NCBI RefSeq assembly: GCF_018598185.1
Contig: NZ_JAHESC010000050.1
Span: 1 to 56,957 of the forward strand
Length of the DNA: 56,957 bases
Origin: Dawidia soli
GTDB lineage: Bacteria > Bacteroidota > Bacteroidia > Cytophagales > Cyclobacteriaceae
Direction of reading: 5' to 3'
The stretch's first letter is position 1. Each line of letters opens with the position of its first letter. The notes beneath the pieces were generated by a model. The model was not told where the DNA came from and did not search any database. It saw nothing but the letters and a program-made list of their open reading frames with translations. This document shows positions 1-56,957 of the stretch, in pieces. Both the position numbers and the translations under genes were made by a program.

Positions 1-1
1 G

Positions 2-892
2 GGCGCGGAGAGGGGTATAAGAGACCGGTCTTATTATCGTAACCGATCCTCACGACAGTTGACCGGGCGGCGTTTGCCGGAACTGACCGGGTTTGCAACC
101 GTGCAGGACAACGCGCCGGTGACCGTGCAAAATAGTGGACTGGAAGTCCTGTTAAGCGCGACCCTGATCGATGGCGAGCATCTCTCCTGGACGACTTCCG
201 CCAATGTGACGATACCGCGCACCAAACTCGTGCGCTACGATGGTCTGGCCCAATCTCCTAATAATGTCCGCTATATGATCGGCAGTCCGTTGGATATAAG
301 ATTGCTCTATCGCTACACCGGCATCGACCCGCAGACAGGTAGGTTTACCTTTGATGATGGTAACAATGACGAGCTGGATTTTACTGACCGGTATCCGGTG
401 GCGTATGGCCCGGAGCTTTATGGCGGCATCGACAACGTGATCCGCTACCGAAATTTCGAATTGTCTCTCCTATTTCAGTTCGTCAAACAAATACGGCAGG
501 ATGTGATCGCATTCTTTCCCACTCCCGGTGTGCGGAACCATAACCAGCCTGTTGAAGTCATGCAACGCTGGCAAAAGCCAGGGGATGTTGTCCCGATCCA
601 CCGCTTTACACAAAGCCCTGGCGGTGTTGTGGAATATGTTAGCGGCATTAACGTCGGCGATATGACCTATAGGAACGCTTCCTATATCCGCCTGAAAAGC
701 GCGGCACTCTTTTATACGATTGCAAGCCCCGTATTGCAGGAAAAAATGAACATCAAAACTTTACGTGTTTTTGTTCAAGGGCAAAATCTGGTCACGTTTA
801 CCCGGTATCGTGGCTTTGACCCGGAAAGTCTCATTCCAGAATTTTTGCCACCCCTACGTGTTTTGACGGCTGGAGTAGAAATTAAACTATAA
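2..892 (+). CDS. SusC-like TonB-dependent outer-membrane receptor, C-terminal part
   Basis: The reading frame is open from the left edge, so only the C-terminal ~297 residues are present. They show the alternating strands and aromatic-rich turns of the distal beta-barrel of SusC/RagA receptors, and end in a typical barrel-closing strand (…AGVEIKL). The family imports ligands, usually glycans or peptides, across the outer membrane using TonB energy, with a SusD lipoprotein as lid. The susD gene follows after 3 nt, so the two form an operon. The plug domain and any N-terminal carboxypeptidase-like domain lie outside the window, and the ligand cannot be inferred. A TTG near position 59 is not a credible start because the frame continues upstream. 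Confidence 0.9.
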   Translation, partial: GAERGIRDRSYYRNRSSRQLTGRRLPELTGFATVQDNAPVTVQNSGLEVLLSATLIDGEHLSWTTSANVTIPRTKLVRYDGLAQSPNNVRYMIGSPLDIRLLYRYTGIDPQTGRFTFDDGNNDELDFTDRYPVAYGPELYGGIDNVIRYRNFELSLLFQFVKQIRQDVIAFFPTPGVRNHNQPVEVMQRWQKPGDVVPIHRFTQSPGGVVEYVSGINVGDMTYRNASYIRLKSAALFYTIASPVLQEKMNIKTLRVFVQGQNLVTFTRYRGFDPESLIPEFLPPLRVLTAGVEIKL

Positions 893-895
893 TCC

Positions 896-2269
896 ATGAA
901 CAAGTTCGCCACTATCGTAATGGTCCTTTTGCTAACAGCGTGTGAATCACTGATCGAGATTGACGGCCCTGACGATGCATTCACGAGCCAGACGGTGTTT
1001 GAGGATGATGCCACGGCAACGTCCGCCATCCGGGGTGTTTATTCTGAAATGGCCGCAATGCCGTATTTCTCGAATGGAGGAATCGTGTTACTGACGGGGC
1101 TATCAGGTGACGAGCTTATACCCTTGAACGAAGAATATACCGGCTTCTATCGCGCCGATCTCAAGCCCGATGAGCCGCTGCTGATGAACTATTTATGGCG
1201 GCCTGCTTATAGCATGATCTATAATGCGAACGCCGCGCTGAAAGGGTTGAATAATTCTCGCGGAACCACCAAGGCCGTGCGCAGGCAACTCATGGGCGAG
1301 GCCTTGTTTATCCGGGCGTTTAGTCATTTCTACCTGACCAATTTATTCGGACCGATCCCGCTATTGACCGAGGAGAGCTTTGAACGCAACGCGTCAGTGC
1401 CGCGCACCAACCCAAGCATCGTGTACGACACGATAGAGGCTGATCTGATAAGGGCCCGTGATCTGTTATCCGAGGATAAATTTGCCTTTACCGGGGGCGA
1501 ACCGGGCCGCATCCGCCCGACCTCCTGGGCGGCCAGTGCCTTGCTCGCCCGCGTTTTGCTCTATCGGGGCAAGTGGGAGCGGGCCGAAGCCGAAGCGTCG
1601 CGGGTGATTGCGCGCGAAGATCTTTTTTCGTTGCCGAGCATCCACGAGGTGTTTGGCGTTTCCAGCCCGGAAGCCATCTGGCAGCTACAGGCCAACACAC
1701 CCGGGATGGGAAGCTGGGATGCCATGCTGTTTCTGCCCGTCGATGGCGCGCTTTCCATGGCCCTACAGCCCGCCATGCTGGAAGCGTTTCATCCGGACGA
1801 CCAAAGACGCATCGCCTGGATTGGTAGCCTGAATGTCGGTGAGGACGTGTTCCACTATCCAGCCAAGTATAAAAGTCAGTATAGCCAGACAGACGAATAT
1901 CACATGGAATTCCGGCTCGCTGAATTATACCTGATACGGGCCGAAGCACGGGCAAGGCGGGACGATCTGCCGGGGGCATTTGCCGACCTGGACATGATCC
2001 GCGTCCGGGCCGGGTTGCCGCCGCTCGCCGACTCCAGCGACGGCTATACCGTTGAGCACATAATTGCCGCCATCCAGGAGGAACGCCGGGCAGAACTCTT
2101 TGCCGAGGGCGGGCACCGCTGGATGGACCTCAAGCGTCACGACAAGGCGGGTGAAACACTAGGCCTCCTGCCGGGTAAAGACTGGCAGAACACGGATGTT
2201 CTATACCCGATCCCGCAATCGGAGATCGAAGCAAACCCCAATCTGGCACCACAGAATGACGGGTATTAA
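896..2269 (+). CDS. SusD/RagB-family nutrient-binding outer-membrane lipoprotein
   Basis: A 457-residue protein with a lipoprotein signal peptide (lipobox LTAC, Cys near residue 16), followed by the TPR-rich helical fold of SusD proteins. The C-terminal RagB/SusD hallmark is clear: helices with LAELYLIRAEARAR, then IQEERRAELFAEGGHRWMD, and the terminal YPIPQSEIEANPNL motif. Length is slightly short for the family, which is often 480-600. It would sit on the cell surface as the lid of the SusC channel encoded 3 nt upstream. Start chosen at the ATG giving the full signal peptide. There are no glycosidases beside the pair, so its substrate is open. Confidence 0.95.
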   Translation: MNKFATIVMVLLLTACESLIEIDGPDDAFTSQTVFEDDATATSAIRGVYSEMAAMPYFSNGGIVLLTGLSGDELIPLNEEYTGFYRADLKPDEPLLMNYLWRPAYSMIYNANAALKGLNNSRGTTKAVRRQLMGEALFIRAFSHFYLTNLFGPIPLLTEESFERNASVPRTNPSIVYDTIEADLIRARDLLSEDKFAFTGGEPGRIRPTSWAASALLARVLLYRGKWERAEAEASRVIAREDLFSLPSIHEVFGVSSPEAIWQLQANTPGMGSWDAMLFLPVDGALSMALQPAMLEAFHPDDQRRIAWIGSLNVGEDVFHYPAKYKSQYSQTDEYHMEFRLAELYLIRAEARARRDDLPGAFADLDMIRVRAGLPPLADSSDGYTVEHIIAAIQEERRAELFAEGGHRWMDLKRHDKAGETLGLLPGKDWQNTDVLYPIPQSEIEANPNLAPQNDGY

Positions 2270-2547
2270 TTATACCAAAACGGCTGAACGCACGTGGTTC
2301 CTATCTTGCTATTATAGGCACGTCCCTGTAGGCCCGTCGCATAAATAATGATCGTACATGGAAAACTTGCCGCTGCCGTGGAACAGCCGGGCTGCATGGT
2401 TGAGGGATCGCCCTGCAAGCATTGGTTTGTCGAGATGTCTTTGCCGTAGATGATCGTCAAGGCATCGCTGTTTTGCTGGCCCCCAATCGCGCCAGCGGCG
2501 GCAATGGCAAATGCCACTGTTACGAGGATAAGATTATAGGATTTCAT
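2266..2547 (-). CDS. Small secreted protein, DUF6520-like
   Basis: A 93-residue protein convergent with susD, with the last 4 nt overlapping. It begins MKSYNLILVTVAFAIAAAGA, a signal peptide or single membrane segment, followed by a short domain with four cysteines (…NQCLQGD…QPGC…FPC…TTC) that could form two disulfides in the periplasm. The overall pattern, a short Bacteroidota leader protein with an Ala-rich signal and a small Cys/Thr-rich tail, resembles DUF6520. That assignment is from memory of the family's look, not a search. No function is known. Confidence 0.6.
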   Translation of the reverse strand: MKSYNLILVTVAFAIAAAGAIGGQQNSDALTIIYGKDISTNQCLQGDPSTMQPGCSTAAASFPCTIIIYATGLQGRAYNSKIGTTCVQPFWYN

Positions 2548-2714
2548 AGAACCGGAATTTTAAGGTGTACATCACTAAAGATACACCTATAAATTTCCCC
2601 TATGCAGACTATTTCATAGTCCTTTTAAGGAAGTATCACCTGGAGGATAATAGCAATCAAGGAGACGATAATGGCAATAACTACTTTAGTCCGCTTAGTC
2701 GATTTTTGCGATCG

Positions 2715-2741
2715 GTAAGGCCTGGTCAAGCCAGGTCTTAC
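2715..2741. terminator. 11-bp inverted repeat (hairpin)
   Basis: GTAAGGCCTGG and CCAGGTCTTAC flank a 5-nt loop and pair over 11 positions, with one G-U. There is no U-tract on either strand, so it may be an RNA-structure element or a weak terminator. The surrounding stretch 2548-2787 has no convincing gene. A 69-codon frame at 2565-2774 has no family resemblance and spans this hairpin. Confidence 0.45.
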
Positions 2742-2787
2742 CTCATTCATGGCTTAGTCGAGAAATGGAACTAGACAATCCGCCATA

Positions 2788-3165
2788 TTATCCGAATGTA
2801 TGAACGTCTTTATAATGCTTTCCATCCTGATATACGCACCTTCTTTTACATCCCATAAGAACTTCTCCTTCATGTAGTGACCACATCGTTTCGAGTATTT
2901 CGCCGCCGGATTCATCCACAGCAGATTTTTTCATTGGCTTGATGACCTGAACGCGGTTGATTTCGTCCACTTCTTCGACAAGGATTTCATCTTCAACCAG
3001 GTCAAAATGTTTGTGCAGCAACGTTATCCCAAAGCGTTCGAGTTTACCAAATTTTCTCAAAACGTCCCGGACTTCGGCCAGACACTCTCGATCTGTGTCA
3101 TTGATTGGATTAATTTCAGAAACGTCGCGGAGCTGATTAAGCGCCAGATATTGGAGTTCATTCAT
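2788..3165 (-). CDS. Conserved-looking hypothetical protein, 125 aa
   Basis: A soluble acidic protein starting MNELQYLALNQLRDVSEINP. The core reads …KFGKLERFGITLLHKHFDL…DEILVEEVDE, followed by a short domain with two cysteines (MGCKRRCVYQDGKHYKDVH) near the C-terminus. The His-rich segment LLHKHFD could bind metal, but I do not recognise the family. No signal peptide or membrane segment is visible. It sits alone between susD and the HicB-like gene, divergent from the latter across a ~100-bp gap that must hold both promoters. Confidence 0.6.
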   Translation of the reverse strand: MNELQYLALNQLRDVSEINPINDTDRECLAEVRDVLRKFGKLERFGITLLHKHFDLVEDEILVEEVDEINRVQVIKPMKKSAVDESGGEILETMWSLHEGEVLMGCKRRCVYQDGKHYKDVHTFG

Positions 3166-3266
3166 AGAGTGAGGGTTTATTAGTGAATTTGAATATACTA
3201 AAAATTAACGTGATATATGGCATTATTGCCAGAAATGGTTAAGGCATAAAAGCCGGGGAGAGCATC

Positions 3267-3806
3267 ATGGTTACCTATCAAATACAGCATTCCAAGTCGG
3301 GAGACGTTTGCATGTCAAAATCACCCCAGTTTCCAGATTTAGTAGGATTTGGCTTTGACCGAGATAGCGCATTTGTAGATTTTATGGAGAAGCTTGCGTT
3401 GGAATTGAATGCTATCATTGCCCGTGGCGGCGAGTTTCCAAAATCCAATGCGAAACGCAGCAGGACATCGGGAAGCGGACTATTAGGTATCAATACCGCT
3501 ATGGCGATCAAGATGCATCTGCATAACGTTATGCGGAAAAATAAGGTTAGCCGGGGCGATCTCGCCCGCATGATGGCATTGACAGAAGAAGATGTTGATT
3601 CAGGAAGCTGGCATCTCGAACATATTCGAACGCTTGAACCGAAATCTGGAAAAGTTGACTATAAAAAAGTGCATCGTCTATTAGATGTTCGACACAATTC
3701 GACCTTGACTGAGCTTGAAGAAGCGTTTCGATTGCTTGACTGCGATATAGATTTTGTCGTGTTGTCGAAGCATTCGGCAAATAAAAGACCAGTTTCCAAT
3801 ATTTGA
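3267..3806 (+). CDS. HicB-like antitoxin-type protein without a HicA partner
   Basis: The 179-residue protein begins with a fold-like segment (YQIQHSKSGDVCMSKSPQFPDLVGFGFDRD) matching the HicB partial-RNase-H pattern of strand, 'P.FPDLVGFG' turn, then a helix (residues ~1-55). The second part (residues ~75-165) has helix-turn-helix-like spacing (NKVSRGDLARMMALTEEDV), similar to the DNA-binding tails of HicB antitoxins. In known systems HicB neutralises the mRNA interferase HicA and represses their operon. No short HicA frame lies within 100 nt on either side, so this is an orphan or a different regulator. The C-terminal half is less certain than the N-terminal match. Confidence 0.6.
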   Translation: MVTYQIQHSKSGDVCMSKSPQFPDLVGFGFDRDSAFVDFMEKLALELNAIIARGGEFPKSNAKRSRTSGSGLLGINTAMAIKMHLHNVMRKNKVSRGDLARMMALTEEDVDSGSWHLEHIRTLEPKSGKVDYKKVHRLLDVRHNSTLTELEEAFRLLDCDIDFVVLSKHSANKRPVSNI

Positions 3807-3812
3807 GGATTA

Positions 3813-3839
3813 GCCTGTTTCTGATGTACAGAAACAGGC
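3813..3839. terminator. Perfect 11-bp stem between convergent genes
   Basis: GCCTGTTTCTG and CAGAAACAGGC pair perfectly around a 5-nt loop, 7 nt after the hicB-like stop and 19 nt before the end of the integrase gene. The position between convergent genes fits a shared bidirectional terminator, although neither side has a strong U-run. Confidence 0.6.
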
Positions 3840-3857
3840 GTCCCGACTTGAATGTGA

Positions 3858-5036
3858 TTACAGACTATCGATGTAGTCGGCCCATTTTTGCATCATTTCG
3901 CGTCGTTCGCTTAGGTACTGCGCACGATCGTAAGCACGGTCCACTTCATTTCCTGGTGCATGAGCTAGTTGACGATCCACAACCTCATGCCGGTAGCCGA
4001 GTTGTTCTTTAATCGTCGTCATAGCCAGGGAACGAAATCCGTGCCCCGTCATGCGGCCTTTATATCCCATACGTTCCAGGGCTTTCAAAATAGTGCCGTT
4101 GCTCATGGGCTTCCCTGGTTTATAAACACTTGGGAAAACGAACTTGCTGTTTCCTGCATATTGTCTTTGCTCACGCAGAATTCCAATCGCCTGTCGTGCT
4201 AAAGGAACGGTATGGGCTACACCCATTTTCATGCGATGCGCTGGAATAAGCCATTCCGCCTTTTCAAAGTTGAATTCGTCCCAGGTCGCCTCAATCAGTT
4301 CACGCGTTCTGACGAATGTAAGCAACATGAGAAGGATGGCCAGGACGGTAGGGCGGAACAGTCGCGCGATATTCCCTTTTATTGCGCTCAGGAGCCCCGG
4401 TAGTTCGTTCGTCTTGATTGACGCAAAAGGCGTTGAACGATGTCTTCTTAAGACGCCTTTCAATGCAGGAACAAAGTTATATTCTCGGCGATCCGTCTGG
4501 ACGGAGTAGTCCATGACTTGGCTAAACGTCTGCTTGACTTTTTTGGCTGTTTTAAAAAGCCCACGACTTTCCAAGACCCTTAGTGCCGGGATAAAGTCGG
4601 ATGCCTTTACTTTGCCAATGGCCATGCGGCCAATCTTTGGGAAGACATAGGTTTCCAGGTGATACAGTTTCGTTTGTGCATACTTTCGACTCCAGCGGCT
4701 TTCCCATACGGCCCACCATTCGCGCGCAACAAGTTCTACGGTTTGGCTTGCGTTGAATTGCTCTAAGCGTTTCTGCTCTTTTCTTTCATTTGAGGGATCA
4801 ATACCGAGAGAGAGAAGTTTTAAGTTGGCATCACGTTTCTCTCGGGCCTCAGCTAACGTCACAATGGGATATTTCCCCAATGCAATACGGTTTTCTTTTC
4901 CGTTAAACGTATAACGTTGCCGCCAGTGCTTGTTCCGATTTGGCGATACTTCCAGATAAAGGCCAGCGTTATCATTGAGTTTGTAGGGACGTGGACGAGG
5001 TTGGGCGTTTTTGCATTCCGTGCATGTGAGGGTCAT
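3858..5036 (-). CDS. P4-type tyrosine recombinase (integrase)
   Basis: 392 residues with the layout of P4/CP4-57 integrases. An N-terminal arm-binding domain of the DUF4102 type covers residues ~15-95 (…GLYLEVSPNRNKHWRQRY…ALGKYPIVTLAEAREKR), then a core-binding domain (~100-190), then the catalytic domain. The catalytic set looks complete: R243 (FVRTREL), H332 and R335 (GHGFRS), H359 (LAHAPGN) and nucleophile Y369 (RAYDR). Such enzymes integrate islands, usually at tRNA or tmRNA 3' ends. No tRNA is seen beside it. It is the second integrase in the region and faces an AlpA gene, a usual partner, suggesting a separate nested island or its remnant. Confidence 0.93.
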   Translation of the reverse strand: MTLTCTECKNAQPRPRPYKLNDNAGLYLEVSPNRNKHWRQRYTFNGKENRIALGKYPIVTLAEAREKRDANLKLLSLGIDPSNERKEQKRLEQFNASQTVELVAREWWAVWESRWSRKYAQTKLYHLETYVFPKIGRMAIGKVKASDFIPALRVLESRGLFKTAKKVKQTFSQVMDYSVQTDRREYNFVPALKGVLRRHRSTPFASIKTNELPGLLSAIKGNIARLFRPTVLAILLMLLTFVRTRELIEATWDEFNFEKAEWLIPAHRMKMGVAHTVPLARQAIGILREQRQYAGNSKFVFPSVYKPGKPMSNGTILKALERMGYKGRMTGHGFRSLAMTTIKEQLGYRHEVVDRQLAHAPGNEVDRAYDRAQYLSERREMMQKWADYIDSL

Positions 5037-5123
5037 TTTTTATATTTCTCTCCAATGACTTATCCACACCAGACGGACACAATTTCCTACGATTACCATA
5101 ATGTAATTACGTCGGAGGAATTA

Positions 5124-5362
5124 TATCCGTTTTTTGACCCGGATTTAGAGCCGGATGGCGTTGGACTGAGTTGAAATTTGGAGAGCTTATATACTAGATA
5201 AGACCATGAAATCGTGTCTTTTTCTAGAAATTCCCTGGACGGCTATAAACGTCCTTGGTTTACATAATGGCGGACAGGAAGTAAATCGTAATTGAACGCT
5301 ATGCCTTTAATTTGAAAGGAATGTTTTAGTTCGATTTATTTTTCTATCCGTTTTTTGACCCG
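5124..5362. repeat. 18-bp perfect direct repeat upstream of the integrase
   Basis: TATCCGTTTTTTGACCCG occurs at 5124-5141 and again at 5345-5362, 221 bp apart, in the ~450-bp gene-free stretch between the integrase start and the alpA-like gene. Copies of this length in such a place may be integrase arm-type sites, attachment-site copies or regulator-binding sites. Nothing else with gene character is visible in 5037-5449. Confidence 0.7.
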
Positions 5363-5449
5363 TGGAAATTCTGAATGTAGACAATCTTAGCTGGACTACA
5401 AACTCTCCGCTACGATGAAGAGTATATTTATTTTGTGCCTCGTTGTCCA

Positions 5450-5485
5450 TCAAAGAAAAAGGCTGCCGAGTTTTCTTGGCAGCCT
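5450..5485 (-). terminator. Rho-independent terminator of the alpA-like gene
   Basis: On the minus strand AGGCTGCC and GGCAGCCT form a perfect 8-bp stem around a 10-nt loop, followed directly by a TTTTTCTTT tract. It lies 5 nt after the alpA-like stop codon. Confidence 0.85.
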
Positions 5486-5490
5486 CACGT

Positions 5491-5697
5491 TCATTGGAAA
5501 TGGCTACTTTCTGGGTTTTGTAGCAGCTTGATGATGTCGCTTTTTCGCCAGCCTATCGCACGCTTTCCCAGTTTTATCGGGCGTGGGTACATTTGCAATT
5601 TTATTCCTGCCCACCAGCTTGATCGGCATACAGGAAATAGTTTGAGTACTTCGGGAAGGCGCAGATATCCCATTTGCTCCAGGTCACTTTTGTCCAT
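5491..5697 (-). CDS. AlpA-family excisionase/transcriptional regulator
   Basis: A 68-residue winged-helix-like protein with the AlpA/prophage CP4-57 regulator pattern: YLRLPEVLKLFPVCRSSWW (recognition-helix region), then PRPIKLGKRAIGWRKSDI. In CP4-57-type elements AlpA activates the integrase gene and promotes excision. Here it lies upstream of and on the same strand as the P4-type integrase. Start chosen at the ATG giving MDKSDLEQMGYLRLP. A longer frame upstream (to 5748) adds a proline-rich tail that AlpA proteins do not have. A canonical terminator follows the stop. Confidence 0.85.
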   Translation of the reverse strand: MDKSDLEQMGYLRLPEVLKLFPVCRSSWWAGIKLQMYPRPIKLGKRAIGWRKSDIIKLLQNPESSHFQ

Positions 5698-6070
5698 GCT
5701 TATGCAGCCTCTATTGTTGTTTGGGGGAGGCGGTCTTAGCGCGGTCATCGCATAGAGTGGCAGAAAAACGCCTTTTGTTAAAGATGTAGGATACGCACCA
5801 AAGGCATCGGAAAGTGAACAGGTGTTTCATAAAATGTACATGCACCGGGCCAGAATGGGCACGGCAAATCAAAGGGCAGATGCTTCCTCGACTTGCAATC
5901 GCCGCTTGACATACATGCGTGGGCAATTGAGAGTCAAAATCATTAATGGAATGCCATATAGTTTGACAGGTCGGAATGCGAGGACTATTCAAACCGCGTC
6001 TGCTTGATTCAAGTGTGTCCCAGCCGGATTCCTTGAAGATAACTAGGTGATAAAACGAAAGGAATTTTAA
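5698..6070. other. Gene-free stretch
   Basis: This 370-bp stretch separates the divergent alpA-like gene and the small HTH-like gene at 6071, so it should hold both promoters. Frames in it have no protein-like composition. I see no clear repeat or strong hairpin. Confidence 0.5.
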
Positions 6071-6286
6071 GTGAAACGAGAAGCAACCAAGGGCATCCTC
6101 ATGAACAGAAAACAGGCTGCAATCTACGTGAAAACATTGTTTCCTAAATGGGATACTACAGCGGCAGTGATGGCGGTGTGGGACAGCATCAAACGTTATG
6201 ACTTCAAGCCGTTCAAGATCGGCGGCCGCGTGCATTACTACAAGCACAATATCGACAAGGGCTTTGAAGTCCGCCTGGATCGATAA
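6071..6286 (+). CDS. Small HTH/excisionase-like protein
   Basis: 71 residues from a GTG preceded by AAAGGA at good spacing. An alternative start is the ATG at 6101 (MNRKQAAIYVKTL…), itself preceded by AAGGG. The sequence MNRKQAAIYVKTLFPKWDTT…FKPFKIGGRVHYYKHNIDKGFE resembles short DNA-binding excisionase-type domains (MerR/HTH_17 class): an N-terminal 'QAAIYV' helix, then a wing ending in a K/R-rich strand. Lone genes of this kind often precede the primase gene in Bacteroidota mobile elements, as here (gap 81 nt). The exact family is uncertain. Confidence 0.55.
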   Translation: MKREATKGILMNRKQAAIYVKTLFPKWDTTAAVMAVWDSIKRYDFKPFKIGGRVHYYKHNIDKGFEVRLDR

Positions 6287-6367
6287 GGGAAATTAGAGAA
6301 AGAAGCTCGGCAAAGCCTCTTTCTCTCTCCGTTCAAAATCAACATTCAACCTGTGTGAGATCGCTCG

Positions 6368-7291
6368 ATGAAATTCGAACAGGCGAAAGCTATACCATTG
6401 TCTGAAATTCTTGCTAAGCTGGGAATTTCCCCGGAAAAACAATATGGCGACGAGATTCAGTATTTGTCTCCATTCCGGCAGGAGAAAACCCCCAGCTTCT
6501 ACGTAAACGCTAAAAAGAACTCGTGGTATGACCACGGCCCTGGCATCGGGGGCGGTGTTATCCAATTCATTGAAGAACTGCTAAAGAGCCAGGGGGTGGA
6601 TAACACCTCGCATGACGTGTCCCGTTGGCTCGACACGATCATAGGCGGTACATACGCACCAGGGTTATTGCCAGTATACAGCAGAGAGCCGTCGCCACCG
6701 AAATTTATCATTAAGAAGATTTCTCAAATCGAAGAAGTCGGTCTTGTCAATTATCTGAGAAAGTGAGGCATATCCCTAAAGGTTGGAAAAACATTCTTAG
6801 AGCAGCTTCGCGTGCAGAATCGAGAGACAAAAAAATACCGGGTTGCGTTGGGATTTAAAAACGAGGACGACGGCTACGAGCTGCTTGGGCCGCAGGGGAA
6901 GTCATGCGTAAAACCAAAGGCTATCACGTTGATCCGTGGAACAATGACCAAGCCGTCTGGCGTCCATGTGTTTGAAGGCGTCATGGATTTTTTGTCCGTC
7001 ATGGAACAGCGCAAAGGGACTGGCCTGATGAACGACGCCATTGTCCTGAATTCTGTTTCCCTATGCAGGCAGGCAAAATCATTCATGAAGAAATACGGCT
7101 ATGGTTATGCCTACACGTGGCTAGATAATGACGCGGCCGGTCGAAAGGCACACGACGATCTCGCTTTGTTCTTTCAGAGCGAGCGTATGACCCATCGGCC
7201 TCAGAATAATCGCTACGAGAGCTACAAAGACGTGAACGATCATCACATGGCACAAATCAAACGCACCATCCATGAATTGAAAGGGGAGTAA
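6368..7291 (+). pseudogene. Toprim-domain mobile-element primase interrupted by one in-frame TGA
   Basis: Two frames in the same phase make one 307-residue primase. The first 132 codons carry the CHC2-like N-terminal module (YLSPFRQEKTPSFYVNAKKN, WYDHGPGIGGGVIQF), in which the zinc cysteines are replaced as is usual for this family. After the TGA at 6764-6766 the frame runs on as GISLKVGKTFLEQLRVQNRE, without any shift, into the Toprim domain with its Glu (HVFEGVMDFLSV) and DxD-type motif (TWLDNDAAGRKAHDDL). Related intact proteins have an Arg-type residue at the stop position, so a CGA-to-TGA change is the simplest explanation. The second half could be re-initiated at 6812, but would lack the N-terminal module. 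Confidence 0.85.
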
Positions 7292-7292
7292 T

Positions 7293-7766
7293 ATGGACGA
7301 GACTGAATTGCACCCGCTTTATAACGTGCCACAAATCCAGGTTACATACCGGCATCCGGTGCCGATCTTTCAACGGCCGAAAATCCGATGCTCGGAAGAC
7401 GCGGCCAGGATCGCCCGGGAAACGTGGGATGTAAACCGGATAGAGCTTGTCGAGCAGTTCAAGATTTTGCTGCTTGACCGGAATTATAGCTGCCTTGGAA
7501 TATCAGAGATTGCCACCGGTGGCATTGCAGGCGTATTGACCGACCGCAGAATAATCTTTGCTACCGCTCTCCTGTCAAAGGCAACCAGCATCATTCTCCT
7601 GCATAATCACCCTTCTGGGGTGTTAGCAGCGAGCGAGCCAGACAAAAAGATGACAAGGGAATTGTTCGCGGCGGGCAAGGTTTTGGACATCCACGTAGCC
7701 GATCACATGATCCTTACGTCCAACAAATATTACTCGTTCGCCGATGAAGGGATAATGCCAGATTGA
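7293..7766 (+). CDS. radC: RadC-family JAB/MPN-domain protein
   Basis: 157 residues, the short mobile-element form of RadC. The JAMM metal motif is visible as HNHPSG (H104, H106) followed by SEPD (S114, D117), with the upstream acidic residue in the VEQFKILLLD strand. RadC-like proteins are common beside mobile-element primases. The historical repair role is doubtful and the biochemical activity is not established. The start ATG has GGGGAG 5 nt upstream and lies 2 nt after the primase stop, so the two are in one operon. Confidence 0.9.
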   Translation: MDETELHPLYNVPQIQVTYRHPVPIFQRPKIRCSEDAARIARETWDVNRIELVEQFKILLLDRNYSCLGISEIATGGIAGVLTDRRIIFATALLSKATSIILLHNHPSGVLAASEPDKKMTRELFAAGKVLDIHVADHMILTSNKYYSFADEGIMPD

Positions 7767-7885
7767 TGAGGCTTTATGGTGAATGTCATCTTCGGCATGT
7801 AGGAAATGTCGATGGCCATTAGAACAGCGAATTAAACTCAGTCCAATCTTTTTTCTGTGCCAGCCGTTCTTTACGAAAGAAATGA

Positions 7886-7930
7886 AAGGCAGGGCCATTG
7901 TGTTGTCACAATGGCCGTGTTCCCTGCCTT
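7886..7930. terminator. Strong compound hairpin after radC
   Basis: An outer 9-bp stem (AAGGCAGGG / CCCTGCCTT) and an inner 8-bp stem (CCATTGTG / CACAATGG, loop 4 nt) nest together. It lies ~120 nt after radC, with no U-tract on either strand. The rest of the gene-free stretch 7767-8111 holds two ATTCGAAT palindromes (near 8050 and 8103) and no gene I can support. Confidence 0.55.
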
Positions 7931-8111
7931 CGGGCTCCAACACGGAATACTTTAAATCCCCCAAACCATCCAGACTTGCCGCATATATGACTAAGTATTA
8001 TATCGGAAAAATCTTATACAGGATCAATGTAAAAGTGACACGGGTATTTTATTCGAATATGTTTGAAGCGGTAATGTAATACTTTTTATTTGAGGTAATG
8101 TCGTATTCGAA

Positions 8112-9302
8112 TCACCATTGGGATTTCTCCTTTTGGACGATAACAAAGACACCTTCCGAATTGATATATCCACGCGGCTGGGTTGCAGCGCCGGACTTGT
8201 TCATTAGGGCTGCCGGAGCAAGCCCGGACATTGGATCGAAGTGATCGAGGTCAGAGAAGATCGGCGGCACCCGTACCATTCCGGCCAGTGTGACGATCAT
8301 TGCGCCGGATTTTGTGCGAAACAATACGTCATCCGCCGCAAGGCTTTCAATCTGGATACTATTCGGATCAAATGCTTTAAATTCTGGGTCAATGAGATCG
8401 GGAAGAGTAACTAAATGGCCTTCCGTATCGACAAGACATTGCTTTCGGTTCAACATCACACCGGAAATGGCGTAGCCGGAAGCATTGAACGGTGATGGTT
8501 TTGGAAAGCTGGATGAATTCTCACTGGTGATCCGCGCAGCGCCTTTCGGCATCCTGATCTTTAGTGCCCCCGTCTTGTCGATATAGCCATAGGGAAAATC
8601 GGTTACATTGTCCGCCGGAACGACGTAAGCTAACCCGTTGCTGAAATCGCCCGGTTCTCGGGTGTACTGAAACGGAATAATAGTCTTGCCTTTTTCGTCG
8701 ATATATCCCCATTTCACGCCGGATTGATCGGCCATTGCAACGGCTGCAAGACCTTCTGAAAACTGATGAAATTTTTGGAATGACTGGGCGAGGAGTAGTT
8801 TTCCGAATTTGTCATGAATGCCTTTGCTCGAAATATAAATTGATCCGGCGGCTTCCGGCGGCGGAGCGAGCGCCGCGTCGATCACTGTTTCCTTGCCGCT
8901 CCGATCGAGCAATACCGTTTCGGCACGGGGAGCAGATCGGGTTGCCAATGCGTACCCGTTTTTTGTAAAAGAATGAACGCGCAAGTATTTGCAAGCGATG
9001 ACTTCCTGCCCAAGCTCGTTGATAAAGCCCCACTTTCCGCTTCTTTCAACGGGGCACAAGCCACGCGAAAACCCTTCCATGAAGGTGTATCTGCCGTAAG
9101 GGATGACAAAATCGCCGTTCACATTGATGATTGCATATTGCCCGGCCTTCGATACGACCGCGTAGCCGTCGCGAAACGGCATGTTCAGATCAAACTCAAT
9201 CGTTTTGGCGTCAGGTGCGATAGTGCCGGCCTGGGTTTGAGCGTGTCCATTCATGGTCAGCAATAGAAAAAACAATGTTTTGGGGATGAAAAATAGTTTC
9301 AT
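8112..9302 (-). CDS. Secreted WG-repeat protein
   Basis: 396 residues with a signal peptide (MKLFFIPKTLFFLLLTMNGHAQ) and at least five WG/KWG-type repeats: a 'G.A.V…G.…G.IN..G' strand pattern at residues ~45-70, GKWGFINELGQEVI (~93), KWGYIDEKGKTIIPFQY (~200), YGYIDKTGALKI (~240) and PRGYINSEGVFVI near the end. WG-repeat proteins are predicted beta-propeller or solenoid periplasmic or extracellular proteins of unknown role, often in mobile islands. It stands alone, divergent from the XRE regulator gene across ~155 bp. Confidence 0.85.
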   Translation of the reverse strand: MKLFFIPKTLFFLLLTMNGHAQTQAGTIAPDAKTIEFDLNMPFRDGYAVVSKAGQYAIINVNGDFVIPYGRYTFMEGFSRGLCPVERSGKWGFINELGQEVIACKYLRVHSFTKNGYALATRSAPRAETVLLDRSGKETVIDAALAPPPEAAGSIYISSKGIHDKFGKLLLAQSFQKFHQFSEGLAAVAMADQSGVKWGYIDEKGKTIIPFQYTREPGDFSNGLAYVVPADNVTDFPYGYIDKTGALKIRMPKGAARITSENSSSFPKPSPFNASGYAISGVMLNRKQCLVDTEGHLVTLPDLIDPEFKAFDPNSIQIESLAADDVLFRTKSGAMIVTLAGMVRVPPIFSDLDHFDPMSGLAPAALMNKSGAATQPRGYINSEGVFVIVQKEKSQW

Positions 9303-9392
9303 ACATGATTTGCTTTGAGGTTTTTGAGAATACTAGGCGATGAAAGCCGCTTCTTTCGGGACGCATCAAAAATAGGAAAGTATTGCAAATAA

Positions 9393-9433
9393 TGTATCAA
9401 AAATGGTGTATCAAAATTGGTGTAACAATTTAG
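9393..9433. repeat. Three 14-bp iterons before the XRE regulator gene
   Basis: TGTATCAAAAATGG (9393-9406) and TGTATCAAAATTGG (9407-9420) are followed by a third diverged copy, TGTAACAATTTAG (9421-9433), all head to tail with no spacer. They lie 25 nt upstream of the XRE gene, between it and the WG-repeat gene. This fits an operator of the XRE protein; replication-type iterons are a less likely alternative. Confidence 0.7.
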
Positions 9434-9457
9434 AGGTGCGAACGGGAACTTCACTTC

Positions 9458-9721
9458 GTGAAAGAGGAGGAAATCTTAGGCCATTTGGTGGAGCGTATTG
9501 GCTCTAAATTGAAAGAATTGCGGAAAAAGAAGGGCTATAAGAGCTATGAAAATTTTGCATTCGACCATGATTTGCCCCGAATGCAATACTGGCGCATCGA
9601 AACCGGCAGGACCAGCGTCACCCTGAAAACCCTCGTCCGGATATTAACGATCCACGACCTTACAGTAGAGGAATTTTTTCACGGCCTTTATCTCGAATCC
9701 AGGAGGCGTAAGAATCGGTAG
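9458..9721 (+). CDS. XRE-family helix-turn-helix regulator
   Basis: 87 residues carrying one Cro/C1-type HTH at ~12-70: IGSKLKELRKKKGYKSYENFA (helices 1-2), then MQYWRIETGRTSVTLKTLVRIL with the typical 'IE.GR..P(V)TL.TL..I' turn, and a basic tail (ESRRRKNR). The start is a GTG. No inducer domain is present. The iterons just upstream suggest autoregulation, and the gene may also control the divergent WG-repeat gene. The region downstream to 10,598 is gene-poor. Confidence 0.85.
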   Translation: MKEEEILGHLVERIGSKLKELRKKKGYKSYENFAFDHDLPRMQYWRIETGRTSVTLKTLVRILTIHDLTVEEFFHGLYLESRRRKNR

Positions 9722-9798
9722 ACATTTTCTTGGAACCAAGTGCTCCGAACAAAGGCATGGCGATCAAGTAATATTGTAAGAAATGTATAACGAACTTC

Positions 9799-9828
9799 TT
9801 GTTCTGTAGTCAGGATATAGTACCTTCG
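9799..9828 (+). promoter_or_regulatory. Bacteroidota-type promoter (TTG-N19-TACCTTCG)
   Basis: TTG at 9799-9801 and TACCTTCG at 9821-9828, separated by exactly 19 nt, match the Bacteroidota -33/-7 consensus TTG/TAnnTTTG at all but one base. The predicted transcript would start near 9833, only a few nucleotides before the hairpin at 9840. Confidence 0.5.
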
Positions 9829-9839
9829 CAAGTATAGAG

Positions 9840-9892
9840 CCCATCTATTTTTCCGAAATAAACTTCCGGAAAGTAGATGGGATTTTATTTTT
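9840..9892 (+). terminator. Long terminator hairpin with U-rich tail
   Basis: The arm starting CCCATCTATTTTTCCG and the arm CGGAAAGTAGATGGG pair over ~15 bp with one bulge and an 11-nt loop, followed by ATTTTATTTTT. It could end the XRE transcript. With the promoter just upstream it could also define a very short RNA. Confidence 0.8.
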
Positions 9893-9960
9893 AACTAAGA
9901 TGTGAATTTGCATTCAGCTATGTGAAGTCACCTAAATAAACTAATATGCCCTCATAAAGT

Positions 9961-10107
9961 ATTCGAGATTATGCGTTGCAGATTGCACCTGCTGGAGAAT
10001 TTATTTCTGGCGAAACCGACGATGGAAGATCATTTGATTTCCCCTCGATTAAAATTCACCCTGGGGTGGCCGCCGTTGTGCTATTAAATGTGGAAAGAGA
10101 AAATTAG
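9961..10107 (+). pseudogene. Short coding remnant, no start codon
   Basis: A 48-codon open stretch, with a stop just before it and none of ATG/GTG in frame near its beginning, reads …IAPAGEFISGETDDGRSFDF… and then KIHPGVAAVVLLNVEREN. The composition looks like a folded protein rather than a random frame. I do not recognise the family. It is probably the tail of a decayed gene in the AT-rich stretch between the XRE gene and the MBL cassette. A TTG start at 9976 cannot be excluded. Confidence 0.3.
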
Positions 10108-10277
10108 GTCGTCTAAGCAGGAATGAGGCCTATCGATTTACCGGAGATAGTGCAACAAGAGTCAGTCACCAACCGTTTATAAGCGGACGCTTTAAGTATC
10201 TCTGTGCATTGGCGAATAATATTTTGGTAAAATGATTATTTGCCGTATATAATTTCGATGCTGGTAATTGTTAGTAT

Positions 10278-10307
10278 TTGTGATTGTGTAGAAATTTATT
10301 ACCTTTG
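10278..10307 (+). promoter_or_regulatory. Consensus Bacteroidota promoter of the leader RNA / MBL cassette
   Basis: TTG at 10278-10280, a 19-nt spacer and a perfect TACCTTTG at 10300-10307. This is among the best consensus matches in the window. Transcription should start near 10312, about 285 nt before the first codon of the downstream gene. Confidence 0.75.
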
Positions 10308-10311
10308 CTTG

Positions 10312-10536
10312 CCCCCTCTTATGCTAATTTTAAGCGTAGAGGATGGAGCGATTTTTTTATAAATCCCTAAACCCTAGGAGAGAGTTGATGATGTCGTAGC
10401 CGACAGCTACTCAAACGGTTTGGCACTAGTAAGATGGAATTTTGGGATTTGTACGCTTTGCATGTTTGTCTTGGGTTATTTGCAGATAACTCGGTAGCTC
10501 AGTCAGCTTTGACCCTTTATGGTTTAAAGGCTTTTT
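10312..10536 (+). ncRNA. Predicted structured leader or small RNA, ~225 nt
   Basis: The interval runs from a consensus promoter to a terminator-like hairpin and has no reading frame of note. Visible structure includes a long-range helix between AAATCCC (10361-10367) and GGGATTT (10444-10450), extended by AAA/TTT beyond one mismatch. It encloses a 5-bp hairpin GTAGC-CGACA-GCTAC (10396-10410). The segment GGTAGCTCAGTCAGCT near 10491-10506 resembles a tRNA D-arm but no tRNA can be completed. It may be a free small RNA, or a leader that attenuates the two genes behind it. I do not recognise a known RNA family. Confidence 0.45.
10514..10536 (+). terminator. Terminator/attenuator ahead of the cassette genes
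   Basis: CCTTTA-TGGTT-TAAAGG forms a 6-bp stem followed by CTTTTT. It lies 62 nt upstream of the first gene's ATG. There is no further consensus promoter between it and the gene, so readthrough here may control the cassette. Confidence 0.6.
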
Positions 10537-10598
10537 AGTAACGAAAAGCGAGATTTTGATGTCAATATATTAACTGGTCAGATTTCCAAATTAGAACT

Positions 10599-11834
10599 AT
10601 GGAAGTATCGACGATATACAGGAATTTCGACATCGATATTCACATTAAAGATAATAATGAATCTTCAACCGCAGGCACCAAACGTAAGAGGGGCAAGCGA
10701 AAAGAGTCGTCTACATATCGTATTGTTGCAGTACCTCAAGAAAATTCCAGTGCGGTTATAAAAGAAACGGAGATAGGTGTGTTTGACCGGCAGGAGAATA
10801 TTATTCGGTTATATCGACGGGATATAGCCCATTTATATGCGGAAGTGTATTCTCGGCATGTCGAAAGTATATGGGATCAACTAAGGCTCATATCTGCAGC
10901 GGCATTAATGCCCTTGATGAGGTCCATTCTGAGGCTTTTAACTCCAAAGCCTAAAGCATTTATTGCGATGAATCCTCATGGCACCATTTATGCACAACAA
11001 GGGAAAAATCTGAAATATTTATTTTACAATTCGAGCATTGGAAGCGTAGAGCGAGATCGTGTAGTAGAAAAACACTCTGCTTTTACAGCAAGAGAGTGGT
11101 ACAACGTATTTGAGATAGATGAAAGCGATGTAAGTTTTGCGGCCGAAGAAAAGATCGCAGCTAACGCGTTGCGTAATATCATTGGTAACCGAAAAAGCAC
11201 TATAGTTGAGATACTTCCTGACGCGGACATTAAAAAAGTGGCGGAAACTGCAAGGCAGCGGGCTTGGAAAAGTTTAATGGCGTCTCAGGAAAAGAAAAGC
11301 GATTTACAAGGTCACATTGATGCCCACTCAGCTTATATATATTGGATTTTATCGGACATCAGAACGGACATACGGAAAGATTCGAACGACGAATCCCATA
11401 AGCATTTAAAAGATTTAGTGGGTAAGTTAGGCGAATTGACATTTCCGCAAATCGATGGAAGAGTGCAGGGCAAGTCTAAAGAAGCGGCCGGTCAGGCAAA
11501 CGTAGGGGTAAATAGAAGGGAAGGAATAGTGATGCAAGAGAAAAAATATTTAAGTGTCATTTTTAAAATTATCGATCAGGATGTGATGGTCCGTGCCTTT
11601 GATCTAATCGATGAAACCAAAAAGAAAGAAGAATTTAATCTGAGTAAAGACGAACTATTCAAAAGAATAAAGAAGGAACCTGAAGAAGGGGACATGATCG
11701 GTTTGACATTGAAATACAAGGATAACGCACCCTTCGATTTTGACGCACATATACTGTCGGATAAAAAAGAAATTAACCTGTTAAACCAGAGAACTAAAAT
11801 TAATGCTAAATTGAGTCATTATATAAAATATTAA
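10599..11834 (+). CDS. Unknown 411-aa protein, first gene of the MBL cassette
   Basis: I do not recognise this protein. It starts MEVSTIYRNFDIDIHIKD, has a basic linker (KRKRGKRKES, ~29-38) and then a mixed alpha/beta region (…YRIVAVPQENSSAV…IGVFDRQENIIRLYRRD). Helical segments around 75-115 follow, then a region with several charged helices (~195-290) and a Lys/Glu-rich C-terminus (…KKEEFNLSKDELFKRIKKEPEEGD). No signal peptide or transmembrane segment is evident; a stretch at ~95-112 (LISAAALMPLMRSILRLL) is amphipathic. It is co-transcribed with the MBL-fold gene 19 nt downstream. The DNA is clearly AT-richer than the neighbouring relaxase gene, which suggests separate acquisition. A sensor, adaptor or toxin role is only conjecture. 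Confidence 0.8.
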   Translation: MEVSTIYRNFDIDIHIKDNNESSTAGTKRKRGKRKESSTYRIVAVPQENSSAVIKETEIGVFDRQENIIRLYRRDIAHLYAEVYSRHVESIWDQLRLISAAALMPLMRSILRLLTPKPKAFIAMNPHGTIYAQQGKNLKYLFYNSSIGSVERDRVVEKHSAFTAREWYNVFEIDESDVSFAAEEKIAANALRNIIGNRKSTIVEILPDADIKKVAETARQRAWKSLMASQEKKSDLQGHIDAHSAYIYWILSDIRTDIRKDSNDESHKHLKDLVGKLGELTFPQIDGRVQGKSKEAAGQANVGVNRREGIVMQEKKYLSVIFKIIDQDVMVRAFDLIDETKKKEEFNLSKDELFKRIKKEPEEGDMIGLTLKYKDNAPFDFDAHILSDKKEINLLNQRTKINAKLSHYIKY

Positions 11835-11853
11835 AAAGACTCTACGTTAGCTG

Positions 11854-12924
11854 ATGAACTACATTACGTTCAATGATGTTTCCGCGGGAGATTCAATCGT
11901 TGTACAGTTTGGTGAGAAAGAGGAAAGAAAAATTGGATTAATTGATTTTGGTGTTAGATATCCAAAAAGAACTGGCATATTCGACGGCGCCCGCAGAGTA
12001 AATCCTTCAAAGCAGTTTCTTGAAGACCATGAGGTAAAAGAGATCGAATTTCTAGTAATCTCTCATCCTCACTCTGATCACTATGAAGGCCTCGCTGAAG
12101 TTTTGGAATACTGCGAAGCAGAAAATATAAAGATCAAGTTGTTGGTTAATCCCTTTTACCCGCTGCCGCAGTCATATTTTTTGTATAACAAATCTCTTGG
12201 TAAAATCATTTCTGCTTTTAGGAATAGCGTATACATTAATAAAATCATTCCAGGTGCAAATGGGAGGCATAATAATAGTGAGCTGGGCGAACTATTAGCA
12301 CTGATCGATAGGGTCTGCGAACAGAAGCTGGTTGAGTTAAGAAACTCCATTCCCATAAATTGGGAGATAAAAATTAGCGACGATATTTCGTTTAAAGTAC
12401 TTTCTCCTAATTACCAGGAGTTTCAGAGATTCCAGAGAAAAACGACGGGATTTTGGTCTCTTTTTGGATTGTTGAAAAGATACGACAGTGGCGATTTAAT
12501 CAATTCTCTATCCATTGTCCAAATTATCAGGATAAAAGACTCTGTGATTCTGCTTACAGCCGATGCGCCCATCAGCGTATTGAAACGGGTATTGGAGGAG
12601 CAGAAAGAAGTAATTAGTAATTCTCAGTTTCTTTTAATACAAATACCCCATCATGGCAGTGGAGCAGCGGCTTATTTTGAAGCTCAGGCTTGGAGCGATA
12701 TTGTAAACCAATCTACTAAAATGGCGATTGTATCAAACGGCATTCACGGCGGATATACTCATCCACACGTCAACGTAATACGGCATATTGATGGCTGCCA
12801 ATTCGCCGTGTTCTCTACCAATCATGTTTTCGGAATATTAGATGTTTTCGGTGAAAGCCATACTGCCAATACGAAAGGTGTACAAAAGTTTAAATTTGAT
12901 GGCGCGTCGATCGCTAAAAGTTAG
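11854..12924 (+). CDS. ComEC/Rec2-type metallo-beta-lactamase-fold hydrolase
   Basis: 356 residues. The metal-binding motif HPHSDH (H71, H73, D75, H76) follows the usual hydrophobic strand (IEFLVIS). Later come a conserved Asp in LLTADAPISVL (~237) and the histidine pair in QIPHHGSG (~265), as in the free-standing ComEC/Rec2-like MBL domains. These fit a two-metal nuclease or phosphodiesterase; the substrate is unknown. There is no signal peptide or membrane domain, so it is cytoplasmic, unlike ComEC itself. Stand-alone MBL proteins paired with one unknown protein recur in defence-type islands, which is why I flag it. A strong terminator follows 31 nt after the stop. Confidence 0.88.
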   Translation: MNYITFNDVSAGDSIVVQFGEKEERKIGLIDFGVRYPKRTGIFDGARRVNPSKQFLEDHEVKEIEFLVISHPHSDHYEGLAEVLEYCEAENIKIKLLVNPFYPLPQSYFLYNKSLGKIISAFRNSVYINKIIPGANGRHNNSELGELLALIDRVCEQKLVELRNSIPINWEIKISDDISFKVLSPNYQEFQRFQRKTTGFWSLFGLLKRYDSGDLINSLSIVQIIRIKDSVILLTADAPISVLKRVLEEQKEVISNSQFLLIQIPHHGSGAAAYFEAQAWSDIVNQSTKMAIVSNGIHGGYTHPHVNVIRHIDGCQFAVFSTNHVFGILDVFGESHTANTKGVQKFKFDGASIAKS

Positions 12925-12955
12925 CTTATGAATTTAATTGAAGTAATAACGCGAA

Positions 12956-12988
12956 AGAGTCTTGGGCTTTTGCCCAGGGCTCTTTTTT
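12956..12988 (+). terminator. Rho-independent terminator of the MBL cassette
   Basis: A 12-bp stem with two G-U pairs (AGAGTCTTGGGC / GCCCAGGGCTCT), TTTT loop and a TTTTT tail. It closes the plus-strand cassette just before the convergent mobilization block. Confidence 0.88.
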
Positions 12989-13404
12989 CAGCGCGAAGGC
13001 TCGATGGAAATTTCAAAGATAACGGGTTGCGTCTCATTGACGATTTCCGCATAGCGTGGGTCGGCGCATTCGATGATCCGAGACGTACTGTTAAACACAT
13101 CCCAGAATAGCAGCTTTAGCTTGTATCCTTTGATCGTGATGGTGTCGGATGTAAAATATAGGGCCAGAACATTTGGGTCGCTGATTGGATCGTACTTGAT
13201 CGAGACGAGATAGGCATAGTTGAACGACTCCAGCTTGCCGTCGGGCCACATCACGGCGAGATTTCGGTTATGTCCGACATGTCGGTAATTTTTTTCGTCC
13301 GGCTTGGCTGTTTCTCCAGGTGTGCTATCCGGTAATTCCTTTTCTGCCGGGTTGTTCTCCCGCAGTTGGTCGTATTTCAGCTTAAATCTCTGGTTCTCGC
13401 TCAT
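12988..13404 (-). CDS. Hypothetical protein, last gene of the mobilization block
   Basis: 138 residues, starting MSENQRFKLKYDQLRENNPA with a hydrophilic Pro/Glu-rich N-terminus (~1-45). A predicted beta-rich domain follows (LAVMWPDGKLESFNYAYLVSIKYD…LALYFTSDTITIKGYKLKLLFWDVF). Its start overlaps the relaxase 3' end by 23 nt, indicating translational coupling. Family unknown; it may be an accessory mobilization factor. No membrane segment. Confidence 0.75.
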   Translation of the reverse strand: MSENQRFKLKYDQLRENNPAEKELPDSTPGETAKPDEKNYRHVGHNRNLAVMWPDGKLESFNYAYLVSIKYDPISDPNVLALYFTSDTITIKGYKLKLLFWDVFNSTSRIIECADPRYAEIVNETQPVIFEISIEPSR

Positions 13405-16147
13405 ACGTTCTTATTTTTTCCTGGGCTGGTTTTTCACGGGGTTTGTCTTTTGTGGCAGGGTTTGGCTGGCGTGGCTGAGTTTGCCGGATGATGGTGTCGA
13501 TCATCTTGTCCACTTCCTTTTCGTCTTTAGCGACAAGCTCCAGCGCGGATTGTCGGTCACCTGTCTCTTGGACGCGCAGGAATAATTCGGCCTTGTCGTC
13601 CGTATAGATATGTGCCCGATCCCGGCCACGCGAGACAGAGACATAGAACTGCTTAAAATTTGCCGCGCCGAAACTGGAAGCGCATTCTGAAAAAAAAATA
13701 TATACCTCATCCACCGTCTTACCTTGAGATGCATGGCTAGTAACGACGTGGGCATGCGCAATGTGGCCGTAATTGCCGGGCAGGGAGTAATTCTTTTTGC
13801 TGACGCTGTTTCGAACTTTGATTGTGCCGTCTTTCTTCACGGCCAGCACCTCCAGCGTCTGTCCGTTGCTCAGGCGCGTCTTCCGGTTGTCGAAGCCCTC
13901 ACGCGTGATCCGAATTTTATCGCCTTTCGACACATCCATTTCGGAACGTTCATAGACCTCAAACCGCTGCGCCAGATTGAGCGGCAATCTGAGCGCCTTT
14001 TGCTTGTCATCTACAATTTCAACCTGGTTCCCTTTGACCTGCCGGACGGTCCAGGCACTGCCCCGTTTGATGCCGGTCACATTCTGGTTAAATCGGATAA
14101 TCTGGCCACCCTCATAATTACGACTATCCATCTTCTGCGCTTCCGTATAGTTCAGATTGGAAAGTCGCGGCACGGTGATTTCTTCTCGACCGAGCATTTT
14201 TAATTCGCGTAGCCGGCTGCGAATTCCTTTGGTCAGCTTTTCCCCTTCTTTATGAGTCGGTGCGATCACTAAGGCCGACTTTCCTTTCCGGAGGGTCTCG
14301 ATATACTCGGTGACCAGACGGTTATCCGGACTATCGGGATCAATGGTTTTGATCGCGTCCATCTTGTCCAGCTTGCCAAAGGCTTCCTTTACACGACCAT
14401 CGGCCAGGAACTGGACCGCCTCCCGATACTCCGCATTCTTTTGACGATGGATACGATTGGCCTCTGACGGGCGTATACCGGCCACGTTGTTCAGGATTCG
14501 CAGAGCATCGCCACGTACCACCGATGTGTGTTGAAGCGGGTCCCCAACCAGCAGAAGCCTCGCGTTTTTCTTGGTCGCAAGGTCGAGGAGACCGATCATA
14601 GAATCTGTCCCCAGCAATCCTGCTTCGTCGACAATCAGGACTTGCCCTTCAAGGTCCGTTTGCATCTTTTTATCGACCAGGAGACGGGCGACGGTTTCTG
14701 CATTCTCAAATCCATCCGCACGCAACGTGTTTCGGCTGGCTTCGGCACTTGGGGCAACAATGGTTACGCGCCGCTTCGTTTTTTCAATCAAGGCAACCGC
14801 CTCTTTCAGCATGGTCGTTTTACCGGCCCCGGCCGCACCGCGGATGATTGAAACCCGGTCTGGGGTAGTCAGAATATGGCGGAGTGCATCAGCCTGTGGC
14901 CCGATGGCCTGCAAGACAGGCAGGCGGGTATAAAGCGGGCTCAAAACACCTTTGCCGCTAACAGCAAGTTCGACCATGTGCTTTTCTTTGGCCAGGACCT
15001 CGCGCGTTGTGCACATCACGTTATGCCCTTCGCGCACGCGAATGATCCGAGGATCGGCGGCAAGCGCATCCTTGATTTGCTGCGTCGTTATACCGGGTTG
15101 CCCCAACGCATAGCGGTACGCTTCGCGCAAGATGTTTCGTTCGGACATGACAGATGCCCGCTCGAAGCAATGCAACACGGCATGGTCAATGACCATTTGC
15201 GGGTCCATGACCGGAGCGCGTGGTTCTTGCGGACCGGCGAACCGGATTTTCTCTTTGCCTTCATCCTCGCTCATGCCAAGGGCATGAATCTGCCGTCGCC
15301 AATCCTGTTTCAGAGCAGCCATCGTATGGCCCTTTTGTTTCTTGGCGCGGGTGCGGGCTCCGAGCTTGTCAAGCTCCGCCGGGTCGGTGATGCCTTTCTC
15401 CTTGGCGGCACGTTGAACTTGAAATTTTCTTTTTGAGAAGGCATCAATCACTTTTGTAGGGACCCCTTCTAATTCAAAGGCAGTTGGCGTTTTGCGTATG
15501 CGATAGCCCAGTGCAACCAAATTATCCGCAAGGCGCTTATGGAAGGCGGCCTGATGGAAGGGGCGGTTTTTTATGATCTCCCGAAACTTCGCCGCTTTGT
15601 ATTTTTGTTCCTGGTCATCCCACGTGGCATTAAATACATAGCAATGACAGTGTAATAAAGGGTCCGGCAACGCCCCGTCTACCGGTCTCGCAACATGATG
15701 GAAAAATTCTCCCCATGCCAATTCGCCAGTGTCCCGGTCCTGATAGCTACTCCGGTTCGTCCGAATGCGTGTTCTGCAATCCGCCTCGATTTCCTCCATC
15801 GTACCGCGCGCCGCCGAGATGAAGGCTTCCAGAATATGATCGTCGTCCGACAGCGCGTGTAAAATGGATGCACTTTTTGGAATTTGAAAACCGACATCCC
15901 AGCCGACGGTCCGGTTGGCGACATTTCGGGGTGTGAGCTTTTCACCGGTAATCGGGTGTTTGTTATCGCATAGCGCATAAAACGCATCCCGGGTCACGGC
16001 CTCGCCAAGACCCAACCGGGCCGCGAGCTTACCCCGGAAACGTCCCGGTTCTTCCTGATCGCTTATATAGTAGTCGGACTTTTCCAGCCCTTGTTTGAAG
16101 TATGACTTTGCGTGAGCCGCGTTGCGACTCTGTACAATCCGTATCAT
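13382..16147 (-). CDS. MobF-type relaxase-helicase (TrwC/TraI-like)
   Basis: 921 residues. The relaxase domain (~1-290) has paired N-terminal tyrosines (SDYYISD, Y26/Y27) for nicking and the three-histidine metal site (FFHHVARP, H150/H151; LLHCHCYVFN, H166 and H168). The C-terminal half is a RecD/TraI-type superfamily 1 helicase with Walker A RGAAGAGKTTML (~435-446), Walker B VLIVDEAGLLG (~503) and late motifs such as VTSHASQGKTVDEVY and FYVSVSRGRDRAHIYTDD. The protein nicks oriT and unwinds the transferred strand. It is in a minus-strand block with the coupling protein. The Lys/Pro-rich tail is typical for the partner-binding end. Confidence 0.95.
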   Translation of the reverse strand: MIRIVQSRNAAHAKSYFKQGLEKSDYYISDQEEPGRFRGKLAARLGLGEAVTRDAFYALCDNKHPITGEKLTPRNVANRTVGWDVGFQIPKSASILHALSDDDHILEAFISAARGTMEEIEADCRTRIRTNRSSYQDRDTGELAWGEFFHHVARPVDGALPDPLLHCHCYVFNATWDDQEQKYKAAKFREIIKNRPFHQAAFHKRLADNLVALGYRIRKTPTAFELEGVPTKVIDAFSKRKFQVQRAAKEKGITDPAELDKLGARTRAKKQKGHTMAALKQDWRRQIHALGMSEDEGKEKIRFAGPQEPRAPVMDPQMVIDHAVLHCFERASVMSERNILREAYRYALGQPGITTQQIKDALAADPRIIRVREGHNVMCTTREVLAKEKHMVELAVSGKGVLSPLYTRLPVLQAIGPQADALRHILTTPDRVSIIRGAAGAGKTTMLKEAVALIEKTKRRVTIVAPSAEASRNTLRADGFENAETVARLLVDKKMQTDLEGQVLIVDEAGLLGTDSMIGLLDLATKKNARLLLVGDPLQHTSVVRGDALRILNNVAGIRPSEANRIHRQKNAEYREAVQFLADGRVKEAFGKLDKMDAIKTIDPDSPDNRLVTEYIETLRKGKSALVIAPTHKEGEKLTKGIRSRLRELKMLGREEITVPRLSNLNYTEAQKMDSRNYEGGQIIRFNQNVTGIKRGSAWTVRQVKGNQVEIVDDKQKALRLPLNLAQRFEVYERSEMDVSKGDKIRITREGFDNRKTRLSNGQTLEVLAVKKDGTIKVRNSVSKKNYSLPGNYGHIAHAHVVTSHASQGKTVDEVYIFFSECASSFGAANFKQFYVSVSRGRDRAHIYTDDKAELFLRVQETGDRQSALELVAKDEKEVDKMIDTIIRQTQPRQPNPATKDKPREKPAQEKIRTYEREPEI

Positions 16148-16329
16148 CGCGTGGGGGTATAGCCGCGCTTAGTCGGCGGGTGGGTATAATTCCGTTTTTG
16201 TTAATGCTATTCTGCTGGAGCCACAGGGAAGGGCTGGCTAAGTACCGCGTTTTCGCGTGTCCCCAAGCACAGCCCTTTTCATAATCATTTTTGGATCAGA
16301 CTTGTCCCCCAAGCAGAGCTTAGGGGGTA
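16148..16329. other. Candidate origin of transfer (oriT) beside the relaxase
   Basis: The 182-bp gap between the membrane-protein gene and the relaxase gene, both on the minus strand, is unusually structured. It has an AAGGGCTG (16229-16236) / CAGCCCTT (16270-16277) inverted repeat enclosing a CGCG-TTTT-CGCG hairpin, and a near-direct repeat CCCCAAGCACAGC (16261) / CCCCAAGCAGAGC (16307). MobF oriT sites usually lie close to the relaxase gene. No nic site can be named from sequence. Confidence 0.35.
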
Positions 16330-17097
16330 TCAAAGAACGTTAAACGGATCTTCGTCCAGCGCGCTAAATGAGTGGATAAAACGTTCCCGGTCTGCGCGGC
16401 TCTCAGGCTTGCGGCTGCGGAAACGGAAACCGTCAATTCCGGTATCATCGACAAAAGCTCTGAATTGATTTTTGCCTGCAATAATTTCGTCGGCTTTATC
16501 CAACACAAAATTATCACCGATCCGATAGGCAGCGACATAGCTGAGAGAATAGAGGATGCTACAGACGATAATCAAATAACCGACGGGCTGCCAGAGAAGG
16601 ACAAGGCCGACTCCGGCAAGAAAGCACATACCCGGCTCGTACAGGGTTTCTATGCTTCTGGGCGTTGCGACACGGCCAAACAACTTGACTTCGGAAAACC
16701 ACGGATCAATTTCGCCGGAGGACAAGCTAAAGCGGCTGAAATCAAAGGTATTGGCATCGCGCTTTATCTCTCGGTTGCGTTTCAGGCTGAACGATATGAA
16801 AGCAGCAATAAAAGCATACCAGCTTATCATATCCCAGTTGAGGGACGGCCAGATAAAGACATGTCGCTTCATAAACAAGAAAGAAAAAAGGGAGTCAGCG
16901 ACAGGGCCCACAGCGAGCAAAGTTGCAATCGTAATCGCGCTGGCAAGAGAAAAGTAACGCTCACCCATATCACGACGCAAGAACACTTCCAGGAGCAGGC
17001 GAGGCCATGAACAGGCTGATACGAAAGAATTCGACAGAAAAGAATTAATCACCAAGCTTCTGCGATAGGCAAAGCGGTAGTACATGTTTTTTTTCAT
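16330..17097 (-). CDS. Polytopic membrane protein of the mobilization block
   Basis: From the ATG at 17097 (MKKNMYYRFAYRRS) the protein is 255 residues with about four membrane segments: ~45-70, ~80-100, and a long hydrophobic pair around 150-190 (GMCFLAGVGLVLLW, YLIIVCSILYSLSYVAAY). A cytoplasmic Arg-rich C-terminus follows. The reading frame extends further upstream through the end of the coupling-protein gene, but that part is a shadow; the chosen start lies 13 nt after the coupling-protein stop. The coupling protein has no membrane segments of its own, so this protein could serve as its membrane anchor. That is inference. Confidence 0.7.
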   Translation of the reverse strand: MKKNMYYRFAYRRSLVINSFLSNSFVSACSWPRLLLEVFLRRDMGERYFSLASAITIATLLAVGPVADSLFSFLFMKRHVFIWPSLNWDMISWYAFIAAFISFSLKRNREIKRDANTFDFSRFSLSSGEIDPWFSEVKLFGRVATPRSIETLYEPGMCFLAGVGLVLLWQPVGYLIIVCSILYSLSYVAAYRIGDNFVLDKADEIIAGKNQFRAFVDDTGIDGFRFRSRKPESRADRERFIHSFSALDEDPFNVL

Positions 17098-17110
17098 AGG
17101 AGTATAAATT

Positions 17111-18682
17111 TTAGTGTTTGTTTTCGGTTGGTTTTGGGGAGGAACAGGAGGACTTGTTTTGTTCAGGGAAGCCCTGGACAGACGCCTCGTTTGGCGTTTG
17201 CCTGAACAGGACTTTGATGGCATTGCGGCCCGATGTGAACGGTTTTCCCAGGCGGTGTAAAATGGCCTCGATGACAAAATTGTTGTCTGCACCACCATTC
17301 ATAAGCCGCATAAAGCCCTCTGGCCTGAAAACCCGTTTCAACTCCGGAGTTGTGCTTCTGGATTGTGAAGAATCTCTCCCGACGCTGAATGAATGGGTGG
17401 GCTTTTCATCGTAGGCTTCGCCAATCAGTTCGGAGGCATAACGGTTGGTTTCAGCATCCGAGTTTGCGTGAAAAAACTTCGTATTGAAATTTGAGAGAAA
17501 GCTATTGACCTTGGCCGTCGCCTTAATTCCGCCCATGTTCGCGTAATACGACGCGAGATTTTGGGTTACATAGACGCTTGAAATTTTGGCGCTTCTGGAC
17601 GTGCTGAGAAACAGCGGATCGTATTCGGTAATGAAGTTGTGCGATTCATCGGCGAAGATGAATAGAGGGGGGGTGTCGTTATATACCGGCCGTCTTTCAA
17701 AGGCACGCTGAAAGCAAAACTTGACGAGCGTCTGGGCATCCCGCCCGGCCTTGTCAAATGTTTTGATAGGCAGGTCAACCAGCAGGATTTTGCCCTTCGT
17801 ACAGTCTTCCGGTGTCACGGTAATTCTGCCGCCACAGAACAGGCTATAAATTGGTTCCTGCATCAGTCTGCCAAGGAACGTAATACAGGTGAATTCCACG
17901 GTAGACCTCGTTTTATCCGCCAGAGGGATAAATTGCCGGGTAAAGAACTCATCCACCATCTTGAGCGGGCGCATATCGCGAATGGCCTTTTCCGCTTCTA
18001 CCTCAAACCTGTTTCCGTCGATATATTCCTGAACCACCGAAGGACCAATCCTTTCCTCCCATTCGTCGATCTGCTGATTGATCTTGTTCTTGGCAATGCT
18101 TAATGCCTTTGAGAACGGACTTTCTTCATCCCGCGATCCAATGTCTTTCGGTATGGATTGCACGATGTCGTAAAGATGCTGAATCGTAATACTGCCGTAT
18201 GCGATTTGGCAAAGCTGTAACAAATTTCCGATCAGCGTATCGCGTGCATCATCCCAAAAGGGATCACGACTGCTTCCGGCGTCTTTCTCATTGCTGGCAT
18301 TTATTACAGTGCGGATAACATGAAGGATGTTGTCCGTGATGGACAAGCCAGCAGGCTTGTGAAGGGATTCGTAATTAATGAAATCGAAAGCATGGTCGCC
18401 GAACGGTTCAATCACCACCAGGTGATGGGATCGCCCTGTCAGGCTACAATATCGTTCCCACATCTTGCGCTCGGATTTCGCCGATAGGATAAGCCCGCCG
18501 AATCCGGCGGAAAGATACTTGCACACCAAGGTTTCAAAACTTCCCGAACTCTTGCCGCTTCCGGTTGCGCCCAAGATCAAAACATTCTCGACCGCATTAG
18601 CGATTGTCCAGTATTCCGTCTCTCCGGGCTCTGATTGAAAGCCGAGAAGAGGTTGCTCCAATGAAAAAGGATGTATGTTCAT
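17111..18682 (-). CDS. Type IV coupling protein (VirD4/TraD-like ATPase)
   Basis: 523 residues. Walker A is LGATGSGKSS (37-46), Walker B is LFIFADESHNF (~347), and a TraG/TraD-type arginine/glutamine motif follows (SSVYVTQNLASYY). The middle portion matches TraD-like DNA-pumping ATPases. The N-terminal transmembrane pair found in most VirD4 proteins is missing: the protein starts MNIHPFSLEQPLLGFQ and is soluble. The adjacent membrane protein may replace it. The protein delivers the relaxosome to a mating pore, which must come from another element because no T4SS genes are in view. The tail is Ser/Pro/Lys-rich. Confidence 0.9.
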   Translation of the reverse strand: MNIHPFSLEQPLLGFQSEPGETEYWTIANAVENVLILGATGSGKSSGSFETLVCKYLSAGFGGLILSAKSERKMWERYCSLTGRSHHLVVIEPFGDHAFDFINYESLHKPAGLSITDNILHVIRTVINASNEKDAGSSRDPFWDDARDTLIGNLLQLCQIAYGSITIQHLYDIVQSIPKDIGSRDEESPFSKALSIAKNKINQQIDEWEERIGPSVVQEYIDGNRFEVEAEKAIRDMRPLKMVDEFFTRQFIPLADKTRSTVEFTCITFLGRLMQEPIYSLFCGGRITVTPEDCTKGKILLVDLPIKTFDKAGRDAQTLVKFCFQRAFERRPVYNDTPPLFIFADESHNFITEYDPLFLSTSRSAKISSVYVTQNLASYYANMGGIKATAKVNSFLSNFNTKFFHANSDAETNRYASELIGEAYDEKPTHSFSVGRDSSQSRSTTPELKRVFRPEGFMRLMNGGADNNFVIEAILHRLGKPFTSGRNAIKVLFRQTPNEASVQGFPEQNKSSCSSPKPTENKH

Positions 18683-18712
18683 AAATCGTGTTTAGAGTGT
18701 TGTTTTGAACCT

Positions 18713-19135
18713 TTATTCCCGCTCGCGTTCCTTGTCTTTTTCCTGTCCCTTATCTTTTGACTTGTCTGGCGATGCTTGTTTGTCGGCTTTTTGATCTTTC
18801 AGCCAGTCAGGGCGGTGGCTTCGGAATTTTTCTTCCGCTTGCTGTTTTTGATCGGCACGCAACTGGTCTCCCTGTTCAAAGGATCGGATATACTTTGGGC
18901 TTTTTTTGTATGCCTTGGGCGGCTGTTTTTTTTGCTCCTTTTCTTCGCGGCGTAGCAACTGCATTTGTGCTTTTTCGTGCGTATAACGTTTCACACCGGC
19001 GCCCAGGCCCATCATAAAATCGCTCCTGCTTTTGAGGTTGCGTATTTGATCCGCGATCTCCGGGAACTCCTTTGCTACGATATATCCGTAGTTGAAGCCA
19101 CGCAAATAGTGACTGATTTCTTTGTCATCATCCAT
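18713..19135 (-). CDS. Charged accessory mobilization protein
   Basis: 140 residues. The N-terminal ~55 form a possible helical domain (MDDDKEISHYLRGFNYGYIVAKEFPEIADQIRN…), and the rest is extremely charged, with a Lys/Glu/Gln-rich tail (…DKSKDKGQEKDKERERE). Such small charged proteins are common between the coupling protein and regulators in Bacteroidota mobilization clusters. The role is unknown; relaxosome assembly is plausible. It lies 30 nt upstream of the coupling-protein gene on the same strand. Confidence 0.75.
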   Translation of the reverse strand: MDDDKEISHYLRGFNYGYIVAKEFPEIADQIRNLKSRSDFMMGLGAGVKRYTHEKAQMQLLRREEKEQKKQPPKAYKKSPKYIRSFEQGDQLRADQKQQAEEKFRSHRPDWLKDQKADKQASPDKSKDKGQEKDKERERE

Positions 19136-19151
19136 GTTTGAAATCGTTTAA

Positions 19152-19418
19152 TTAATGCTTCTTGTTTGAATGAGCGCTTAAATATGCTTCGATGCTTTCG
19201 CGATCGTAGAGGATCAACTTTGGTCGAGGCTGCGTGTAGCGGATAGCATTTTCGTCACGCAAATTTTGGAGCGTCGTTTTAGAGCTTATATCAAGAAGTT
19301 TCATGGCTTGTTCTGGGGTAATCCACTTCCAACTCCGCTCTTCGGCTTCTTTCACGCGCAATAAAACCTTGTCGATAAGAACAAAGAATGCCTCTTCCTC
19401 AAGACAAATGACTTGCAT
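19152..19418 (-). CDS. HTH_17 / excisionase-type DNA-binding protein
   Basis: 88 residues, with the winged-helix excisionase pattern at ~30-85: WITPEQAMKLLDISSKTTLQNLR (helices), then AIRYTQPRPKLILYDRESIEAYL (wing and final helix). Proteins of this class in Bacteroidota elements regulate excision or mobilization genes. It is the first gene of the minus-strand mobilization block, 17 nt before the next gene, so it may regulate the operon. The N-terminus (MQVICLEEEAFFVLIDKVLLRVKEAEE) is helical. Confidence 0.8.
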   Translation of the reverse strand: MQVICLEEEAFFVLIDKVLLRVKEAEERSWKWITPEQAMKLLDISSKTTLQNLRDENAIRYTQPRPKLILYDRESIEAYLSAHSNKKH

Positions 19419-19530
19419 AGCGGTAATAGAATTATATATGATGATGAATTACAGTGCTGACGTGATCCAGACGCGATACGTCATGAGAAAGGAGGGGGCT
19501 TGCCCTGCGGCAAGCCTTACCTTGTTGGCG

Positions 19531-19725
19531 CTACTTCTTCTTCCGGTTCTTGAAGTCGTAAGAAGAGTTCCAGCTTTGACCATCATTCGATTTGATACTT
19601 TGCTGGGTAGAAGAAAAATGAAGGATAGAGGTCCCCTTTTGCAAGTCGCCGTTGGAGTTTGTCTGATAGCCTTCTGCATTCGCCTGTTTTACGACCTCGG
19701 CGCGGTCGCTCTTGTTCAGTCCCAT
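19531..19725 (-). CDS. Small hydrophilic hypothetical protein, 64 aa
   Basis: MGLNKSDRAEVVKQANAEGY followed by a Gln/Ser/Asn/Lys-rich stretch (…SSTQQSIKSNDGQSWNSSYDF) and a basic end (KNRKKK). The composition is protein-like and unlike the overlapping frames. No family recognised. The flanking stretch 19726-19989 holds no supported gene, though the minus strand at ~19744-19842 contains a 33-codon stretch (…EKENVFRIALELREAMRIQI…) that looks like a coding remnant. Confidence 0.5.
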   Translation of the reverse strand: MGLNKSDRAEVVKQANAEGYQTNSNGDLQKGTSILHFSSTQQSIKSNDGQSWNSSYDFKNRKKK

Positions 19726-19989
19726 AATTGTTATCGTTTGTGATTATTTGATTTTGTTTTCGATGATCTGTATTCGCATAGCTTCTCGCAATTCAAGGGC
19801 GATCCGAAAAACATTCTCCTTTTCGTCGCTTGCCGTAACTCTTCAAGCGATTTTGGAGCAGACTGGACAATGTTGTTCAACGACGCTGAGGCAAATCAAA
19901 GCGATTTAAGCCGATAACACGTAATCTCTGAAAAAGAGTCTTTTTCTGAAAAATCTGAGAAAATTAGTAAAAGTCAGATTGTCAGCTGG

Positions 19990-21036
19990 TTATCCGAGAA
20001 AATCATCATCCAAAGTAATCTTTACTGAAACAAGCTTTGATATTTTCCAGCATCCATCTTCAAGCTTAAGGACGCATCGATAAGTTCTTTCGCGTGACTC
20101 AACGACATCCTTTGGAAATAACTTGTTCATCAAATTTTTTGAACCTTGAGTTTCAGGGGCAAGCATAATCAACAGATGATAGGCAAGTCTTGGGTCGAAT
20201 AACTTGTATAGTTCAACGTTATCCAGTTTGTTTCCTTTATCCAGTTTCTTCAGGTCATGAGTTATTTTTTTTAAATTTTCAATGAATGTTTTAATGTCCT
20301 TAATTCTCATCTTTGTCAGGTCAGAAATCATCGGATTGACCTTCATTTGTATCAATTCTTCGACATAGAAATCGCATTGAAACATGTCCGGCGGATAAAA
20401 CTTTGAATTAAAAATCTTAACATCAGTAACACCTTTAAGTCGCTTCCAATCTGTCATCAAGAAGTCGCGGCGAGATCCATATTGGTCAATGCGATAGGTA
20501 TTCGAAACGCACCTTGTAAGGCGGTCGTAATCCGCGTCTACGACACTTTCGAAAAAACTTGCAATTAATACTTTTGCTTTTCTTGCAGGTCCTATTTCAT
20601 CAAGGATATCGTCTTCATCACCTGGCGGCAATGAGTGCTCGATTTCAACTTGCATGATTTCATCTTGATGCGTGGCTATGAATGCATCAAGCAAATTCCC
20701 AGCAAGATGTTGACTGATGGGAGCGGTTTTCTTTCGGTGTCTTGAGAGCGGTGTGGATATACCTATATATTCCAATGCTCGAACCAACGCTTCATGGTTT
20801 ACTCGACCTTTTACTGTTGATCCGGGTTTCATTTGCCCGAGTTTCTTGGAAAAATAAAACTTGCTTTGCGCGTTCGTGCCGCCAAACACCTTTTTAAAAA
20901 AGTCTTCCGTGATATCATCCCAAAGATTTGTTGTGCGAGGCGGTGGCACGTTTTTTTTAATGTATTCCTTTTCGATTATTGCGTTGCATAGCTTATTATA
21001 GAATACAGTGTAAACAGACGAGTTAACTTCTATCAT
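19990..21036 (-). CDS. Unknown protein, 348 aa, partner of the gene at 21040
   Basis: I do not recognise this protein. It is soluble and mixed helical. It has a basic N-terminal region (…YIKKNVPPPRTTNLWDDITEDFFKKVFGG), possibly DNA-binding (YFSKKLGQMKPGSTVKGRVN…ALEYIGISTPLSRHRKK). A C-terminal domain includes YRIDQYGSRRDFLMTDWKRLKG, a helical stretch rich in Lys and Asp (~250-275), and a final beta-type segment (YRCVLKLEDGCWKISKLVSV). It starts 3 nt after the stop of the upstream gene, so the pair is translationally coupled. The DNA is AT-rich relative to the mobilization genes. It is cargo of the element; regulation or defence are open options. Confidence 0.7.
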   Translation of the reverse strand: MIEVNSSVYTVFYNKLCNAIIEKEYIKKNVPPPRTTNLWDDITEDFFKKVFGGTNAQSKFYFSKKLGQMKPGSTVKGRVNHEALVRALEYIGISTPLSRHRKKTAPISQHLAGNLLDAFIATHQDEIMQVEIEHSLPPGDEDDILDEIGPARKAKVLIASFFESVVDADYDRLTRCVSNTYRIDQYGSRRDFLMTDWKRLKGVTDVKIFNSKFYPPDMFQCDFYVEELIQMKVNPMISDLTKMRIKDIKTFIENLKKITHDLKKLDKGNKLDNVELYKLFDPRLAYHLLIMLAPETQGSKNLMNKLFPKDVVESRERTYRCVLKLEDGCWKISKLVSVKITLDDDFLG

Positions 21037-21039
21037 AGA

Positions 21040-21336
21040 CTATAGGGTTAATTGATCCTCATTGCCTGGAGTATCCAAAATTTTTGAATCATTAATTTGT
21101 TTTATGAGATAATTAGTTTGTGCCTTGAAATCTTTGAGATGAGACTTCACACGGTGTGGCGAGCTATTTGTATACCGCTCTAATTTGGGATCAAAGTGTT
21201 TGAAGAGCGTTTCGATGTTCTCATTTACATGAATGAGAGCATCCAAATATCCCATGGCTTTTTCCACACCGTTCTTCTTCAGATACTTTTTAAAGTTTTT
21301 ATAATCGATAGGATCTGGACGTTTTTCGTCAGCCAT
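21040..21336 (-). CDS. Unknown 98-aa helical protein
   Basis: Start chosen at MADEKRPDPIDYKNFKKYLKK, which has GGAG upstream at Shine-Dalgarno-like spacing. The same frame extends 55 codons further, but that part lacks protein character. The product is basic and helical (…AMGYLDALIHVNENIETLFKHFDP…HRVKSHLKDFKAQTNYLIKQ), possibly a coiled coil. It is coupled to the 348-residue gene that follows after 3 nt. The pair resembles a small two-component cargo module, but no toxin, antitoxin or nuclease motif is visible. Confidence 0.6.
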   Translation of the reverse strand: MADEKRPDPIDYKNFKKYLKKNGVEKAMGYLDALIHVNENIETLFKHFDPKLERYTNSSPHRVKSHLKDFKAQTNYLIKQINDSKILDTPGNEDQLTL

Positions 21337-21579
21337 GTTCCCACTCCGGTTGCTCTTATTTGTACTGGACAATAGCCCAAAAAGTGATTTATGTAAAGCG
21401 AAAAACTTGTCATGATGATCTATATAATTCATACATATAATTAATTTCGTGTCGTTTATTATTCCCGGCCCAAGCTTAGGAATTTGGCCAAACGCACTCA
21501 TTCATTAACAATATAAGAAATAGACCTCTCTCGCCCATAAGCGGTGATAGGTTCCGCTCCTTTCAACAAAAGGAGTCGC

Positions 21580-21960
21580 ATGAGTTCAAATCTTTTAACC
21601 AGGGAATTGATCGCTAAACTGAAACAGAACGGGTTGACGCCGGACGAGGATGTGCCACCGGTTGTTAAACTATTCGCGCCCGGCACAGATGCAGCGTGGC
21701 TGCTTCGGGACGTGGTGGAAGACGACCCCGACATTGCATTCGGCCTATGTGACCTGGGCCTGGGATTTCCGGAACTTGGCTATGTATCGCTTGCCGAACT
21801 GGAAACCTTCCGGGGCCCACGGGGCTTGAAGATTGAGCGGGACTTATATTTTGAGGCCCAATACCCGTTAAGCGTTTACACACGGGCAGCCAGGGAATGC
21901 TGCGCGATCACCTTCGATCCTGAACTGCTAAAGAGGGCTGCCGAACTAAAGCCGGAATAG
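21580..21960 (+). CDS. DUF2958-family protein
   Basis: 126 residues. LLTRELIAKLKQNG at the N-terminus, then VVKLFAPGTDAAWLL, LCDLGLGFPELGYVSLAELE and GPRGLKIERDLYFEAQYPLS match the DUF2958 pattern (KFF.P…W…, FGL…G…LGY.SL.ELE..RG..GL.IERDL.F). The start follows AAAGGAGTCGC, an unusually good ribosome-binding site for this phylum. DUF2958 proteins are small plasmid/ICE cargo proteins of unknown function. The C-terminal ~35 residues go beyond the usual family end. It is convergent with the integrase. Confidence 0.85.
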   Translation: MSSNLLTRELIAKLKQNGLTPDEDVPPVVKLFAPGTDAAWLLRDVVEDDPDIAFGLCDLGLGFPELGYVSLAELETFRGPRGLKIERDLYFEAQYPLSVYTRAARECCAITFDPELLKRAAELKPE

Positions 21961-21993
21961 CTATGAGATAGGAGGGAAGGCGTGGTGCTTGCA

Positions 21994-23376
21994 TCACGCC
22001 TTTTGATTTTTGCGGGTCTTAGGCTGGCCTGTGATTTTTGCGTTTGCCTTATCCAATGCCTTATTATTGAGCTTTCTTGTATAGTGTTTGTCTATAGTTC
22101 TTATATCTTCATGCCCAAGGCCGGAGGACATAGCCCTAATATTTACACCCCGCTCCAGCCCAACATCAGTCCAGGTATCCCGGACGGTGTAAGACGAGCC
22201 TTCCTTGATGCCAGCTTTTTGACACAAAACTTTAATGCGCTTATTGAATACGCGTAATTTTTCGGCTTTGACCTCATGTACTTGTTCCGTCGGAATGTCC
22301 GGTGTGAGGATAGGGAAGATATAATCGTCAGCGGACTTGCCTTGGATGTGCCGTTGAAGAATTTCCAGGGCCTCATCGCTCTGTTTGATGGAGAACGTAT
22401 CTTTCTTTTTGGCGTTAATGGTCTTTTTCCGCGAATAGCTAAGTCGCTCACCGTCGAATTTCGAAACGCGAAGCAGCGCCAAATCAAAGAAGTTCATCCC
22501 CATATTATTGAACATGGTCAAAACGAAATCCCGCGCTTCGAACAATCCGCTGCCGGGTTCAAGGTCCAGCTTGCGTAAACGATTAAGCTCTTCCATGGTC
22601 CACGGCTTTGCCTCGTTTTCGTAGCTGCCTTTCTTTATATCCTCCAGCGGACTGTGATTGCCCAGCTCGTCTTTATGCGATTTTGACGCATCGTTAAAAA
22701 AGACGTTTAAGCTCCGCAGATAGATGCCAATAGTATTCTTTCCACACGTCTTAGCCAGGTGTGCCTTAAAATCTTGCATCATATCCCGGTCTATGGCGAT
22801 GATTGGCAAGTCGTATACAGTGTATTCGGGTAAGACTTCGAACCCCTTGGTATCCTCACCCTTCTTCTGTTTGTGACTTTCCTTTAGAATATCCTTGTTG
22901 TACAGGGTTTTGATGTCTTCGGGTTCCTTATTCATCTGAACCATTCTGTATCGGATAAAGGCTTTCAACGCGCCCTCATAGGAGTCGGCCGTTGTAAACC
23001 GCTCCTCAGCGCATAAGCGGTACAAGAGCTTTCCCGCCACCGTGAGCAGGGAAAGCTGGAATTGTTCTTCGAAAAACTTTCTTTCGATTTCGGCCTTTAA
23101 TTTCGCAACCGACCAAAATTTGATTTTTGGGCCATTTTCGGTGACCCAAAGGTCTGTTTCGGCAAGAATCCTTTGAACGCGTTTTGTATTCTGGACAGCA
23201 TTTAGGATTCCCGTGACCTTCCCGGTCACGGGATCAAAATTCTTTTCATGGACCGCAATATTAAAGGGGATGTCCCGGGTCTTCCTTTTATGCCCAATCC
23301 GTAAAACAACCGGATAGCGTTTGTCCACGTGGGTGTGATCTTCTCGTTTGTCGAGGGTAATTTTTATGGTGGTCAT
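21994..23376 (-). CDS. Bacteroidota-type tyrosine site-specific recombinase (integrase)
   Basis: 460 residues: an N-terminal arm-type domain (~5-95, MTTIKITLDKREDHTHVDKR…), a SAM-like core-binding domain (~110-260) and a catalytic domain. The catalytic signals seen are SYTVRDTW (second Arg), GLGHEDIRT (His) and DKHYTRKL (nucleophile Tyr). The position of the first catalytic Arg reads NMGMNFFDLALL, without Arg, and the usual RHT reads RDT. Related Bacteroidota enzymes vary here, so loss of activity cannot be concluded. It lies ~130 bp from the tRNA-Asn fragment, which identifies it as the integrase of the main element. Confidence 0.92.
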   Translation of the reverse strand: MTTIKITLDKREDHTHVDKRYPVVLRIGHKRKTRDIPFNIAVHEKNFDPVTGKVTGILNAVQNTKRVQRILAETDLWVTENGPKIKFWSVAKLKAEIERKFFEEQFQLSLLTVAGKLLYRLCAEERFTTADSYEGALKAFIRYRMVQMNKEPEDIKTLYNKDILKESHKQKKGEDTKGFEVLPEYTVYDLPIIAIDRDMMQDFKAHLAKTCGKNTIGIYLRSLNVFFNDASKSHKDELGNHSPLEDIKKGSYENEAKPWTMEELNRLRKLDLEPGSGLFEARDFVLTMFNNMGMNFFDLALLRVSKFDGERLSYSRKKTINAKKKDTFSIKQSDEALEILQRHIQGKSADDYIFPILTPDIPTEQVHEVKAEKLRVFNKRIKVLCQKAGIKEGSSYTVRDTWTDVGLERGVNIRAMSSGLGHEDIRTIDKHYTRKLNNKALDKANAKITGQPKTRKNQKA

Positions 23377-23385
23377 AGAGTTTTT

Positions 23386-23449
23386 TTTCGGCGTGCTTTC
23401 GGCGTGCTTTTTCTGAATCCGTGCGGATTATCTACCTTTGTGAAGGTAG
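23386..23449 (+). promoter_or_regulatory. Right-end control region: tandem repeat, outward promoter, small palindrome
   Basis: Two 11-bp copies of TTTCGGCGTGC (23386-23396, 23397-23407) lie just upstream of the integrase start. Next comes TACCTTTG at 23433-23440, a perfect -7 element on the plus strand with TTC 19 nt upstream. It is embedded in the inverted repeat CTACCTT-TGTG-AAGGTAG (23432-23449). A regulator binding the palindrome could control outward transcription across the attachment site. Confidence 0.45.
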
Positions 23450-23509
23450 CGATAATCGCTGAAATAGAACACTTTAGAGTTTTTCGTGAGTGCGGAATTG
23501 GTGTGCTCC

Positions 23510-23556
23510 CCTGACTGTTAATCAGAGGGTCCTTGGTTCAAGTCCAAGAGGAGGAG
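23510..23556 (+). tRNA. tRNA-Asn(GUU) 3' fragment, attachment site attR
   Basis: The anticodon arm (CTGA-CTGTTAA-TCAG, anticodon GTT), the T arm (CTTGG-TTCAAGT-CCAAG) and the 3' acceptor strand AGGAGGA plus discriminator G are present. No matching 5' acceptor strand (TCCTCCT) or D arm lies upstream, so the gene is incomplete. The fragment keeps a strong terminator 10 nt downstream, as expected for the displaced chromosomal 3' end after integration of an element into tRNA-Asn from the left. The intact tRNA should lie at the other end of the element, outside the window. Confidence 0.8.
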
Positions 23557-23566
23557 CTTAAAAACA

Positions 23567-23599
23567 GCCACTTACAGTCACCTGTCAAGTGGCTTTTTT
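23567..23599 (+). terminator. Terminator of the tRNA-Asn locus
   Basis: GCCACTT / AAGTGGC with an inner ACAG-TCAC-CTGT hairpin, then TTTTTT. A long stable stem with a U-run directly after the tRNA fragment. Confidence 0.9.
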
Positions 23600-23815
23600 A
23601 TTGTTGCAAAATAATTGCAAACAAGCTTCCGTTAACAGCCATTCCGGGAGCAGGAAGGACTGGAAATATGTTCCGTTATGCCGTGTTACGATGGTCAGTC
23701 TTGCCGGCATCGCAGGCGTGCTTCAAATCGAGCATCCTCGCTAAAAAGATAGCCCGCACATGAAACATGCTTCGGCGGGCGAAGTTGAAACGACAGGGGA
23801 ATTTCAATGCATTCA

Positions 23816-24289
23816 TTAGCGGATCCTGTACACTGCGATCATCATGTAAAAGACTACGCCTATTCTAAGTAATGACATCATTTCGCGGAGCCAAAAGCTG
23901 GAGACGATCAAGCGGTCCAATAATTTCGGATCATAACCTTCGTCAAGCTTAGCCTGGATTGGAAGTTGGATGAATACTGTCGATATGAACGCAACCGCCA
24001 AAAAACCAAGGCAAGCCCACACGGTCCATACAGGAATCTCCACAGGACGTTTAATAAATAGGATTACGTTCAGGATCAGGCTTACCAGTAGCGAAGGAAC
24101 TGCGAGCACGGGGATAATTTTTGGGCCTAGTGCTTTACGATATTCAGTCCATTGTTCGGAAGGCCCGATAATTTTCCAGAGAGGGTAATTAACGAAGGAC
24201 TCCAGGAATCCGGCTCCGGTGCTATAGAAAATTATAAATACAAAAAGAACAAAAATCCAAAGGTCGGATTTAGAAGTCGCGGTGCTCAT
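23816..24289 (-). CDS. Four-helix integral membrane protein, DUF1772-like
   Basis: 157 residues with four hydrophobic segments at ~10-28, ~58-80, ~85-108 and ~135-152. The first loop carries GAGFLESFVNYPLWKIIGPSEQWTEYRKALGPKIIPV, and QLPIQAKLDEG follows the third helix. This layout recalls DUF1772-type small membrane proteins, but I am not sure of the family. It is the first chromosomal gene right of the element and is unlinked to its neighbours. Confidence 0.65.
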   Translation of the reverse strand: MSTATSKSDLWIFVLFVFIIFYSTGAGFLESFVNYPLWKIIGPSEQWTEYRKALGPKIIPVLAVPSLLVSLILNVILFIKRPVEIPVWTVWACLGFLAVAFISTVFIQLPIQAKLDEGYDPKLLDRLIVSSFWLREMMSLLRIGVVFYMMIAVYRIR

Positions 24290-24502
24290 GAATAGTGAGT
24301 TTTAGTTGTTTAACAATGCCGTAAATCTCCCGCGTTCCGGATCGGCAGGCAATAGCACCTAAGTGTCATTTGGGGGCAGGATTGAGGCGGATCGAGCCTC
24401 ATTTCGCTAATTTCATCCGAGTTATTCATCCTCCTGGTGCGATTTTTCGTATGGATAGATTTCAGGATGAAAGTTTAATACCAACCGTGACGACACAAGG
24501 CT

Positions 24503-25273
24503 ATGATCAGTAATACAGCCCGGCGAAACCTTGATCGGTTTCTGGAAAATGAATTGAAACTCGAGGAACGCCTTCCTGGTAATTTGGAGACGGACATGGA
24601 TGAATTACATTGGAATATCCAATTCACGGAAAAAATGTTCCCAAACTGTATTCTCATGCTGTGTAACGCGCGGCATCGGAATTTTGAGTATATCAGTGCT
24701 TCATGCAAGGATATTCTCGGTTACTCTCCGGAGCAGTTCCGGCAGATCGTTCAGGATAATTTTTTATCGGTTATTCATCCCAACGACCTGGAGGCTGTTT
24801 CCGTATGCTTTCATCATATCGTTAAAGCTACGGCCGGACTGGATGATCTTACCAAGGCTCGTTTTTGCCTGAACTACCGGCTGAAGCATGCGAATGGAAA
24901 TTACCTTAATATTCTGGATGAGAAAATCATGATCGAAAGCCGGAGTAAAAAATACATTGGTTTCACATTGCTTAAGGATATCTCATCCACTGCCAGTTTT
25001 TCGGTGGTCAAACTGGAGGAATTCAAACAGATAGATAATCATTTTTTGAAAATCGACGAGTTTGTACCGAACCAACGCCGGGAGCTTGTTACTTCCCGCG
25101 AGATGGACGTTGTCAATTTGATTCGGGAAGGATTTAACTCCAAAGAAATTGCCGCCCGGTTATCACTAAGTATTCATACTGTTAAGAATCACCGGAGAAA
25201 GCTTTTCAAAAAAATGAAGGTTCGGAATAGCATAGAGCTTCTAAAGCAAGCACAATCCATTAAGCTTACATGA
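24503..25273 (+). CDS. PAS-domain LuxR-type transcriptional regulator
   Basis: 256 residues: a PAS fold at ~45-165 (FEYISASCKDILGYSPEQF is the classical PAS core, FLSVIHPNDLEAV the PAS/PAC linker), then a C-terminal LuxR/GerE HTH at ~192-250 (LTSREMDVVNLIREGFNSKE, then LSLSIHTVKNHRRKLFKKM). There is no receiver domain, so it may bind a small ligand or a partner protein. AAGG precedes the ATG. It is the first gene of the signalling block. It could be the DNA-binding partner for the operator repeats downstream, but nothing in the sequence proves this. Confidence 0.85.
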   Translation: MISNTARRNLDRFLENELKLEERLPGNLETDMDELHWNIQFTEKMFPNCILMLCNARHRNFEYISASCKDILGYSPEQFRQIVQDNFLSVIHPNDLEAVSVCFHHIVKATAGLDDLTKARFCLNYRLKHANGNYLNILDEKIMIESRSKKYIGFTLLKDISSTASFSVVKLEEFKQIDNHFLKIDEFVPNQRRELVTSREMDVVNLIREGFNSKEIAARLSLSIHTVKNHRRKLFKKMKVRNSIELLKQAQSIKLT

Positions 25274-25367
25274 TAACTACCGATAAGATTTCGTAGAGAG
25301 ACTTTTTCAGGTGACCGGAAGAAGTTGAGGAATGCGGCAAAATGGGTTTGTTTGTTATTTTTGCACT

Positions 25368-26210
25368 ATGTACCTACCTTCTTTTTGGCAGACGGCTGTC
25401 TTGTCTGTTTTTTCACTTTTATACTTCAGCGCTTGTTCGGATGAGAAAACGCAGCGCGAACAATATGAAGATGCTACCAGCGGTTTAACCTTCAGCACCT
25501 ACAAAACCACGTCGTCTACGATAGTAGGGCCGGCGGTAACGCTGTACAATAGCCAGAAGGAAGACTCTTTGCCTTCGATCGACCCCGCCTACGTGCACCT
25601 TTTGCTGGGCTACGGTTGGACGGTATCGGGCAAACACGCCATGGCTTTTGCGGAAGCAGACCTCACCCAGGAGGAGGGTGATACCACGGCGCAGTATCTG
25701 GCGCGATCGCTGCGCTCGATCGCGATGTACGAGCAGGGGTGGGACAGCCTTGCGCACGAAGAAGCCGCCCACTCGAAAAAATTATTAAGACCTGACTCCC
25801 AGGCTGCATACGAAGTCGCTACCTTTTACGTCATCATGGCGTTGGCCCAGGCCTACGACAAGGACTTTGCCCAGGCCAAGTTCTACTTCGCCGGGTTCGC
25901 CAACGAGACGGGTATACACTGGCCGTATAAGCTGACTGATGCCATCGACGACTTTCAACACAACCGCTTACAGGAAGGTCTCATTAAGATGAAGGCCCTT
26001 TCGCAAGACCCTGATGTCCCGCCGGTCTTACAACAGGCGCTGGCGGAACAGCTTACCGTGATCGAAGAAAAAGCCGGTGATGTAAACTCATCGCTTTTCT
26101 GGCCCAGGCTTATTTCCGCAGTTGTATTGGAACAATTGAAGAAGTCGTCCAATTCGGAGATCGGCAAGGTTGTGCAAATGGCAGAACGTTTGCGCGGAAA
26201 GATCGTATAG
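25368..26210 (+). CDS. Predicted outer-membrane or periplasmic lipoprotein, all-helical
   Basis: 280 residues from the ATG at 25368, which gives a compact signal with lipobox FSAC (MYLPSFWQTAVLSVFSLLYFSACSD). An upstream ATG at 25332 adds 12 residues before it. The mature part is helical with TPR-like spacing (…DPAYVHLLLGYGWTVSGKHAMAFAEADLTQ…, AKFYFAGFANETG…), but I see no clear repeat consensus. A TATTTTTG (25356-25363) lies 5 nt before the chosen ATG and would give an almost leaderless mRNA. The DUF1330 gene follows after 7 nt. Function unknown. Confidence 0.7.
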   Translation: MYLPSFWQTAVLSVFSLLYFSACSDEKTQREQYEDATSGLTFSTYKTTSSTIVGPAVTLYNSQKEDSLPSIDPAYVHLLLGYGWTVSGKHAMAFAEADLTQEEGDTTAQYLARSLRSIAMYEQGWDSLAHEEAAHSKKLLRPDSQAAYEVATFYVIMALAQAYDKDFAQAKFYFAGFANETGIHWPYKLTDAIDDFQHNRLQEGLIKMKALSQDPDVPPVLQQALAEQLTVIEEKAGDVNSSLFWPRLISAVVLEQLKKSSNSEIGKVVQMAERLRGKIV

Positions 26211-26217
26211 TATCGTT

Positions 26218-26520
26218 ATGGAAACGCCTCCTAAAGCCTATCTCGTCTTAGACCTCGAAGTAACAGACCCCGCCGGCATGGCGCGCTATCGTGAGCAAGC
26301 GCTCCCGCTGGTCGTACAGTACGGAGGCCGCACCATCATTCGTGAATTGAATCCGGTGACCCTGGAAGGTGACTGGAAGCCGAAAGCATTTGTCGTGCAC
26401 GAGTTTAAGGATCGTGAAGCCGCGCTGCGCTTCTACCACTCCGAAGAGTACGCCCCCCTCAAGGCGCTGCGCAACGCCAGCACGCGCAGCAACGGCGTGC
26501 TGGTGGATGGACTGTCCTGA
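26218..26520 (+). CDS. DUF1330-family protein
   Basis: 100 residues, METPPKAYLVLDLEVTDPAG followed by MARYREQALPLVVQYGGRTI, KAFVVHEFKDREAALRFYHS and EYAPLKALRNAST: the standard DUF1330 pattern (a dimeric ferredoxin-like alpha+beta barrel fold). Start at the ATG 7 nt after the lipoprotein stop. The same frame continues 16 codons upstream but overlaps that gene. Members are small cytoplasmic proteins without a settled function. Confidence 0.85.
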   Translation: METPPKAYLVLDLEVTDPAGMARYREQALPLVVQYGGRTIIRELNPVTLEGDWKPKAFVVHEFKDREAALRFYHSEEYAPLKALRNASTRSNGVLVDGLS

Positions 26521-26561
26521 ACACGGGAAAACCGATTGTAGCAGGGTGGACACATCTCATC

Positions 26562-26621
26562 CTTATTTTTAACGAATCAGGATTTCCCTCATGTAAGTAA
26601 TGGCAATAAGATGCACTTTTG
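26562..26621 (+). promoter_or_regulatory. Shared operator/promoter, copy 1 (before the PAS-HisKA gene)
   Basis: CTTAT (26562-26566), N10, TCAG (26577-26580), N7, CTCAT (26588-26592), N24, TTTTG (26617-26621). Spacing is identical to the copies before the HPt operon and the secreted-protein genes. Each CTGAT box differs by one base, so this is the weakest copy. Confidence 0.55.
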
Positions 26622-26650
26622 TTCGGGCTAGCCTCTAATAATGAATATTT

Positions 26651-27400
26651 ATGCAGATTCGATCAACTGATCTATTTGTATCAGGTAAACTGATGGAAAA
26701 TATCATCTCCCTTTTGGTGGATGGGTTGCTTGTTCTCAACGCCGACAATTGTATCGAAATCGGTAATGACATATCCTTAAAAATGCTTGGTTTTTCGACA
26801 CCGTCAGAAATAAAGGGAAAACATATAACGAGCCTTTATGCATATCCGGGAAACGCGGAGAAAATAATCCGGTTAATGGGAATGAATAGTCATTTGTACA
26901 ATTGTGAGGATACGTTCATAACACCATACGGGCAAAGTTTTCTCTGCTCGTACTCTTGTTTGCAATTCCGGAATCCGGACGGGGTTACGTTCTCTAAAAT
27001 TATCCTCCTTCGTGATTTGACCGATAAAATGATTGCTGAACAGAAAATCTCCGTGTACACGAAGCGTCTTAACGCCAGTACGGATCAATTAAAGTATCTT
27101 GCATCTCACGAGCTTACGGCTCCTCTACAGGCTATCTATAATCTTATCCTTTGGCTACAGGAAGATACCCGGCCGTCTTTATCCGAAGAAAATATCAATA
27201 TCCATATCGTGAAAGATCGGGTGACCCGATTCGGGTTCCTGATAAATGATCTCCTGAAATATTCAACGGTAGGGCAATCGGGACTCAATACCAGCGCTGT
27301 GGATCTTTATACGATCGTTACGGATGTTACGGAAATGCTCAGTGATTATCTCGTCGGAAGCGGCATGCCATCGTCGAATAGCCACGCTGCGAGGTATTGA
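26651..27400 (+). CDS. PAS histidine kinase-like protein lacking the ATPase domain
   Basis: 249 residues. A PAS domain covers ~10-125 (MENIISLLVDGLLVLNADNC…EIGNDISLKMLGFSTPSEI). A HisKA dimerization helix pair follows, with the phosphoacceptor H153 (LKYLASHELTAPLQAIYNL). The protein ends soon after (…MLSDYLVGSGMPSSNSHAARY) where an HATPase_c domain should begin, and no ATPase motif occurs in any frame of the next 430 nt. It is either a truncated kinase (pseudogene) or a dedicated phospho-transfer and sensing partner for another kinase. The gene has its own copy of the shared operator. Confidence 0.8.
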   Translation: MQIRSTDLFVSGKLMENIISLLVDGLLVLNADNCIEIGNDISLKMLGFSTPSEIKGKHITSLYAYPGNAEKIIRLMGMNSHLYNCEDTFITPYGQSFLCSYSCLQFRNPDGVTFSKIILLRDLTDKMIAEQKISVYTKRLNASTDQLKYLASHELTAPLQAIYNLILWLQEDTRPSLSEENINIHIVKDRVTRFGFLINDLLKYSTVGQSGLNTSAVDLYTIVTDVTEMLSDYLVGSGMPSSNSHAARY

Positions 27401-28080
27401 GATTCCTATACGCCATCCTTTCTTTCGCGAATCGTTTTCAAACACTTACTGAGGATTATCTCATTTGTGCACTTCTTTACACACCTGCACAACGCACCGC
27501 CGCGGCGTGTACCATGATGTTGAATAAGTGTTAACGTTACAACGATGTTATGCGATCATATTCAATGTTTTACGGATTTCCATTCTATAAGTGTTTAAAC
27601 GACGTTGTGGAATGTCATGTGGTGTGTATCATTTATTAGCTGTTATAATAGAGCAGGCGCAGTAGCGATATAGTGGTGGAATTCAGTCAGCCTTTTTGCG
27701 GCGCCTTGCAAAAAGGGTACAGTTTACTTATCTTCAATAGGATGATCTTCAATACGTAGAAAGTGTTGAACGCTTGATCCTGCATCAAGCCGCTTTAGGC
27801 CAATAAATTTTTGGATGTTATCTAAACGTTATTATGATTGGTAATCGCGAGAAACGGTTTTTTAGAAAACTTCTTTTGGAAGGATTGGCTGCAGACGCTG
27901 CGTTAGAGAAAAATAAAATGCGCGGGGTTGATCATCTGTCTGATTTTTCGGACGGGAACCAGTCTTTTTACCTGCGCTCCATGAATTCGATGGCGATATT
28001 GTGCCGTCAGGCTATTCATTGCTGTATATGCTTTTGCTATGCTTTTATTCATAATGTGAGCAGATCAAAAAAGACGTTTT
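27401..28080. other. Gene-free stretch with hairpins
   Basis: There is no convincing gene in 680 bp. Hairpins seen are CCTTTTTGC-N8-GCAAAAAGG (27691-27716) and CTTGAT-CCTGC-ATCAAG (27773-27789), and ATCTTCAATA occurs twice near 27730-27754. The 85-codon frame at 27834-28091 has no recognisable domain and overlaps the next kinase start. The stretch may be the debris of a longer sensor gene, since neither neighbouring kinase looks complete. Confidence 0.5.
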
Positions 28081-29253
28081 ATGCAGCTTGATATATCCCA
28101 GCAGAAGGATTTTGAAAGTAAGATCACGGCCATTGCCAGGGAGTTGGCAAGCCTGATCGAAAATGCCAATGTGCCGATCTTTGGCATTGACCGGAACGGA
28201 TCTATCAATGAGTGGAACAGGGTAATATCAGACCTGTCTGGAATTGCGAAATCTGACCTGCTGGGCAAACGTTGGATCGATCAGCTGGTAGGGATCGAGA
28301 ACCGGCGACCGACCGAATACATGATTGACTGTGTGCTGCGGGGTGATGCCGTCAGTAATTTTGAATTGCCAATATTCACAAAAAATGACAAAAGAATTGT
28401 GCTATTGCTAAGCGCCTTTCCGAGAAGAGATGTCGAAAAAATAATCAACGGAGCCATTTTTGTAGCGCAGGATATTACCGAGCTCATAGAATACCGGCGA
28501 AACCTCGAGAAGATGGTGCAAGATCGGACACGTGAGCTGAACCAGGCGTTGCAAAAGGAAAAGGAGCTGGTCAATATGAAGAGTAAGTTCGTCTCCATCG
28601 CTTCCCACGAGTTCCGTACACCGTTAACAACGATCACGTTAGCCGCCGAGTTTATCAAGAAATTCAGGCAGGATGTGTCGCCTACGGAAATTGATCAGAA
28701 ACTTATCCAAATTGAGAAACAAGTTGCCCACATGACGCATTTACTCGATGATGTATTGACGATCGGAAAGATTGAAGGTGAAAAAATACCCGTCCGGTTA
28801 TGCAGGGTCGATATCCGCGATTTTTTCCGGCGGTTAAGTCAGGAGATTGAACAAAATACAGGTGGAACACATAAGATCAGGCTGGTATATAATCTGCAAT
28901 TCGATACGATCGAGTCTGATGAGAAGCTGCTGAGAAATATCGTGATCAATACGTTGACAAATGCTATTAAATTTTCTTCGGGTGCGGAATCTATTGATGT
29001 CAAGCTCGCTTGTGATATCGAAAAATTTACACTGAGGGTCCGTGATTACGGAATCGGAATTCCGGATGTGGATATGAAGCAGCTTTTCGAACCGTTTTAC
29101 CGGGGGACCAATGTGAGAACCATTCAAGGTACCGGGTTAGGATTGTCTATAGTAAAGAAGGCGGTGGAATTGCTTCGTGGTTGTGTTGATGTAAAAAGTG
29201 AAGTTGGAAAAGGCACTGAGCTCATCGTAACCTTGCCGCGCGTACAAGAATAG
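28081..29253 (+). CDS. PAS histidine kinase
   Basis: 390 residues: PAS at ~20-140 (ANVPIFGIDRNGSINEWNRV), HisKA with H176 (SIASHEFRTPLTTITL) and HATPase_c at ~275-385 (N-box NTLTNAIKFSS, G1 RDYGIGIP, F-box LFEPFYR, G2 GTGLGLSIVKKAV). All catalytic boxes are intact. The N-terminus (MQLDISQQKDFESK) reads like the end of a PAC motif, so one or more upstream PAS domains have probably been lost; the frame closes 7 codons before the ATG. There are no membrane segments, so it is a cytoplasmic sensor. The NarL-type regulator follows 126 nt later and is its likely partner. Confidence 0.88.
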   Translation: MQLDISQQKDFESKITAIARELASLIENANVPIFGIDRNGSINEWNRVISDLSGIAKSDLLGKRWIDQLVGIENRRPTEYMIDCVLRGDAVSNFELPIFTKNDKRIVLLLSAFPRRDVEKIINGAIFVAQDITELIEYRRNLEKMVQDRTRELNQALQKEKELVNMKSKFVSIASHEFRTPLTTITLAAEFIKKFRQDVSPTEIDQKLIQIEKQVAHMTHLLDDVLTIGKIEGEKIPVRLCRVDIRDFFRRLSQEIEQNTGGTHKIRLVYNLQFDTIESDEKLLRNIVINTLTNAIKFSSGAESIDVKLACDIEKFTLRVRDYGIGIPDVDMKQLFEPFYRGTNVRTIQGTGLGLSIVKKAVELLRGCVDVKSEVGKGTELIVTLPRVQE

Positions 29254-29379
29254 CGTTACACTGACACTATTGGAATCAAACACGGTTATGGGCCGCACAG
29301 CTATAAATTCCACGTGAAATACTTTGCATGCGACGTGGTATTATGGAGGAATGATTTTTTAAGGCAATCCGTTCTGTTA

Positions 29380-30036
29380 ATGCAAAAAAGGATAAAAGTC
29401 GTAATTGTCGATGATCATGGTCTCTTACGACATGGTTTATTATCGCTGTTGAACGCAGCCCCGGATATTGAAGTGCTCGCGAGTATCAGCAGCGGAGAAG
29501 AGGCGATCAATCTGCCGGATTTATTGCAGCCGGATGTTTACCTCATGGATATCGTCATGAAAGGAATGAGCGGTATAGAAGCGACGCGCTGGATCAAGGA
29601 GCAAAACCCGAACGCGAAGGTCATTCTGATATCCAGCGAAGTTAATAAGGATTTCATTACAGCGGGTGTGGAGTCGGGTATAGACGGATATTTGCCGAAG
29701 GATGTCGATCAGGAGCATCTGCTTCATTCGATACGGACCGTTTTTAACGGGGGCAGATATTTTAGCCAGGAGGTTATGTCGCTTGTTTTTGAGGACTTCT
29801 ACCTGAAAAAGACCGAAGGTAAGGGCCTTCCTACCAAAAAATCGAAAGAGCTTACCCGACGGGAGAATGAAGTCCTCGTATTGATCGCGAGCGGAAAGAG
29901 TCTGAAACAAATCGCGGATGAACTTTTCATCAGCATAAAAACGGTGGAGACACATAAGCTTCATATACAGGAAAAGATGGGGTTCTCGAATACGGCTCAA
30001 CTGACGAAGTACGCGATCGATCATAAGCTTATTTAA
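29380..30036 (+). CDS. NarL/FixJ-family response regulator
   Basis: 218 residues from the ATG giving MQKRIKVVIVDDHG. The receiver domain (~4-120) has acidic residues VDDH, phospho-Asp D57 (YLMDIVMKGMSG), and the conserved Ser and Lys (ISSEV, LPKDV). The LuxR HTH (~155-215) reads LTRRENEVLVLIASGKSLKQ, then ISIKTVETHKLHIQEKM. It is a complete phospho-regulated transcription factor, probably activated by the kinase just upstream. It is the best candidate in the block for a DNA-binding output, including the shared operator, but that is inference. It is itself not preceded by a good copy of that operator. Confidence 0.92.
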   Translation: MQKRIKVVIVDDHGLLRHGLLSLLNAAPDIEVLASISSGEEAINLPDLLQPDVYLMDIVMKGMSGIEATRWIKEQNPNAKVILISSEVNKDFITAGVESGIDGYLPKDVDQEHLLHSIRTVFNGGRYFSQEVMSLVFEDFYLKKTEGKGLPTKKSKELTRRENEVLVLIASGKSLKQIADELFISIKTVETHKLHIQEKMGFSNTAQLTKYAIDHKLI

Positions 30037-30192
30037 GCGTCATTCACGCCACGCTCCGATCGTTAGGTTTTTGTGTTCTTTCAACACGTTTTAATGTGCG
30101 CCGCGTATAAAACGTCGTGAATACGCGCTTTGTGTTGTAAACTGTCAAAGTTTATAGTTTTTAAGTTTTTCCGCCGATTGGATTAGTCATTC

Positions 30193-30252
30193 CTGATATT
30201 TCGCAAATCAGTTTTCTCCTGATTTGTGCGATTCCTCAATTGAGGACCTTTG
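30193..30252 (+). promoter_or_regulatory. Shared operator/promoter, copy 2 (before the HPt operon)
   Basis: CTGAT (30193-30197), N10, TCAG (30208-30211), N7, CTGAT (30219-30223), N24, CTTTG (30248-30252, within GACCTTTG, a -7-like element). The boxes are exact. Confidence 0.8.
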
Positions 30253-30274
30253 TGGAACACCGAAACACTTACCC

Positions 30275-30616
30275 ATGATTCCAGATGAAATTTCCGGATC
30301 TTCCGTGTCCAGAAACCTTTTTATTGACTTTGATCTGTACACTGACGGCGATGAAGAGTTTAAAAAAGAGCTGATCGATTCGATGATCGACAATCTTGTA
30401 GAAATGCAACAGGTGTTGCAAGAGGCATCGCGTCGTAATGACACGAAATTTTTTCAGGAAGTATGTCATAAGATCAAGCCTACGCTGGAGATGCTGGCGG
30501 ACGTTGAGCTTCTCGACACTGTGGGGAAGTTGAAAACTGCTGTTACCGACCCCGCAAGCGGTGCTCAATTGAATAGAATATGCAAAGGCATCGTTCAAAG
30601 TCTCAAACAAGCATAG
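30275..30616 (+). CDS. HPt (histidine phosphotransfer) protein
   Basis: 113 residues from the ATG at 30275; an upstream ATG at 30224 lies before the -7 element and is therefore unlikely. It is a four-helix-bundle HPt domain with phospho-accepting H65 in FFQEVCHKIKPTLEML, the usual HPt signature (H-K-x-K-P-x-L). It would shuttle phosphate between receiver domains of the hybrid kinases encoded downstream in the same operon and a final response regulator. Confidence 0.88.
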   Translation: MIPDEISGSSVSRNLFIDFDLYTDGDEEFKKELIDSMIDNLVEMQQVLQEASRRNDTKFFQEVCHKIKPTLEMLADVELLDTVGKLKTAVTDPASGAQLNRICKGIVQSLKQA

Positions 30617-30668
30617 CCGTAGCCGCCCTTAAAACATTTGTACAGAGGACGACAGTATTTGTATATAT

Positions 30669-31217
30669 ATGGAAGATGAGGTACTCGATAAAATTGATAT
30701 TTTTCTTACCGTTGACAGACAAACAATCAATAGTTATTTCAATGTCCATGATCCCGCTCCAATTTATAAGCGTCAGTTAAGTCATCAGTTGGAGGAGTAT
30801 ATCAAAACGTGTGTAATTCCGGCAAAACGCTATACGGCCATATTTTACAAGTTTACGTGCACCAGCGAAGTTGACAAGCAGTTTGCGATGCCCCTGATGT
30901 ATGCCATCCGGCGGCACTATCTGCAAAAGAAAAAACTGCGGGAGAAGGAGTTCAATAAATTCAAAAGCCGCAGCTGGTTGCTGCTTTTCATCAGCCTGGT
31001 GGTCGTGCTTATATGCCAGGGGCTCGTACCGCTTGTGTTGGATGCGGAGAACCATTTTCATACGGCTTTTGGTAATAGCCTGGATATTTTTAGCTGGGTG
31101 CTTTTATGGCGTCCGATCGATGTGCTTTTGTTCTATTGGAACCCACACCTGAAGGATATTTTGCTTTTGAACAAACTATCCACATCCGAGCTAATAATCA
31201 TTGAAAATGAAAAATAA
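30669..31217 (+). CDS. Hypothetical membrane protein with two helices
   Basis: 182 residues. The N-terminal ~95 are soluble (…DKIDIFLTVDRQTINSYFNV…QLSHQLEEYIKTCV…), followed by a basic linker and two hydrophobic segments (~104-124 and ~140-157). A short tail comes last (…HLKDILLLNKLSTSELIIIENEK). Related proteins appear as unnamed Bacteroidota membrane proteins. The stop overlaps the start of the next gene by 11 nt, so it is part of the HPt-hybrid kinase operon. Function unknown. Confidence 0.75.
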   Translation: MEDEVLDKIDIFLTVDRQTINSYFNVHDPAPIYKRQLSHQLEEYIKTCVIPAKRYTAIFYKFTCTSEVDKQFAMPLMYAIRRHYLQKKKLREKEFNKFKSRSWLLLFISLVVVLICQGLVPLVLDAENHFHTAFGNSLDIFSWVLLWRPIDVLLFYWNPHLKDILLLNKLSTSELIIIENEK

Positions 31218-31836
31218 AGTGTTGCTTGTGGCCGCTTTAATTTTTTCGCAATTGATACACTCATTTGCCCAGACCGGGCTTGAGCAATATTATTATTGGA
31301 AGGACAAGAACACAACGACCTTTATGCCCGTTATCCATTTTCAGAATGCGAAAAACTGGTACGCCGAGGCACGCTTTAATTACGAGGAGATCAATACGTA
31401 CTCGCTCAATGTCGGGCGCACGTTTGAGCGGGAGAATAAACTCGGTTCGTACACCCTTACGCCGATCGTGGGTGTGGTGTCGGGGGAGCTGAAAGGGGGT
31501 ACGTTGGGCTTTCTCACGACGGGTGAATTCCGGGAGTGGTTTTTTTCTTCCCAATCTCAATGCACGCTATCGAGCCAAACCCGTGATGCGAGCTTTCTGT
31601 TTTGCTGGGCGGAGCTGGGGTATATGCCTGTACGTTGGTTCTATTTCGGATCCAGCTTGCAGCTTACACGGTTCACGCATCATGGCGATACCGTAGCGGA
31701 CCCCGGTGCGTTTATCGGCTTTGAATCCGGAAATTGGACATTTCCTATTTACGGCTTCAATCTTCAGAATGCAGGACGGTATTTTCTGGTAGGTGTCAAT
31801 TTTACAATAGAACGAAAAAAAACAGGCGATTTGTGA
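31207..31836 (+). CDS. Outer-membrane beta-barrel protein
   Basis: 209 residues with a signal peptide (MKNKVLLVAALIFSQLIHSFAQ) and about ten amphipathic strands rich in Tyr, Trp and Phe (NWYAEARFNYEEINTYSLNVG, GTLGFLTTGEFREWFF, RWFYFGSSLQLTRFTHH) ending in YFLVGVNFTIERKK. It is probably a small outer-membrane barrel, used as porin, anchor or sensor partner. It overlaps both neighbours (start inside the previous gene; stop TGA shares a base with the next ATG), so all are co-translated. Confidence 0.75.
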   Translation: MKNKVLLVAALIFSQLIHSFAQTGLEQYYYWKDKNTTTFMPVIHFQNAKNWYAEARFNYEEINTYSLNVGRTFERENKLGSYTLTPIVGVVSGELKGGTLGFLTTGEFREWFFSSQSQCTLSSQTRDASFLFCWAELGYMPVRWFYFGSSLQLTRFTHHGDTVADPGAFIGFESGNWTFPIYGFNLQNAGRYFLVGVNFTIERKKTGDL

Positions 31837-33604
31837 TGGCGGTGTATACTTTCCCAACGGCAATGGAGGCGTTTATGGTGTTACCGCTGTGGGCGAAAGT
31901 GACGACCATAATCGTGGTGGTGTTTTCCGTTTTATTGTATTTCTGGAGAAGGATAAAACTGCTGACCCATGAGAAAATGGAACTGCAGCGCTTCGTCGTG
32001 GAAAAGAACGAGCTTTGGACCTATGCTGTTGAACGGGAGAAAAAGGCGCTCGAAAAAGCGTCGGAGATCGACGCCGCAAAGAAGAAGTTGCTTTCGACGA
32101 TAAATCACCAGATCCGGACGCCTATGAACGGCGTTATCGGGATGGTGACATTGCTTTCAGAGACGCCACTTACATCCGAACAGGTCGAGTATAACGAGAC
32201 GATCCGAAGCTGTAGTGAAAATCTCCTAACGGTCATCAACGATATCCTGTTGAGCGACGTGCTGGCATATTCGAAGGTCGAGTCTAACTCGGATGAGTTT
32301 TCCAACAGGGATTTTAATCTTCGGAATGCCATCGAGGAGGTCTTCGATGTATTTGCCAGTCAGGCCGCGCAGAAGGATGTGGAACTGATCTATCACCTGG
32401 ACAATAAGATTCCCGCGCATGTGGTAGGGGATGACGGGCGGTTAAGGCAGGTACTCATGAATCTGCTGGAGAATTCCATTAAATTCACCGATCGCGGTGA
32501 AATATATATCAAAGTGTGGACTCGGAACAAAGAGGCCGAGATACTGGACCTTGGCTTTGAAGTTCGTGATTCCGGAATCGGCATTCCTCCCAACGAGGTT
32601 AAATTCTTAATGCATTCCATTTCGCAAGCCGGCGCACAACGAACCGGCGTCGGGCTGTTCCTCTGCAACCGGCTGGTCAACATCATGGGTGGCTCGTTGT
32701 CAATCGACAGCCGGGTCAACGAGGGGACTGTGGTCCGGTTCAATATCCTGGTGAGTAGCAGTATGGAGCCTCAGCGAGCGCATGTAGAGATGATGGGTGT
32801 GGAGGGCAAAAAGGTATTGATCGTAGAAGATAACCGGCCGCTGAGAAACGTTCTTGAGCAGGAATTATTAAACTGGAAGCTTGTTCCGGTGCTGGCGGAA
32901 TCCGGTGCGCAGGCGCTGGAGATCTTATCGGAGAAGCGCGGGATCGATCTGGTGCTGGCCGAAATGCAAATGCCCGAAATGGATGGTATGCAGTTGTCGC
33001 AAGCCATCAAGACGCTTTACCCGGCCATGCCCATTATCCTGATCAGTGCCGTAAATGATGAAGGCAGCAAGCAGCATCCGGAGATCCTGAGCTCCCTGGT
33101 ACCGAAGCCGATTCGTCACAATATTCTCGCCCAGCACCTTCTTACCGGGCTCATTCATGAAAGCCAGATCGCCGGTATAGAGAAGGCGATCGTAAAACAG
33201 AAATTATCCAGTGACTTTGCTGTAAAATATCCGCTGACCATACTCATCGCCGAAGACAACGTGGTGAACCAGAAACTGGCGCTTCGGGTACTTGGAAAAC
33301 TCGGTTATAAACCCCATACGGTCATGAACGGCAAGGAGGTATTGGAGGAAGTGACCCGTGTGGAGTACGATGTCATCCTGATGGATATCCAGATGCCCGA
33401 GATGGATGGGCTGGAAGCGACACGCATGATCCGGCTGTGCCTCGCCAATCAGCCGATCATTATCGCGATGACGGCGAATGCCATGCAGGGCGATCGCGAA
33501 GAGTGTATCAATGCGGGAATGGACGACTATATCAGTAAACCCGTGAACATCGAGGAACTGGTTATTATATTGGAAAAATGGGCGCTCCAGGTAAAGGCAA
33601 AAAA

Positions 33605-33608
<4 letters not shown>
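31836..33608 (+). CDS. Hybrid histidine kinase with one altered receiver domain
   Basis: 590 residues: a membrane segment (~14-34), a coiled coil, HisKA with H91 ([17 protein letters not shown]), HATPase_c, and two receiver domains (~325-440 and ~465-585). Receiver 1 has Glu (E376, [13 protein letters not shown]) where phospho-Asp is expected; receiver 2 is standard (D517, [13 protein letters not shown]). The ATPase lid is also shortened ([16 protein letters not shown]) compared with the paralogue encoded next, though G1 (DSGIGIP) is kept. Kinase activity may be weak or absent, with receiver 1 as a fixed phospho-mimic. The start codon overlaps the preceding stop. Confidence 0.88.
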
Positions 33609-37873
<4,265 letters not shown>

Positions 37874-37993
37874 GAGCGTTTGTTGTGACAACGATTATCA
37901 TACAGGTGGCTCAAACACCTTTCTATAACGGCGCCGTAAAATGTTTCATGTCAAAGATAACCTGGTGTATATTTTACAGTATACCAGGCGCGC

Positions 37994-38053
37994 CTGATTT
38001 TTTCCGAGTCAGTTTTTTGCTGATTTTTTTTGTGACGTGTTTCCTCATCTTTG
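37994..38053 (+). promoter_or_regulatory. Shared operator/promoter, copy 3 (before the first fibre-like gene)
   Basis: CTGAT (37994-37998), N10, TCAG (38009-38012), N7, CTGAT (38020-38024), N24, CTTTG (38049-38053). Exact boxes and spacing; T-runs fill much of the spacers. The coding start follows 30 nt later. Confidence 0.8.
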
Positions 38054-38083
38054 TACAAAGCCTTCTGGCAAAAGTTACGACAT

Positions 38084-39958
38084 ATGAAGAGGATTTTAAT
38101 CGTGTTGATCACGCTCTTGATGATCAACTTTTCTCGCGCACAAAATATAGGTATCAATGCAACGGGAGCGGCGCCGGACGCGTCGGCCATTCTTGACGTT
38201 GCCTCTACCAGTAAAGGTCTTCTGGCTCCTCGCGTGGCGCTGACAGCTACCAATGCCGCCGGCCCCATCACGTCACCCGCCACCAGCTTATTAGTGTACA
38301 ACACGGCAACCGCGGGCAGCTCGCCGAACAACGTGGTGCCCGGATACTATTACTGGAACGGTGCAGCGTGGGCCGTTTTTTCAACGACGAGTAATACGGC
38401 GTGGACGCTGACCGGGAATTCGGGGTTAAACCCAGCTACCCACTTTATCGGAACAACCGACGATAAGGCGCTTATCTTTAAATCATTTAACAACCCCTTC
38501 CTGGAATTTGGGCGGCGGGGGACGCTGGGATTAACGCAGGCATATCCGGACTATACGGATGCAACCGAGAAAGTAACTTACGTGCGGTCAGCCCTGCAGT
38601 TCGAAGCTCCCGCGGCTAACTTCTATAAACCTAAAATGTTCACGGACACCGATGGAAATTTCAGGGTCAAGGGAAGCTCTGCCGGCACGGATTTCTTTGA
38701 GTTCGGATCTACCGGAAGCAGCAACGACGGAGGTTTTGAATTCATCATTGGCGACGACGGCGACGAGCCGATGGTATTTAAAAGCTATCACGCAGTCAAC
38801 GGAATGTCGGAGATCATGCGTCTGCAGAGTGGACGAATGGCGGTGGGATCCAACTCTTTTAATGCCACGAATCCCGAGAAACTGTTGATCGATGCCGGCG
38901 CCACGACGTCTTATAACCTGATGACAGGGAAGGGCAGCATTGACAATTACCTTCAGATCAATGTTCAGAATAGTTCTGCCACCGGCAGTGCCAGCTCGGA
39001 TGTCGTTGCCACCTCCAATAATGGAAATGAGTCGATCAACTACATCGACATGGGCATTAACTCGGGCTCCTATACCAACACCAGTCTTCCGGTCCTGGGC
39101 GGCGCCAACACGGCCTATCTTTATACTACCGGAAATGACTTTGTGATCGGTAACGGCACCGCGACAAAGCCTATTCGGTTTTTTACCGGTGGGTTTGCCA
39201 ATACGAACGAACGCATGCGGATCAGCGGTACGGGCGATGTCGCCATTGGTTCGACCACCTTTAACGCGACCAATCCGGAGGCATTCTTAGTGGATGCCGG
39301 TACTACGACCTCGGTCAATGCTATTGTTGGGAGAGGAAGTATCAATAGCTACCTGCAACTTAATATTCAGAACCTTTCCAGTGGGACCAGCTCTTCGTCC
39401 GATGTCGTGGCGACTGCAGACAATGGCAGTGAAACGACCAACTACATCGATATGGGGATCAATGGCAGTACGAATGCGAGTGGCGTCATGGGAGGTCCCA
39501 ACGACGCATACCTTTATAATATCGGGCAGGATCTGCTGATCGGCACGGGTACGGCGGCTAAATCGTTGCTGTTTTTGACGGGTGGCACGTCTGATGTTAC
39601 CAACGAAAGAATGCGGATCAGTGGCACGGGCAATGTGGGCATTGGTACGAATAGCCCCAACTCGACGCTGGAGGTCAATGGGTCCATGGCGCAGGCAATA
39701 ACAGCCACCAGCTCGAATATTACGCTAAATGCAACACACGCTACGGTTATTTTAAACAACGGCGGTACGCCGGCTGTGACATTGCCCGCCGCTGCTGCCA
39801 GCAATGCACGGAGGACCTATATAATCGTGAACCAAACCAGTGGTGCCAGAACGATCAGCAGTTATCGGGATTTCGCGAACGCGGCTGCGACAACCATCGC
39901 TGCCAACAGCAGTATCACGATCCAGTCGGACGGAAGTAACTGGTACCGTGTACATTGA
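38084..39958 (+). CDS. Secreted fibre-like repeat protein A (624 aa)
   Basis: 624 residues with a signal peptide (MKRILIVLITLLMINFSRAQ). An N-terminal segment, ASAILDVASTSKGLLAPRVA, is the usual start of Bacteroidota tail-fibre/S74-like surface proteins. Two internal modules of ~130 residues follow at ~265-400 and ~400-530 (each with FNATNPE, a GSI.(D/S)YLQ(I/L)N.QN segment, YIDMGIN, and NERMRISGTG), then VGIGTNSPNSTLEVNGS and a beta-rich end (…ITIQSDGSNWYRVH). There is no S74 peptidase and no T9SS C-terminal domain. It is probably an extracellular beta-structured fibre. A near-identical-length paralogue lies at 44771. Confidence 0.85.
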   Translation: MKRILIVLITLLMINFSRAQNIGINATGAAPDASAILDVASTSKGLLAPRVALTATNAAGPITSPATSLLVYNTATAGSSPNNVVPGYYYWNGAAWAVFSTTSNTAWTLTGNSGLNPATHFIGTTDDKALIFKSFNNPFLEFGRRGTLGLTQAYPDYTDATEKVTYVRSALQFEAPAANFYKPKMFTDTDGNFRVKGSSAGTDFFEFGSTGSSNDGGFEFIIGDDGDEPMVFKSYHAVNGMSEIMRLQSGRMAVGSNSFNATNPEKLLIDAGATTSYNLMTGKGSIDNYLQINVQNSSATGSASSDVVATSNNGNESINYIDMGINSGSYTNTSLPVLGGANTAYLYTTGNDFVIGNGTATKPIRFFTGGFANTNERMRISGTGDVAIGSTTFNATNPEAFLVDAGTTTSVNAIVGRGSINSYLQLNIQNLSSGTSSSSDVVATADNGSETTNYIDMGINGSTNASGVMGGPNDAYLYNIGQDLLIGTGTAAKSLLFLTGGTSDVTNERMRISGTGNVGIGTNSPNSTLEVNGSMAQAITATSSNITLNATHATVILNNGGTPAVTLPAAAASNARRTYIIVNQTSGARTISSYRDFANAAATTIAANSSITIQSDGSNWYRVH

Positions 39959-39992
39959 TCGGCAGAAGGGTATAGTGCATCAATACTGAAAT

Positions 39993-41201
39993 ATGATCAA
40001 ATTTTATCTTGCGGGTGGCAGATCTTTACTTCTGGGTGTGTGTATAACCCTGGCAAATATCAGCGCATTCTCCCAGGCGCGCTTACTGTTAGACAACGGA
40101 GCTATTATTAACATCACGCAGGGGGCTTATGTAGTGGTTGATAATTCTGCGGCAAACGCCATCACCCGGACCAGCGGTTATATTAAGATGGAGGCTAATA
40201 CATCGAGCCGGCTCAAGTGGAATATCGGCACGAACACCAGTGCGCACGTGTTTCCGTTTGTTACTGCCGCTTCCGTATATATTCCGTTTACATTACAAGT
40301 CACGGCAGGTGACATCGGAAACGTATCGGTTTCTACGTTTCCCACCGCGGCCAATAATACACCTTATCCCACCGGCGTAACGCATGTCGAAATGCTGGGG
40401 GTGGATAACAGCGCGAACGTAGTGGACCGGTTCTGGCAAATAGACAAAGACGGCCCGAGCGGAACGGCCACGTTAACATTCCAGGCAACCCCGGCGGAAG
40501 TAGGCTCTATTACGACGCTGCGCGCGCAACGGTGGAATAGCGGAACCAGTAATTGGGATCAGCCGATCGCCGGTCAGACCAGCGGCGCTTACAGCGTAAC
40601 CGTTCCGGGCGTAACAACTTTTTCCCCCTGGACCCTCTCGGGCAACAATATGCCGCTTCCGGTTGAATTGGTAAGTTTTACGGCAAAGGCCATCGAGAAA
40701 CGTGTCGAGCTTCAATGGATCACCGCTTCGGAGAAGAACAATGATTATTTTACCATTCAGCGAAGTAAAAATGGTACAAATTTTTTCGATATCGCAACCG
40801 TGGCAGCGGGCCCGGCAGGCAGCAGTGTGCAGGAGTACACTTATACAGATTTCGATGCGCTTCCAGGCAAATCGTATTATAGATTAAAGCAAACCGACCT
40901 GGACGGCACCGAGGAGTATTTAGATATCAAGATGGTGCGGATCGAGGAGTTCTATCGGGGGTTAACAGCTTATCCAAATCCGGTAAAAGGAGGTACGTTA
41001 TCCATAGACTTCGGAACCGAACTTGAAGACGATACCTCTGTTGCAATTTCCGACTTGTTAGGGAAAGTTGTGTTTAGTTCCACAGTAGCAGCCGGGACAC
41101 GTTTTTACTCCATCGATCTGAGCCGTTCACCGGCTGGAGCATATCTCCTAAAGACGTTTAATGCCCAGTCCAGCGTTCAACAGATAATTGTGTTGGAGTA
41201 A
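39993..41201 (+). CDS. T9SS-exported surface protein B
   Basis: 402 residues with a signal peptide ending near SAFSQA. A beta-rich domain covers ~30-220 (GTNTSAHVFPF, ANVVDRFWQIDKDGP, FSPWTLSGNN), then a fibronectin-III-like part (PLPVELVSFTAKAIEKRVEL, DYFTIQRSKNG, YYRLKQTDLDG). The last ~80 residues are a type A T9SS sorting domain (YPNPVKGGTLSIDFG, ISDLLGKVVFSS, LSRSPAGAYLLK). The type IX system exports it and links it to the surface. It follows fibre gene A after 34 nt without its own shared operator, so it is in A's operon. Confidence 0.92.
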   Translation: MIKFYLAGGRSLLLGVCITLANISAFSQARLLLDNGAIINITQGAYVVVDNSAANAITRTSGYIKMEANTSSRLKWNIGTNTSAHVFPFVTAASVYIPFTLQVTAGDIGNVSVSTFPTAANNTPYPTGVTHVEMLGVDNSANVVDRFWQIDKDGPSGTATLTFQATPAEVGSITTLRAQRWNSGTSNWDQPIAGQTSGAYSVTVPGVTTFSPWTLSGNNMPLPVELVSFTAKAIEKRVELQWITASEKNNDYFTIQRSKNGTNFFDIATVAAGPAGSSVQEYTYTDFDALPGKSYYRLKQTDLDGTEEYLDIKMVRIEEFYRGLTAYPNPVKGGTLSIDFGTELEDDTSVAISDLLGKVVFSSTVAAGTRFYSIDLSRSPAGAYLLKTFNAQSSVQQIIVLE

Positions 41202-41249
41202 CCAATTGTAAGTGTTATTTGTTCACTTATACACCGGTACTATACGTAC

Positions 41250-41308
41250 CTGATTTTTTAATGTCAGCTTTTCCCTGATTTATCAGACGTGAACGATTCG
41301 GACCTTAG
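41250..41308 (+). promoter_or_regulatory. Shared operator/promoter, copy 4 (before the beta-helix gene)
   Basis: CTGAT (41250-41254), N9, TCAG (41264-41267), N7, CTGAT (41275-41279), N24, CTTAG (41304-41308, in GACCTTAG). One base shorter in the first spacer and one change in the -7 box. Confidence 0.7.
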
Positions 41309-41348
41309 GTGTAATAACTATCAATCCTAATACGTGAAAATCGCCATC

Positions 41349-43121
41349 ATGAAAAGTCAAATTTTTCTTCTGGGTTTATTGATATGTGCGCTTGCGGCGC
41401 AGGTAGAGGCACAGGTTAAAATAGGTGATAATCCCGCAACCATTGATCCCAACTCGCTTCTTGAGCTGGAAAGTACGAATAAAGGATTTTTGCCACCACG
41501 GGTGGCGTTGACGAGTTTAAGCTCGGTGGCGCCATTGACCGGAGCAGTTCCAACCGGGATGCTGGTGTACAGCAGCGGTGGCGTGGTAGCAGATGGATAT
41601 TACTATTGGAATGCGACACAATGGGTCCCTTTTATTTATCAGGGGGAAGCCAGCGTGACGACAAAAACGGCCACGGGCGCGCTCGCAAAGAGCGAAACGT
41701 TCGTCATCGCCAGCAACGATATTACACTCACGTTGCCAGCTATTACGGGGGCGGACGATGGGCTGTCGATGACGATTAAGAATGTGGGAACACATACCGA
41801 CCAGGTTGACGTGGTGCCAAGCGGTTCTTCCACCATTGACGGGACGACGGTCTCTAAACATTTCCGGTGGGTTGCAAAAACCTATGTGGCATCGGGTGGG
41901 GATTGGCTGATCAAAGTAAACGAGGGAAAAGCCGACAACATCTTCGAGGTATCCGAAACGGGCAGCTGGACGACGATCGCGGAAGTGATCGAGTTCCTCG
42001 ATCTGCACATGGTAGAACCTTCCGTGGTGCGATTGGTCGGCGGTGAATATCCCGTGGCAGCGACGCAGACGATCGATTTGCCGTTTCCCCTCACGATCCA
42101 GGGAAGTACGTATGGCGCCGCAACGATTACGGCCGGAGGCGCCTCGGGTACGCTGTTTGACTGTATGACCGAAACCTATTTTAAAATGCTGGCGTTCGAT
42201 GCCGCTGGTGCTTCGGGTGTCGATGCTATACATCTAAACAGTAATAACGAATATTATGAAATAAAAGACTGTACCATCGATGGGTTTGATAAAGGCATAG
42301 TAGCGCTGAGTAACGTGGAAATGTGGGTCTTTGAGCTTGATATTTTGAATGCCACCTCGGCGGGTATAGAAATAGTCTCCGGGGGATTGAGTGGGGTTTC
42401 GCTTAAGATTTCGGAAACGGATTTTCTCAACTGTGAAAAAGGGATCAACCTCCTGTCGGGCACAAATCCGGTGGTGTCCATCCTGAACTGCGGCTTCTAT
42501 AACGATACTGCCGGGCAGATCGGGATAAACTACGTCCCGGCCACGTTTACATCGCTCTCGCGTGTGTTTGTTACCAATAACAGCTGGAACAATACCGGTA
42601 CGTTTATGGAGGGGTTCGATTTTACGCTCGCCTCGGGAAGGGATGCCAATACCTTTATCAAAAACAATTCGGGCGGGCAAGACAGAAATCCGAATAGTCG
42701 TATCAACGTAGCCAACAATTCTGCAACCACCAGCATTACGACGGCGGGAACATGGTATAAAGCCAACTGGACCGCCGGTACGCAGACTTCTATCACTACG
42801 AAATGGACTATCAGCACCAACAGGATCACCTATCAGCCGGTGAACAGAGCCGACGGCTGGGCCGTTATTACGGGTAATTTACAAGTGCCCAGTAACAACC
42901 GGACGATCTCCATTGCCATCGTTAAAAACGGTGTTACGACCACACGATTTGGTGAAACCGATCTTCGTCTGACGACGGCAGGCGACCCGTACCAGTTCGC
43001 CACGACAATCTACCTGACGGGTATCGGGCCGGGCGATTATTTTGAGATCTATTGTACGTCGTCAGTGTCGGGCGAAACAGTGACCTTCCGGGACGTTCAG
43101 TGGTTTACGGAAACCAAATAA
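41349..43121 (+). CDS. Secreted right-handed beta-helix protein C
   Basis: 590 residues from the ATG at 41349; a GTG at 41334 adds five. Signal peptide (MKSQIFLLGLLICALAAQVEAQ), then the same LLELESTNKGFLPPRVALTS introduction as proteins A and A'. A parallel beta-helix region (~205-440) has repeating turns (…EYYEIKDCTIDGFDKGIVALSNVEMWVFELDI… type, spacing ~22-25), resembling pectate-lyase-like right-handed helices. The C-terminal domain (~450-590) is beta-rich. No catalytic set of a known lyase is evident, so a structural or phage-tail-spike-like binding role is likely. It is followed after 24 nt by B'. Confidence 0.75.
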   Translation: MKSQIFLLGLLICALAAQVEAQVKIGDNPATIDPNSLLELESTNKGFLPPRVALTSLSSVAPLTGAVPTGMLVYSSGGVVADGYYYWNATQWVPFIYQGEASVTTKTATGALAKSETFVIASNDITLTLPAITGADDGLSMTIKNVGTHTDQVDVVPSGSSTIDGTTVSKHFRWVAKTYVASGGDWLIKVNEGKADNIFEVSETGSWTTIAEVIEFLDLHMVEPSVVRLVGGEYPVAATQTIDLPFPLTIQGSTYGAATITAGGASGTLFDCMTETYFKMLAFDAAGASGVDAIHLNSNNEYYEIKDCTIDGFDKGIVALSNVEMWVFELDILNATSAGIEIVSGGLSGVSLKISETDFLNCEKGINLLSGTNPVVSILNCGFYNDTAGQIGINYVPATFTSLSRVFVTNNSWNNTGTFMEGFDFTLASGRDANTFIKNNSGGQDRNPNSRINVANNSATTSITTAGTWYKANWTAGTQTSITTKWTISTNRITYQPVNRADGWAVITGNLQVPSNNRTISIAIVKNGVTTTRFGETDLRLTTAGDPYQFATTIYLTGIGPGDYFEIYCTSSVSGETVTFRDVQWFTETK

Positions 43122-43145
43122 GCGGGCCTACTTAATCTGCGTGCG

Positions 43146-44558
43146 ATGAAAAACTTACTGCTGTCGATAGCGTTGTTGACGGTCTGCACCTTTACCGGGG
43201 CGCAGGATCAATTTACCAATACTGGGAACTTTCAAACGTTTTCCGGGGCGACACTCGCCTTTTTTGGCGATTTCGTCAATACGGGAACCTTTACTGATGA
43301 CGCACAATCGATCACGTTCAAAGGTGGTGCCAGTCAATTAATCACCGGTTCTTCCGCGCTTACGTTTAACAACTTCATTGCAGACAATGCCGTCGGCGTA
43401 AGCCTGCAGTCGGATGTCAACGTCACTACTACGCTAACACTTACCGCGGGGAAGCTCGATCTAAATTCCCGGCGGCTGACGATCCTGAGTGCGTTGCCGA
43501 CGGCGGTGGCCCGCACCGGTGGTTATATTTTGAGTGAGAAAACGGATCATACCAGCCAAATGCGATGGGCCATCGGTACCAATACTGCTGCCCACGTCTT
43601 TCCATTTGGTACTTCCTCGGGAGTATATATACCTTGCACCGTGTTGCTGACGGCCGGAGATCTGGGAAACGTAACGGTTTCCTCTTATCCCACGGCGGCG
43701 AACAATATGCCATACCCGACGGCTCCGATTGCGGTTACCGACATGAACCGACAGGGAGTCGACAACAGCGCGAATGTCGTGGACCGGTTCTGGCAGATCG
43801 ATAAGGACGGTCCGGCGGCCACCGTTACGGTGACATTTCAGGCAGGTCCGGCAGAGGTTGGGTCGATCACATCGCTGCAGGCGCAACGATGGAACAGCAC
43901 GACAAGCATTTGGGAAACTCCCCTGCCGGGTCAGACCAGCAACGCCACGAGCGTCACGGTTCCCGATGTAACAGATTTTTCTCCCTGGACCTTGTCCGGA
44001 AACAACTCGCCGCTTCCTGTGGAATTGATCACGTTCACCGCAACGGGCGTCGAGACGCGTGTCGAGGTAAGCTGGATCACAGCAACCGAAAGGAATAACG
44101 ACTATTTCACTGTCCAGCGAAGCAAGGATGGTCACGGTTTTGTGGATATCGGAACAGTGGCCGCGGGTCCGAACGGATATAGCATTCAGGAATATGGCTA
44201 TACCGACTATGACCCCTTTCCGGGCAAGTCGTATTATAGATTAAAGCAGACGGATCTGGATGGCACGGAAGAGTTCTTGGATATTAAAATGGTGCGAATG
44301 GAAGAGCATCTGCCCGGGTTGATGGTCTATCCAAATCCTGTCGAAAATGGTAAATTATCGGTTGACTTCCGGGACGCGCTGACAGACGATGCCCTCGTTA
44401 CGATCTCCGACGTGGTTGGGAAAGTAATATTCCGTTCTGTGGCGACCGCCGGCACACGTTTTTACCCCGTCGATCTGGCGAGCTCCCCGGCGGGTGTATA
44501 CATGCTGCGAATCGCGAACACACAGTCCAGCTTCGAGGTGAAAATTGTTCTAAAGTAG
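43146..44558 (+). CDS. T9SS-exported surface protein B' (paralogue of B)
   Basis: 470 residues, signal peptide MKNLLLSIALLTVCTFTGAQ. From ~residue 120 it aligns closely with protein B at 39993 (GTNTAAHVFPFGT, ANVVDRFWQIDKDGP, FSPWTLSGNNSPLPVELITF, SYYRLKQTDLDGTEEFLDI) through to the type A T9SS sorting domain (VYPNPVENGKLSVDF, ISDVVGKVIF, LASSPAGVYMLR). The N-terminal ~110 residues are a different beta-solenoid-like segment (TNTGNFQTFSGATLAFFGDF…), so the paralogues differ in their exposed end. It is co-transcribed with the beta-helix gene. Confidence 0.92.
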   Translation: MKNLLLSIALLTVCTFTGAQDQFTNTGNFQTFSGATLAFFGDFVNTGTFTDDAQSITFKGGASQLITGSSALTFNNFIADNAVGVSLQSDVNVTTTLTLTAGKLDLNSRRLTILSALPTAVARTGGYILSEKTDHTSQMRWAIGTNTAAHVFPFGTSSGVYIPCTVLLTAGDLGNVTVSSYPTAANNMPYPTAPIAVTDMNRQGVDNSANVVDRFWQIDKDGPAATVTVTFQAGPAEVGSITSLQAQRWNSTTSIWETPLPGQTSNATSVTVPDVTDFSPWTLSGNNSPLPVELITFTATGVETRVEVSWITATERNNDYFTVQRSKDGHGFVDIGTVAAGPNGYSIQEYGYTDYDPFPGKSYYRLKQTDLDGTEEFLDIKMVRMEEHLPGLMVYPNPVENGKLSVDFRDALTDDALVTISDVVGKVIFRSVATAGTRFYPVDLASSPAGVYMLRIANTQSSFEVKIVLK

Positions 44559-44562
44559 CAGC

Positions 44563-44590
44563 CGTTGCCCTTGATCGAACATCGGCAACG
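44563..44590. terminator. Hairpin after B'
   Basis: CGTTGCC and GGCAACG form a 7-bp stem with a 14-nt loop, 5 nt after the stop codon. No U-tract follows, but the position fits a transcript end before the next operator. Confidence 0.5.
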
Positions 44591-44677
44591 TATGGATTGT
44601 GTGATGGTGTTTTATATACGGTTTATGGGCGCGTAATGACATCGGCCTGTTATCTGTAGCGGTTTATCGTGCATCGC

Positions 44678-44737
44678 CTGATTTTTTTCAACTCAGTTTT
44701 TTGCTGATCTTTTTTACCGCACCTTCTTCGACCTTTG
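44678..44737 (+). promoter_or_regulatory. Shared operator/promoter, copy 5 (before the second fibre-like gene)
   Basis: CTGAT (44678-44682), N10, TCAG (44693-44696), N7, CTGAT (44704-44708), N24, CTTTG (44733-44737, in GACCTTTG). Boxes and spacing are exact. Confidence 0.8.
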
Positions 44738-44770
44738 TTCGTGACTTCCAGGACCTGAAAGCTGTTTTAC

Positions 44771-46645
44771 ATGAAAAGGATTCTAATCGTATTGATCGCC
44801 CTGATGATAGTCAGGTTTTCCACTGCGCAAAGTGTAGGCATCAATGCGACGGGGGCGGCGCCGAATGCATCGGCTATGCTCGACCTTACTTCTACCAGTA
44901 AAGGCCTCCTTGTGCCCCGCGTGGCATTGACAGCAACCAATGCCGCCGGTCCTGTTGCTTCTCCCGCGACAGGTTTGTTGGTATATAATACTGCGACGGC
45001 GGGCAGCGCGCCGAATAATGTAGTGCCGGGGTACTATTATTGGAATGGTACCTGGTGGGTTGCTTTTTCAGCACCCAGTAGCACAGGCTGGTCGCTTACC
45101 GGAAATTCGGGGTTAAACCAGGCAACCAACTTTGTCGGAACAATCGATGACAAGGCGGTTGTTTTTAAGTCGTTTAACAATTCCTTTCTGGAATTCGGAA
45201 ATCGTGGTACCCTGGGATTAACACAGGTACTTCCAGACTACACAAATGCGACCGAGAAGGTGACCTATGTACGTTCGGCCCTGCAGTTCGAAGCGCCGGC
45301 GGCCAATTCCTATAAACCAAAAATGTTCACGGATGCCGATGGAAATTTCAGGCTGAAGGGAAGCGCTGCCGGTACGGACCTTTTTGAGTTCGGTTCTACC
45401 GGTAGCAGTGACAACGGCGGGTTTGAATTCATCATTGGTGATGAGGGTGACGAGTACTTGTCGTTTAAAAGCTATCACTACATTACCGGCATGTCGGAGA
45501 TCATGCGTTTGCAGAGTGGAAGAATGTCGGTAGGGTCCACATCCTTTAACGCTACCAACCCTGAGAAACTGCTGATCGATGCCGGCGTTACCACGTCTTA
45601 TAACCTGATGACGGGTAAGGGCAGCATCGATAATTATCTTCAGATCAACGTACAGAATAGCGCGGCAACAGGAAGTGCAAGCTCGGATATTGTTGCCACG
45701 GCTAACAACGGAAGCGAGTCGGCCAATTTTATCGATATGGGCATTAACTCGGGCTCGTATACCAACACCGGTCTTCCGGTCCTGGGCGGCGCCAATACGG
45801 CCTATCTCTATGCTACCGGAAATGATTTTGTGATCGGCAACGGGACGGCGACAAAACCCATTCGTTTTTTTGCAGGTGGATTCGCGAGTACGGATGAACG
45901 TATGCGGATCAGTGGCACGGGCGATGTGGCCATCGGTTCAACAACCTTTAACGCGACCTACCCGGAGGCGTTTTTAGTGGATGCCGGTACGACTACCTCT
46001 GTCAATGCTATTGTTGGAAAGGGGAGTATCAATAGCTATCTGCAGCTTAATATTCAGAACCTCTCCAGTGGAACCAGTTCGTCGTCTGATGTCGTGGCGA
46101 CCGCCGATAATGGGAGCGAAACGACCCATTATGTCGATATGGGCATCAACGGCAGTACGAATTCAAGCGGCGTCATGGGAGGGGCCAACGATGCGTATCT
46201 CTATAATATCGGACAGAATTTGCTTATTGCCACGGGCACAGCGTCTAAATCGTTGATCTTTATGACAGGTGGTACTGCTGAGGCTACCAATGAAAGAATG
46301 CGTATCGACGGCACCGGCAACGTGGGGGTTGGCACCAATAGTCCTAACTCGACGCTGGAGGTAAATGGGTCCATCGGGCGGGCGATCACCAGGACCAGCA
46401 CCAACATAACCTTGAACGCGACGCACTATACCGTGATATTGAACAACGGCACTACACCCACTGTCACCCTGCCCGCCGCTGCTGCCAGCAATGCGCGGAG
46501 AATGTATATCATCATGAACCAAACCAATGCCGCGCGAACGATCAGCAGTTATCGTGATTTTACGAATACGGGTGTAACGACCATCGCCGCCAACAGCCGC
46601 ATAACGATCCAGTCGGACGGTACTAACTGGTACCGCATACAATGA
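44771..46645 (+). CDS. Secreted fibre-like repeat protein A' (624 aa, paralogue of A)
   Basis: 624 residues, the same length as protein A and aligned end to end without visible gaps. It has the same signal-peptide type (MKRILIVLIALMIVRFSTAQ), the same two ~130-residue modules and the same end (…ITIQSDGTNWYRIQ). Differences are scattered substitutions, mostly in surface-type positions, so the duplication is not very recent. It has its own copy of the shared operator. Together with A it brackets the B-C-B' genes. It lacks a T9SS domain, so its route to the surface, or assembly with B/B', is open. Confidence 0.88.
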   Translation: MKRILIVLIALMIVRFSTAQSVGINATGAAPNASAMLDLTSTSKGLLVPRVALTATNAAGPVASPATGLLVYNTATAGSAPNNVVPGYYYWNGTWWVAFSAPSSTGWSLTGNSGLNQATNFVGTIDDKAVVFKSFNNSFLEFGNRGTLGLTQVLPDYTNATEKVTYVRSALQFEAPAANSYKPKMFTDADGNFRLKGSAAGTDLFEFGSTGSSDNGGFEFIIGDEGDEYLSFKSYHYITGMSEIMRLQSGRMSVGSTSFNATNPEKLLIDAGVTTSYNLMTGKGSIDNYLQINVQNSAATGSASSDIVATANNGSESANFIDMGINSGSYTNTGLPVLGGANTAYLYATGNDFVIGNGTATKPIRFFAGGFASTDERMRISGTGDVAIGSTTFNATYPEAFLVDAGTTTSVNAIVGKGSINSYLQLNIQNLSSGTSSSSDVVATADNGSETTHYVDMGINGSTNSSGVMGGANDAYLYNIGQNLLIATGTASKSLIFMTGGTAEATNERMRIDGTGNVGVGTNSPNSTLEVNGSIGRAITRTSTNITLNATHYTVILNNGTTPTVTLPAAAASNARRMYIIMNQTNAARTISSYRDFTNTGVTTIAANSRITIQSDGTNWYRIQ

Positions 46646-46664
46646 TCGGCCGGCGTTCCGACCG

Positions 46665-46910
46665 TTATGATTCCTTATAGAGGATCATGCCGGCGTGATA
46701 TAAAATGCCGTCGCGAAAATCACCGTCGGCCGTAAACCCTGTGTCATCGACATAATCAATGTGGTTGTTGGTTATGACATACCGCCCGCGATAGGCGCTT
46801 TGGCGTTTGCCCCGTGCTTCGTCATAGCGCCCGTCGGGCAACAATTCATGCCGGATGTACCCGTCGGCGGTCGCCCACATGCCTACGTAAGATGTGTTAT
46901 TCTCTTTCAT
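46665..46910 (-). CDS. Atu4866-like small protein
   Basis: 81 residues: YVGMWATADGYIRHELLPDG, then RYDEARGKRQSAYRGRYVIT, DYVDDTGFTADGDF and YHAGMILYK. This is the beta-sandwich family named after Agrobacterium Atu4866. Function unknown. It lies downstream of the AraC-type genes on the same strand (27 nt after the sensor-only protein), and homologues are often found beside AraC regulators and oxidoreductases. Confidence 0.88.
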   Translation of the reverse strand: MKENNTSYVGMWATADGYIRHELLPDGRYDEARGKRQSAYRGRYVITNNHIDYVDDTGFTADGDFRDGILYHAGMILYKES

Positions 46911-46937
46911 GTGTTCTTATGATAATGTGTAAGTAAT

Positions 46938-47435
46938 TCAATGCGTCATCTTCAGAGCGTAGTGTATCAGCTCCATAATATAGGTCTGCAATAGCGAAGT
47001 TTTGAAGATGTAGTCAGATTGTGCCTCTGTGTGGATGTTCCGGAAAACATTGACGAGGTATTGCTCCTGATTTTCGCGCAGTGCATATACCGGACTGCCG
47101 CTCCCATCGAACATCGGCAGCGCATCGATGGTATTGCGCATGGTGGCCGTCAGGAAAGAATCTTTAAACATGCAGAAGAAGCCGGAAGCCTCCGTACACG
47201 GCGGCCGCGTCGGCGCCTGTCTGCGCGAATGGAAGAACGTGAGCACGGGATCAACAGACGAAAGCTCTTTGTCGATCGGGTGACATAACCCCGGCGCATG
47301 TACCAGACTGATGGCGTAAAAGCTCTCCCCGATGTGAAGAAGCTTTAGCGCTTCCAGCGCGGTCATATAGTCGGTATAGCACGCGTAGAAGTTCGCAGGC
47401 ATGTGTGCCGGCGGTGGGGCAGATGGGGTGCTCAT
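46938..47435 (-). CDS. AraC-type sensor domain without DNA-binding domain
   Basis: 165 residues. Despite divergence, the pattern ASGFFCMFKDSFLTATMRNTIDA followed by LPMFDGSGSPVYALRENQEQ and LLQTYIMELIHYALKM matches the sensor half of the AraC regulator encoded next door (SGYFCIFKEGFFSEKIRGSI, FPMFSPGSKPAYFLDKAQDK, LLRNYVTELIHYALKL). It stops exactly where the HTH domain should start, and no HTH-like frame follows. It may be a decayed duplicate or a dominant partner that pairs with the intact regulator. Same strand, 58 nt after the AraC stop. Confidence 0.78.
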   Translation of the reverse strand: MSTPSAPPPAHMPANFYACYTDYMTALEALKLLHIGESFYAISLVHAPGLCHPIDKELSSVDPVLTFFHSRRQAPTRPPCTEASGFFCMFKDSFLTATMRNTIDALPMFDGSGSPVYALRENQEQYLVNVFRNIHTEAQSDYIFKTSLLQTYIMELIHYALKMTH

Positions 47436-47493
47436 AAGCTATTGGTGGTTACAGGAAATGATAAACTGAACCGGTGCCCGGTCGAGCCGATCG

Positions 47494-48393
47494 TTACGCC
47501 GCGCGGTATGCCGTTGGCGTGGTGGCGAAATGTTTCTTAAAGAAATTATTGAAGTGGGCGGGCTCTTCGAAACCGAGCGAATAGCTGATCTCCGATATAT
47601 TCCAGTCCGTATGCTTCAACAATGCACATGCTTCCACCGCCAGCCGCTCGAGGATGTGCTCGGTCGTTGTCCTGCCGGTGGTTTCCTTGATCGCGCGGTT
47701 CAGGTGATTGACGTGTACCGACAAGGCCTGCGCGAAGTCGCTGGCGGAGCGCAGCGAAAAACGTTGCGACGGCGACTCAATCGGGAATTGGCGTTCCAGT
47801 AATTCCGTGAAGACCGACGTGATACGCGACCTGGCATTGGCGTGCTGGTACAGGTTTTCCGAGGGTTGCAGCTTCAGGGCGTAATGGATCAGCTCCGTCA
47901 CGTAGTTGCGCAGCAGATCGTATTTGTAGGCATAATCCGACGCAATTTCATCTTCCATTTTTTTAAAGATCTGTGATACCTGCTTGTCCTGTGCTTTGTC
48001 CAGGAAATACGCCGGTTTGCTTCCCGGCGAGAACATCGGGAATTCGCTGATGCTGCCACGGATCTTTTCACTAAAGAAACCTTCCTTGAAAATGCAGAAG
48101 TAGCCGCTATTGGTACCGCTCAGGGTCTCCCAGGTATAGGGCACCTGCGGATTAAAGAACATCAGCGTGGTGCCTGAAACTTCCAGGCTCCTGTCCGCAT
48201 AGTGAAAAACAACATGGCCCCGGATCAGGCTGATCTTGTAGAACGCCCGGCGGCTGTAGGCTCCCTGGTAGCCGTTCCCGGCGTGATCTCCGATCCGGAA
48301 CACATTGAAATGTCCGATGTCCTGTTTCAAATTCTCGGGCATCCATTTCATTTTCCGGAGGTAAAAATCCTCGAGCGTTTCGGTCTTTTCCAT
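47494..48393 (-). CDS. AraC-family transcriptional regulator
   Basis: 299 residues. A cupin-like sensor domain (~30-170) is followed by two AraC HTH motifs at ~195-299 (FAQALSVHVNHLNRAIKETT, GRTTTEHILERLAVEACALL, NISEISYSLGFEEPAHFNNF, with the closing FFKKHFATTPTAYR). It is complete and typical of Bacteroidota regulators of small detoxification or redox operons. It probably regulates the two small genes downstream on its strand. The upstream 340-bp gap to the HxlR gene should carry both divergent promoters. Confidence 0.92.
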   Translation of the reverse strand: MEKTETLEDFYLRKMKWMPENLKQDIGHFNVFRIGDHAGNGYQGAYSRRAFYKISLIRGHVVFHYADRSLEVSGTTLMFFNPQVPYTWETLSGTNSGYFCIFKEGFFSEKIRGSISEFPMFSPGSKPAYFLDKAQDKQVSQIFKKMEDEIASDYAYKYDLLRNYVTELIHYALKLQPSENLYQHANARSRITSVFTELLERQFPIESPSQRFSLRSASDFAQALSVHVNHLNRAIKETTGRTTTEHILERLAVEACALLKHTDWNISEISYSLGFEEPAHFNNFFKKHFATTPTAYRAA

Positions 48394-48663
48394 ACGTTCT
48401 GTTTATGGCTGTATGCCCTGCAAAGATGCGTGGGCGGCCGCCGGTTTCCTTTGCGCGGATCAAAGGGATGATTGCAAAATTCAAACATTTCGGCCGATCA
48501 ATCAATACCAGCCACTTGGCAGCGCGTTTAAAAGGGAACGCGGAGATGAAAACGAGGTGTGTCCGGCATCGCCAAAGACCCAGGGGGAGGCGGCGAAGGC
48601 CGTCCCGTAAGGATGCGTAAAATTTTCATGGTCTTATGGATTAATCCTGGAATGATTTCGTTT

Positions 48664-48686
48664 CAAAAGTAGGGGCAGTACTTTTG
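48664..48686 (+). promoter_or_regulatory. hxlR promoter with palindrome over the -7 element
   Basis: TACTTTTG (48679-48686) matches the -7 consensus TAnnTTTG and is the right arm of a perfect 8-bp palindrome, CAAAAGTA-N7-TACTTTTG. TTC lies 19 nt upstream at the -33 position. A dimeric regulator binding here would block the promoter. The rest of 48394-48733 shows no gene. Confidence 0.6.
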
Positions 48687-48733
48687 TCCGCCCGGTGCGG
48701 GTTAGCGGATCAGGCACTGATAAAAAAGTAAGT

Positions 48734-49108
48734 ATGCGAAAGATGAATTCAACCAATGCCGTCAACGAGCAGCAGATCCTACAGAGTTGCGGCATGGCCT
48801 ATACATTGTCGCTGGTGGGGGGGCGGTGGAAGCCCGCGATATTGTGGGCGCTGGTCAACAACGGTACGTTGCGTTACGGGCAGCTGCGCAAGATCGTGGC
48901 CGGGGTGTCGGAGCGGGTGCTGGCCACACAGTTGAAAGAGCTTGAAGGTGATGGTCTGGTGGAGCGGATGGCGTATGCCGAAGTGCCGCCCCGGGTGGAG
49001 TATAAGCTCACACCGCTGGGGCAGACTATGGAACCGTTGCTGCACAGTATTTCTACCTGGGGCGAGCAACACAAAGAGCAAAAGGCCCTGCTGCAGCAGG
49101 ACGTCTGA
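48734..49108 (+). CDS. HxlR-family winged-helix regulator
   Basis: 124 residues from ATG 48734; the frame's earlier GTG would lie almost at the predicted transcription start. HxlR hallmarks: the CGMAYTLSLVGGRWKPAILW motif with its N-terminal Cys, LRYGQLRKIVAGVSERVLAT (recognition helix), LKELEGDGLVERMAYAEVPP and RVEYKLTPLGQTMEPLL. HxlR proteins often sense electrophiles or redox stress through the conserved Cys and repress nearby genes. The palindrome in its promoter suggests autoregulation. It is convergent with the S1/P1 nuclease gene; the two abut. Confidence 0.92.
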   Translation: MRKMNSTNAVNEQQILQSCGMAYTLSLVGGRWKPAILWALVNNGTLRYGQLRKIVAGVSERVLATQLKELEGDGLVERMAYAEVPPRVEYKLTPLGQTMEPLLHSISTWGEQHKEQKALLQQDV

Positions 49109-49870
49109 TCAACCGTAGATCTCGTTCAGCACGCTGGCCAGCCGTACACCGGCCTGTAGCAGACGGTACCGCACGATGTGAAAATATTTGTATGAATACT
49201 GATAGCCCAGTTTACCCGCGCCGATATCATATACCTGCTTGCGGTAGGCCATGCTTTCGTACGCCCAATCTTTTACCGACGAGTTTTGCCACCCGGTCAG
49301 CTGCGCCGGCGTAGGCTTGTCGAGTGACTGTCCCAATTCGCTGTAGCTAAGCTTGGTATCATCGATCATTTCGCTGTCCCACACACGGTGCAGGTTGCTC
49401 TCGTTGCGGAACCAGGCAATGCGCACATCGTTGCCGCCCCGGTCGCTGCCGCCGCCCACGTGCAGCGGCTGGTGGATGTCACCGATCAGGTGGATCAACA
49501 TCTTCACCCGCAGGGTTTCCTCCTGCGGCGTGAGCGTCTTCGACTTCAGCTCCGTAATGATCTTTTCCAGCGCCTGGATGATATCGCCCTTGGGATTCTT
49601 TTCACTTTGCTCGTAGGTCTGGCCATCCTGGAGTGTAACCCAATGCCAGTCGGCCGTATAATCGTAGGCGGAGTCCGACCGGATCTCATCCATCCATGTA
49701 CTGGCCATGGCCAGTGATTGTCCGCCCAGGATCCGCTCGATTTCCTTGCGGGCCTTCTTGTTCAGATACTTGTCGGCAATCCAGCCGGTCGCCCGGTGCC
49801 CCGTAGGCCCCCAGGCGTTAACATGGGCGTAACATACGGTAAACACTAGCAGGATGATGATCTTTTTCAT
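49109..49870 (-). CDS. S1/P1-type nuclease
   Basis: 253 residues, signal peptide MKKIIILLVFTVCYAHVNA, mature N-terminus WGPTGHRATG, whose Trp and His are zinc ligands in the family. Other ligand motifs are present: STWMDEIRSD, WHWVTLQDG, HLIGDIHQPLHVGGGSDRGG and NLHRVWDSEMID. Length is normal. It is a secreted zinc-dependent single-strand nuclease/3'-nucleotidase, likely periplasmic or extracellular, releasing nucleosides and phosphate. It stands alone. Confidence 0.95.
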   Translation of the reverse strand: MKKIIILLVFTVCYAHVNAWGPTGHRATGWIADKYLNKKARKEIERILGGQSLAMASTWMDEIRSDSAYDYTADWHWVTLQDGQTYEQSEKNPKGDIIQALEKIITELKSKTLTPQEETLRVKMLIHLIGDIHQPLHVGGGSDRGGNDVRIAWFRNESNLHRVWDSEMIDDTKLSYSELGQSLDKPTPAQLTGWQNSSVKDWAYESMAYRKQVYDIGAGKLGYQYSYKYFHIVRYRLLQAGVRLASVLNEIYG

Positions 49871-49993
49871 GGTATATCAGCAATAAGCACGCAAATCTCA
49901 ACGAAAAATCAGCTTTTCAAACATACTTTCCCGGAAAAGATGACACCTTTTACACTTCCCTTATTGTTTTAACTTTATAGACCAAAAATTCGT

Positions 49994-50794
49994 ATGCCGC
50001 AAACGGTGAAACTTTCTGCATTTCTTGTCGCCAACCAGCTGGACATAAAAGGTATCAAGGCATTCCTCGACATCAAACCCCTGGCCGACTCGTCGTCCGA
50101 GCTGTATTACAGCTTCAGCGGTGGCAAATACCAATACTATTTTAACTATGGCGTGGTGGTCTTTGCCGGCTATGGCGAAGACGAAATGAAGTGGGCCATC
50201 AAGGCCGTTACGAACTTCCAGAAAAGTCCGCCCGTCACCTGGCTGCGCGACGACCACGAGCTGCGACAGGAAGAGCGCAATGACATTGCGTTTCAGTTTG
50301 ATGAAGTCTTGCTGGGCCGCCTCGACGACAAGGTCATCCGTATCGCCATGTTCAACCTGGCACAGTCGGTAGCCCTCGACTATTACCACGGCGTAAGCGA
50401 AACGTTGCTCACGGAAGTCAAGGGCTTTGCCAACCAGCTGCAGCTTACGGGCAAGCTTAAGATCAGCCGCAAGAACATGATGCGGTTTATCGGCAAGGCG
50501 CTGAGCACGCAGAACGAGATCGCTGAAAATATATACGTCTTCGACGCGCCCGAGCTGGTGTGGGACGACGAATACCTGGACAAACTACAGCAGGGGCTTG
50601 CCAAACATTTCGACCTGCGTGTGCGTTTCAGCGAAGTGGAGTACACCCTGCGCATCATTGAAGACAACCTCTCTGTCTTCCGCGAGATCACCCACCAGCG
50701 CGAAAATACCGTGCTGGAGTATATCATCATTATCCTCATCCTGGTGGAAGTGTTCGACCTGCTGATCACCAAGATCCTCCGGATCGCGGGGTGA
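49994..50794 (+). CDS. RMD1/YagE (DUF155) family protein
   Basis: 266 residues with the RMD1/DUF155 pattern: an N-terminal alpha/beta part (YYFNYGVVVFAGYGEDEMKW), FNLAQSVALDYYHGVSETLL in the middle, and a long helical part (LSTQNEIAENIYVFDAPELV, FSEVEYTLRIIEDNLSVFRE). It ends in one C-terminal membrane helix (EYIIIILILVEVFDLLITKI). The eukaryotic relative RMD1 has been linked to microtubule and meiotic division functions, but bacterial members have no settled role. It is 34 nt before the HTCS gene and may be co-transcribed. Confidence 0.88.
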   Translation: MPQTVKLSAFLVANQLDIKGIKAFLDIKPLADSSSELYYSFSGGKYQYYFNYGVVVFAGYGEDEMKWAIKAVTNFQKSPPVTWLRDDHELRQEERNDIAFQFDEVLLGRLDDKVIRIAMFNLAQSVALDYYHGVSETLLTEVKGFANQLQLTGKLKISRKNMMRFIGKALSTQNEIAENIYVFDAPELVWDDEYLDKLQQGLAKHFDLRVRFSEVEYTLRIIEDNLSVFREITHQRENTVLEYIIIILILVEVFDLLITKILRIAG

Positions 50795-50828
50795 TTTCCG
50801 AATACTTGATTACCTTGCGTAAAGGTAT

Positions 50829-53800
50829 ATGGCATCGGCAATCAAAAAGTGCAGGGTAGTTTGGGTGTGGTTGGCGTTGCTGTCCGCGTTGCCGCGGTTA
50901 CATGCGCAGCCCGACCGCTACCAGTTCATGCACGTGGACGTGAATCAAGGCCTTTCGCACAACGAGGTACTATGCTTTTACAAAGATCGCCAGGGCTTCC
51001 TCTGGGTGGGCACGGCCTTTGGTATCAGCCGCTACGACGGATACGGCTTTAAAGTATTCCAGCACGACGCCCGCGACTCCACTACCATCGCCACGAACCT
51101 TATCCAGCGCATCGTGGAGGTGCCCGGGGGGCGCCTGGGGGTCGTGACGGCCGATACGTTCAATGTATACGATCCTGCCAAGGAGCACTTCGTAACCAAT
51201 GCCGACGCCTTTTTTCAGGCGTACCGCCTTCCGCGAAACCGTCTGCGCGACGTGGTGAAAGACGCCACCGGAAACTTTTGGTTCATCCATACCTCGGCGG
51301 GGCTGGTGCGGTACGATACGACCACCCGTCAAAGCCTGTCCCTGCGGCATGTGCCCGGCGACACGACCACGATCGCCTCCGACAGTGTTACCAGCTTCCT
51401 GCAAGATGCAGCCGGCCGTTACTGGGTTATGCACGCCAACGGCACACTCGAACGGATCGTTCTCCGCCGGGACGGCTGCCGGGTAGACTACCGTAACAAG
51501 ACGCTGCGCGGCGCGCGGTTGGATTACCACATGGTTGCCGACCCGGAGGGCGATCTTTGGATCTTTGCGCAGGACGAGGCGCGGGGTGTATACCACTTCC
51601 AACCCACTTCCGGCACGTTGCAACACTATACGGCTACGGGTCCGGAGCCGCGCCTGAGCACCAACCTGGTGCGCGCGCTTACGCTCGACGATCGTGGGCG
51701 CATCTGGATCGGCACCGACCACGGCGGTATCAACATCCTCGATAAAAAGAACCGTACCGTGCAGACGATCGTCAACCACGAGGATGATCCCAAAAGCCTT
51801 CGCCAGAACAGTATCAATGCATTGTACAGAGATGACCAGGGCATCATCTGGATCGGCACCTATAAACGCGGCATCAGCTACTACCACAAAAACCTCCTGC
51901 GGTTTCCACGTTACGGCTATATGGGCAACAGCCCCGGCGCATTGCCCTTCAGCGATGTGAACCGCTTTGTAGAAGACGACCGGGGCAATCTTTGGATCGG
52001 TACCAACGGCGGCGGCCTGATCTACTTCAATCGCACGACGGGAGGCTACACTACCTATAAGAACATTCCCGGCGATCCGCGCAGCCTCAGCAACAACGTG
52101 ATCGTAAGCTTGTGCATCGACCACCGGAAAACGTTGTGGATCGGCACGTATCTGGGGGGCCTCAACAGCTTCGACGGCACGCGCTTTACGCGCTATACGC
52201 ACAATCCCGCGGACCCATCGAGCCTTGCGGCGGCCAGCGTCTGGGAGATCTTCGAAGACTCGCGCCAGCGTCTGTGGATCGGCACGCTCAACGGCGGCCT
52301 CGACCTGCTGGACACCCGTACCAACACATTTGCGCACTATAAAACAAGCGACCCCCAGGCCATCCATTCCGATTATATCGCGGCCATTACCGAAGATCGC
52401 GAGGGCAACGTCTGGATCGGCACGTCCCTGGGCATCGATGTGCTGAGCCGCGAGCGCGGGCGGTTCATACACTACGAAAACGAGAAGAACAACCCCGGCA
52501 GTCTCAGCAATAACAACGTGTACGATATCCGCGAAGACGCCGCCGGCCGCATCTGGGTCGGCACCGCGGGCGGCCTGAACCTGTACGACAAGAAATCCAG
52601 GACTTTCCGTGCCTTTACGGTCTCCGACGGCCTGCCGCACAATGCCGTGCTCACCCTTCTCGAAGACGACCAGGGCCACCTGTGGATGAGCACACCCAAC
52701 GGATTGTCGCAGTTGGAGCTGGGGCAATCGCCCGGAGGCAAAGCCCGCTATACGTTCCGCAACTACGGTGAGGCGGAAGGCCTGCAGGCAAAACAATTTA
52801 ATGAAAATGCCGCGCTCAAAACGCGTCGCGGCGAGCTCGTCTTTGGCGGCGCCAGCGGCTTTAATATTTTTAAACCCGGCCAGCTGGGGCGCAATACCAC
52901 GCCGCCCCGGGTGGTACTGACCGATTTCCAGCTCTTTAACAAAAGCATTCGCCCGGACGAGTCCGTCGATGGTACGATCTTGTTGCCGGCGTCCATCACC
53001 GAAAGCGAAGCCATTGTCCTGCCGCCGGACAAGAACGTATTCTCGATCGAGTTCGCCGCGCTCAATTTCTTCCATCCCGAAAACAACACGTACCTCTATA
53101 CCCTCGAGGGGTTTGACAACGGGTGGCTACCGGCCGACAGCCGCTCGCGGCGCGTAACGTTCACCAACCTCGACCCGGGCGAGTACACCTTTCGAGTAAA
53201 GGCGGCCAACAACGACGGTGTGTGGAATGAGCAGGGCGCCCGGCTCAGGATCACGGTGCTGCCGCCCTTTTGGAAAACACGCACGGCCTTGCTGCTATAC
53301 TTTTTGTTTATCATTGCGGCACTGCTTGTCACACGCAAGCTGATCCAGCAGCGCGAGCAGATGAAGTTTATGATCGAGCAGGAACGCCAGGAGGCCAACC
53401 GCATGCACGAGCTGGACATGATGAAGCTAAAATTCTTCACCAACGTAAGCCACGAGTTCCGCACCCCGCTCACGCTCATCCTTACGCCGCTGGAGAAAAT
53501 GCTGCGCCAGGCAACCGAGCCCGCGCAGCGGCAACAGTTCCAGGTCATTCAGCGCAACGCCCGCCGCCTGCTCAGCCTGGTGAACCAGCTGCTCGACTTT
53601 CGCAAGCTGGAGGTACAGGAGGTAAAGTTCAATCCTTCCGAAGGTGACATTGTTGCGTTTATCCGCGACACGGTCTATTCTTTTTCCGACCTGTCTGAAA
53701 AGAAGGACATCCGGCTGGATTTCCACACCGGCGTAGCCGCCCTCGAGACGATCTTCGACCAGGACAAGCTGGAAAAGATCCTGTTCAACCTGCTGTCCAA

Positions 53801-54977
53801 CGCCTTTAAGTTTACACCCGAGCACGGCGCCGTGACGGTAACGGTGGCACTACAGCCGGGAGAGGGGGCAGGCCGGTTGATCATCCGCGTGCAAGACACC
53901 GGCATCGGAATCCCCGCCGATAAACAGGAAAAGATCTTCGAGCGTTTCTTCCAGCACGACCTGCCCAAAAGCATCGTCAACCAGGGCAGTGGCATCGGGC
54001 TGTCGATCACCCGCGAGTTTGTGAAGATACACGGGGGCACCATCGCGGTGCAAAGTGAGCCCGGCGTGGGGAGTACGTTTACGGTCACGCTGCCGCTGCA
54101 CGAGGTAACGTCTGGAGCGGCGGAGAGCGTACAACCGGGAGTGAACGAACAGATCGAAGAGGTGGTCGGACAACCGGCGTTGGCCGAGATCGGCGAAAGT
54201 GCGGGCAAGAAGCCGGTACTGCTGCTGGTGGAAGACAACGAAGACTTCCGTTTCTATCTCAAAGACAATCTCCGCCTCGACTACCAGGTACTTGAGGCGC
54301 GCAACGGCCGCGAAGGATGGAAGAAAGTACAGGAGCAACTGCCCGACCTGGTGGTGAGCGATATCATGATGCCTGAAATGAACGGCATCGAGCTTTGCCG
54401 CAACATTAAGACCGATCAGCGCGTGTCGCATACGCCGGTTATCCTGTTGACGGCGCGCGCGGCCGAAGAGCAAAAGCTGGAAGGTTTCCAGACCGGCGCG
54501 GATGACTACATCACGAAGCCTTTCAACTTCGAGATCCTGGCCTCGCGCATCCGCAACCTCATCGCCCGGCGCGAGAAGTTCCACCAGGCGTTTCCCCGCC
54601 AGCTGGATGTGCGCGCCAGCGAGCTGCAGATCACCCCCCTGGACGAGAAGTTTATCCAGAATGCCATCAAGTGTGTGGAGGATAATATCGCGTCGCCCGA
54701 GTTCTCGGTCGAAGACCTCAGCCGCCAGCTTGGCATCAGCCGTGCGCACTTCTATAAAAAGATCCTGGCCCTTACCGGCAAGTCGCCGTTGGAGTTTATC
54801 CGTACGATCCGCCTGCAGCAGGCCGCGCAGTTGCTGGAGAAAAGTCAGCTGACCGTAGCGGAGGTTGCCTACCGCGTGGGTTTCAACAATCCCAAGTATT
54901 TCGCCCGTTACTTTAAAGAGCAGTATGACGTTCTTCCTTCGGCGTATGCTGCTGGAAAACGAAAGGGTTCGGCTTAA
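50829..54977 (+). CDS. Hybrid two-component system regulator (HTCS) with AraC output
   Basis: 1,382 residues: a signal segment (…WVWLALLSALPRLHAQ), ~14 periplasmic propeller repeats to ~680, Y_Y_Y (~725-810), one membrane helix (~818-836), HisKA with H875 (NVSHEFRTPLTLIL), HATPase_c (NLLSNAFKF, DTGIGIP, GSGIGLS), receiver with D1178 (LVVSDIMMPEMNG), and an AraC HTH at ~1280-1378 (SVEDLSRQLGISRAHFYKKI, VAYRVGFNNPKYFARYFKEQ). All parts are intact. Such one-protein systems sense carbohydrate fragments and activate nearby utilization genes; the GH31 gene 980 bp downstream is a possible target. Confidence 0.96.
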   Translation: MASAIKKCRVVWVWLALLSALPRLHAQPDRYQFMHVDVNQGLSHNEVLCFYKDRQGFLWVGTAFGISRYDGYGFKVFQHDARDSTTIATNLIQRIVEVPGGRLGVVTADTFNVYDPAKEHFVTNADAFFQAYRLPRNRLRDVVKDATGNFWFIHTSAGLVRYDTTTRQSLSLRHVPGDTTTIASDSVTSFLQDAAGRYWVMHANGTLERIVLRRDGCRVDYRNKTLRGARLDYHMVADPEGDLWIFAQDEARGVYHFQPTSGTLQHYTATGPEPRLSTNLVRALTLDDRGRIWIGTDHGGINILDKKNRTVQTIVNHEDDPKSLRQNSINALYRDDQGIIWIGTYKRGISYYHKNLLRFPRYGYMGNSPGALPFSDVNRFVEDDRGNLWIGTNGGGLIYFNRTTGGYTTYKNIPGDPRSLSNNVIVSLCIDHRKTLWIGTYLGGLNSFDGTRFTRYTHNPADPSSLAAASVWEIFEDSRQRLWIGTLNGGLDLLDTRTNTFAHYKTSDPQAIHSDYIAAITEDREGNVWIGTSLGIDVLSRERGRFIHYENEKNNPGSLSNNNVYDIREDAAGRIWVGTAGGLNLYDKKSRTFRAFTVSDGLPHNAVLTLLEDDQGHLWMSTPNGLSQLELGQSPGGKARYTFRNYGEAEGLQAKQFNENAALKTRRGELVFGGASGFNIFKPGQLGRNTTPPRVVLTDFQLFNKSIRPDESVDGTILLPASITESEAIVLPPDKNVFSIEFAALNFFHPENNTYLYTLEGFDNGWLPADSRSRRVTFTNLDPGEYTFRVKAANNDGVWNEQGARLRITVLPPFWKTRTALLLYFLFIIAALLVTRKLIQQREQMKFMIEQERQEANRMHELDMMKLKFFTNVSHEFRTPLTLILTPLEKMLRQATEPAQRQQFQVIQRNARRLLSLVNQLLDFRKLEVQEVKFNPSEGDIVAFIRDTVYSFSDLSEKKDIRLDFHTGVAALETIFDQDKLEKILFNLLSNAFKFTPEHGAVTVTVALQPGEGAGRLIIRVQDTGIGIPADKQEKIFERFFQHDLPKSIVNQGSGIGLSITREFVKIHGGTIAVQSEPGVGSTFTVTLPLHEVTSGAAESVQPGVNEQIEEVVGQPALAEIGESAGKKPVLLLVEDNEDFRFYLKDNLRLDYQVLEARNGREGWKKVQEQLPDLVVSDIMMPEMNGIELCRNIKTDQRVSHTPVILLTARAAEEQKLEGFQTGADDYITKPFNFEILASRIRNLIARREKFHQAFPRQLDVRASELQITPLDEKFIQNAIKCVEDNIASPEFSVEDLSRQLGISRAHFYKKILALTGKSPLEFIRTIRLQQAAQLLEKSQLTVAEVAYRVGFNNPKYFARYFKEQYDVLPSAYAAGKRKGSA

Positions 54978-55058
54978 AAGCCACCCGATAACCCGAAAAG
55001 AAACATTCCGATACTATCTATAAGCGATTTTGTAACCATCGGCCGGCGCTTCGATCCT

Positions 55059-55066
55059 TAGCTTTG
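55059..55066 (+). promoter_or_regulatory. -7 promoter element before the 35-aa membrane protein
   Basis: TAGCTTTG is a perfect match to TAnnTTTG, 17 nt before the ATG at 55084. No good TTG sits 19 nt upstream. Confidence 0.4.
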
Positions 55067-55083
55067 AACCATTCGATAAGCCG

Positions 55084-55191
55084 ATGTCACAGGATAAAAA
55101 AATAAAGCGCTCCATTCGTATTATGCTCGCCGTGGAAATCACGATCTACATTCTGATCGCGGGCTCGCTGTCTTTTATCATTTTCTATTGA
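55084..55191 (+). CDS. 35-residue single-pass membrane protein
   Basis: MSQDKKIKRSIRIML, then a hydrophobic helix (~14-34, …ITIYILIAGSLSFIIFY) ending at the stop. A basic N-terminus and a lone helix give a clear N-in topology. It is preceded by a perfect -7 promoter element. The size is typical of regulatory microproteins that bind membrane partners, for example the HTCS kinase encoded just upstream, but no partner is proven. No Shine-Dalgarno is visible. Confidence 0.5.
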   Translation: MSQDKKIKRSIRIMLAVEITIYILIAGSLSFIIFY

Positions 55192-55356
55192 TCTGTGGAG
55201 GGCAGGTTCCTTTGATCAGATAATCAGTGTCTTACAGCCGTACGGATGGGCTTTGCAGAGGCGATTCCAGGCACCCACCTACGCCGGGGCTTCGCCTCAC
55301 TGTCAGTTACTCGCGACAAGCAGACGTGAACCCCGTTTGGTCATGATCTCCGGATG

Positions 55357-55443
55357 TATTGAAATAGCATGATAATAGTCCCTTTAGACTATTAGAATTC
55401 TATTTCAATGCTATTTCAATACTATGTCAATGCTATTATATAT
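55357..55443. repeat. 11-bp tandem array with inverted copy and nested hairpin
   Basis: Four 11-bp units run head to tail from 55400: CTATTTCAATG, CTATTTCAATA, CTATGTCAATG, CTATTATATAT. The 14-bp segment TATTGAAATAGCAT (55357-55370) is the exact reverse complement of 55408-55421. Between them AATAGTC (55374-55380) pairs with GACTATT (55387-55393). A cruciform or strong RNA hairpin could form. The array lies in the 770-bp gene-free stretch 55192-55959. Confidence 0.8.
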
Positions 55444-55600
55444 GCGAAGAATCCCCCTGTTAGCCGGATGATCCGCAACCTCCCCCGATCTCTCCGTCTG
55501 GTTCGAGTCGTAGCACCGCCTCGGGGCGGAGACTTGGACCTGGCAACCAGCATGTCCAAACGTCGTCACGGCATGCTCACCGCGTCCACCAACCGGGTTT

Positions 55601-55677
55601 TACCCGTATCAAAGCCCTATCATACCCGTATCAAAGCCGTACAAAAGCCGTACATTACCCGTATCAAAGGCATACTT
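55601..55677. repeat. Seven degenerate 11-bp units
   Basis: Units in order: TACCCGTATCA, AAGCCCTATCA, TACCCGTATCA, AAGCCGTACAA, AAGCCGTACAT, TACCCGTATCA, AAGGCATACTT. TACCCGTATCA recurs at 0, 22 and 55 bp, all multiples of 11. In register both arrays share a TCAA-N-G core every 11 bp, so they look like two blocks of one helically phased protein-binding array. Confidence 0.75.
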
Positions 55678-55880
55678 ACAGGGCACTGACAGTCTTCTTT
55701 AAGTATGCTTCTTATCTCCCTGGCTCCCCCCTCCGAAATCTCCGCAACCGTTACCAAAATCCCGGCTTTGCTTGTACAAAAGCGATTTCGTCCCCTGTTC
55801 TGAAACATTTTGATACCCTTCGGAAACGTTTGAGCCTCCACGATCAGACAATTTCATACCCGTCCGAAGCGCCTTCTCCC

Positions 55881-55934
55881 CCTACCTTTATCGCAACCGA
55901 TTGCGCGAAATATTGTTTTCCGGCAACCGGTTGC
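55881..55934 (+). promoter_or_regulatory. GH31 promoter with two LacI-type operators
   Basis: TACCTTTA (55883-55890), a near-consensus -7 element, is followed by palindromes GCAACCGATTGC (55893-55904) and GCAACCGGTTGC (55923-55934, perfect), centres 30 bp apart. A diverged copy GCAACCGTTAC lies at 55744. Palindromes of this form with a central CG step are typical LacI-family operators, and the positions at and after the start point suggest repression. Confidence 0.7.
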
Positions 55935-55959
55935 AGAAAGGAGAAATGGATTGGATCCT

Positions 55960-56957
55960 ATGAAAAAAGTTATACTCGCAAACCTTATTGTATTGGCAGG
56001 CCTTGTGTGCTGCACCCCTGAAAAGGACTTTGAAAAGCTCGCCGACGGCATTGTCCTGAAACCTACCCAGGGTCAGGCAACCCGGGCGGTCCGCCTTCGG
56101 GTCGTTTCAGACGGGATCATCCATGTCACCGCCAGCGCGGCCGACACTTTCTCTACCGCCCGGAGCCTGATCGTATTGCCGGAGCTGGAAGGCAAAAACG
56201 ACTGGAAGCTCGAAGAAACCGATGACGCCCTGGTGCTGGTGACCCGGTCGCTGCGGGCCACGGTTAAACGCGCTACGGGCGAGGTATCCTTCGCCGACTC
56301 CACCGGCCAACGGGTGCTGCAGGAAAAAACAGGGGGCGGCAAGACCTTCACGCCCACTACCGTGGATAAGCTGGCCACCTACCAGGTACAGCAGGTGTTC
56401 GACTCGCCGGGCGATGAAGCCTTCTACGGCCTCGGTGCCCACCAGAACGGGCAAATGAACTATAAAGGGCAGGATGTCGAGCTGATCCAGCAGAACATCG
56501 TAGACGTCGTACCCTTTTTATACTCCAGCCGCAACTACGGCATCTTGTGGGATAACTATTCCATTTCCCGCTTTGGCGACCCGCGCCCGTACCAGGGGCT
56601 GCATGGTTTGAAGCTGTACGACAAAGACGGCAAAGCCGGCGGGCTGACGGCCAGCTACTATGTAAAAGACAAAGTGGTAAAGACCGCCGTGGAGGATCGC
56701 ATTGAATACGAGTTCCTCGAAACACCCCAGGTAGACAACTTTCCGAAAGATGTCGCACAGCAAGGCAAAGTGGTGTGGGAGGGTGCCTTCTCATCGGCTA
56801 CCCCTGGCGATCATAAATTCCTGGTATATGCTTCCGGCTATTTTACTGTGTGGGTCGACGGCGAGCAACTGTTCGACAAGTGGCGCCAGGGCTGGAATGC
56901 CGGTACCACGAAATTCAACGTGCGGATCGCCGGCGACGAAAAGCATACGATAAAGAT
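55960..56957 (+). CDS. GH31 glycosidase (alpha-xylosidase-like) with PA14 insert, N-terminal part
   Basis: Open to the right edge; 332 residues are visible. A lipoprotein-type signal (MKKVILANLIVLAGLVCC) is followed by the GH31 N-terminal beta-sandwich with its hallmark FYGLGAHQNGQMNYKGQD and VPFLYSSRNYGILWDNYS. From ~270 a PA14-like domain starts (VVWEGAFSSATPGDHKFLVY, GYFTVWVDGEQLFDKWRQGW). PA14 insertion at this point is known from GH31 alpha-xylosidases acting on xyloglucan fragments. The catalytic barrel lies outside the window. A five-codon frame (55946-55963, MDWIL) overlaps the start as ATGA and sits beside the AAAGGAG. Confidence 0.9.
   Translation, partial: MKKVILANLIVLAGLVCCTPEKDFEKLADGIVLKPTQGQATRAVRLRVVSDGIIHVTASAADTFSTARSLIVLPELEGKNDWKLEETDDALVLVTRSLRATVKRATGEVSFADSTGQRVLQEKTGGGKTFTPTTVDKLATYQVQQVFDSPGDEAFYGLGAHQNGQMNYKGQDVELIQQNIVDVVPFLYSSRNYGILWDNYSISRFGDPRPYQGLHGLKLYDKDGKAGGLTASYYVKDKVVKTAVEDRIEYEFLETPQVDNFPKDVAQQGKVVWEGAFSSATPGDHKFLVYASGYFTVWVDGEQLFDKWRQGWNAGTTKFNVRIAGDEKHTIK

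What the first reader, a model, noticed from the sequence alone, without database searches (positions are those of the whole stretch)
26562..44737. One 60-bp operator/promoter architecture before five transcription units
The pattern CTGAT-N10-TCAG-N7-CTGAT-N24-(C)TTTG occurs at 26562, 30193, 37994, 41250 and 44678. Three copies are exact in boxes and spacing, one is exact except for N9 and CTTAG, and one has one mismatch per CTGAT box. They precede the PAS-HisKA gene, the HPt/hybrid-kinase operon, and the three transcription units of secreted proteins. CTGA-N11-TCAG is an inverted repeat, and the third box is 11 bp further on the same face. The -7 boxes deviate from TAnnTTTG in the TA, as expected for activator-dependent promoters. 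I infer a regulon linking the phosphorelay to the surface proteins. I know of no described Bacteroidota operator of this form.
Basis: partly seen in the sequence, partly recalled or inferred. Interest (0 to 1): 0.82.

Follow-up and report, generated by a model that had tools for sequence, protein, structure and literature searches.

The report
Shared operator wiring kinases to surface proteins
Five promoters in this window carry the same binding site, apparently for a neighbouring two-component response regulator, and the site recurs with that regulator in related bacteria in front of signalling and cell-surface genes, so one switch probably controls both.

Summary
In related genomes (Cytophagales, Cyclobacteriaceae/Fulvivirgaceae by record names) the element refines to CCTGATTT-N(4-6)-AAATCAG-N7-CTGAT-N25-TTTG, with an A kept in a (C)AnnTTTG -7 box. 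In the window's 7.5-Mb genome a profile finds eight sites at E<1e-3: five here, two on contig C34, one on C82. Each precedes a signalling or surface gene.

The regulator is very probably the REC-LuxR (NarL/FixJ-type) protein at 29380-30036. Of 44 related loci fetched with that protein family as query, 23 carry the site 43-237 bp after the regulator. In 70 genomes I chose, a site at E<=1e-6 occurs in 26 of 27 with a close ortholog and 2 of 35 without; leaving out genomes that trained the profile, 8 of 9 against 0 of 33. The other candidate, PAS-LuxR at 24503, has no close counterpart in 20 related genomes searched.

The nearest described architecture I found is the multi-half-site operator of ComA of Bacillus subtilis. 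Binding, activation and transcription starts are inferred, not measured.

The parts
26562..26621 (+). operator-promoter copy 1 (two box mismatches), before the PAS-HisKA gene
   Evidence: profile E=1.4e-9 (the site was in the profile)
26651..27400 (+). PAS-HisKA protein without an ATPase domain, target 1
   Evidence: Pfam PAS_9 and weak HisKA; tblastn of two related kinases finds no ATPase part downstream
28081..29253 (+). PAS-HisKA-HATPase sensor kinase, probable partner of the response regulator
   Evidence: related kinases (39-43%) sit before the regulator in L126, L130, L132
29380..30036 (+). REC-LuxR (NarL/FixJ-type) response regulator, proposed to bind the operator
30193..30252 (+). operator-promoter copy 2, before the HPt/hybrid-kinase operon
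   Evidence: exact in all boxes and TTTG; E=1.4e-10 (in the profile)
30275..30616 (+). HPt protein, first gene of target operon 2
   Evidence: HKxK histidine motif kept in 9 of 10 aligned proteins; no Pfam hit of its own
30669..37873 (+). rest of operon 2: two small proteins, HisKA-HATPase-REC-REC kinase, Reg_prop-Y_Y_Y-HisKA-HATPase-REC-REC kinase with no DNA-binding domain found
   Evidence: gene order kept in L041 and L051, and in L052 as far as that stretch reaches
37994..38053 (+). operator-promoter copy 3
   Evidence: E=1.4e-10 (in the profile)
38084..41201 (+). target 3: about 625-aa secreted protein and a Por_Secre_tail protein
   Evidence: start codon 30 bases after TTTG
41250..41308 (+). 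operator-promoter copy 4 (N9 between CTGAT and TCAG, TTAG for TTTG)
   Evidence: E=1.3e-10 (in the profile)
41349..44558 (+). target 4: about 590-aa secreted protein and a Por_Secre_tail protein
   Evidence: start codon 40 bases after the -7 box
44678..44737 (+). operator-promoter copy 5
   Evidence: E=1.1e-9 (in the profile)
44771..46645 (+). target 5: about 624-aa secreted protein
   Evidence: start codon 33 bases after TTTG

Best explanation
The element is the operator and core promoter of a regulon run by the NarL/FixJ-type response regulator at 29380-30036. The phosphorylated regulator (kinase 28081-29253 and probably the HPt/hybrid-kinase relay feeding it) binds an array of CCTGATTT half-sites. 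Two strong half-sites, ATCAG-N7-CTGAT, centre near -42 where the -33 element would lie. One strong half-site (CTGATTT) lies further upstream, with a degenerate fourth. Bound regulator replaces the missing -33 contact and recruits the housekeeping polymerase to a (C)AnnTTTG -7 box. It switches on sensor kinases, the HPt relay and surface or secreted proteins together. Shown here: the element, its spacing, its restriction to these gene classes in this genome, and its linkage and co-occurrence with the regulator. Inferred: binding, activation rather than repression, transcription start, phosphorelay connections.
For: Loci fetched with the regulator family as query: 23 of 44 have the site 43-237 bp after the regulator match, same strand; 36 outgroup regulator loci (360 kb) have one hit. 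Presence-absence: 26 of 27 versus 2 of 35 genomes; out of sample 8 of 9 versus 0 of 33, Fisher p about 8e-8, not corrected for shared ancestry. Spacing N7 is specific: 45 hits at N7 against 2-6 at other values. Positions not used for selection are conserved: TT after box 1, AA before box 2, CA before nnTTTG. Start codons follow closely: median 27.5 bases among the 76 of 90 sites with a gene at most 110 bases away. RNA reading disfavoured: 0 compensatory changes in 329 cells.
Against: No binding, footprint or transcript data. G137 and G368 have sites but no close regulator was found; G368 is 87% complete, G137 is not explained. G084 has the regulator but its best site is weak (E=3e-4). Of 8 genomes with more distant homologs (295-350 bits) only 3 have a site at E<=1e-6. 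In 21 of 44 regulator loci no site lies just downstream. The 70 genomes were picked by hand, and several of the 44 loci belong to genomes first found through the motif. Activation rather than repression rests on geometry alone.
Confidence: 0.8

Rival explanations
1. The PAS-LuxR protein at 24503 binds the operator, alone or together with 29380.
For: It lies in the same cluster and has a GerE-type HTH.
Against: Best counterparts in 20 other genomes searched reach 185 bits or less against 562 for itself; G197, G074, G337 and G293, which have sites, have none better than E about 1e-10. No protein in the neighbourhoods matched it over half its length.
Confidence: 0.06
2. The conserved palindrome acts as RNA: a leader hairpin controlling attenuation or translation.
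For: CTGATTT...AAATCAG could pair, and its loop length varies N8-N10, as RNA loops do.
Against: No compensatory change in 7 pairs over 50 sequences and no excess over shuffles; a third box in direct orientation has no role in a hairpin; the element lies upstream of a conserved (C)AnnTTTG box at a nearly fixed 25 bases; no Rfam match at gathering score in window 24000-47500.
Confidence: 0.04
3. The element is a promoter for an alternative sigma factor, with CTGAT as its -35 element.
For: Box 3 sits at the -33 position with nearly fixed spacing to the -7 box.
Against: Box 3 is the same word as boxes 1 and 2, which lie far upstream; TTTG and the A of TAnnTTTG are kept as in housekeeping promoters; the linked conserved regulator is a response regulator and not a sigma factor.
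Confidence: 0.05
4. The regulator is right but it represses: the site over the -33 region blocks polymerase.
For: Box 3 overlaps the -33 position.
Against: The sites replace a recognisable -33 element and the -7 box usually lacks its T, so the bare promoter should be weak; a nearly fixed 25-base spacing is typical of activators and not needed for blocking (inference).
Confidence: 0.12

Closest known systems
ComA operator of Bacillus subtilis (PMC4797271, passages seen)
   Same: NarL/FixJ-type response regulator (ComA's class recalled); inverted repeat of a short half-site with a 4- or 5-base spacer, plus further half-sites next to a poorly conserved -35 region; [quoted passage not shown]
   Different: half-site CCTGATTT instead of TTGCGG; no conserved second element of a direct repeat downstream of box 3; the degenerate fourth half-site lies upstream instead; Bacteroidota -7 box; targets are kinases, HPt proteins and surface proteins
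VraR (LiaR-type) and NarL response regulators
   Same: closest solved sequences to 29380 (VraR entries 2e-38, NarL 4e-30); REC plus GerE domains
   Different: distant in sequence; operators not compared here
LuxR-type lux box (recalled)
   Same: inverted repeat with CCTG at the outer edge, centred near -42
   Different: 16-base core versus 18-20; acyl-homoserine-lactone regulator, not a response regulator
PorXY-SigP control of type IX secretion in Porphyromonas gingivalis (PMC4800418, PMC5005315; starts of abstracts in a search listing only)
   Same: a two-component system linked to type IX secretion genes
   Different: PMC4800418 describes a cascade through an ECF sigma factor (SigP), not a REC-LuxR regulator

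Membership tests
NarL/FixJ-type response regulator | receiver domain followed by a GerE/LuxR HTH | tested here: met
   Response_reg 88.6 bits and GerE 66.6 bits on the ORF at 29314-30036
NarL/FixJ-type response regulator | conserved phospho-acceptor Asp | tested here: met
   MD with Asp57 invariant in 7 aligned proteins
Regulon with a dedicated operator | site co-occurs with the regulator across genomes | tested here: met
   26 of 27 versus 2 of 35; out of sample 8 of 9 versus 0 of 33, in 70 hand-picked genomes
Regulon with a dedicated operator | sites upstream of genes and not scattered | tested here: met
   eight sites at E<1e-3 in the own genome, each before a signalling or surface gene; the search scored 150 of 1072 candidates of its first look
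Regulon with a dedicated operator | regulator binds the site | not testable with these tools
   needs gel shift or footprint
ComA-type operator | inverted repeat of a short half-site with 4-5 base spacer | tested here: met
   spacing equals N4 or N5 between 7-base half-sites in 69 of 72 non-redundant sites, N6 in 3
ComA-type operator | further half-sites as a direct repeat (N5) at the -35 region | tested here: not met
   one further half-site (box 3) is present; no second direct element is conserved downstream of it
Housekeeping-type Bacteroidota promoter | TAnnTTTG -7 box | tested here: inconclusive
   A kept in 57 of 63, T only in 3 of 63; TTTG itself was part of the selection
cis-acting RNA hairpin | compensatory base changes | tested here: not met
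   0 of 329 cells

The most novel reading that the evidence does not exclude
A family-wide surface-remodelling switch of Cytophagales. One response regulator, reading an operator of up to four half-sites arranged as two tandem ATCAG-N7-CTGAT dimer sites (near -42 and -68), controls the synthesis of its own upstream network: HPt proteins, hybrid kinases without DNA-binding outputs, and PAS kinases with or without an ATPase domain. The same regulator controls type IX-secreted surface proteins and, in some species, PorP/SprF, so that signal capacity and cell surface are rebuilt together by positive feedback.
Probability: 0.4. Interest if true: 0.72.

Novelty: new variant of a known kind. Interest (0 to 1): 0.6.

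Why it matters
Bacteroidota genomes hold many REC-LuxR regulators and hybrid kinases, and to my knowledge few operators are known for them. Here an operator, its regulator and its targets come together with strong comparative support. That makes the output of an HPt-centred phosphorelay, and the control of type IX-secreted surface proteins, directly testable in relatives such as Ohtaekwangia koreensis and Chryseolinea serpens. It would also extend multi-half-site activator operators of the ComA sort to another phylum.

Tried and rejected
One search used a wrong gap (N8 instead of N9 between ATCA and TGAT, and 23-25 instead of 24-26 to TTTG), my error. It hit 30 of 390 genomes, one hit each, and missed the true sites; I kept it as a shifted-spacing control for (67 of 390 genomes, of which only some look like true sites and the rest like coding chance). 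Hits in L058, L059 and L060 are perfect in the boxes but lack the TTTG; dropped. The 54 'family chance loci' gave 25 hits in 163 kb, but many had been picked with nearly the same pattern, so they are no fair background and I did not use them. An RNA structure was tested and rejected. A ComA-like second direct element downstream of box 3 was sought and not found. PAS-LuxR 24503 as the regulator was rejected. Literature searches for the motif letters or for such a regulon listed nothing I judged relevant to this operator among the rows shown; the library holds only open-licence papers and only the top rows of long lists were seen. A search for a LiaR operator paper did not find the one I had in mind. 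I did not run structure prediction or fold search.

Dropped rows and limits: two sites (L046:13975, L207:3984) were left out of the weight matrix (61 of 63); 50 of the 63 sites were put in alignment A2. In one search, 27 of the 31 genomes with a regulator at 350 bits or more were tested (G355, G062, G270, G370 not), and the 35 without were chosen by me. One search scored 7 candidates per genome, one search scored 150 of 1072 and 64 per genome, so weak cases can be missed. The split into training and other genomes was made by hand from contig lengths and coordinates. The 8 of 9 includes near-duplicates G177, G286 and G024; without them it is 5 of 6. The best site among the 33 untrained genomes without the regulator is G020 at 1.8e-5.
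Full report
Check of the finding. All five copies exist at the stated coordinates. Four match CTGAT-N9..11-TCAG-N6..8-CTGAT exactly and 26562 has one mismatch in each CTGAT box. One hundred shuffles of the window gave none. The third box is followed by 25 bases and then TTTG in four copies and TTAG at 41250.

Whole genome. The window is contig C68 of a 7.48-Mb genome in 122 contigs. A sequence-only profile of 50 sites (A2/R1) searched against that genome gives eight non-overlapping sites at E<1e-3: the five here (1.4e-9 to 1.3e-10), C34:273304 (5e-12), C34:265016 (1.5e-6) and C82:19207 (4e-4). The next hits are reverse-strand readings of the C34 sites (0.02, 0.03), then hits from 0.6 up. The five window sites and the two C34 sites were themselves in the profile; the C82 site was not, and it is degenerate in boxes 2 and 3. 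C34:273304 leads an operon of PAS-HisKA-HATPase, PAS-kinase with receivers, HAMP-kinase, single receiver and YfiR/HmsC-like genes, and C34:265016 a TonB-dependent receptor. C82:19207 lies 128 bases after a second REC-LuxR gene of the same clade (299.9 bits) and before a HisKA-HATPase gene. So the sites are not scattered.

Family-wide element. Pattern scans of 245 and 390 genomes of the family, fetched neighbourhoods and the named loci gave 73 sites at up to 2 mismatches in 19 letters, 63 after removing near-duplicates. Positions that took no part in that selection are conserved too, in 61 of those sites: C before box 1 (75%), the two T after box 1 (88%, 99%), the two A before box 2 (82%, 90%), CC before box 3 (65%, 62%), and CA before nnTTTG (67%, 91%). 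Among 72 non-redundant sites of a later weight-matrix scan, box1-box2 spacing is N8 in 33, N9 in 36 and N10 in 3, and the distance to TTTG is 25 in 65, 26 in 6 and 24 in 1.

Spacing controls on 44 regulator loci (514 kb): 45 hits at up to 3 mismatches with N7 (a few places counted twice), against 2, 2, 6, 5, 6 and 2 with N4, N5, N6, N8, N9 and N10. Other distances to TTTG gave 10-19 hits (at up to 2 mismatches, 0-7 against 29) and other first gaps 8-20, including two exact N10 sites. The reversed motif gave 1.

The regulator. In G000, G156, G240, G293, G288, G152 and G173 the gene just upstream of a site encodes a REC-LuxR protein of one clade, 52-55% identical to 29380 (92% in G156), while the other full-length REC-LuxR proteins in the fetched loci, outside this clade, are 30% or less. 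Those genomes were found through the motif, so the reverse test matters. The clade was searched with profile A1 (7 of these proteins) in 390 genomes: 33 hits of 350 bits or more in 31 genomes. Of the 30 loci fetched for that search, 14 carry the site at up to 3 mismatches just after the regulator gene; seven of these were places not seen before. A named collection gave 44 family loci with the same query; 23 of 44 carry the site 43-237 bases after the end of the regulator match, same strand. Several of these 44 belong to genomes already found through the motif (for example L167, L195, L198, L200). Thirty-six outgroup regulator loci (360 kb) gave one hit.

Presence and absence. With the profile, 70 genomes chosen by me were scanned. 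Sites at E<=1e-6 occur in 26 of 27 genomes with a close regulator (G084 fails at 3e-4), in 3 of 8 with a more distant one (295-350 bits), and in 2 of 35 without (G137, G368). Without genomes that supplied training sites the counts are 8 of 9 and 0 of 33; dropping near-duplicates, 5 of 6 and 0 of 33 (Fisher 8e-8 and 1e-5, not corrected for shared ancestry). G127, of the same genus but without the close regulator, has no site better than E=0.09. In an order-wide sample of 241 genomes the clade (E<=1e-80) was found in 4, all of this family; how many of the 241 lie outside the family was not shown. PAS-LuxR 24503 has no close counterpart in 20 other genomes (best 185 bits, 42% identity, against 562 for itself).

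Targets. First genes after the sites include HPt proteins (Pfam Hpt at E=3e-4 and 9e-4 in L170 and L174, both under Pfam's own cut-off; the window's HPt has the HKxK motif kept in 9 of 10 aligned proteins), PAS-HisKA-HATPase kinases, a receiver protein whose tail looks HPt-like to me, a TonB-dependent receptor, PD40 repeat proteins, a Por_Secre_tail protein and PorP/SprF in two genomes (174 and 266 bits). Of the 20 first genes scanned have no Pfam match at 0.01. Seventy-six of 90 distinct sites have a gene of about 100 codons or more starting within 110 bases of TTTG; among those the median leader is 27.5 bases. That figure is bounded by the selection.

How it may work. In Flavobacterium psychrophilum the TAnnTTTG box spans -12 to -5 (PMC9723704, passages). 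Taking that register, box 3 lies at -38 to -34, box 2 at -50 to -46 and box 1 at about -64 to -60. The rigid pair box 2-N7-box 3 is centred at -42, the usual place of an activator that touches sigma (recalled). An ATCAG-like half-site also lies 7 bases before box 1: it is the best of 56 offsets, mean match 2.08 against 1.27 (sd 0.19), with 10 of 63 sites matching at 4 of 5 letters or better. This suggests two tandem dimer sites, the upstream one degenerate. Against this, the stretch between boxes 1 and 2 (TTT...AAA) is the most strongly conserved flank, which would fit a dimer on boxes 1-2. The data do not decide which pair one dimer holds. An RNA hairpin is unlikely: no compensatory changes in 329 cells and no Rfam match at gathering score.

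Comparison. [quoted passage not shown] The present element shares the inverted-repeat spacing, counted with 7-base half-sites, and a further half-site at -35. It lacks a second direct element and differs in half-site, promoter and targets. I therefore say it works like a ComA operator but do not file it as one. Sequence neighbours of the regulator with solved structures are VraR entries and NarL. I found no description of this operator in the rows shown by the searches, which cover only open-licence papers.

Noticed in passing
26651-27400: PAS-HisKA protein that ends before the ATPase domain; the homolog in the sister species (L042:2579-3334, 82% identical) is equally short, so the loss may be old and tolerated, leaving a PAS protein with a possibly phosphorylatable histidine.
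   Followed up: partly
33578-37873; L044:4051-8244; L053:4112-8359: Reg_prop-Y_Y_Y hybrid kinase of about 1400 aa with two receivers and no DNA-binding output found in the window; homologs in G156 and G160 stand directly behind their own copy of the operator.
   Followed up: partly
L129:4075, L171:6827, L173:6827, L197:7071, L208:6817: These five sites have CTGTCGG instead of CTGATTT at box 3, each just behind the regulator gene; perhaps a lineage-specific variant of the promoter-proximal half-site.
   Followed up: no
G137:C28:31347 (L055:7349): Perfect site in a genome scored 100% complete in which no close regulator was found; the next downstream gene on the same strand is about 600 bases away.
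   Followed up: partly
L045-L050, L121-L122 (G240): One genome of another genus has 14 scored sites in the fetched stretches, among them before three paralogous small barrel-like proteins, two paralogous 210-aa secreted proteins and a 2226-aa surface protein, and has two regulators of the clade.
   Followed up: partly
24503-25273: PAS-LuxR protein with no close counterpart in 20 related genomes; a tyrosine recombinase (21994-23376) lies nearby, so it may have been acquired.
   Followed up: partly
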